Source: Pseudomonadales bacterium
Lineage (GTDB): Bacteria > Pseudomonadota > Gammaproteobacteria > Pseudomonadales > Ketobacteraceae
DNA: 39,087 bases
Assembly: GCA_002701845.1 (NCBI GenBank)
Contig: NZXG01000032.1
Coordinates: 1-39,087, forward strand
Direction of reading: 5' to 3'
Shown here: one piece after another, positions 1-39,087 of the stretch
Numbering within the stretch: the stretch's first letter is position 1
How the letters are laid out: the number at the start of each line of letters is the position of its first letter
Translations under genes and position numbers: made by a program
Notes under the pieces: model-generated
What the model was told of the DNA's origin: nothing
The model's database searches: none
What the model saw: only the letters and a program-made list of their open reading frames with translations

Positions 1-170
1 ATCATGGCCTGCATAACGGGGTCATTGCGGTCCATTTTGCTGTGATCCATATTATTCATGGCAGCACAATCCGGTTTCTCCGCATCTTTCATGTGTTCTT
101 TCGGGTCATGGGCTTGCGCCAGCAATGGCAAGCTCAATCCAGCAACCAATAGCATATATTTAACTTTCAT
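1..170 (-). CDS. His/Met-rich periplasmic protein of the copper cluster (partial)
   Basis: The gene starts at 170 behind a good AAGGA-type ribosome binding site and runs off the left edge, so only the first 56 residues are visible. It begins MKVKYMLLVAGLSLPLLAQA, a clear Sec signal peptide. The mature part is short and rich in His, Met, Asp and Lys, with one Cys (HDPKEHMKDAEKPDCAAM, then MNNMDHSKMDRNDP). Such composition is usual for small periplasmic copper-binding proteins encoded beside copAB, and the gene lies 41 bases after the copB stop on the same strand, so it is probably the next gene of that operon. I cannot assign a named family. Copper binding is inferred from composition and context. 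Confidence 0.7.
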   Translation of the reverse strand, partial: MKVKYMLLVAGLSLPLLAQAHDPKEHMKDAEKPDCAAMNNMDHSKMDRNDPVMQAM

Positions 171-211
171 GTTGTGTTCCTTTTAAGTTATTAGTGGTGA
201 CAAACCGATGC

Positions 212-1072
212 TTAGAACCAGAATTTCAACCCGGCAACAGCTTGAGTCGTTGAGCGATCTTCTCCTGCGGCACGTCGGTAATCGGCTGTATCGCCAAACG
301 CGCCAGTCCATTCAACACCCACATAAGGCGCAAACTGGCGGCTAATTTCATAACGCAGGCGCAAGCCCAATGCGATGTCTGACAAGCCTGAGCCAATGCC
401 ATTTTCGGCATCATCCTTGCCATACAGACTCAGTTCGGCCCGAGGTTGCAACACCAACCGTTGTGTTAACGGCAGTTCGTACTCTGCTTCAGCAGCGAGT
501 GCCGTTCGGCTGTTGTCGCCTATATAGGCAGTGATATCCAATTCAAACCAATAAGGTGCCAGCCCCTGAACGCCCAACGCCAGCCATTGACGGTTCTGGC
601 CTTCGCTCGATTGATCGAGGCGAATACCAACTTGCGTATCGAAATAGCCATTCAGCGCACGGCCCCATAACAGATCAGTTGAGCTTTCCTCCAGGGTGTC
701 GTCTGCGATATCGCCTTCTGCCTTGATCACCAGGCGATCATAGGTGGTGCCGTACCAGGCTTGCAGGTCATAGACGGTGGTTTCGCTGTCTTTCTGGTAT
801 TCAATTCGGTCACCCAACACGGCCCAGAACGCATGTTCATCAGCCAGTGTGAGCTGTCTCGGGCCGGGTAATGCGTAAGGGCCCTCGGTGAGGGTGTATC
901 CTCCTGAGTAAGCATGGGGATCCCGGGCATCCGGCGGGGCGCTGCCACCTTGCATTTGCCCCATGTCATGCGTCTGAGCGCCATGATCCATTTCGGCCAA
1001 TACGTAATTTGCTTGCAGATAACTAAAGGCGAGTGCAAGAGCTGGCAAGCATTTCATCGGTTTCAATCTCAT
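212..1072 (-). CDS. copB: Copper resistance outer-membrane protein CopB
   Basis: This 286-residue protein starts MRLKPMKCLPALALAFSYLQ with a Sec signal, followed by a short Met/His stretch (MDHGAQTHDMGQMQGG). It then shows the aromatic-rich beta-strand pattern of the CopB/PcoB outer-membrane family, ending in the Phe-terminated strand GLKFWF typical of outer-membrane barrels. CopB works with periplasmic CopA in copper tolerance. The reading frame is open upstream, but the start at 1072 is preferred because its ATG overlaps the copA stop codon in an ATGA arrangement, indicating translational coupling; the upstream extension would also bury the signal peptide. Family assignment is firm. The exact role of CopB (copper binding or export at the outer membrane) is not settled by sequence. 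Confidence 0.92.
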   Translation of the reverse strand: MRLKPMKCLPALALAFSYLQANYVLAEMDHGAQTHDMGQMQGGSAPPDARDPHAYSGGYTLTEGPYALPGPRQLTLADEHAFWAVLGDRIEYQKDSETTVYDLQAWYGTTYDRLVIKAEGDIADDTLEESSTDLLWGRALNGYFDTQVGIRLDQSSEGQNRQWLALGVQGLAPYWFELDITAYIGDNSRTALAAEAEYELPLTQRLVLQPRAELSLYGKDDAENGIGSGLSDIALGLRLRYEISRQFAPYVGVEWTGAFGDTADYRRAAGEDRSTTQAVAGLKFWF

Positions 1073-2883
1073 GACACCACCACCTCGCGGAACATCCCCG
1101 CATCCATATGAAACAGAAGGTGGCAATGCCAGGCCCAACGCCCCAAATCGTGTGGCGTGGTTAAAAAGCTGATACGTTGCGCCGGTTGTACCGGAATGGT
1201 GTGGCGACGCACCCGCAGTTCACCCTGGTCGGTTTCAAGTTCACTCCACATGCCGTGCAGGTGCATGGGGTGGGTCATCATGGTGTCGTTCTGGAGGATG
1301 ATCCTGACCCGCTCATTATGGCGCAGGGAAACTGGTGTGCTCTGTCCGAATTCAAGCCCGTCGAAAGACCAGCTATAGCGCTCCATATTACCAGTCAGAT
1401 GCAATTCAAGCTCCTTCGCAGGGGGCCGACGATCAGCAAGGATACCGTCAATGGATTTGAGGTCCGCCAGTGTCAATACCCGGTGGCTTTTCGGACGCAA
1501 CCCCTTTTGGCGTAGATCACGCAAGCCAATACCCGGATCATCCAGGTTGGTCCGGGGCATATCCACTCGCATATCCACGGACGGACCATACTCGGTGCGT
1601 GCATGACGAACAGTGGAAGACGGCTTTTTCAGCTGGTGTTTGCCCTGTGTCATATCATGCATATCAAGGTGCTGATGTTGGCCGTGATCCATCTGACTGT
1701 GGTCCATTCCACCATCGCTATTTCCGTGGTTCATTGCGCCCATCATATCCCTCATGGTCAACCATTCGACCGGATCCAGCTCGGGTACCGGTGCATCCAG
1801 CCCCGGCCGAGTGGCCAGCGTACCTCTGGCATAACCACTGCGATCGATACTTTGGGCGAAAATGGTATAGGCGTCTTCCCGCGGTTCGGCCACCACATCG
1901 TAAGTTTCGCCAGGGCCAAACCGGAATTCGTCCACCGTAACGGGTTCCACATCCTGACCGTCGGCCTGAATGACCGTTAGCTTTAAGCCGGGAATACGCA
2001 CATCATAAAAACTGTTACTGGCTGCATTAATAAACCGCAGGCGTACCCGGTCACCTTTGTTAAACAGGCCGGTCCAGTTCCCGGCCGGTGCAGCTCCGTT
2101 CATCAGAAAGGTCATGGTAGCTGCAGACAGATCAGCAAGATCCGTGGGGTTCATCCGCATCTGGTTCCACATTCGGCGTTTTCCTAAAGCCGCCTGTAGC
2201 CCCATGCTGGCTACATCTTCGGAAAAATCGAAGAAGGTGGGCTGGCTGAAGTTATAGATATCACTTTGTACCTTTAATTTGCTGAAAACGTGCATCGGGT
2301 CTTCATCTGTCCAGTCTGAGAGCTGAATCACGTGATCCTGATCGGCAGGGTGCCGTTCACCTGTTCTGGGCTCTATGATCAGTGCTCCGTACATCCCTGT
2401 CATTTCCTGAAACCCGGAATGGCTGTGATACCAGTAGGTGCCACTCTGGCGGAGCTTAAAGCGGTAGGTAAAGGTTTCCCCCGGTGCAATACCCGGGAAA
2501 CTGATGCCGGGCACCCCATCCATTTGATAGGGCAACAGAATGCCATGCCAGTGAATAGACGTCGGTACCGATAATCGATTGGTAACCCGAATAGTTACCT
2601 CATCACCTTCGCGTAACCGTAGGGTAGGGGCGGGGATTGATCCGTTAATGGTGGTTGCCATTCGGGTTACGCCGGTGAAATTGACCGGGTTTTCGGCAAC
2701 GACCAGATTGATCTCGCGCCCGCTAAGGACTGGCGGGTTGTTGTGACCTCGTAGCGATGCTTTAATTTGGGCGCCGGCCTGCAACCAACCGGGCGTTAAA
2801 CCCAGTACGCCGCCGATCGCTACCCCCTGCACGAAGCGGCGCCGCGTCAGGTGGTCAGGGATCCTGTTTAACGATTTGGTCAT
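1069..2883 (-). CDS. copA: Periplasmic multicopper oxidase CopA
   Basis: This is a 604-residue multicopper oxidase of the CopA/PcoA family. A twin-arginine signal is visible (RRRF at 14-17 followed by a hydrophobic stretch), so the folded copper-loaded enzyme is exported by Tat. Copper ligand motifs are present: HWHG at 111-114, HSH at 153-155, HPMHLH at 538-543, and the type-1 site HCH at 586-588 with H592 and M597. A His/Met-rich insert (MNHGNSDGGMDHSQMDHGQ and following residues) sits mid-protein, as in copper-sequestering CopA. I chose the ATG at 2883 because a GAGGA ribosome site precedes it and it puts the Tat motif at the usual distance. It likely oxidises Cu(I) and sequesters copper in the periplasm. 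Confidence 0.95.
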   Translation of the reverse strand: MTKSLNRIPDHLTRRRFVQGVAIGGVLGLTPGWLQAGAQIKASLRGHNNPPVLSGREINLVVAENPVNFTGVTRMATTINGSIPAPTLRLREGDEVTIRVTNRLSVPTSIHWHGILLPYQMDGVPGISFPGIAPGETFTYRFKLRQSGTYWYHSHSGFQEMTGMYGALIIEPRTGERHPADQDHVIQLSDWTDEDPMHVFSKLKVQSDIYNFSQPTFFDFSEDVASMGLQAALGKRRMWNQMRMNPTDLADLSAATMTFLMNGAAPAGNWTGLFNKGDRVRLRFINAASNSFYDVRIPGLKLTVIQADGQDVEPVTVDEFRFGPGETYDVVAEPREDAYTIFAQSIDRSGYARGTLATRPGLDAPVPELDPVEWLTMRDMMGAMNHGNSDGGMDHSQMDHGQHQHLDMHDMTQGKHQLKKPSSTVRHARTEYGPSVDMRVDMPRTNLDDPGIGLRDLRQKGLRPKSHRVLTLADLKSIDGILADRRPPAKELELHLTGNMERYSWSFDGLEFGQSTPVSLRHNERVRIILQNDTMMTHPMHLHGMWSELETDQGELRVRRHTIPVQPAQRISFLTTPHDLGRWAWHCHLLFHMDAGMFREVVVS

Positions 2884-2999
2884 AGCGTGTCCTCTAAAGC
2901 CTCTATTCATAGTGTCACACTCGTAATGCGTACATTCTAGGGACTGAAAACTGTCAGCAGCATGACCCCAGCATGACAATGCGGTAATCCGGGTGGTCG

Positions 3000-3752
3000 C
3001 TACCCCAGCAAAGCCGGCTTAACGAGCATCCAGATCGCCATGCCCAGCATCATGAGATTTTCAGTAAGTGAGATAAAACCCAGCGGCACGTTGCTCTCGC
3101 CTCCCACGCAGGCACACTTCAGCTCTCTTTTGTCGATGTACACCGCCTTAAACACCGATACGGCACCGACAGCTCCGATGAACAGCGCGATCGGTATGGA
3201 AACGAAGGGCAGCACCCCGGCAATCATCAACAGCCCAGCCATACCTTCTCCATAGGGGTACACGTATCCGTAGGGCACCCATTTTTGCGCCAGGAGATCA
3301 TAGTTGAGAAACATGGTGGAAAAGCCTTCCACATCGCGTATTTTCAGGTAGGCGAGACCACACATGGAAAACGCGATAAACCATTCAAAGGTGCGTAGAG
3401 ATAACCATTGACCCTCGACCACCGAAGCAGCACCGGCTGCCATTAAAAAGGTCATTGAAAACAATGAGATAACTGGCCAGTAGGTGGTTTCATCCTCGCT
3501 CTTTGATGGTTTGCCAAAATAGGCTTGCAGCTCATCGAAACCGCCAATCCGATCGTCATTAATAAAGGTTTGGGGCGTGGTATCTACATTATGCTCGTTC
3601 TTGAACGCGTTGATCGCTTCACGGCTTTTCAGGTGATGATCATCAACCTCATACCCCTGACTCTCCAGCAGATGCTTGGATTTCAGTCCGTAAGGGCAGA
3701 GATGGTCGTCCATCACCATACGGTACAGTTGCGCGGTTTTAGGTGCTGACAT
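3000..3752 (-). CDS. Glutaredoxin-MauE/DoxX fusion membrane protein
   Basis: This 250-residue protein has two parts. Residues 1 to about 80 form a glutaredoxin-like domain with C19-P-Y-G22, so the second active-site Cys is replaced by Gly, plus the TPQTFIND cis-Pro segment and GGFDEL. Residues from about 90 form a four-helix membrane domain like MauE/DoxX, with a Cys pair (KCACVGG) before the last helix, as expected for a redox-linked membrane protein. MauE-type proteins handle disulfide chemistry in the periplasm. The start has a strong GGAGG site seven bases upstream. The gene is first in the run to copA, copB and the His/Met protein, and diverges from copRS. A role in redox protection or maturation of the exported copper proteins is an inference. 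Confidence 0.85.
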   Translation of the reverse strand: MSAPKTAQLYRMVMDDHLCPYGLKSKHLLESQGYEVDDHHLKSREAINAFKNEHNVDTTPQTFINDDRIGGFDELQAYFGKPSKSEDETTYWPVISLFSMTFLMAAGAASVVEGQWLSLRTFEWFIAFSMCGLAYLKIRDVEGFSTMFLNYDLLAQKWVPYGYVYPYGEGMAGLLMIAGVLPFVSIPIALFIGAVGAVSVFKAVYIDKRELKCACVGGESNVPLGFISLTENLMMLGMAIWMLVKPALLG

Positions 3753-3853
3753 CTTGTTTCCTCCTTAAATGGTCGCCCCCTCGCAATAGTTATTGCTAAG
3801 CCAGGAGTGTTTTCGGATAGACCGCTCATATTAACGGCAGGCAGCTTTCCCCG

Positions 3854-3895
3854 ACATGACTCCAAGATTACAAACATGTAATCTTGGAGTCATGT
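3854..3895. promoter_or_regulatory. 19-bp perfect inverted repeat with cop-box-like core
   Basis: Two perfect 19-base arms (3854-3872 and 3877-3895) flank the 4-base spacer AACA. The core reads ATTACA-N4-TGTAAT, close to the copper-box sites bound by CopR/CusR/PcoR regulators. It lies between the divergent mauE-fusion/copAB and copRS units, where one CopR site could control both. The arms are longer than a normal CopR site, so the element could also form a hairpin in the copRS leader RNA. No experimental support is implied. Confidence 0.75.
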
Positions 3896-3964
3896 TCCTG
3901 TTGGAATACAGCCGATAAGCTTAGAGCAATGTTAAAAAATGCTGGAATTTAAGGCGGTAAAGCA

Positions 3965-4657
3965 ATGCGCTTGCTAGTGGTCGAAGACGAGGTCAAAACG
4001 GGCGATTATTTGCAGCAGGGCCTGAGAGAGGCAGGCTTTATGGTCACGTTAGCGCGTAATGGGCTGGACGGACACCATCTGGCGATGACTGAAACATTCG
4101 ATCTACTGGTGTTGGATGTCATGCTGCCGGATGTTGATGGCTGGCGCATCGTCGAGTCGATCCGCGAGGCCGGGCGCCAGACGCCGGTGCTCTTCCTGAC
4201 TGCTCGCGACAGTGTGGAAGACCGGGTGAAAGGTCTTGAAATGGGCGCTGATGACTATCTGGTGAAACCGTTTGCCTTCGCCGAGCTGCTGGCCCGGGTT
4301 CGCACCCTGTTACGTAGACGCACAGCGCCGGTGTTAACAGATCAGATCCAGGTGGCGGATTTAACCCTTGATCTGCCGCGCCATCGAGCAACTCGCGCCG
4401 GACGTAAAATCAATCTGAGCCACAAGGAGTTTTGCCTGCTGGAGCTGCTGGCCCGCCGCCAGGGCGAGGTATTGCCCCGGTCCCTGATAGCATCGCAGGT
4501 GTGGGATATGAACTTTGATTCCGACACCAATGTCATCGATGTGGCAATCCGCCGTCTGCGAGCCAAGATCGATGACGACTTTGAGCCAAAGCTTATTCAT
4601 ACGGTGAGAGGCATGGGGTACAAACTGGATGTCGAGGACGATTATGGCGAACGTTAG
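3965..4657 (+). CDS. copR: Copper-responsive response regulator CopR
   Basis: This is a 230-residue OmpR/PhoB-type regulator. The receiver domain has the acidic pocket (E7, D8), the phosphoacceptor D51 in [14 protein letters not shown]79 (FLTARD) and K101 (DDYLVKPF). The C-terminal winged helix ends with the usual hairpin [14 protein letters not shown] and VRGMGYKL. The closest known group is the heavy-metal regulators CusR, CopR and PcoR. It overlaps the sensor kinase gene by 14 bases and faces the divergent copper operon across a cop-box-like palindrome, so copper is the likely signal. An AAGGCGG-type ribosome site precedes the ATG. Confidence 0.93.
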
Positions 4658-6053
4658 CCTGGCAAATCGTCGTCCGCTATCACTCAACAATCGTGTGATG
4701 CTATTCGTTGCCATTGCCATTACCCTAAGTTTGCTGTTGATTGGTTACCTGGTGCAAAAAACGGTAGAACGTCACTTTGAGGAACAGGATGCTGATGAAT
4801 TGGTGGTAATTACCCATGCGGTGGAAGAGGCGCTTGAAAAAGCCAGTAAAGAGCGAGTTACACCGGAAAGTATTCTCGATAAGGCTGTCTCAGGTCATCA
4901 TGGTGTGTATTTTCAGGTTTGGGATGCAAACTATCAGTTAATTTTTGGCTCAGCCGATTTCCAGCCACCAGCACATTTACCGACGCTCGCACCGTTAAGT
5001 CGCATTCATGCTGACAACTTATACCAATGGGAAATAGAGGATAAAGTGTACCGTGGTGCAATATCACTCCTGCATATTGGTGATGCTCGTTATCGGGTTG
5101 TCGCTGCTATCGACATGGGCTTCCATATTCATTTTCTGGAGAGCTTTAGCCACACGCTCTGGCTCATTATGATCCTGGCAGGAGTCGTGACTTTACTGGC
5201 TGCCTGGTTCGGAGTCCATCAAGGCCATGCCCCACTACGCGCTTTAAGTGAGGCCATGCGGGATATTCAAGCTGATCGTTTAGATGTGCGACTGGATACG
5301 GACACGGTACCGGCGGAATTGATCACGTTGGTCGATTCCTTTAACCGCATGATCAGCCGGCTTGAGGAAAGCTTTGAAAAATTGTCTTACTTTTCGGCGG
5401 ATATTGCCCACGAATTACGCACACCCCTTACCAACTTGATAACCCAAACCCAGGTGGGGCTTGGCAAGTCAAGAAGCCTTGAGGAATACAGGGAGTTACT
5501 GTATTCCAATCTGGAAGAGCAGGAACGCTTGACAAAGATGGTCAACGATATGCTATGGCTTGCCCAGAACGACAATGGTTTACTCGATCCCGATTGGGAA
5601 TCGTTAGATTTGGTGCAGGAAGTCAGAGCCACCTTTGAATTCTTTGAAGCGCTGGCAGATGAGAAAGGTGTTCGCTTACAAGTCGAGGGTAAGGCCAGCT
5701 CAATGACCGGAGATCGAGCGATGTTGCGACGGGTATTATCGAATCTGCTTTCCAATGCTATTCGGTTTACACCCCGTGGCAAAGACGTGAGTGTAAGAGT
5801 ATCGGATAGCACTGCATCAACGAACTTGGTTGTTGAAAACCCTGGTGCCGAAATTCCAGGTGAACACCTGCCACGGTTGTTTGATCGGTTTTACCGGGTT
5901 GATCCGTCACGAAAGCGGGAAAGCGAAGGCGCAGGACTTGGCCTAGCGATTGTCCGTTCCATTGTGGAAGCGCATGGTGGCACCGTTGATGCAAATTCCC
6001 AACGAGGACGAACCTCATTCAGCATTAGCTTCCCCCGTAAAACATCTAATTGA
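4644..6053 (+). CDS. copS: Copper-sensing histidine kinase CopS
   Basis: This heavy-metal sensor kinase has 469 residues from the chosen start. An N-terminal membrane helix (about 18-40) and a second one near 172-192 bracket a periplasmic sensor domain of about 130 residues. A HAMP segment follows ([18 protein letters not shown]), then the H-box with H256 in [12 protein letters not shown], an N-box ([12 protein letters not shown]) and the G-box ([18 protein letters not shown]). The ATG at 4644 is preferred over one 15 bases earlier because a GAGG sequence sits at the right distance. Context with copR and copAB points to Cu(I)/Ag(I) sensing in the periplasm. Confidence 0.92.
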
Positions 6054-6144
6054 TCAGCAAGTTCTTGCTTTATCAACGCATGGCACTTAAGCAAAAGGGG
6101 CTTTGTACGTTGGGTATTACTGGATAAAGCATGTGTTAAAGTGG

Positions 6145-7008
6145 TCATTCGTGCCGAGTTTTTCGCAACGGTTCAAGGAGTTGTGGCATATAGCCGACAG
6201 GATAATCTGGCTCAGATGCAATACCCAGATCGTCGCTGCCTATCACGCGGTCACCATCATAGTACCACGTTCCTAACAGGTGGTCGGTAAAGGTTGTGAA
6301 AAGACCGAAGTTTACATCGCCTTCTTCTGCAGTGTTCAAATGGTGGAAGCGATGCACTGCGTTGATTGCCAACACAAACTTTAAAGGACCCGCATAGTAA
6401 GCAACGTTGGAGTGTTGCAACAGGAGCTGTAGGGTGACCGCCGTTGCGAGCAATACCATTATCTCCGTTGGTGCCCCCATTAACAGCAAAGTAGCTACTC
6501 CGGCGGTTGTTTCAATTAGCTGATGTAGTGGGTGCTTCATCAGCCCATTAAATCCGTACATTCGCTTAACGCTGTGGTGAATCGCGTGTAGCCGCCACAG
6601 TACGCGAAGTCGATGACTGGCATAGTGCGCCAGCGTAATCCCGACATCTGCGATCAAAATAGCTAGGATAAACTCCAATGCCAGGGGCCAGTCATTCGGC
6701 CAGATGGCCCCCAGAGTTAATGAGTCACCGACCAAAGGCAGGCTAAAAAGGCCTGCTATAGTTAACGACTCATTAATAGTGGCATGCAGGGTGTCGCGCT
6801 TCTGATCCCCTGCGGGTGTATTGAACGCAATGTCATAGGCTGCCAGTTGTTCAGCCAGAAAGGAAAAACCGATAAAGATTAAAACCCAGGCTACCAGCCA
6901 GGGTTTCGAATAACCCTCAGATATCCAGTAGACGGCGACGCCGTTGCCTATCAAAAGGAAAAACGGCAGGTACAGAGTGCGTACCAATAATTCAATGGTT
7001 TGGCGCAT
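6145..7008 (-). CDS. Sterol desaturase/fatty acid hydroxylase family membrane protein
   Basis: This is a 287-residue membrane protein of the fatty-acid hydroxylase (sterol desaturase) superfamily, di-iron enzymes that hydroxylate or desaturate lipids. The histidine clusters are visible: H128-YAS-H132, H141-AI-H144-H145, H159-PL-H162 and H219-RF-H222-H223, and several hydrophobic segments surround them. The substrate cannot be read from sequence. It converges on copS and lies between the copper and czc blocks with no obvious functional link to metals. The AraC remnant just upstream on the same strand might once have regulated it, or it may be a hitchhiker on the DNA that broke the neighbouring CDF gene. 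Confidence 0.88.
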   Translation of the reverse strand: MRQTIELLVRTLYLPFFLLIGNGVAVYWISEGYSKPWLVAWVLIFIGFSFLAEQLAAYDIAFNTPAGDQKRDTLHATINESLTIAGLFSLPLVGDSLTLGAIWPNDWPLALEFILAILIADVGITLAHYASHRLRVLWRLHAIHHSVKRMYGFNGLMKHPLHQLIETTAGVATLLLMGAPTEIMVLLATAVTLQLLLQHSNVAYYAGPLKFVLAINAVHRFHHLNTAEEGDVNFGLFTTFTDHLLGTWYYDGDRVIGSDDLGIASEPDYPVGYMPQLLEPLRKTRHE

Positions 7009-7089
7009 CGTTCAAAGTTCTCTTGGTTCACATTGACTGATTTAGTGTGTCAGAACGATGGGCAGAAACATTGAACGAAACTGCTAATC

Positions 7090-7268
7090 TCAAGTAAGAA
7101 GCCGCATTATAGTGCGTGAACTGACACCAAAGGCTTGCGTGACGGTACGACAAAAATGGGCCTGATCAGAAAACCCTGCGGAGACTGCGGCAACCGCCAA
7201 CGGCATTTGACGCGAAAGTTCGAAGCAGACGATTAACTTTAGCCATTTTTTGTAGCTTCGCAGTTGAG
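7090..7268 (-). pseudogene. AraC-family regulator, C-terminal remnant
   Basis: One minus-strand frame that ends at a TGA at 7090-7092 encodes the tail of an AraC DNA-binding domain: QLRSYKKWLKL, then the second helix-turn-helix AVAAVSAGFSDQAHFCR and the closing FGVSS. This matches the AraC signature 'AGFSDQSHFxRxFKxxFGxTP'. No start codon or effector domain precedes it. Its 5' end merges into the 3' end of the truncated CDF gene in another frame, so the two genes were joined by a rearrangement near 7258-7268. The fragment is too short to bind DNA as a normal AraC protein. Recognition rests on the motif, read directly from the DNA. Confidence 0.72.
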
Positions 7269-7700
7269 CACCTTTTCGTTCAAGGTTTTTCCCTGGCTAA
7301 GGCGATAGGCGGCGTAGCCATTCGCCGCCACGCCCAGCACGGCAAGGGCCAGCATTCCTTCGGTATGTGGCATGACGGGGTCTGCCAAGCGAGGAATGGC
7401 CGTGACCAGTATCCAGATCGATCCCGCGATTAACACCAGGCCATTAATCAGGGCGCCAAACAGCGACAACCGTCGATAACCATAAGTGTATTCAGGATTG
7501 ACGGATTTCTGGCCCAGACGGTTCAGGAGCCATGCACTGCCAATGGAGAGGCTGTCGCCAAGATCATGCACCGCATCGGCCATGATGGCGGTGCTGTTGG
7601 TCAGCCAGCCACCGATAAATTCAATAATCGTGAAGATCAGGTTTAGGAAAAACGCCCAGCCAATTCGCTTTGAACTGCTGGAATGGTCATGATTATGCAT
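7239..7700 (-). pseudogene. CzcD-like CDF cation efflux gene, 3'-truncated
   Basis: The 153-residue product starts MHNHDHSSSSKRIGWAFFLN with a strong GGGAGG ribosome site. It is the N-terminal half of a CzcD/ZitB-type cation diffusion facilitator: a His-rich head, helices 1-4, and the metal-site helix IMADAVHDLGDS. Family members are about 300 residues and continue after LNEKVLN with a His-containing metal-site helix and a cytoplasmic domain. Here the sequence leaves the family at LNEKVLNCEATKNG and stops, and the following DNA is an AraC fragment in a different frame. Without helices 5-6 and the second half of the metal site, transport is unlikely. It is the last gene of the czc operon, 53 bases after czcA. 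Confidence 0.8.
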
Positions 7701-7752
7701 GAATCCTCCCACAGATTGCGTCGCTGCTCAGAGCAACGACGCAATCAGGATA

Positions 7753-11959
<4,207 letters not shown>

Positions 11960-12025
11960 ATTAAAAAATCCTGTCTGGTTTGCTCGCACCGTTTCGCAAA
12001 TGTTGAACAGCGCGGCGAGTAAGGT

Positions 12026-13300
12026 TTATTCCGTCAGCGGCTGCGCCGTAAGCTGTTCGATGACCGCTTGATTCAACAGTGCGACGGTTGCCGTCTCAAT
12101 CATCTGCTGCTTGGCGTTCAGTAGCTCCTGTTGCGCAGTAATCCAGTCTTGATACTTCAAGCGTCCCCGATCATAGGCTTGGCGAGTGATCGTCAGAGCT
12201 TTTTCCAGATCGGGAATCACGCTTTGCTTCAGCTGCTGATGGGCCGCAATAAACTGCTCACGTTGCGAATAAGCACTATAAAGCCGACTATGCAGCGCCA
12301 ATAACCGGTCGCTGCGCCGATACTCCAGTGCATTGCGTTCTGCCAGCGCGGATTTTACGGTACCGCTGTTACGACTTTCATTGAACAAGGGCATGGAAAA
12401 GCCGAGCGTGAGCGCTGAGTCCCCTGTCTCCTCGAAGCGTCTAATGCCAAACTGCCAACCGAGGTCGGCACGGTTCTGAGTCTGTGCCAGACGTACTTCG
12501 GCGTCTTTCAAGCGTTGTTCAGAAGCAAAAACCATGATGGCCGGTGATTGTTGAACCGCTGTGTATAGGTCAGAAAAAGCTTGGCTCTGACCAAAAGCGA
12601 ACAGATCTCCCTCGACGCTCGAGAACTCGATCTTCGTGCTTCCCCAGAAACGCGCGAGTGCGATCTTCTGCCGTTCCAGGCGTCGGCGTAAATTTTCTTG
12701 CTGGATGTTGGATTGGGTGAGCATGGCCTTAGCACGCATCACTTCAGCGTCCGATATTGCGCCACTGTGGGCGCGATTTTTGACGGTGTTGTGCAACGAT
12801 TTTGAAAGTTCCACCGCTTCTGCTGCCAGTTTCAGCTCCTGTTGCGTGGACATAAGTTGAATGAAGCTGCCAGTTAACTCTCCGAGGACATCAAGGGTTT
12901 GCGCCTGTCGTTCGAGTTCTAGCGTGTTCATTCTTGCATTCGCTAAGGCAACGCGTGATTGTCGCTTGTCTCCAAGCTCGATTACCGAAGAAAGGGCTAC
13001 GGTCAGCTCAGCGCTATCGAAGCTCGATACCTCACCCGTACCCGCGAAATTCTCTAGTTCCACACCCAACTGATACGCGGGCTTCAAATCAGAGGTTTCG
13101 CGCTCCGATGCCAAGCGCTGGCTTGCAAACTCAAACTGATGCAACTGTGGATTTTGTTGCAGAGTTCTTTCAATAGCCGTTTGTAATGTCAGCGCTTGTT
13201 GTGTATTTGCTGAATAGGAGAATGACGAGATGAGTGCGCAGCTCATGGCAAGTATCAGCGCAGCACCCCATTGCTGTGGCACTAAATAATTTTTTAACAT
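12026..13300 (-). CDS. czcC: Outer-membrane efflux channel CzcC
   Basis: This is a 424-residue TolC-like outer-membrane factor of the CzcC group. The signal peptide is near 10-35, followed by two repeated long alpha-helical segments with TolC-like motifs (AIERTLQQNPQLHQFE; PAYQLGVELENFAGTGE; LGFSMPLFNESRNSG). It completes the tripartite CzcCBA pump spanning both membranes. The ATG at 13300 sits behind an AAAGG site at good spacing; a TTG further upstream is less likely. The gene leads czcB and czcA in the same direction with a 66-base gap to czcB. Confidence 0.9.
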   Translation of the reverse strand: MLKNYLVPQQWGAALILAMSCALISSFSYSANTQQALTLQTAIERTLQQNPQLHQFEFASQRLASERETSDLKPAYQLGVELENFAGTGEVSSFDSAELTVALSSVIELGDKRQSRVALANARMNTLELERQAQTLDVLGELTGSFIQLMSTQQELKLAAEAVELSKSLHNTVKNRAHSGAISDAEVMRAKAMLTQSNIQQENLRRRLERQKIALARFWGSTKIEFSSVEGDLFAFGQSQAFSDLYTAVQQSPAIMVFASEQRLKDAEVRLAQTQNRADLGWQFGIRRFEETGDSALTLGFSMPLFNESRNSGTVKSALAERNALEYRRSDRLLALHSRLYSAYSQREQFIAAHQQLKQSVIPDLEKALTITRQAYDRGRLKYQDWITAQQELLNAKQQMIETATVALLNQAVIEQLTAQPLTE

Positions 13301-13367
13301 AGGTAAACCTTTCAACGGTTTGGCAATAAGGTTCTCTGTCCGCTTGTAGAGGACAGAGAACCACCCT

Positions 13368-13796
13368 TTATTTGGCGATATTGCCGCTATGGGAAGGGTT
13401 TACCTCGGTTCTGGGCGGATCACGGTGAAAAGCCACTTTGACCACGGCATCCGAAGGTAATGGCTTGTCAAATACTGCGGAAAACTGTACGCCGCCTTTT
13501 TTCTTCATGGTATGGGTCAGCATGGAAGGCACGTAATCTGTCGTCGTTTCGGCGATGAGTTGACCTGATTGTGAATAAGCTGCTACATCCACATGGCCGC
13601 GGGGCAATCCCATGGGCAGGCTGGATGTCAGGCGGCCCGATACCTTGGTGGAGGCATCGGCCGAATAAGCCATCAGCTTTTGGAAGCGCCATTCCTGATC
13701 TGGCTGCGGGACAATTTCAACAGAATAGTTTTCGCCCGCCCAAGCAGACGCAATAACACAAGAACCCAATAACAGGGAGACAAGAAATTTTTTCAT
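13368..13796 (-). CDS. Unknown periplasmic protein of the czc operon
   Basis: The product has 142 residues and begins with a clean Sec signal (MKKFLVSLLLGSCVIASAWA) behind a GAGGAA site. The mature part contains no Cys, few His, and looks like a beta-rich single domain (DQEWRFQKLMAYS, GHVDVAAYSQSGQLIAET, VVKVAFHRDPP). I do not recognise the family. Its position between the CzcI-like gene and czcC, 67 bases before czcC on the same strand, ties it to the efflux operon. A periplasmic accessory role is possible but not shown by any motif. Confidence 0.8.
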   Translation of the reverse strand: MKKFLVSLLLGSCVIASAWAGENYSVEIVPQPDQEWRFQKLMAYSADASTKVSGRLTSSLPMGLPRGHVDVAAYSQSGQLIAETTTDYVPSMLTHTMKKKGGVQFSAVFDKPLPSDAVVKVAFHRDPPRTEVNPSHSGNIAK

Positions 13797-13871
13797 GGTT
13801 CGTTCCTCACAATTGAACAAGTCGATAACCGAGACAACAAGTCCGGTCGGTATTAATGCCTGAGTATTCGA

Positions 13872-14243
13872 CTAGCCAATGGGAGGGGGGTTATCCGGTG
13901 CTCCGGCGAAAGAATGGTAGATAAAGCGGTAGTCCGAGCTCCCTTTACCTAACGTTGTGAGTTCCAGGTTATCCGGATGGCCACCCAGATATAAACACGT
14001 CATGCCATGGCAATGGCAGCAGTGATGACAATCCTGGAGAACTGAGCTGGCGGGATCGGCGGCCTTGGTTGCTTCCATGGAGGTTTTCTTGACTGAATCA
14101 GCAGGAGCTGAATCATGCTCATGATCGAAGTTTAGGTGTTCTGTTCCAGACTGATGAAATCGGTGGGCGTCCGCCATGGCAGCCACGGATTGCAACGCAA
14201 TCAGTGCGGCTAACAACAAGGTTAAATAATGGCGGATGTTCAT
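13872..14243 (-). CDS. Small Cys/His-rich exported protein, CzcI-like
   Basis: This 123-residue protein has a signal peptide (MNIRHYLTLLLAALIALQSVAAMA), a His-rich stretch (DAHRFHQSGTEHLNFDHEHD), a Cys/His cluster (CHHCCHCHGMTC) and a Pro-rich tail ending PDNPPPIG. The layout resembles the small CzcI proteins that open czc operons and modulate them, but the similarity is at the level of layout and composition. The cluster is a plausible metal-binding site in the periplasm. It is the first gene of the minus-strand czc unit, and a promoter-like -10 and a palindrome lie just upstream. Confidence 0.75.
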   Translation of the reverse strand: MNIRHYLTLLLAALIALQSVAAMADAHRFHQSGTEHLNFDHEHDSAPADSVKKTSMEATKAADPASSVLQDCHHCCHCHGMTCLYLGGHPDNLELTTLGKGSSDYRFIYHSFAGAPDNPPPIG

Positions 14244-14282
14244 GTGAATTGTGGAGCCCTTATGTTATTCGGTTCAAAACAC

Positions 14283-14304
14283 TGATAGAGACTATCATAT
14301 TATA
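14283..14304 (-). promoter_or_regulatory. Putative czc operon promoter and operator
   Basis: On the minus strand a perfect -10 hexamer TATAAT (14299-14304) is followed by a 15-base palindrome (14283-14297) with arms TGATAG and CTATCA around AGA. No convincing -35 lies at 16-18 bases, so an activator may be needed. The site is 40 bases before the CzcI-like gene. The cognate regulator is not obvious in the window. Confidence 0.45.
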
Positions 14305-14332
14305 GAAGAATTCCCCAAATGCTCATTTTTAA

Positions 14333-15232
14333 TCAGGATTTTAGCTGCAAAATACGTCGTGCTCCGTTTAGGACAACGACACCAATAATGAGACCAATCA
14401 ACAGATCCGGATAGCGAGAACCGGTCCAAGCCACCAATCCACCGGCAAGGATCACCCCTAGATTGGCAATCACGTCATTGGCGGAGAATATCCAGCTAGC
14501 TTTCATATGGGCACCATTATCCCGACTTTTAGCAATCAACAGCAGACAGGTCACATTGGCCACCAAGGCGACAAGGCCGAAGCTCATCATCAAAGTGGAA
14601 ACCGGTTCACTACCAAATACCAATCGCCTTACCACCTCGCCCAAAGCGCCCAAGGCGAGAATGATCTGAAGCCAACCGGAAAAATGAGCTGCGCGCAACT
14701 TCATCCGCACACTGTGCCCTACGGCATACAGCGCCACGCCGTAAACGGCGGCATCAGCGAACATATCCAGGGAGTCCGCAATCAAACCAGTGGATTGTGC
14801 CCACCAGCCAACGGTGATTTCAATGGCAAACATGATGCCATTGATTGCCAGTAGCCACTTGAGAATACCAGCTTCTCTTTCTGCCTCCTGCTTTGCGGAG
14901 GCCTGTGCACGGACGAGGGGCTCGCTGGCGACGGGCGTTGTGCTTACCAGCCTCGCGCCCAGACCGACTGATTGCATTCTTTTTTCAATAAGGTCAGCGT
15001 TATCACCATGGTAGACACGCACCTTGCGCTTGGGGGTATCGAATTCCAATGTGACTTTAGGTTCCGTACTGTCCAATGCCATACGGATCATGCCTTCCTC
15101 TGAAGGACAGTCCATCTTGGGAACATGATACTCACTAACAAAGCCGCCATGAGCAGTATCGTGTATCTCGGCAGTCTGGGACGTGTTCTCCGTCGCGTCA
15201 CTTTGGCAATGGCCACCGCATCTGGTTGTCAT
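14333..15232 (-). CDS. CDF-type cation transporter with N-terminal HMA-like domain (cad module)
   Basis: The 299-residue product has a Cys/His-containing start (MTTRCGGHCQ). An HMA-like ferredoxin fold follows at about 34-97, in which the usual CxxC is reduced to MDCPSEE with only C42. Six membrane helices start near 108. Helix 2 carries the metal-site pattern LIADSLDMFADA, and the matching later helix has SANDVIANLG. This group of cation transporters often pairs with CadR-type regulators. Cd(II), Zn(II) or Pb(II) export is the likely role. The gene diverges from cadR and its promoter overlaps a perfect MerR-type operator. The ATG follows an AAGGG site. Confidence 0.82.
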   Translation of the reverse strand: MTTRCGGHCQSDATENTSQTAEIHDTAHGGFVSEYHVPKMDCPSEEGMIRMALDSTEPKVTLEFDTPKRKVRVYHGDNADLIEKRMQSVGLGARLVSTTPVASEPLVRAQASAKQEAEREAGILKWLLAINGIMFAIEITVGWWAQSTGLIADSLDMFADAAVYGVALYAVGHSVRMKLRAAHFSGWLQIILALGALGEVVRRLVFGSEPVSTLMMSFGLVALVANVTCLLLIAKSRDNGAHMKASWIFSANDVIANLGVILAGGLVAWTGSRYPDLLIGLIIGVVVLNGARRILQLKS

Positions 15233-15261
15233 AAAAAGCCCTTGTTCTATCCAAGGTGTGC

Positions 15262-15292
15262 AGTTTAAACTCTATAGTCACTATAGAGTCAA
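15262..15292 (-). promoter_or_regulatory. CadR-controlled promoter and operator
   Basis: On the minus strand TTGACT (15287-15292) and TAAACT (15262-15267) are separated by 19 bases, the over-long spacing used by MerR-family activators. Within the spacer a perfect 21-base palindrome (15269-15289) has arms ACTCTATAGT and ACTATAGAGT around a single C. It directs the CDF-type transporter and sits 12 bases before the cadR ribosome-site region, so it probably also sets cadR autoregulation. Confidence 0.88.
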
Positions 15293-15309
15293 GCGCAGAG
15301 ATTGAGTAA

Positions 15310-15717
15310 ATGAAGATTGGCGAGCTGGCAAAAAGGACGGATTGCTCGGTGCAAACTATCCGTTACTATGAAAAAGAACAGTTGCTGTGCACGACTCAGC
15401 GTAGTGACGGCAATTTTCGACTTTACGATGAAGCTGCTATCGAACAGCTGCTATTTATCAAGCTCTGCCGCAACCTGGATCTCAGTTTGTCCGAGATCCG
15501 CCAGTTACTCACATTAAAACGCTCTCCGGGCGCGCAATGTGATCAAGTCAATCGCATGATGGATGAGCACATTCAACAAGTAGAAACACGCATTCAGGAG
15601 CTGGTTGAACTGCGCAAGCATTTGAAAGTGCTTCGCCGCAGCTGCTCCAGTGAAAGGACGATCGAACAGTGCGGCATCTTGCAGACGTTAACCACTGATC
15701 AGCATAAAAATCGGTAA
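15310..15717 (+). CDS. cadR: Cd(II)/Pb(II)-responsive MerR-family regulator CadR
   Basis: The protein has 135 residues with the MerR helix-turn-helix at the start (MKIGELAKRTDCSVQTIRYYEKEQLL) and a long dimerisation helix. The metal-site cysteines expected for CadR are present: C77 (GAQCDQV), C112 (RRSCSS) and C121 (EQCGIL). The His-rich C-terminal tail seen in some CadR proteins is missing. It diverges from a cation transporter gene, and the shared region holds a perfect dyad within a 19-bp-spaced promoter. Cd(II) or Pb(II) are the expected inducers. Confidence 0.9.
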   Translation: MKIGELAKRTDCSVQTIRYYEKEQLLCTTQRSDGNFRLYDEAAIEQLLFIKLCRNLDLSLSEIRQLLTLKRSPGAQCDQVNRMMDEHIQQVETRIQELVELRKHLKVLRRSCSSERTIEQCGILQTLTTDQHKNR

Positions 15718-15831
15718 TACTTGCGCGCTTGAAATCGGACGCCTGTGGTTTCTCGTGTTTCAATTTGGACAGTATTTAAAAAATACCAGGGAAACCAGAA
15801 GCCGTTCGTTTCTGAAAAATTGCGAGCGAAT

Positions 15832-16068
15832 TTAAGCGCCGCAACAGTCGCCTTTGCCCTTACTTTCTGGTGCGAGTTGAATCGGCGGACAAGGCACGGA
15901 GCCATAAGAACAATATACACAGCAGTCACCCGCTTTGGGTTTCAACAAGGTTTGACACTGTTTGCACTCGTAGAACCATTGGCAGGCGTCAGTCGGCATG
16001 GTTTCCATTTTTTTATGGCCGCATTCGGGACAAGTCAACTCTGACTGCAAAATCACCTTTGGCATCAT
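15832..16068 (-). CDS. GDCCVxC-domain small protein of the mer block
   Basis: This 78-residue protein is rich in cysteine: C13-x2-C16 and C35-x2-C38 form a zinc-ribbon-like pair. The motif GDCCVYC (47-53) is followed by SYGSVPCPPIQ and a CC near the end. This is the GDCCVxC family, known in both cysteine and selenocysteine forms and often found beside merT/merP; here all positions are Cys. The start ATG overlaps the merP stop (ATGA), which fixes the start and indicates coupling. A role in binding Hg(II) or another soft metal in the cytoplasm is an inference. Confidence 0.82.
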   Translation of the reverse strand: MMPKVILQSELTCPECGHKKMETMPTDACQWFYECKQCQTLLKPKAGDCCVYCSYGSVPCPPIQLAPESKGKGDCCGA

Positions 16069-16373
16069 GGTGTTTCCTTTTTTACGATGGTTGACGGATA
16101 ACCGGCATTGGTGGTCGCTTCGACCAATCTGTCAACGTTGGTCAGAGAATCCTCAAAGGTCACTACGGCTTGCTTATGCTCATAACTGACCTCGGCTTTT
16201 GTCACGCCTTGGACCCTGGTCAGCGCCTTTTTAACCGTGATCGGGCACATGGCACAGTTCATGGTTGGCAGATCCAGCGTGATGGTTTGTGGCTTGGCCC
16301 AGGCCGAGAAGCTGGCGATGGTCAATGCGAGACTGAGAATGATTTTCTGTATGGTTAGCTCCAGAGTGTTCAT
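16065..16373 (-). CDS. merP: Periplasmic mercury-binding protein MerP
   Basis: MerP-like protein of 102 residues: signal peptide (IILSLALTIASFSAWA) and an HMA fold with TMNC40AMC43, where the two cysteines bind Hg(II) and pass it to MerT. The rest follows the family pattern (VTKAEVSYEHKQAVVTFED, ATTNAGYPS). The start overlaps the merT stop codon in ATGA form and its own stop overlaps the next start the same way. Because no merA follows, the mercury brought in would have no visible reductase in this block. Confidence 0.88.
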   Translation of the reverse strand: MNTLELTIQKIILSLALTIASFSAWAKPQTITLDLPTMNCAMCPITVKKALTRVQGVTKAEVSYEHKQAVVTFEDSLTNVDRLVEATTNAGYPSTIVKKETP

Positions 16374-16729
16374 GCGAACAGAGGAATCCAGTAGGCACTG
16401 GTAACAAGAACCAGCGCGACGATTACCGCGATCCAGAAAACCATTTGCCGCCGTTTCCGAGTTTGCGGCACAGCGCAGGCGGTTCCCGGTTCACAGACCT
16501 CGACCGGTTGATAAACCTGCCAGCCCGCCCAACTGAACAACAACATAACAAGCATGATGAATACGGGACGGTAGGGCTCCAATACAGTCAAGTTACCGAT
16601 CCAGGCCCCGCTGATACCCAGTGACAAGAGCAGGAAAGGCCCAACACAACATAGGCTCGCGCCGATGGCAGCGGTAATGCCACCGATGATAGGTAGCCTT
16701 GTGTTGGTGAATGACTCTTTTCCTGCCAT
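16370..16729 (-). CDS. merT: Mercuric ion transport protein MerT
   Basis: Inner-membrane MerT of 119 residues with three hydrophobic segments. The Cys pair C27-C28 lies in the first helix (GASLCCVGPFLLL) and a second pair, C79 and C84, lies in the cytoplasmic loop (VCEPGTACAV). These are the relay sites that take Hg(II) from MerP into the cytoplasm. I chose the ATG at 16729 behind a GGAG site rather than a GTG 12 bases upstream. It is directly downstream of a MerR-type promoter and is coupled to merP. Confidence 0.9.
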   Translation of the reverse strand: MAGKESFTNTRLPIIGGITAAIGASLCCVGPFLLLSLGISGAWIGNLTVLEPYRPVFIMLVMLLFSWAGWQVYQPVEVCEPGTACAVPQTRKRRQMVFWIAVIVALVLVTSAYWIPLFA

Positions 16730-16762
16730 CGCCGACTCCACTTTATTGACCTGATGAAATCA

Positions 16763-16793
16763 GTGTAAATGCCGTACCAAGGTACGGAGTCAA
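16763..16793 (-). promoter_or_regulatory. MerR-controlled mer promoter and operator
   Basis: On the minus strand TTGACT (16788-16793) and TTACAC (16763-16768) are 19 bases apart. The spacer contains the dyad CCGTACC-AA-GGTACGG (16772-16787), matching the classic mer operator with its GTAC arms. It lies between merR and merT, so MerR would activate merT, merP and the GDCCVxC gene. It does not sit in front of merR itself. Confidence 0.88.
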
Positions 16794-16805
16794 GCCCAAT
16801 GCCTT

Positions 16806-17210
16806 TTATTGACGAGGATCAGGTTGGAGGGATTCAACAATAGGACAAGCCGCATTATCAGGATTGGTCCGGCACTGTGTGACGAGTTCTTCCAACACCT
16901 GTTCCAGGCGGTGCAGATCGTTAATTTTTTCACGCACGCTGGCCAGCTTTGCTTCGGCCAGTTCCTGGACTTCCGAGCAATGCGACTCGCCCAATGACAG
17001 CAGGTTGTTGATCTCCTCCAGCGTAAAACCCAGTTCCTGGGCACGTTTGATGAATAAAATTCCAGCCAAGGTTGCGTTTGGGTAAGTACGGTATCCCTCG
17101 GCGGGTTTGGGTGGTTGACGGATCAAACCACGGCGTTCGTAGTAGCGGATGGTTTCGACGTTGACACCTGCTGCCTTGGCTAACTGGCCAATGGTGTAGT
17201 TTTCGTTCAT
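16806..17210 (-). CDS. merR: Mercury-responsive regulator MerR
   Basis: MerR of 134 residues with the N-terminal winged helix (YTIGQLAKAAGVNVETIRYYERRGLI) and the three Hg(II)-binding cysteines C78 (ESHCSEV), C113 (TQCRTN) and C122 (AACPIV). Unlike Tn21/Tn501, merR is not divergent from merT but lies upstream in the same direction. Its ATG overlaps the stop of the preceding AAA ATPase gene, so its expression appears tied to that gene rather than to the mer operator. The operator it should bind is 13 bases past its stop. Confidence 0.92.
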   Translation of the reverse strand: MNENYTIGQLAKAAGVNVETIRYYERRGLIRQPPKPAEGYRTYPNATLAGILFIKRAQELGFTLEEINNLLSLGESHCSEVQELAEAKLASVREKINDLHRLEQVLEELVTQCRTNPDNAACPIVESLQPDPRQ

Positions 17211-18445
17211 GACCAGAGCGCTCCCAGCGGGACAGCATAGAGATTGTCACCAAAGGCCGTCGTGTGATCACCATCGTAGAGCAATGCACCGATTTTGCAG
17301 CGCTCTCCGGCCACACTTTGAAAGCGTTTCAAGCCGGTAAAATCCTTGGCACTCAAGGTTGCCGCAGCCTTGACCTCAATGGCAAAACAGTCGCCCATGG
17401 CGTTTTCGATGATCACATCAACTTCCACTTTGTCCTTGTCGCGGTAGTGGTAGAAGTTCAACGGCTCCTCGATCCACACCGCCTGTTTGCGCAATTCGTT
17501 GTAGACGAATGATTCCAACACCAACCCAAAATCGCCTGGATGTTTCAGCAAACGCTCCCGATTGAGGCCCCGCACGGCGCACATCATGCCGGTATCGACC
17601 GAGTGCAGTTTGGGCGTTTTCACCAGGCGCTTATATTCGTTGGAGTGCCAGGCCGGCAGCTGTTCCACCAGGAACAACTGCTCCAGTAAGGCCATGTATT
17701 TTTTGATGGTCAGCCGATCCAGGCCCAGTTTGCTGCCCAGCTCAGTCAGATTAACCAGCTTGCCGGCATAGAACGCGGTGAGCTTGAGCAACTTGGCCAT
17801 GAGATCTGGGTGATCGATGTGGGTCAGATCGCGGATATCCCGCTGGATCAAGGTGCTCAGATACTGTTGATACCAGGCTTGACAACGCCGCTCGCTGGTC
17901 CGTTGTAAAGGCTCTGGAAAGCAACCGGTCACCAAGCGATGGAGCAGATGCTCCCGCACACGGATGTCCTGGGTGGTGGGTACGTTCTGATCCAGCAGTT
18001 TGGTCAGAAAGCCCGCTTGCCGACCCTGGATTTCGCACTCCGATAGCGTCATCAGGCGTATCGATTCCATCCGGCCTGCCAGGGAATCCGATAACCGGGG
18101 CAACAACAAAGCATTGGCGGAGCCCGTCAATAGAAACCGGCCGGGGGTACGCAGTTCGTCCACGGCCTGCTTGATGGACACAAACAGTTCGGGAAGACGT
18201 TGTACTTCGTCGAGGGCAATCCGAGTGGGCGGCAGATTGCGGATAAACCCAACCGGATCAGCCCGGGCAATCTCAAATTGGGCCTGATCATCCAGGGTGA
18301 TAAAGGTCCAGTTGTCAGCTCCCGTTTCCGTGATCAGCGTTTTCACCAAGGTGGTTTTACCGGCTTGGCGAGGGCCCATGATGAACACCACCGGCGTATC
18401 ACTCAGCGCCTCTTTGACATTGTGATCAGAATAACGTGGATACAT
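17207..18445 (-). CDS. AAA_14/DUF4143-type ATPase
   Basis: The 412-residue protein has a Walker A GPRQAGKTT (24-32), Walker B with IALDEVQRLP, the LLTGSAN sensor-like motif, and a C-terminal DUF4143 domain containing an IEVKAA segment like those of PD-(D/E)XK-type folds (KVEVDVIIENAMGDCFAIEVK). Proteins of this family are common, scattered by transfer, and of unclear function. It sits at the head of the mer block and overlaps merR by four bases (ATGA), an unusual partnership. A promoter-like sequence lies about 46 bases upstream. The ribosome site is weak. Confidence 0.85.
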   Translation of the reverse strand: MYPRYSDHNVKEALSDTPVVFIMGPRQAGKTTLVKTLITETGADNWTFITLDDQAQFEIARADPVGFIRNLPPTRIALDEVQRLPELFVSIKQAVDELRTPGRFLLTGSANALLLPRLSDSLAGRMESIRLMTLSECEIQGRQAGFLTKLLDQNVPTTQDIRVREHLLHRLVTGCFPEPLQRTSERRCQAWYQQYLSTLIQRDIRDLTHIDHPDLMAKLLKLTAFYAGKLVNLTELGSKLGLDRLTIKKYMALLEQLFLVEQLPAWHSNEYKRLVKTPKLHSVDTGMMCAVRGLNRERLLKHPGDFGLVLESFVYNELRKQAVWIEEPLNFYHYRDKDKVEVDVIIENAMGDCFAIEVKAAATLSAKDFTGLKRFQSVAGERCKIGALLYDGDHTTAFGDNLYAVPLGALWS

Positions 18446-18490
18446 GAATGGGATCCCAGCTAATTGATGGTTGAAAAACGTCTATTAGGT

Positions 18491-18519
18491 ATTTTAATGT
18501 CGTCCATTCGTTATTACAA
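18491..18519 (-). promoter_or_regulatory. Putative promoter for the ATPase-merR unit
   Basis: On the minus strand TTGTAA (18514-18519) and TAAAAT (18491-18496) are separated by exactly 17 bases, a sigma-70-like arrangement 46 bases before the ATPase start. It would also drive merR through the overlapping stop and start. Two mismatches to consensus in the upstream box leave this moderate. Confidence 0.45.
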
Positions 18520-18694
18520 TAGCGTCTGATTGCGAAAAGGCTGCCACACGGTCGCTTATCGAAAACTCTAATAGAAACGAGCTATAGAAATTGCCGGCGA
18601 AACTGAATACTTGGAATCCCAATGATGACCGCTAAAAACCTGTTAGCCAGACTGCGTCATCCGTTGATGCCACTATCAGCGGAAATCTAAGTCG

Positions 18695-21682
18695 ATGGCA
18701 GCCATCTATCAGACAGCCTATCCTCGAATCAAGTCAGATATCACAGAAGACGAATTGGGGGATATTTATACACCTACAACGGAAGATCAGCGATGGGCTT
18801 TGCGTCACTGTAGACGGTCAAGCGCCTCTTTTTTGGGATTATTGGTTCAATTGAAGACGACACAACGTTTGGGCCGATTCGTTGGTCTTGGCGATATTCC
18901 CAAACCGATTATCGCGCATATCAAAACCCAGTGTCGCTCGCGGGTGACACAGCAGGACCTCCATACCTATTACACATCGGGCGCGAAGGACCGCCATGTA
19001 AAGCTGATTCGACGCCATCTCAATATCAAAGCCTACGATGCCGCTAAGACATCTGCATTGGCGCAGACTTGGGCACTGGAAGCAGCGACCACCAAGGCGG
19101 CATTACCGGATATTATCAATGTCACGCTGGAATATTTGGTCAAAGAGCGATACGAACTCCCGGCGTTCAGTGTACTTGAGCGTATCTGTCAGGCGGCCAG
19201 GGCTGAAGTCAACACTCGGTATTACGATCAATTGTGTGATTTTTTAGAGTCTGAAAGTCGCCAGTGCATTAACGATATTCTTCGATCCAGCACGGGGTTA
19301 AATGGTTTTGGTTGGAGTACTCTGAAAAATGAACCCAAACGCCCGACCCCTCGTAATATCCACGCGTACATCCAATACCTGGAGTGGCTGACATCTCTGC
19401 AAACCCTTTTACCCACGGATTTGGGGTTGCCGCCGGTGAAACACCAGCAATTTATCAACGAAGCCAAGGCCCTGGATTACGCTGAGCTGATAAAGCTCCG
19501 GCTGAATAAGCGATTTGCACTCGTCATCGTCTTAATTCGCCACCAATACGCACAAACTTTGGATAATGCCGCCGATATATTTATCAAGCTGCTGTTAAAA
19601 ATGGATCGCTCGGCGCAAAAGCTGCTGGAGAAATACCTGGCAGACCATCAAAAGCAAACCGATCATTTGATTTCTGTGCTGTCTGGGACAGTTAAGGTGT
19701 ATCTGGATAAGCCCGATTCGGTGACGGCCTTTGATCCGGTACTGGGAAAGAACAGTGATCAGCTACTGCAAATGTGCGAGCAATATATGGCATTCGCAGG
19801 CAACAACTATTTGCCGTTCATGGTTCAACTCTACAAAAAACAACGATCGACCTTATATCGCACGATTGAAATACTCAACCTGGCATCGGCCACGGAAGAC
19901 AAGGATTTGCTCAATGCTTTTCAGTTTATTTTGAAGCACAAACAGCGTCGCACGGAGTTCCTGTCCATTCAGAACGATCCGAACGATCCATCTTCCAGGA
20001 ATGTCATCAATATTCGCTGGATTCGAGAAAGCTGGTGGAAATTAGTCACGGGAAAATCAACCAAATCAGCACAGGTGACTGAGGTTAATAAAAGCTGTTT
20101 TGAGCTGTGTGTGTTTGAACGGATCGCTGAAGAACTGAGTACCGGTGACTTGTTCGTTCCCTACAGTGAAACCTTCGATGATTACCGGGAGCAGATGATC
20201 ACCTGGGAAGAATACGAAGCGCAGTTGCCTACCTATTGCGAGGAAGTAGGGCTCGTCGCCGGTGATACAGAATTTACAAGCTCCCTGAAGAAGTCGATGG
20301 AGGAAAGCTGTTGTAAAGCTGACAGCCGATTCCCTGATGACGAACTGGTTCGCATTGAAAATGGGAATCTAATTATTGGAAAGCCAAAACCGGATCAACC
20401 ATCACCAGAAGTCGAAGAAATTGGAGCGCTATTGCGCGATCGATTGGACAAAATCAATGTGCTTGATGTGATTATCAATGTTGAAAAATGGCTGAACCTG
20501 AATAAACATTTTGGGCCGTTGTCGGGTTTTGAATCACGTATCAGTGACCCAGTGTTACGTTTTGTTCTGACCATATTTTGCTATGGCACTAATATCGGCC
20601 CCACCGAAACCGTACGTTCGGTGCAGGGCATATCTCGCAAGCAAGTCGCTTGGCTTAACCTAAAGCGCACCACAGAGGCCCGTCTCGATAAAGCCATTGC
20701 GAAAATCAATAGCGAGTACAAAAAATACCGGCTCATAGAGTGTTGGGGATCAGGCAACAGTGTGTCGGCCGACGGAAAACTTTGGGATCTCTACGAAGAT
20801 AATTTGCTATCTGAATACCATATTCGGTATGGCAGCTACGGCGGCATTGCCTATTACCACGTTTCGGACACCTATATTGCATTGTTCAGCCGGTTTATTC
20901 CCTGCGGTGTCTACGAGGCGATTTATATCCTGGACGGCCTACTCAACGATGAATCTGATTTTAATCCGGACACCGTTCACGGCGATACACAGGCGCAATC
21001 CACACCCGTCTTTGGCCTGGCGTACCTGCTGGGCATCAAGCTCATGCCGCGTATCCGAAATATCAAAGATCTCAGCTTTTATAAACCTGATCGCTCCATG
21101 GTGCTCAAGCATGTTCAGTCCTTGTTTAAGGAACCGATCAAGTGGGATCTCATTGAAAAGCACTATGCGGATATGATGCGAACGGCCATGTCCGTTAAAG
21201 CAGGAAAAATCACCGCCTCGACAATCCTGCGCCGGTTCGGCACCAAGAACCGGAAAAACAAGCTGTACTTTGCGTTCCGAGAGCTTGGGCGCGTGGTTAG
21301 AACCATGTTTTTGCTGGAATACATTACCGACGTTGATCTACGCAAAACAATCCAGGCAGCGACCTGTAAGAGCGAAGAGTTCAATGAGTTTGCCCGGTGG
21401 TTGTTTTTTGCTAATGGCGGGAAAATTCCCGCAAACTTAAGACACGAACAAAGCAAAATCGTGAAATACAATCATTTGCTGGCCAACTTCGCGATCCTAT
21501 ACAACGTAAACGCGATGACCGAGGTGTTTAATCAATTGAAGTCGGAAGCGCACAATATCACTCGCGACCACATGGCCGCATTCTCGCCGTACCACACCGA
21601 ACACTTAGGCAGATTGGGAAGTTTTGAGCTAGATCTGACCAGGCAGGTCAAGCCCATGACTTTTGAGCTTCTTGTTGATTAA
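18695..21682 (+). mobile_element. tnpA: Tn3-family transposase TnpA
   Basis: This is a full-length 995-residue Tn3-family DDE transposase. The N-terminal domain starts MAAIYQTAYPRIKSDITEDE and has the conserved LLVQLKTTQRLGRFV segment. The C-terminal domain has D764 in VHGDTQAQSTPVFGLAYLLG, the RIRNIKDLSFY segment, a WDLI block near 817-820, and E863 in FRELGRVVRTMFLLEYI, consistent with an intact catalytic core. No resolvase or tnpR is next to it, and I could not find matching 38-bp GGGG-type terminal repeats on both sides. The element may therefore be partial, or its ends may have diverged. The gene is divergent from the ATPase-mer block, which could be a passenger. Confidence 0.92.
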
Positions 21683-21996
21683 TGCTTTAAATTCAAATGG
21701 TTGCATTCCAAGTGGCTAAATTCAACGCTTTTACCGGCCGGACCTCTTACAGGGATGGGCATAGAAGTGGGTTGAATCCAAAGTGTGGGATGATCTCAAA
21801 ATTGTCTAAGAGATATTGATAAACGATCAAGGCGTCAGGGCAAATTGAAAACCTCCTACATCGTCAATAGAGATTGAGGGTGATTCCACTACCATTCATG
21901 TCCTCTGAGAGAGTCCAGGCGCTTTTGTACTTCGTAGAGCGCCCCGAAGTCCCCTTTCCCGATCAGGCTCAGTAATCAACGTGTACCGCCAGTTGA
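21683..21996. other. Non-coding gap between transposase and recombinase
   Basis: I see no supported gene here. Near its right end a 6-base inverted repeat (ACTTCG at 21929-21934, CGAAGT at 21945-21950) is followed by a run of CCCC that ends at 21954. A right-hand Tn3 terminal repeat would be expected to end in CCCC, so this is the best place to look for one, but I found no matching GGGG copy to the left of the transposase gene. Confidence 0.4.
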
Positions 21997-22788
21997 TTAG
22001 TTATGGCCGTTAGTTGGGGAAAGGTTCTTTAGCGCATCCTCGATCATCTCTTCAGGTGGCTCTTCATATATAAGCGTGGTTGATGGATTAACGTGCCCCG
22101 CTATTTTTTGCGCTATTTTCACCGATTTTTTCTGTTTATGGATCACATTGGTGATTAGCGATCGCCGACCACTGTGAGAGCTGGCTTTTTCTATTCCAGC
22201 CCAATCACGGAGCATTAATGCCATATGCTCTTGTAACGTGTTTGGAGAATATGCGCCGCCTTTTTGGGTGATAAAAAGAGGGGAGGAGGGCTTGAGTCGT
22301 TCCTCTTTAACCAAGCGAAGATGTAAGTATTCAGACAATGCCTCTCTGAGATCAGCATCAACCATTGGTAAATCTCGAGACTTACCACGATGTTTCTTCA
22401 CTGGCGGATAAAAGTTTTCTGGATCTATTTCAGCGCCCGATTTAGCAAGCGATTCGATTTGCCGAACCAGTTTATTAAAACTGTCTATATCGAAGCTAAT
22501 CGTATGACGGTGATATTTGGATTTGGAGCGTTTCATCGCATCAGCCCCCTTTGTATAGGAAGCTGGCAAACTAAGAACCTCGTATAGATGAAAATCCGTT
22601 CCGCTAGGATTAAGTCGAGCAACTTCTTTAATCTGGAGGAGCGATATTTCCTGGGCACGAAGGCCGAGCTTAAAGCTAATCTGCATGATGGCCGTGTTCT
22701 TTTCAGGGTATCGATGTTGTTTGATAACATCAAACAGATATCGCTGCTGCTCTACGGTAGGAACTCTGGCTTGTCCAGACTTGGGCAT
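21997..22788 (-). CDS. Tyrosine-type site-specific recombinase, catalytic domain only
   Basis: The product has 263 residues and the tyrosine recombinase set R44 (LGLRAQEISLL), H205-x2-R208 (SSHSGRRSLIT), H232 (AGHVNPSTTLIY) and Y241. It lacks the usual N-terminal core-binding domain of about 100 residues; the start is well fixed by a GGAGG site, so this is a naturally short form or an old truncation. It might act on the Tn3-type element as a cointegrate resolvase (as TnpI does in Tn4430) or be an independent integrase. No att repeat was found. It faces the transposase in convergent orientation. Confidence 0.85.
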   Translation of the reverse strand: MPKSGQARVPTVEQQRYLFDVIKQHRYPEKNTAIMQISFKLGLRAQEISLLQIKEVARLNPSGTDFHLYEVLSLPASYTKGADAMKRSKSKYHRHTISFDIDSFNKLVRQIESLAKSGAEIDPENFYPPVKKHRGKSRDLPMVDADLREALSEYLHLRLVKEERLKPSSPLFITQKGGAYSPNTLQEHMALMLRDWAGIEKASSHSGRRSLITNVIHKQKKSVKIAQKIAGHVNPSTTLIYEEPPEEMIEDALKNLSPTNGHN

Positions 22789-22814
22789 TTTGACCTCCGA
22801 GTAGGGATAGATTA

Positions 22815-22843
22815 AATCCGTAATAATAAGATTTTAACGGATT
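22815..22843. promoter_or_regulatory. Inverted repeat between recombinase and antitoxin genes
   Basis: Arms AATCCGT (22815-22821) and ACGGATT (22837-22843) flank a 15-base AT-rich spacer in the divergent region between the recombinase and the ParS-type gene. It could be an operator for either gene, for example for autoregulation by the antitoxin-like protein, or a recombinase site. Nothing in the sequence decides between these. Confidence 0.35.
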
Positions 22844-22937
22844 ATAGTGATTTCGATAGTGAGGTTTGACATAGAGTTGCAATTTTCCACAATACAACCA
22901 ATATCATGATTTATCGGGAAAAAACCGGAGATCGAAC

Positions 22938-23285
22938 ATGAAATCTGAGATCGATATCGAAGTCGCCAAGAAACTTTTCCATAAAATCGCTAGTGAATGG
23001 AGCCTTACAGCCGCAGAGATAAACGCTTTACTCGGTGGCACTGGAGACATCGATGATCGCCAATTAACCGAAGAAGATATATTGAAAATTTCCACGATAG
23101 CTGGAATCTACGGAGCACTACAGACCTTGTTTGTTGACGAGAGCCAATGGCGTGGTTGGGTCAGAAAGCCAAACAGCGATTGGAACGGGCTATCCGCTTT
23201 GGATGTGATGATCTCTGGAAAGCTTGAAGATATTCAAAAGGTTCGAAATTATCTCTCCGCCTGGGGCGAACAGCACAACCTTTAA
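22938..23285 (+). CDS. Orphan MbcA/ParS/Xre-type antitoxin-like protein
   Basis: The 115-residue protein has a short N-terminal helical part and a C-terminal toxin-binding-like domain (DUF2384 type) with LFVDESQWRGWVRKPNSDWNGLSALDVMISG, the hallmark 'W.....P...F.G..P...l..G' pattern. Such proteins are antitoxins that pair with a RES-domain NAD+-degrading toxin encoded directly downstream. No RES gene follows within the 350 bases to the next CDS, so it is solitary here. A GGAG site precedes the ATG. It could be a remnant, a solitary regulator, or an antidote acting on a toxin elsewhere. Confidence 0.78.
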   Translation: MKSEIDIEVAKKLFHKIASEWSLTAAEINALLGGTGDIDDRQLTEEDILKISTIAGIYGALQTLFVDESQWRGWVRKPNSDWNGLSALDVMISGKLEDIQKVRNYLSAWGEQHNL

Positions 23286-23635
23286 CTCTCTAGCCACTCA
23301 TACCTGATATCTAACTCTATCCCAAACCTTAGTAATAGCCATACTTGTGGATCTGGACGACGACATTACTAATTGTCTTGGAAATTCACCATTTGTTCTG
23401 GAAATCTTCACTGTTTTACTTGGTCATCCACCGGACATTACTAAACTGCGCTTACACATAGAATTCCGCATAATATATATTATGTTAAATTGCATATATC
23501 AGAGATTGTCCGTAATTCACAAGACCCAGATTAATCCATTGAAATAATGTAGTGCCCAGAGCATTCGTACTTAAACGACGATACACTACCCTGCAGACTA
23601 AGCCCGCCCAAAATAATAATGAATGGAGCAAAAAC
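23286..23635. other. AT-rich non-coding gap with a short direct repeat
   Basis: No convincing gene is present. The 11-base sequence GACATTACTAA occurs twice, at 23362-23372 and 23434-23444. An AT-rich segment around 23470-23500 could hold the promoter for the downstream ketosynthase gene, but I could not pick out a clear -35/-10 pair. No trace of a RES toxin is visible. Confidence 0.5.
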
Positions 23636-24658
23636 ATGTTGAAACATGGATCGTTTGACTGCGGTTTTGAAATATCAGACGTAGCCACTTGTGATTTTTC
23701 TTCGCTGGAAAAGCTTGATAATGAAACGTTGTTCGCCCGTTTGGGAAAAGGTAATCAAGGCAAGCTGGTGCGTTTTATTGAGCGTACTATGGGGGCTCGT
23801 CGGCGATACCATTGTGATCCTGATAGCAATGCGCTGGATCTGGCCCGTAGCGCATTGAGCCGATTATTGGAGCGCAACCCGGAATTGGTCGAAGATGCCG
23901 AGTTTTTCATTATGGTGGGTATTTCCAACCCCATGCCGATAACCACCACCAGCGCCTTGCTGGCGGGTGAATTTGGTTTCAAGAAGGTCAGTTGCTGGGA
24001 TATCAAGTCGGGCTGTTCTGCCGGTGTGCTTGCCTTGATTCAGGCGCTACAGTGGATTCAGTCCGGCGCTAAATCAGGGGTGATTGTCTCTTCGGAAACC
24101 CTGAGCAAGTTCTCCAATCCCGAGGTGCTGCAGATGAGTGCTGCGATTGGGGATGGTGGCGCCGCGTTAAAGATCTCGGCATCCGATCGTTGGCGAGTGC
24201 GGGGTATGGTACATGGAACGGACCCCAGCCTGGTGCGTACCATGATGGTGAAAGGCACCTTCCCTATCAAGCTGGAAACCTATAACCCTTCAGATTACCT
24301 GTTTTCATTTGAGCAAAAAGTTGAAGTGATTGAAGCAATCGGGAAATACTGGATTCAATCGTTGCAAGAACTGCTGGAGGTTGCCGACGTAAATCCGGCC
24401 AGTGTGACCCACTATATTGCCCATCAGGTGGATGCATCAAAGAACGCCGCTGTTGCAAACCACTGTGACATCAACCCGGATAACGTGGCCAGAAGTTTTG
24501 CGGAATACGGGAATATGGGGGCACCCACCGTGTTTGTTAATTATCACGATTGGGTAAACCGCCCCGGGCATCACTACCAAAAAGGCGACAATCTGGTTTT
24601 CCATGCTGTGGGTGGCGGTGTTTCCTGGGCGGGGTTGTGCCTGGAGTATTTGGGTTAG
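23636..24658 (+). CDS. KAS III-like condensing enzyme (divergent type)
   Basis: This 340-residue thiolase-fold protein is of the FabH/KAS III class with an intact triad: C127 (DIKSGCSAG), H263 (YIAHQVD) and N293 (EYGNMGAPTVF). The first 60 residues differ from FabH and include a Cys-rich start. The usual FabH loop after the Cys is replaced by VSSETLSKFSNPEVLQ, so the substrate is probably not acetyl-CoA. Related enzymes start, join or off-load chains in secondary metabolism. I set the start at the ATG at 23636 behind a GGAG site; an upstream GTG in frame is unlikely. It points toward the dehydrogenase gene, whose stop it overlaps by three bases, and probably belongs to the same cluster. Confidence 0.85.
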   Translation: MLKHGSFDCGFEISDVATCDFSSLEKLDNETLFARLGKGNQGKLVRFIERTMGARRRYHCDPDSNALDLARSALSRLLERNPELVEDAEFFIMVGISNPMPITTTSALLAGEFGFKKVSCWDIKSGCSAGVLALIQALQWIQSGAKSGVIVSSETLSKFSNPEVLQMSAAIGDGGAALKISASDRWRVRGMVHGTDPSLVRTMMVKGTFPIKLETYNPSDYLFSFEQKVEVIEAIGKYWIQSLQELLEVADVNPASVTHYIAHQVDASKNAAVANHCDINPDNVARSFAEYGNMGAPTVFVNYHDWVNRPGHHYQKGDNLVFHAVGGGVSWAGLCLEYLG

Positions 24659-25392
24659 ATCACCATTTCCTGACCATTTTCTGACGCATTCTCGATATTG
24701 AGCAGACCAAATATAGCTTCGGCTACCTGCATTTCACTAACCGCGGTGGCCTCCAGTTCCGGGTGCTTTCTACGAAGTTTCTTGGTGCGGGCGTTAATAA
24801 CTACACCGGGGTGTAGCAAATGACAGAACACGCCATTGGCTTGGTATTCGCTGACGATCGAATTTTTAAGGCCTACCAGACTGCTTTTGCTTAGATTGTA
24901 GAGTGCCTGCCCCGCCAACCCATGCAGCCAACCTTGCGAACCAATCAATATCAGCTTGCCCGCTTGCCTGTTTCTCATCGGTTTAAGCAATTGGGTGAGC
25001 ATATAAACAGTGTGTGTGATGTTGACGGTAATGGATTGTTCGATTTGCTCGAAGGTCAGATTGTGCAGTTTCTTTGCACCGTATTCGTGAAAATAGTTGA
25101 TGCCGACATTCATTACTACGCTCGCCGGCCAGGATTCATGGAGCGTTAACTCTGCAAACAACCGCTCAATATCCTCTTTGCTGGACTGATCGCATTGATA
25201 AATATCCACCCGGCTGTTATCCGCCTTGCTCTGCAAAGCCTGCTTTGCCACAGCCAGTTTTTCGGGGCATCTACCCGTAATGATTATATGTTCAGCCCCC
25301 TGATTGACGAGCAGTTCCGCACATGCGAATCCAATCCCTGAGCTGGCACCGGTTATCAAAACCGGTTGCGTCAGAACTGTACCCGGATTCAT
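24655..25392 (-). CDS. Short-chain dehydrogenase/reductase of the NRPS cluster
   Basis: This is a classical SDR of 245 residues: Rossmann motif TGASSGIG (14-21), the NNAG position changed to NVGIN (95-99), catalytic S152 (LIGSQGW), Y165 and K169 (YNLSK). An Arg (GR at 40-41) after the second beta strand suggests NADPH. It would reduce a keto group, perhaps the beta-keto product of the ketosynthase next door. The start at 25392 overlaps the stop of the FabH-like gene (ATGA) and follows a GGGAGG site, so the two are translationally coupled. Its stop overlaps that of the convergent KAS III-like gene, leaving no room for a terminator between them. Confidence 0.88.
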   Translation of the reverse strand: MNPGTVLTQPVLITGASSGIGFACAELLVNQGAEHIIITGRCPEKLAVAKQALQSKADNSRVDIYQCDQSSKEDIERLFAELTLHESWPASVVMNVGINYFHEYGAKKLHNLTFEQIEQSITVNITHTVYMLTQLLKPMRNRQAGKLILIGSQGWLHGLAGQALYNLSKSSLVGLKNSIVSEYQANGVFCHLLHPGVVINARTKKLRRKHPELEATAVSEMQVAEAIFGLLNIENASENGQEMVI

Positions 25393-26438
25393 GCAAACAC
25401 CTCCCGGCCGCTCCAGCGTAAGAGGTGTGCTCCGCCGGTGAATCCACCACCCACCGCACACAGTAATACCAGATCACCGGTTTTCAGCAGGCCCTGCTCC
25501 CCTGCTTCGCTTAATGCAATCGGTACAGACGCGGCCACGGTATTGCCCTTGCTGGGAAAGTTCACCAGCGTCTTATGGGGGGCAATGTTCAGTTCTAATA
25601 ACACGGATTCAAGTAAAAACAGATTGGGTTGATGAAACAGAAAGAAATCGATGTCTTCCAGTGTGTAATCGGTTTTGGCGAGCAGATCCTGGCACAGGCT
25701 CGGGATTCCAACGCCGGCGTTTTCTGATATGCGTCGACCATTAGGCATGGTCAGGGTTGCTGTTGTCTGGCCGGAAGATACTGCACTACCTACTGAAGGT
25801 ACAAATACTGCATCATGGCCACTGCCATCGGCGTACAGATGGCTGGCAATAAAACCTGGCTGGTGTTGATTGAGTTGATTGAGTTGATTAAGCTGATCGG
25901 ACTGGTTCTGATGCTGTTGACTGATCACCACGGCGCCGGCTCCATCACCGTATAAAAACGCCGTGCGCTTGTTGCTTTTATCCAATGTTCTTGAGCGCAC
26001 ATCCACGCCAATAACCAGTACGTGCTTATCACCGGTGGCGACACTGCGTATGGCCTGATCAACCGCATAGATAAACCCGCTACAGGCGGCCCCCACATCG
26101 TATGCCGGAAACCCTTTTCCACCCAGTTTATGTTGCACCACACAGGCAGTGGATGGCGAAAGGTAGTCACCGGTTGAGGTGGCGAGAATCAGTCGGTCGA
26201 TATCGTTGACACTGAGATTGGCGCAGCGTAAGGCACGTTCAGCCGCCCTGGTAGCCAGATCTGAAGTGCAGGCATCGTCTGATAGAAAATAACGGGTCTT
26301 GCTACCCACGTTCTTGTCCAAAAAGGAAGACTTGATGCGTATGGAAAAATCTTCCATTACATCTTCGTTGGTCAACAGTTGAGAACCGGTTTCGTAGCCG
26401 TATCCTCGGATTACAATGTTATACGGGGCATTATACAT
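25389..26438 (-). CDS. FabH-like ketosynthase III of the NRPS cluster
   Basis: This 349-residue enzyme resembles FabH: C119 in GAACSGF, the YGDGAGAVV loop, H269 in LFHQPN and N299 in SKGNTVAASVP, so the decarboxylative condensation triad is complete. An internal QLNQLNQLNQHQ stretch (about 182-193), from a DNA tandem repeat, sits in a surface loop where family members vary. FabH-type enzymes load an acyl group on Cys and add a malonyl-ACP C2 unit, or act as acyltransferases in secondary pathways. It is 59 bases downstream of the carboxyltransferase gene and coupled to the SDR, suggesting a malonyl-making, condensing and reducing trio. Confidence 0.9.
   Translation of the reverse strand: MYNAPYNIVIRGYGYETGSQLLTNEDVMEDFSIRIKSSFLDKNVGSKTRYFLSDDACTSDLATRAAERALRCANLSVNDIDRLILATSTGDYLSPSTACVVQHKLGGKGFPAYDVGAACSGFIYAVDQAIRSVATGDKHVLVIGVDVRSRTLDKSNKRTAFLYGDGAGAVVISQQHQNQSDQLNQLNQLNQHQPGFIASHLYADGSGHDAVFVPSVGSAVSSGQTTATLTMPNGRRISENAGVGIPSLCQDLLAKTDYTLEDIDFFLFHQPNLFLLESVLLELNIAPHKTLVNFPSKGNTVAASVPIALSEAGEQGLLKTGDLVLLCAVGGGFTGGAHLLRWSGREVFA
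25866..25892. repeat. Three 9-bp tandem repeats inside the FabH-like gene
   Basis: TTGATTGAG occurs twice and TTGATTAAG once in tandem, encoding three LNQ units on the minus strand. The repeat keeps the frame and lies in a loop, so it is a tolerated slippage expansion. Confidence 0.85.
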
Positions 26439-26497
26439 GGTGCCTGTGTTCCCTTAATGCAGCAATCGATTGTACTCTGGTGTTGCCGATTATTTGT

Positions 26498-27937
26498 TTA
26501 AACGCACGCGACGGAATCGGGCGCCTGGCTATTCTGTTGAGGTGCTTTCCCGTCATCCAGGTGGCTGTAATCGCCTTCCAGAAAGCACTGAATGGCCGCA
26601 GGCAACTCATCTATGGAAAGTGCCTTGCTTGCAACACCGGTATCGACAATATCCTGGAAATCAGCTTGTTCCCGTTCTTTGGATGCCTGCCATAACTTGA
26701 GCATGCGTTTGGACTTTTCCAGCAGATGGGCAATGATGGATTCGTGCATTACACCCAGTGTGGTGCGTTCAAGAATAACGTAGTTGGCCATTGAGCCATA
26801 AATTCTGGGTATTGCCAGTGTGTTTGCTCCACCAAAACCACGCCCGATCCACACGCCCATTTTAGGATATGGGTATTCGATGATGGCTCGGTTGGCCTCG
26901 ATCATCTGTTGAATCACGTCCTGATTGCTGTTGTCCACTCTCGGATCCACGCCGGGAGTGTCCAGGAATGAAACAATGGGAATGCGCAGGGCTTCAAATA
27001 AACGCAGGGCATCCTGATATAATTTAAGTGTGCGCACCGTGATCATGTTATTGGAATTCTCTGGCGGATTCATCAGTAATCCAAACAGTTTGCCCTTGGT
27101 TTCGATCAGATAAACGCGCATTCTTGAATCAAACCCACTGAACACCTCAAGATACCGGTCAGCGATGGGATATAGGAGTTGAATGCAGGCCCGCTCTACC
27201 TTTTGTTGTTGGCGCGGCATGAAATCCAGGTATTTTGATACCCCGGGCTCGGATACCATGGGTAAGAGGCCGGTGGAACTTGAGACAGTGCCCAACAAGG
27301 TACAGGCCCGGTTTAACGCAGTTTTCAGATCTTCTGTCCGTTCGTGTATGAGGGTTGTTTTAAGGTACTGCTGGTCTACTGATGCGAATGAAAGAAAATC
27401 CACTTTGCTGCCAAAGAACAGCCGAAACACATCCGGCCCGGTCAGGTTGAGGGTGGAGTCCTGACGCACCCCGATGCGATAGTGTGCCAAGCCAAACAGG
27501 ACTGCGGAAAGGCCCAGGCACTGACCATGACAAACCGAGATAACAAGATTGTTACGGGTATAGTTGTCCAGTGCAGGGATCAGATTGAAAACGTCATTGA
27601 AGACTGTGCGGCCCTCGATAAAACGGTAACCAAGGGAATTCATCACCGTTATGAGTGGCAGGCCTTCTTCATTGCAGGCTTCAAGAAATGAGGCGATTCT
27701 GCGGGCAATATCCCGACCAAAACTGCCACCATTAACACGAAAATCACTCCAGATGACAGCGAAATCCTGATCAAGCCCCTGGGTTCGAAATAGCCATGTG
27801 CCGTCTGAACTGGCACGGCGGATATTGTCGTGATCCGCCACAGGCAACCATGCCTGTACTTTATTAATGCCAAGATCTGAAAGTGGCCGGAAAAAGGAAA
27901 ATTTGGTTAATTCAAATTCAACCCAGTCAACGTTCAT
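26498..27937 (-). CDS. Carboxyltransferase-fold protein (acyl-CoA carboxylase beta type)
   Basis: The 479-residue protein has two crotonase-like halves, as in propionyl/acetyl-CoA carboxylase carboxyltransferases. The N-terminal half has WSDFRVNGGSFGRDIARRI, SLGYRFIEGR and CHGQCLGLSAV. The C-terminal half has FLDTPGVDPRVDNSNQ, IEYPYPKMGVWIGRGFGGAN and the GVMHES region. Several usual residues are changed, for instance DSGGARIQEG becomes NSLGYRFIEG. No biotin carboxylase or biotin carrier is in the window, so it either borrows those subunits, acts as a decarboxylase or has another function. It follows the NRPS after 44 bases and precedes the FabH-like gene. Supply of malonyl-type extender is my inference. 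Confidence 0.82.
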   Translation of the reverse strand: MNVDWVEFELTKFSFFRPLSDLGINKVQAWLPVADHDNIRRASSDGTWLFRTQGLDQDFAVIWSDFRVNGGSFGRDIARRIASFLEACNEEGLPLITVMNSLGYRFIEGRTVFNDVFNLIPALDNYTRNNLVISVCHGQCLGLSAVLFGLAHYRIGVRQDSTLNLTGPDVFRLFFGSKVDFLSFASVDQQYLKTTLIHERTEDLKTALNRACTLLGTVSSSTGLLPMVSEPGVSKYLDFMPRQQQKVERACIQLLYPIADRYLEVFSGFDSRMRVYLIETKGKLFGLLMNPPENSNNMITVRTLKLYQDALRLFEALRIPIVSFLDTPGVDPRVDNSNQDVIQQMIEANRAIIEYPYPKMGVWIGRGFGGANTLAIPRIYGSMANYVILERTTLGVMHESIIAHLLEKSKRMLKLWQASKEREQADFQDIVDTGVASKALSIDELPAAIQCFLEGDYSHLDDGKAPQQNSQAPDSVACV

Positions 27938-27981
27938 CGGTTAAATCCCTGCTTGTTGTTTTAATGTGGGTTAGTGTTATG

Positions 27982-30900
27982 TTAAACAAGTTCACCTTCT
28001 TCAAGGTCTTGCATTGAATCTTCCTGATCGGCGCTATTTATCAGAAACTGAATCAACTGACCAAGTTTCTCAATACTGGCAAGTTCAAACACCGTTCTCA
28101 GCGGAAGTTCGATTTCAAAAGTTTTCTTGATCGCGTTGTGAATCTGTACCGCCAGTAGGGAATCGCCGCCCTGCTCCATAAAGGAACGTGTTCTGCAGGG
28201 CTGGTCAATTTTCAGTAAGTTGCTCCAGATCAAGGCCAGTTTCGCTTCCACGGGCCCTATGGGTGGCTGGGTGCGAATGAGCTCATCACCGGCGAATGGT
28301 GCCGGGAGTGCCGCCGTGTCCACTTTGCCGTTTGCGGTTAACGGTAAGGCTTCAAGCAGGATGTAATCTGCAGGCAGCATGTAGGTTGGTAAGTGGTCTG
28401 CCAACCAGGCGTGGATCTCACCCTTTTTAAAATCAACCCCGGGTTTTGACACAATGTAGGCGATGAGAAACTTGCTTGTTTCCACATCCCAGACATGCAG
28501 TTTGGCATCGGCAATGGCGGCATGCAGTCGCATTTGAGCTTCGATTTCGCCCAGCTCAATGCGATAGCCCCTGATTTTAACTTGTGTGTCGTTTCGGCCG
28601 TGATAATACAGTAGTCCGTTGTGATCCCAGCGCCCCAGATCCCCGCTTTTGTACAGGCGTTTCATTGGCGTTTGATCGCTGTTTTCAAGGGCCAGGTCAA
28701 TAAAACGGGTTTGGTTTAACTGCGGCCGTTTCCAGTAGCCCCGGGTTACCTGCCCTCCCCCAACGTAGATTTCACCCACCACGCCTGGTGGTAACAGCCT
28801 GTGCTGTTCATCGAGTATGTAGATCTCGGAATTGGGCAGCGGCCGGCCGATAGAAGGTGCGTTCTCTGTTTGATGCGTGACATCATGATAGGTGCCCACT
28901 ACGGTGATTTCAGTGATGCCGTACATGTTGATTAATTGTGTATTGCTGGTGGGGTTGACCCTGTGCCAGTTGGCAAGGGCCGATGAATCCAGTGCCTCAC
29001 CGCTGAGTATAATCTGGCGCAAACAGTGGTGTTTTGCGGCCTCAGGTGCTGAGCTTTGCGCTTCAACCAGTGCCTTGAACGCGCCCGGTGTCTGATTGAG
29101 TATGTTGACACCTTCATTCTGAATCAGTTGCAGGAATTCTTCACTGTTTCTGGTGGTTTGCTCGGGTACAACAATGAGTTTGGCACCACTGGTGAGTGCT
29201 CCCCATATCTCCCATACGGCAAAATCAAAGGAGACCGAGTGGAACAGTGTCCAGGTATCCTCTGCATCATAGTTGAATTGAGCCTGCATGCTGTCGAGTA
29301 GGTTGCTCAGTTGCTGGTGCTCTACCGCCACACCCTTTGGTGTGCCCGTTGACCCCGAGGTATAGATCATATAAGCGAGTTGGGAGCCTTGCGGATTACG
29401 ATTATGCTCTGGATTTTCATCACCATTACTGAACATGGTATCGGCCACAAGGATTCGGGTAACAGCCGGGTCAATCAAAGTGCGCGCTCTTGCTTCATCA
29501 TTTGCGGAAGTGATCAGGTGCGTTGGCGTGGCATCCTCAACGATGAATCGCAATCGTGCATCGGGCAGGTGCACGTCCAAGGGCAGGTAGCCCGCCCCGG
29601 CCTTAAGGGTGCCAATCAACCCGGCAATCAGATCGATGCCACGGTCAAAGTACACAGCAACACGATCATTCGCCTGAACACCCGCCTTGATCAAGCGGTT
29701 CGCTATCTGGTTGGCTCGTGTATTGAGTTGTGCATAGGTTAGGGTGTCGGCGCCTGATTTGATGGCGATTTTATCGGGTAAACAATTCGCGGTGTGTTCG
29801 AAACGAATGTGAGCCGGCAGGTGCTTGAGGCGGCTGGTCTGATTACGTGCCATGTGTCTTACAATGTTGTCCCGGAATGCGTCGGGCAAAACACTGATTT
29901 GGCCTAACGTGCAGGGGGAATTGTGCTGTAGTTGGCTGGCAATTCGGTCCAGTGCAGTTTGGTAAAAGTCCAGTATTAAAGCAGAATTAACTGAGCTTGC
30001 GGTTTGTAATGCCAATGCCAGGCTGGTGTCGGATTCGTTGATACTGAGGGCGATGGGATAGTGAGAACTCTGTTCCAGAGCAAGCGGAGTCACGCCCCTT
30101 TTGCCCAGTTGTTGTAAGGTCTCTTCCGCGCCTGTCGATTGCTTGTGGCGATAATTCAGCAGGGTATTGAATAAAGGTAATTCCGCTGCCACGTCACTGC
30201 AGCGTTTTATCAGGGCAAGCGGTGCGTGTTCATGCAGGGTCAGTTCACTTAGTTGATGATGAAGCCCTGTGAGGGCATCCGGCAGCAGCGGGTTGTGGCC
30301 TGCGCTATTATTGATTCGTACCGGTACGGTGTTGATGAATAAACCAACGACACTGTCCGGTGCCGGCCGCCCCATTGCCCTGCCGGACAATACCGTGCCG
30401 AATACCACATCACAGCGCCCGCTGCAGGCACTGAGAACCAGTCCCCATGCCAAATGCGCGATACTGGAGAGTGAAACGTTGGCATTTCTCGCCGCTGCCG
30501 CCAACTGGTTAAAGCGCATTGCATCAAGGGTTGCTTCCGTTATCTGAATGTCTTGCCTGGGCAGATTGTCTCTGTGTTCATCAAACACAAAGGCTGGCGT
30601 GTCATAACCCGACAGCAGCCCTCTGAAGTAGTCTTCATGCTCCGCTCGCGATTCTTTCCTCTGCTGAAGTACGTAGTGGCTGTAAGGAACGGGCGCGCTG
30701 AGCTGGTCTTGCTCACCACTCAGGATCAGCTTTATCTCGTAGAATATCTGCTCCAGTGCCTGGTGATCCGCAATAATGTGATGGGCTTGGATTCCCAGCA
30801 GGTAACCATCTTTGATTTCAGATACGGCAAGTTCTATTAACGGCGGCTTGGCGATGTCGAATTGCTCAATCGCTTTGTTAAAGAAACCTTGAATCTGTTG

Positions 30901-33900
30901 TTGTGCCTCTGCTTCGGTGCGCCTGTTTCCGGTGCTTGTGTCCAGATAATGGGGTTTTAGATTTACAGCACGCTGCACCACTTGCAGAGGTTGTTCCAGA
31001 TTGCGCCAGTGAATGCCGGTTCGCAGGGCATCATGCCGCTCGACGATTTTTTCCAGGGCAAGCACAAACGAGTCTAACGCGGCCTGGTGATCGAGCTTGA
31101 ACATGGAGCGTAGCAGATAGGGATCATCCTGCTGGGCAATCAAGTGGTGGAACAGGATGCCTTCTTGCAAGGGAGACAGGGGGTAAATCGCTTGAATGTT
31201 GTCTACCTCTCCACCCTGTAGCGCCACCAGTTCATCCAGCTCAGCCTGGCTGATGGAAAGGTATGGAAGCTCGGATGGGGTAATCTGGCCCCGCCCGGTT
31301 TTCAGGTTTACGCACTCAACAGGGTATGGCGGCAGATCCCGCGGCGGTGTTATTGCATTGGCCTGGGCAGTGTTATTACCCACACGTTTGGCAAGATCCG
31401 CCAGATCCTTCGCCTGGAATACCGTTCGAATATCGGTGCTCAAGCCCTTTTTCTGTAACGCAGAAACCAGTTTGACCGCCAACAGGGAGTGTCCGCCCAG
31501 GCCGAAAAAGTTATCGTGGCGGTTGATGTTTCCGGTACCCAGTAATGCAGACCACAGCGCTGCAATTTGGGATTCGGTTTTGTTCCGGGGGGGATCAGTC
31601 AGGGCTCTGGATAACTCTGCCTGGGTTGCGTCAGGCAGTGAGGCGGTGTCCAGTTTTCCATGGGGGGTAAGCGGCAGTGCCGCAAGTTGGATCCAGTACG
31701 AGGGCTGCATGTAATCCGGTAATTCTGCTTGCAGCCTGAGCCTGGTTTGCTCTATCAACGCCTGCTCTGACATTGTTGCATCCGGTGAGGCAACAATGTA
31801 GGCAACCAATTGGCTTTGGCCGTTGCCGTTGTTAATCGCTCTGACTACGGCTGCTTTAATGCACGGCTGACTGGCAATGGCCGTTTCTATTTCGCCCAGT
31901 TCAATGCGGTAGCCCCGTACTTTAATCTGCGAATCGTTTCTGCCGATGAATTCCACTTCACCGGAATTTGTCCAGCGGGCAAGATCGCCGGTGCGATACA
32001 AGCGAGCCAAGGCGCCGTCTGTAGCAAGCCCATAGGGGTTTTCCAGAAATCGCTCGGCGTTAATGTCCGGTCGATTCCAATAACCCCTCGCCACCTGGGC
32101 ACCACCAACATACATCTCACCCACCACGCCGGTCGGCACCGGCTGTTTGTGGGCATCCAGTATATAGATCTGGGTGTTGTCGACGGGTGTGCCGATGGGA
32201 ATCGAGGTTTTGCCGCGATCAGCTTCCACCATCCTGTGACAGGTGGCGAACACAGTGGTTTCAGTGGGGCCGTAGTCGTTGATAAAAACCTGTGGCGGGC
32301 TGTTGCTTAGTGTTTCCAGCATGGCAACGGGGTCCACAGCCTCTCCCCCCACCAGGCAATAGCGTAACCGACTCAGTACCGGGGCAAGCGAAAGCCGGTA
32401 TTGGTTAAACAGGGACACCGTAATCATCATGCTGGTGACCTGTTGTCGCAGCAGCTCCTGGGTAAAAAGTTCCGGATTGAGAACCGTATCCGGTGCAATA
32501 ATGGCGACACTGGCACCGCGACACAATGCACCCCATACTTCCCAGGTGGCGGCGTCAAAGGCGGGGTTGCCACAATGGGCCATGCAATCTTCTGGTGCCA
32601 ATGGCGCCTGTTGATTGTGGTAAACCAGGTTGGTTATCTGGCGATGCTCTATGATCACCCCTTTGGGTGTGCCGGTTGAGCCTGATGTATACATCATATA
32701 GGCCAGGTTATGGGGGGCAACCTCGCCGTTGCTGTTGATCTTATGCTTATTGGGTGAGGTACCTGGATTGATCGTTTCAATGTCGAGCCATGGCAGCTCC
32801 AGGGAAACAATATGATCCAGCAGGCTTTGGTGCTGCTCTGATCTGGCCGGATGGGTCAGGATCAATACCGGATCTGCATCCTGTAAGATAAAATCGGCGC
32901 GGTTGCGTGGGTAAGCCGGATCGATTGGTACGTACCCTGCCCCGGCCTTGAGTATCGCCAGCATGGCAATAACAGACCATTCACTGCGTTCCATGAGGAT
33001 GGCAACACGATCCTCAGGTTGCAGGCCGTGTTCAGCCAAGGCCGCCGTTACGCACTCAGCATGATGGTTCAATTCCCCATAGGTCAACTGCTGAGAGCCA
33101 ATCTTCAGTGCAACGGCGTCCGGTGATTGCAGCACCTGTTGTTCAAACAGATGATGCACGCAAAGATCTGGTATGGTGCGCTGGGTGCTGTTCAGGTGGT
33201 AGAGTAAATGCGCTTTCTCCTGCTCGCCCAGTAGGTCAATTCGATCCCACGTACTGTCGGAATCTTCACTAAGTGCAGTCAGGATCCTGTCAAAATAACC
33301 GGACCAACGTTGGACGGTGTCCAGATCCAGGATCTCATTATTGAATTCCCATTTAATCTCAAGTCCATCCGCGCTGGATGTGCAATCCAAAGCCAGGTCG
33401 AATTTGGCTTCCTGGTTATAGGTGTGGGTGGGATGAACCTGTGCCGCCGCCAGTTCCAGGTTCCATGTATCTTTGCTTTGCAGGTTGATCATCACCTGAA
33501 ACAGGGGATTGTAGTGCCGGTTACGGGGTGGGTTCAGTTTTTCCACCAGTAATTCAAAGGGTACGTCTGCGTGCTCATAGGCCGTCAGGACGGTGTTTCG
33601 GCAAGCATCCATAAGGTGGGCGATGCTGGCATCAGGGGTCAGGGTATGCCGTATTACCAGCGAATTCACCATAAAGCCGACGATTGCGGCGCATTCAGTA
33701 TGATCCCGGTTGGCATAAGCGGCGCCGATGGCAATATCGCAGCCGTTGGATTCGGAGCCATCGAGGTTGCCGGTCAGCCGCCCCATCAGCATTGCCATTG
33801 CCAGCTGCAGCTGCATGTACAGAGTAGCGCCATGACGCTGGCCGGAGTTCATTAATTGTTGCAGACGGGCCGACGAAAGCTGTTGTGTCAGGGTCGCTGC

Positions 33901-36603
33901 AGTAAAGTGTCCTGAATAGGGCCGATCCAGGGGCAAACTGTGGCGTTCGGGCAAATCCTGTAATTGATGCAGCCAGTAGTCCAGATGGTGCGTTTGCTGA
34001 TGGCCGTTTGCCAGCTCATGTTTTAACGTCCAATCCGTGTATTGCCACTGCACGGGTTGGAGCGGGGATTCACAACCCGTACGGTAAGCTGAGTAAAGCG
34101 CCGACAGCTCCTTGGCCAGTATTTCCACCGACCAACCATCGGCGGCGATGTGGTGCAGGGTCAGGGTGAGGACATAATGGTCCTCTTCCACCTGATACAG
34201 AGTGGCGCGCAGCATCAGGTCGGAAGTCAGATCAAAAGGTGTGGACTGTTCTGCCTCTATCATGGATTCCAATGTTGTATCCTGATCTGGCTTTGCTATC
34301 AAATTGTGACATTCCAGCCTCAGGTCCGGCGCGGGCAAACGATATTGCCGGGGCTCACCCTCCTCCGTTTTTGTGTATACCGTGTGCAGTATATGATGAC
34401 GTTCTATCAACGCAGTCAGAGCCTGTTTGAGTGTATCCACGCAAAGGCCTGCAGTGATCTGATAGCGAACACTCATATGATAGGTGGAGGATGTGGGATC
34501 CAGTTCCTGCAGCAGCCACATTCGTTTTTGGGCCGAGGTCAATGGTAGGCGGCCCTGCTCATCGTAGGGCAGTGGCTGCTGTAGCCAGTCCGCATCATCC
34601 GAACACTGTGTGCCGGTACTGTCCATGTGAGTGGCCAGTTGCCTGATGGTGGAATGCTTGAACAGATCCCTCACCGTGAGTTCTTTGCGAAACTCATCTC
34701 GAAGCCTGGAAATCAGGCGGGTGGCGATGATGGATTGCCCTCCCAGGCTGACAAAGTCGGCGTGAATGGAGAGGTTGCTGCGGTTGAGCATTTCCTGCCA
34801 GATCGAAATCAATCTGAGTTCAGTGTCGGTGGGTTTCTTGTGGGCGGGGTTTTGTTTCGCCTCGATCGCGGACATAAGCGGGTTAGCGGCGGTCCAATCC
34901 AGCAGCAGGTTCGGCTCCAGTGAGCCGTTATCCACCCGTTCGCAACAGTTGATGCGCTGCAATTTTCCGTTGTGGGTTCGTGGCAAGCTGCCTACGTTCA
35001 GCAGCACTATCCGTTCCACGTTTACCTGGAACCGTTCATAAACCGTGTCGCAAATGATGCTGATGATGTCTTCATAGGCGGCAGGGTCAATCTCCGGTTT
35101 AAGCTCCTGAAAAATTGCCAGAGCTTCGCCCTGAGCACTCTCCCAGGCACCGGCAATGGTTGCATAGGGAACAAAATGGGTGCTGGCCCCGTTCACCACC
35201 TGCTCGATATCGAGGGGATGCAGCTTTTTACTGCCGACGATGATCAGTTCCTTGCGTCGACCCACTACGTAGAGATTGCCGTCGGCAATCGTGCCTATGT
35301 CGCCGCTGCGGACATAAGGGCCGCTTCCATCACTGGCATACTGGCCAAATGTCTGTGCGGTGATCTCAGGCTTGTTCCAATAACCCTGTGCCACGGTGGG
35401 GCCGCAAATCCAGATCTCCCCCAGCTCCCGGTCTGCACAGGGCTTACCGGTATCCGGATTCACGATGGCCACATTGGGCCTGGCGGTGCCGACGCTGACC
35501 AGCGTTTTGACCTGACCTGAAGTGGATGCTGCGATGAGGCCGGCTTCAAAGCTGGCTTTATCAACATCGATGCGGGGTACCTCACGATCGTGGTCGGCTC
35601 CTGAACAAAACACCGTCGCTTCTGAAAAGCCGTAGGTGGTGAGGAAGGTTTGCGCTGTAAAGCCGGTACGGGCAAAACGCTCGCTAAACTGATCGATCAG
35701 GTTGCTCTTCAGTGGTTCAGATCCAATGGCGGCGACGTCCCAATTGGACAAATCGAGCTGATCAAGCAGGCCATCCGGTAAAAAATTGAGACAGGTTTCG
35801 TAACCGATGTTGGGAGCACCGCTGTGCGTTGCCCGATAGTGAGACATGGCAATGAACCAGCGCGCGGGATTGACCATGAATTTATCGGTGGGAATTAATA
35901 CCAGATGGGCACCTACTGACAGGGGCAGCAGGCCAAAACTCAAAAAGCCCATGTTGTGGAACAGTGGCAACCAGGAAACAACGGTTGAATTCTTGTCGAT
36001 TGCGGCCACTTCCAGCATGAGGTCGATACAGGCGTCCAGATTACCGTGGCTGGCGATGACCCCTTTGGGTGTGCCCGTTGAGCCCGATGTATATTGCAGT
36101 AACGCCATGTGCTGGCTCTCGGGCTCGTGAATCTTGCAAACACGTGCTGGATTCAAGGCCGCTTCCAGCGTAAGCCTACGGCCGTTATCCGGATCGATCT
36201 CGATGACGCCCTGCAGTGCCGGCAGCAGTGCCTCCTGAGTCAACAACAGGGCCGGGCTGCAGTCGGCACTGATTTTGTTAACAAAATCCACCAGCGCAGG
36301 TTGCTGGGGAATTTGCACAGGTACCACTACCACACCGGACAGCAGGCAGCCCCATACCGCAGCAAAGTAGTCGGGCCCGGGTGGCAACAGCAACAGCACT
36401 CGATCCCCGGCTGATGTGTTCAGGCGAATACTGCTCGCGATTTTGTAGGCGTGTTGTTTTAACTGGCCGTAGGTACGATTGATCGAATCAACAGGATCAC
36501 CCTCTGGTAAATAGGTGATAGCAACTTGATCGGGATATTGGTTGCTGATGAGTTCAAGACGTCGAAGAAGCGATAAACCGCTGGTAGTGAAAGGTGTTGT
36601 CAC
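27982..36603 (-). CDS. FAAL-initiated two-module NRPS without thioesterase
   Basis: This 2873-residue assembly line starts at a GTG (36603) behind a GGGAAGG site. Domains in order: fatty acyl-AMP ligase (about 1-575; TSGSTGTPKG near 172-181, SWLPLFHNMG near 207-216); PCP with S624 (LGGQSI); C domain with HHIAADG (817-823); A domain with FDAATWE (1349-1355) and NDYGPTE; PCP with S1706 (LGGHSLL); C domain with HHLIAQQDD (1819-1827) and HHIIADH (1941-1947), the pattern of dual epimerase/condensation domains; A domain with FDFAVWE (2459-2465) and NMYGITE; PCP with S2815 (QGGDSLL). The chain ends in a short acidic tail with no thioesterase, reductase or terminal C domain. The expected intermediate is an N-acyl dipeptide, D-configured at the first residue, left on the last PCP. 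A1 pocket residues look hydrophobic-type and A2 Thr-like; both are tentative. Confidence 0.93.
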   Translation of the reverse strand: MTTPFTTSGLSLLRRLELISNQYPDQVAITYLPEGDPVDSINRTYGQLKQHAYKIASSIRLNTSAGDRVLLLLPPGPDYFAAVWGCLLSGVVVVPVQIPQQPALVDFVNKISADCSPALLLTQEALLPALQGVIEIDPDNGRRLTLEAALNPARVCKIHEPESQHMALLQYTSGSTGTPKGVIASHGNLDACIDLMLEVAAIDKNSTVVSWLPLFHNMGFLSFGLLPLSVGAHLVLIPTDKFMVNPARWFIAMSHYRATHSGAPNIGYETCLNFLPDGLLDQLDLSNWDVAAIGSEPLKSNLIDQFSERFARTGFTAQTFLTTYGFSEATVFCSGADHDREVPRIDVDKASFEAGLIAASTSGQVKTLVSVGTARPNVAIVNPDTGKPCADRELGEIWICGPTVAQGYWNKPEITAQTFGQYASDGSGPYVRSGDIGTIADGNLYVVGRRKELIIVGSKKLHPLDIEQVVNGASTHFVPYATIAGAWESAQGEALAIFQELKPEIDPAAYEDIISIICDTVYERFQVNVERIVLLNVGSLPRTHNGKLQRINCCERVDNGSLEPNLLLDWTAANPLMSAIEAKQNPAHKKPTDTELRLISIWQEMLNRSNLSIHADFVSLGGQSIIATRLISRLRDEFRKELTVRDLFKHSTIRQLATHMDSTGTQCSDDADWLQQPLPYDEQGRLPLTSAQKRMWLLQELDPTSSTYHMSVRYQITAGLCVDTLKQALTALIERHHILHTVYTKTEEGEPRQYRLPAPDLRLECHNLIAKPDQDTTLESMIEAEQSTPFDLTSDLMLRATLYQVEEDHYVLTLTLHHIAADGWSVEILAKELSALYSAYRTGCESPLQPVQWQYTDWTLKHELANGHQQTHHLDYWLHQLQDLPERHSLPLDRPYSGHFTAATLTQQLSSARLQQLMNSGQRHGATLYMQLQLAMAMLMGRLTGNLDGSESNGCDIAIGAAYANRDHTECAAIVGFMVNSLVIRHTLTPDASIAHLMDACRNTVLTAYEHADVPFELLVEKLNPPRNRHYNPLFQVMINLQSKDTWNLELAAAQVHPTHTYNQEAKFDLALDCTSSADGLEIKWEFNNEILDLDTVQRWSGYFDRILTALSEDSDSTWDRIDLLGEQEKAHLLYHLNSTQRTIPDLCVHHLFEQQVLQSPDAVALKIGSQQLTYGELNHHAECVTAALAEHGLQPEDRVAILMERSEWSVIAMLAILKAGAGYVPIDPAYPRNRADFILQDADPVLILTHPARSEQHQSLLDHIVSLELPWLDIETINPGTSPNKHKINSNGEVAPHNLAYMMYTSGSTGTPKGVIIEHRQITNLVYHNQQAPLAPEDCMAHCGNPAFDAATWEVWGALCRGASVAIIAPDTVLNPELFTQELLRQQVTSMMITVSLFNQYRLSLAPVLSRLRYCLVGGEAVDPVAMLETLSNSPPQVFINDYGPTETTVFATCHRMVEADRGKTSIPIGTPVDNTQIYILDAHKQPVPTGVVGEMYVGGAQVARGYWNRPDINAERFLENPYGLATDGALARLYRTGDLARWTNSGEVEFIGRNDSQIKVRGYRIELGEIETAIASQPCIKAAVVRAINNGNGQSQLVAYIVASPDATMSEQALIEQTRLRLQAELPDYMQPSYWIQLAALPLTPHGKLDTASLPDATQAELSRALTDPPRNKTESQIAALWSALLGTGNINRHDNFFGLGGHSLLAVKLVSALQKKGLSTDIRTVFQAKDLADLAKRVGNNTAQANAITPPRDLPPYPVECVNLKTGRGQITPSELPYLSISQAELDELVALQGGEVDNIQAIYPLSPLQEGILFHHLIAQQDDPYLLRSMFKLDHQAALDSFVLALEKIVERHDALRTGIHWRNLEQPLQVVQRAVNLKPHYLDTSTGNRRTEAEAQQQIQGFFNKAIEQFDIAKPPLIELAVSEIKDGYLLGIQAHHIIADHQALEQIFYEIKLILSGEQDQLSAPVPYSHYVLQQRKESRAEHEDYFRGLLSGYDTPAFVFDEHRDNLPRQDIQITEATLDAMRFNQLAAAARNANVSLSSIAHLAWGLVLSACSGRCDVVFGTVLSGRAMGRPAPDSVVGLFINTVPVRINNSAGHNPLLPDALTGLHHQLSELTLHEHAPLALIKRCSDVAAELPLFNTLLNYRHKQSTGAEETLQQLGKRGVTPLALEQSSHYPIALSINESDTSLALALQTASSVNSALILDFYQTALDRIASQLQHNSPCTLGQISVLPDAFRDNIVRHMARNQTSRLKHLPAHIRFEHTANCLPDKIAIKSGADTLTYAQLNTRANQIANRLIKAGVQANDRVAVYFDRGIDLIAGLIGTLKAGAGYLPLDVHLPDARLRFIVEDATPTHLITSANDEARARTLIDPAVTRILVADTMFSNGDENPEHNRNPQGSQLAYMIYTSGSTGTPKGVAVEHQQLSNLLDSMQAQFNYDAEDTWTLFHSVSFDFAVWEIWGALTSGAKLIVVPEQTTRNSEEFLQLIQNEGVNILNQTPGAFKALVEAQSSAPEAAKHHCLRQIILSGEALDSSALANWHRVNPTSNTQLINMYGITEITVVGTYHDVTHQTENAPSIGRPLPNSEIYILDEQHRLLPPGVVGEIYVGGGQVTRGYWKRPQLNQTRFIDLALENSDQTPMKRLYKSGDLGRWDHNGLLYYHGRNDTQVKIRGYRIELGEIEAQMRLHAAIADAKLHVWDVETSKFLIAYIVSKPGVDFKKGEIHAWLADHLPTYMLPADYILLEALPLTANGKVDTAALPAPFAGDELIRTQPPIGPVEAKLALIWSNLLKIDQPCRTRSFMEQGGDSLLAVQIHNAIKKTFEIELPLRTVFELASIEKLGQLIQFLINSADQEDSMQDLEEGELV

Positions 36604-36643
36604 GGCACTGCCTTCCCTGCAATGTTGTTATTATTATGGGCAA

Positions 36644-36672
36644 ACTATATCGGTAATTCTGCGCAGTTCCAA
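36644..36672 (-). promoter_or_regulatory. Putative NRPS operon promoter
   Basis: On the minus strand TTGGAA (36667-36672) and TATAGT (36644-36649) are 17 bases apart, a good sigma-70 arrangement about 40 bases before the GTG of the NRPS gene. Confidence 0.5.
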
Positions 36673-36706
36673 CGCTGGTTGCTGCAAAATGTGACGGAAG
36701 GTGTTA

Positions 36707-36731
36707 TGAGTCATAATTGCGTTTTGACTCA
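36707..36731. promoter_or_regulatory. Inverted repeat between NRPS and tetR
   Basis: Arms TGAGTCA (36707-36713) and TGACTCA (36725-36731) flank an 11-base spacer in the region shared by the divergent NRPS and tetR genes, upstream of the putative NRPS -35 box. It is a candidate regulator site. Its sequence differs from the repeat in front of the TauD gene, so if both are operators they likely bind different proteins. Confidence 0.4.
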
Positions 36732-36847
36732 AACTCTTGGCTTATCCAACGATCAGGTCAGGTGGCGCATCGGTCGTTGGGCAAAATGATACGATCGGGT
36801 TTGAAATATAGTAAACTCCCGCAAAATATTCTGGTACAGAGGAAAGC

Positions 36848-37495
36848 ATGGCAAGAACTAAATCCACCAGGTCCACCAGAAGCGCCGGGCGACCCACGTC
36901 AGAAGACGTACTTGAGATCGAAAATATGCTGATCGAGGCGGCATTGGAGGAGTTTCTGGAGCATGGTTATGGTAGTGCGTCATTGGACAGAGTCGTAAAA
37001 CGGGCGCGGGTTTCCAAGACAACCCTGTATTCCCGCTATGCTTCGAAAGAAGAATTATTTCGGGCCATTGTGTATCAACAGATTAACCGAATTAATCCTG
37101 CCTCGTTGTTACAAGTGGATTCACGTTCTTTCAGCCTTGAAGAAGGGTTGAAATCTTATGCCAACACCATGCTGGAATTGAACCTTAAAGGCGAGATGCT
37201 GGGGGTCAATCGTTTGATCAATAGTGAATCCGGACGTTTTCCCGAGTTGGGTACCGCGGCTGCCGAGCGTACTCAACTTGGCATTGATCGAATATCACGG
37301 TTTATTGCCGATTGCGCGAAAAGCGACGGTATTCCCTGTCGAGCCCCGGATAGCGTCGCCAGAGCCTTTATTCTCATGATCCGTGGCTGGTATACCCATA
37401 TCCTGCTTACAAATCAGAAAGTTACCAAGACGCAACGGCAGCGTTGGGTTGAGGAAGCCGTGCACGTGTTGGTTTCTTCCCGCCGGGACTGGTAG
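36848..37495 (+). CDS. TetR-family transcriptional regulator
   Basis: This 215-residue regulator has a basic N-terminal tail (MARTKSTRSTRSAGRPTSED) and the TetR helix-turn-helix (IEAALEEFLEHGYGSASLDRVVKRARVSKTTLYSRYASKEELF). The ligand domain is all-helical and not diagnostic. A GAGGAAAG site precedes the ATG. It is divergent from the NRPS gene and 145 bases upstream of the TauD gene on the same strand. An ATAGTAC inverted repeat overlapping the TauD promoter is the best candidate target, which would make it a local repressor of the dioxygenase-flavoprotein unit. Control of the NRPS is possible too. Confidence 0.9.
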   Translation: MARTKSTRSTRSAGRPTSEDVLEIENMLIEAALEEFLEHGYGSASLDRVVKRARVSKTTLYSRYASKEELFRAIVYQQINRINPASLLQVDSRSFSLEEGLKSYANTMLELNLKGEMLGVNRLINSESGRFPELGTAAAERTQLGIDRISRFIADCAKSDGIPCRAPDSVARAFILMIRGWYTHILLTNQKVTKTQRQRWVEEAVHVLVSSRRDW

Positions 37496-37546
37496 AGCTC
37501 ATCCCTGCCTGCCTGCAGAAAAGCTGACCTTCGAGTCTAATCCCCC

Positions 37547-37576
37547 TTGACGCTTAATAGTACGGAGGAGTACTAT
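37547..37576 (+). promoter_or_regulatory. TauD-operon promoter with embedded inverted-repeat operator
   Basis: TTGACG (37547-37552) and TACTAT (37571-37576) are 18 bases apart. An inverted repeat ATAGTAC-N6-GTACTAT (37557-37576) covers the spacer and -10 box, a place where a TetR repressor would block RNA polymerase. A third ATAGTAC half-site lies at 37584-37590. The neighbouring tetR gene is the obvious candidate regulator. Confidence 0.6.
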
Positions 37577-37640
37577 CGATTTAATAGTACAGTATTGTAT
37601 CAATAAGCGCAGACAACGGAAATTACGAGAGGTGTAGAAC

Positions 37641-38453
37641 ATGCCGTTCGAGGTGTATCCACTTAAGGAGCGTATAGGATCAAGGGTAGAGATTGATTCT
37701 AAGTACCTGGGCCACCCAGAGGAGGTAGCCGAAATCAGAGGGTTACTGTTGGAAAGAGGCGTTTTGGTATTTAAGGAGCAGCATCTTTCAGATGAGCAGC
37801 AGTTAGGGTTGGCGCGGTTGCTGGGCACTTTAAGAGAAGAGTTGGGTAAGGGGATCTACAAAATTACGCTGGATAAAAAATCCAACGCGCATGCCGAGTA
37901 TTTGAAAGGCTCTTTCCTGTGGCACATTGATGGTACTCACGACGATATCCCTCCTTTCGCAACATTACTTACCGGATTGACCCTGTCTGAAACCGGTGGC
38001 CAGACAGAATTTGCAAACTCTTACGCGGCTTATGAAGAGCTGCCACAGGAAACCAAGGACCGAATCGACAATCTGCAAGTGGTGCACAGTGTGGAAGTTT
38101 CCATGAGCCGCGCCGGGATTGAGCCCACGGCTGAGAATCTTGAATACTGGAAGAGTTTTAAGCCCAAAACACACAATTTGGTGTGGACGCATAAATCCGG
38201 TCGAAAGTCGTTGGTGATCGGTTGCCACGCTTCCCATATCGTGGGCATGGATAGATCCAAGAGCGATGCCCTGATCAAGGATTTGTTGGATTGGGCCACA
38301 CAACCCAAGTTTGTGTATCGTCATGAATGGACTCCTGGCGACCTGATTATCTGGGACAACACCGGCGTCATTCATCGGGTGGAGCCCTACCCTCTGGACT
38401 GTGGTCGAATCATGCATCGAAGCACCTTAATGGGCGAAGAGCCTTTTGCCTGA
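37641..38453 (+). CDS. TauD/TfdA-family Fe(II)/2-oxoglutarate dioxygenase
   Basis: This 270-residue enzyme of the TauD family has the iron ligands H95 and D97 (LWHIDGTHDD) and distal H245 (TGVIHRVEPY). An Arg for 2-oxoglutarate lies just after (R256 or R260 in GRIMHRSTL). Such enzymes couple 2-oxoglutarate decarboxylation to hydroxylation of an organic substrate, often a sulfonate, aryloxy acid or related carboxylate; the substrate is not readable here. A GAGG site precedes the ATG. The gene is followed after 42 bases by a flavoprotein and preceded by tetR, which suggests a small catabolic or tailoring operon. Confidence 0.9.
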   Translation: MPFEVYPLKERIGSRVEIDSKYLGHPEEVAEIRGLLLERGVLVFKEQHLSDEQQLGLARLLGTLREELGKGIYKITLDKKSNAHAEYLKGSFLWHIDGTHDDIPPFATLLTGLTLSETGGQTEFANSYAAYEELPQETKDRIDNLQVVHSVEVSMSRAGIEPTAENLEYWKSFKPKTHNLVWTHKSGRKSLVIGCHASHIVGMDRSKSDALIKDLLDWATQPKFVYRHEWTPGDLIIWDNTGVIHRVEPYPLDCGRIMHRSTLMGEEPFA

Positions 38454-38495
38454 ATTCACTGAATAACAGAAACAATAAAGAGGATGGAGCGGATA

Positions 38496-39087
38496 ATGAT
38501 TCGGAATGTACCGGAAAAGTGGGATCTCGAAGCGGACCTTGTTTCTGTGGGGTCCGGCGGCGGTGGATTGAGTGCAGCCATCACCGCTGTGGATCATGGG
38601 ATCAGCGCCCTCATACTGGAACGCAGTGATCAGGTGGGCGGTGTCACAGCCTATTCCATGGGAGAGGTGTGGATTCCAGGAAATCATCTGGCGCAGCAGC
38701 TTGGGATTGAGGATTCGGAAGAGAGTGGTTATCGATACGTACAGCAATTATCCATGGGCTATGGTGAGGATGTCTCTATTCTGAATCAGGCCATACACGG
38801 CCCGGTGGCGTTGAAGTATTTTGAAGATAGTATCGATCTAAAGATGACGGTGATCAGGAACCTGCCGGATTACTACTATCCCTATAACGATGATGGGCTG
38901 GCCGAGGGTCGTTATCTGGAAGCAGAGCCGTTTCCCGCCGCCACCCTTGGTGAATGGCAAAGTAAAACCCGCGTGTCACCCCACGTTCCCTACAGCCTAA
39001 CCCATGAGGATATATTCAGCGGCGGTGGTATGGCCAATATGGCCGGTTGGGATTACAACGTGATGGCCGAGCGGCTGACCAAAGACC
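38496..39087 (+). CDS. FAD-binding flavoprotein, fumarate reductase/3-ketosteroid dehydrogenase class (partial)
   Basis: Only the first 197 residues are in the window; the frame is open to the right edge. A GGAG site precedes the ATG. The N-terminal dinucleotide fold has GSGGGGLSAAIT (19-30) and the LERSDQVGG segment, as in flavoproteins of the succinate dehydrogenase/fumarate reductase and 3-ketosteroid-delta1-dehydrogenase superfamily. The following GVTAYSMGEVWIPGN resembles the GG.T..S.G..W.P.N motif of ketosteroid dehydrogenase-like members, so an enone-forming oxidation is more likely than fumarate reduction. The substrate is unknown. It probably forms an operon with the TauD-type gene. 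Confidence 0.88.
   Translation, partial: MIRNVPEKWDLEADLVSVGSGGGGLSAAITAVDHGISALILERSDQVGGVTAYSMGEVWIPGNHLAQQLGIEDSEESGYRYVQQLSMGYGEDVSILNQAIHGPVALKYFEDSIDLKMTVIRNLPDYYYPYNDDGLAEGRYLEAEPFPAATLGEWQSKTRVSPHVPYSLTHEDIFSGGGMANMAGWDYNVMAERLTKD

Follow-up and report, generated by a model that had tools for sequence, protein, structure and literature searches.

The analysed stretch of DNA (the window) comprises bases 1-39087 of the 79,320-base contig G000:C34 in the 4.9 Mb draft genome of the host, and it carries a compact cluster of five genes. According to the reading frames and the Pfam and NCBIfam scans of the window, all five genes are intact, with no internal stop:

23636 to 24658, plus strand: KAS III-2, a divergent KAS III protein of 340 aa counted from a conserved Met at 23636, with Cys127-His263-Asn293
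24655 to 25392, minus strand: a FabG-like classical SDR of 245 aa with Ser175-Tyr188-Lys192 (P0004 numbering)
25389 to 26438, minus strand: KAS III-1, a FabH-like protein of 349 aa with Cys119-His269-Asn299
26498 to 27937, minus strand: a carboxyltransferase (CT)-fold protein of 479 aa, acyl-CoA carboxylase beta-like, with the loops HGQCLGL and GFGGA
27982 to 36603, minus strand: an NRPS of 2873 aa with the architecture FAAL-PCP-C-A-PCP-C-A-PCP, release domain absent

The NRPS gene is followed by those for CT, KAS III-1 and the SDR, all on the minus strand, and the KAS III-2 gene lies convergent to them on the plus strand. The gaps of 44 bp between NRPS and CT and 59 bp between CT and KAS III-1 are compatible with a single operon. 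The SDR probably starts at the ATG at 25392, the ATGA of which overlaps the stop codon of KAS III-1, and the end of KAS III-2 overlaps that of the SDR by 4 bp. The gene content proposed in the initial annotation of this DNA, a thioesterase-less FAAL-NRPS followed by a CT, a FabH-like KAS III and an SDR, plus a convergent second KAS III, is therefore confirmed. Beside KAS III-2, at 18695-23285, are a Tn3 transposase, a tyrosine integrase and an Xre/ParS-type antitoxin-like gene, a region that is perhaps a mobile-element border. On the NRPS side, window 36848-39087 together with locus L018 contains TetR, a TauD-type dioxygenase and a ketosteroid dehydrogenase-like FAD gene, followed by AveC-like and MMPL genes; none of these neighbours is clearly linked to the cluster. 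The TetR, TauD and FAD genes were left out of it, since the genes before the NRPS differ in the related genome of Pseudomonadales bacterium DeMMO5_2 (G194), where the two scanned encode an S8 peptidase and a protein without Pfam match. Further away, window 1069-15717 is metal-resistance-like, with a multicopper oxidase, a CusS-like kinase, an RND pump with membrane fusion and outer membrane proteins, cation efflux and MerR.

The Pfam matches of the NRPS comprise three AMP-binding, two Condensation and three PP-binding stretches, and neither a thioesterase nor a reductase family is found in its Pfam list. All its parts lie on the minus strand:

34879 to 36603, minus strand: FAAL domain
34627 to 34815, minus strand: PCP1 (GGQSI)
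33202 to 34557, minus strand: C1 domain, HHIAADG
31609 to 33156, minus strand: A1 domain, code DAWMLGDVFK
31369 to 31566, minus strand: PCP2 (GGHSL), bounds approximate
29869 to 31206, minus strand: C2 domain, dual E/C-like with inexact motifs
28294 to 29820, minus strand: A2 domain, code DFWNISMVVK
28054 to 28248, minus strand: PCP3 (GGDSL), bounds approximate
27985 to 28020, minus strand: acidic docking-type C-terminal tail (...QDLEEGELV)

When the first AMP-binding domain was scanned alone, FAAL models ranked best after one generic NRPS/PKS model, with each listed model below its curated cut-off. The codes of the two amino-acid A domains, obtained by alignment, correspond to DAWVLGIVFK (A1) and DFWNIGMVHK (A2) in the orthologue of DeMMO5_2, the latter being what we take to be a Thr code. 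The best PDB match is linear gramicidin synthetase for A1 and A2 alike, which leaves the substrate undecided. From the codes, the chain predicted on PCP3 is acyl-X-Thr, X being a residue without code assignment. The initial annotation had called the second C domain C/E. A resemblance to dual E/C domains does exist, but the motif is inexact: HH[I/L]xxxxGD is described near the N-terminus of such domains (accessible parts of PMC1894796 and PMC3039948), and the two NRPSs have HHLIAQQDD (here, with HHIIADH as second motif of C2) and HHLMTQEQD at this place. A FAAL-like fragment is also present on another contig of the host (L060, G000:C30:1-16000, 3152-4111 and 49-3036, both on the minus strand), where it ends beside a Tn3-type transposase gene. 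It is 56.5% identical to NRPS residues 9-287 and looks like what is left of a further FAAL gene of the host.

The CT-fold protein matches Pfam Carboxyl_trans with 66.8 bits (cut-off 22.3). It aligns with propionyl/acetyl-CoA carboxylase beta chains of solved structure, best with 1vrg (73 bits). It retains a DTPG motif and two glycine-rich loops, the first of which reads HGQCLGL in place of GPCAGGA. No biotin subunit is found among the cluster genes. Six biotin-carboxylase C-domain matches are present in the host genome, one of them weak (35 bits), and these proteins are possible partners of the CT. The CT is highly divergent, lacks a cluster-encoded partner subunit and may be without carboxylation activity. 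The AF2 models of the CT (pLDDT 38.9) and of KAS III-2 (pLDDT 49.5) are poor. KAS III-1 reaches 268 bits against the NCBIfam model of beta-ketoacyl-ACP synthase 3 and thus passes its cut-off of 249, so that it could be an ordinary chain starter; against the solved FabH 2ebd it scores 183 bits. KAS III-2 is more distant, with 110 bits against the same model, and the two KAS III proteins are 21% identical. The Cys-His-Asn residues of both KAS III proteins and Ser-Tyr-Lys of the SDR, which we assume to be catalytic, are kept in all three genomes compared. In KAS III-1 a Ser replaces the Phe preceding PSTAC of the aligned FabH 2ebd, presumably the gate of the acyl pocket in FabH, and the Arg of HQANVR, presumably the ACP docking residue of FabH, is replaced by Phe/Tyr; the matching place of KAS III-2 has Ser/Gly (HQVDAS). 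KAS III-1 also contains a short in-frame NQL repeat (NQLNQLNQLNQ, window 25857-25913) that is missing in both relatives. The SDR scores 73 bits against the mycolate SDR model (cut-off 380); the closest models are FabG for the SDR and FabH for KAS III-1. A third KAS III match in the host (G000:C22) was considered as an ole cluster and rejected: judged from the Pfam names of seven proteins, its neighbours are MbnB-like, alpha/beta hydrolase and helicase genes, followed at some distance by an AMP-ligase, an arrangement other than oleABCD. An MbnB/TglH/ChrH-type (DUF692) gene of the host (L020:7469-8317, minus strand), near which a DoxX gene lies, marks a possible RiPP locus.

The CT of this type was found in three genomes in the searches made: the host, DeMMO5_2 and Gammaproteobacteria bacterium Ch67 (G234), the last two belonging to one genus. 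In the order, nine of 293 genomes match at E 1e-10, and the host itself, DeMMO5_2 (68% identity) and Ch67 (44%) stand out, the other six being 22-25% identical. In the family, four of 15 genomes match at E 1e-15, three with 788-939 bits and one with 59 bits. The phylum sample gives matches in 159 of 398 genomes at E 1e-15, the best besides the own gene having 103.5 bits, and these were taken for ordinary carboxylases. Two strict peptide patterns run over the genome contigs gave 62 pattern matches with the same two relatives. The genome with the next best CT (G650, 103.5 bits) was followed up as a sign of a wider spread and rejected, as the 18 kb analysed there contain no KAS III, SDR or NRPS relative at E 1e-3. 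The KAS III proteins appear to be rare as well: one of 369 genomes of the class sample for KAS III-1 (E 1e-90) and one of 398 of the phylum sample for KAS III-2 (E 1e-45), in both cases the host itself, a rarity that refers to these partial genome samples. Plasmid searches returned 64 records for KAS III-2 and 137 for the CT, all below 60% identity.

In DeMMO5_2 the five genes have the same order and relative strands as in the window, so the cluster is more than a chance association; there, an alpha/beta hydrolase and a methyltransferase adjoin KAS III-2. In Ch67, KAS III-1, SDR and CT run in one direction with KAS III-2 convergent, and no NRPS gene stands beside them; a FAAL-PCP query gives six matches in this genome at 31-35% identity versus 60% in DeMMO5_2. 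Of the three genomes bearing the four-enzyme unit, two thus also have the NRPS, and the NRPS-free unit is seen in one. Near that unit (L022) are a GH3-family protein (13162-14841, plus strand), an ACBP/phasin protein (6658-7710, minus strand) and a PEMT/ICMT-type methyltransferase (L022:12426-13043, minus strand). GH3, which we take to be an acyl-acid amido synthetase family, occurs in three of six genomes searched. The identities for window-DeMMO5_2, window-Ch67 and DeMMO5_2-Ch67 are 72, 69 and 84% for KAS III-1, 66, 69 and 77% for KAS III-2 and 54, 56 and 63% for the SDR, and thus follow the genus shared by the two relatives. The NRPS is 49% identical between window and DeMMO5_2. The CT, with 66, 40.5 and 42%, tracks the NRPS and not the genus across the three genomes, as it should if the donor of a product-specific chain is determined by the CT; we read it as fixing a substrate relevant to the NRPS product. 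A replacement of the CT, or its fast change after loss of the NRPS, would predict the same identity pattern, and Ch67 may simply have lost the NRPS.

The C-terminal tail of the NRPS, ...QDLEEGELV, corresponds to ...GEEYEEGVFD in the orthologue of DeMMO5_2, and the preceding linker is not conserved. A large FAAL-initiated lipopeptide NRPS line is encoded elsewhere in the host (G000:C24:111600-176000; L061, L095, L119), the frames of which have matches of similar length in the other five genomes searched. This C24 line contains three TubC_N matches and two thioesterases, one as a domain of a 5510-aa protein and one separate. Its subunit 2 ends with ...DADDYEEGSL (...EEEFEEGSL in DeMMO5_2) directly before a TubC_N subunit in both genomes. 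A pattern of the form hydrophobic-[DE][DE]G-x-hydrophobic close to the end, defined post hoc from tails already viewed, occurs in five of 303 distinct frames of at least 300 aa, a set that includes non-genes. Its carriers are the cluster NRPS, the orthologue in DeMMO5_2, subunit 2 of the main line in both genomes and, in a further genome (G066), a frame next to a TubC_N match that is probably subunit 2 as well. Because the tail is shared with this subunit, the chain may pass on in trans, and the missing release domain may reflect such a hand-off. Moreover, there are 12 thioesterase matches elsewhere in the host genome (seven exceed the Pfam cut-off; several are partial), so that release in trans by one of these is possible. 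Two further NRPS frames were seen, a single-module-sized one among other genes in DeMMO5_2 (C58) and a 1315-aa frame in the host (G000:C64) that, by eye, is a candidate for a partner NRPS.

The initial annotation had proposed that the chain is extended or released by KAS III chemistry. In this reading the acyl-dipeptidyl chain is transferred from PCP3 to a KAS III, which joins it to CT-derived malonyl, giving a beta-keto product (tetramate-, pyrone- or amino-ketone-like) that the SDR may reduce. The linkage on which the proposal was built holds, as the triad is complete in either KAS III and their genes share a cluster with that of the thioesterase-less NRPS. That the NRPS, CT, KAS and SDR genes follow one another in an operon, in window and DeMMO5_2 alike, also speaks for it, and the replaced Arg of HQANVR in both proteins hints that they may work with a partner other than the usual ACP. 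However, Ch67 keeps both KAS III, the SDR and the CT together without the NRPS, so that, judged by its gene content, the KAS III genes have no fixed link with NRPS release. This weakens the idea of obligate off-loaders, to which the low identity of the FAAL matches in Ch67 adds, and the NRPS carries a docking-type tail. Release by KAS III is therefore not supported by the comparison; it is possible, but less favoured than a role in making the acyl chain, and we consider it rather doubtful. If a KAS III released the chain instead, this would be a new NRPS off-loading mode. We regard as similarly doubtful that the NRPS serves the C24 line as an additional loading subunit, its tail docking in trans to a TubC_N subunit of that line and the line's own thioesterase releasing the chain. 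Here the common tail pattern and its position directly before TubC_N in the main line are suggestive, all three TubC_N matches of the host (E up to 0.1) lie in the C24 line, the 5510-aa protein of which has the thioesterase domain, and subunit 1 of that line is collinear with the cluster NRPS over its length (32% identity), its second amino-acid A domain being of Thr type. Other lipopeptide lines are known to use alternative starter modules (PMC7524897, in its accessible part). On the other hand, the pattern is post hoc, the cluster tail has one extra residue beyond the hydrophobic end, and another TubC_N subunit of the C24 line is preceded by a tail, ...DEFEELEI (...DYEEIEI in DeMMO5_2), that falls outside the pattern. 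The main line, moreover, already owns a loading subunit, and the pairing between these separate contigs is a predicted one.

Two further readings concern the enzymes beside the NRPS. In the lipstatin pathway SDR and NRPS are reportedly LstD and LstE, and the KAS III pair here, 21% identical and accompanied by an SDR and an NRPS, could likewise form a heterodimer for the non-decarboxylative condensation of two acyl-CoA, with the CT otherwise engaged, e.g., as decarboxylase or binding protein. LstA and LstB are 23% identical and act as a heterodimer, and the accessible text of the same source does not mention a CT for lipstatin (PMC12141560). Since here both KAS III have a full triad, their genes are on opposite strands and the SDR is FabG-like, we hold this for improbable. 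A quite different explanation would see in CT, KAS III-1 and SDR duplicated targets that confer self-resistance against an inhibitor of fatty acid synthesis made by the NRPS. Self-resistance copies of target enzymes are known from other clusters, and KAS III-1 and the SDR are indeed closest to the FabH and FabG models. Yet the set is found without the NRPS in Ch67, and the CT aligns with propionyl-CoA carboxylase-type chains and reaches just 15 bits against the AccD model, which makes this explanation very unlikely.

Taken together, the four-enzyme unit of CT, KAS III-1, KAS III-2 and SDR probably makes the fatty part and does not release the product. We tentatively favour, as the best explanation though at somewhat less than even confidence, a lipodipeptide pathway in which a separable acyl unit is combined with the FAAL-NRPS and the chain leaves via a partner in trans. 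Substrates, order of steps and release are what we infer from the gene set. The CT, together with a biotinylated subunit encoded elsewhere, would form a carboxylated acyl donor (malonyl or alkylmalonyl), which one or both KAS III would condense with an acyl primer in a decarboxylative Claisen condensation. The SDR would reduce the 3-keto group, yielding a 3-hydroxy, possibly 2-alkyl-3-hydroxy, acyl chain, and the FAAL would put this chain on PCP1. The two NRPS modules would then append residue X and, by its code, Thr, before the chain leaves via the trans partner recruited by the docking-type tail. This lipodipeptide pathway leaves the formation of the free acid needed by the FAAL unexplained, as no acyl thioesterase that would yield it was found in the cluster of the window.

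In agreement with the initial annotation, a described pathway with exactly this gene set was not found in searches of the open-access literature. The condensation of two acyl chains by carboxyltransferase, ketosynthase and SDR is already known from mycolic acid bacteria, where FadD32, AccD4, Pks13 and CmrA make alpha-alkyl beta-hydroxy acids (PMC8733736, accessible part). The locus resembles this system in its set of FAAL, CT-fold protein, condensing enzyme and FabG-like SDR. It differs in that a KAS III pair takes the place of the type I PKS Pks13, the FAAL is fused to a dipeptide NRPS, the CT is divergent and the host is a proteobacterium. No type I KS is found among the ten proteins scanned at the cluster end of the window, and because Pks13 is absent we do not assign the locus to the mycolate type. 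An independently evolved, gammaproteobacterial mycolate-like condensation, in which CT and KAS III pair join two acyl chains, the SDR reduces the product and the FAAL-NRPS turns the alpha-branched beta-hydroxy acid into a lipopeptide starter for hand-over in trans to a different lipopeptide line, seems unlikely to us. If it existed, such a condensation, with KAS III enzymes in a compact format and linked to a FAAL-NRPS, would open a new way of making branched lipopeptide starters.

With lipstatin biosynthesis (LstA/LstB; accessible parts of PMC12141560 and PMC7064751) the locus shares two unlike KAS III proteins, but it has a CT, a FAAL fused to the NRPS, intact triads in both KAS III and a classical SDR. 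The heterodimer is a putative one here, and the locus is not assigned to this type either. In nocuolin A biosynthesis the ketosynthase of NocH/NocG turns FAAL-loaded acyl chains into a beta-keto acid. The source, a FAAL review (PMC11837247), does not report the set of dipeptide NRPS, CT, SDR and two KAS III in its accessible part, and FabH, carboxyltransferase and carboxylase are all absent from its main text. Extra or shared loading proteins that feed at least one NRPS line are described for anabaenopeptin, puwainaphycin and laxaphycin, the last with shared loading (accessible text of PMC7524897). The parts for laxaphycin lie in one cluster, whereas the two loci here are on different contigs and docking is predicted. 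The docking-type tail provides a testable case of an NRPS subunit that would supply an assembly line from a different locus. In SLiM/beta-hairpin docking a short C-terminal peptide binds an N-terminal beta-hairpin domain (PMC6195595 and PMC9113145, in part). The tail of the cluster NRPS may be such a peptide, but no TubC_N domain is found among the Pfam matches of the cluster, and its TubC_N partner would lie elsewhere in the genome.
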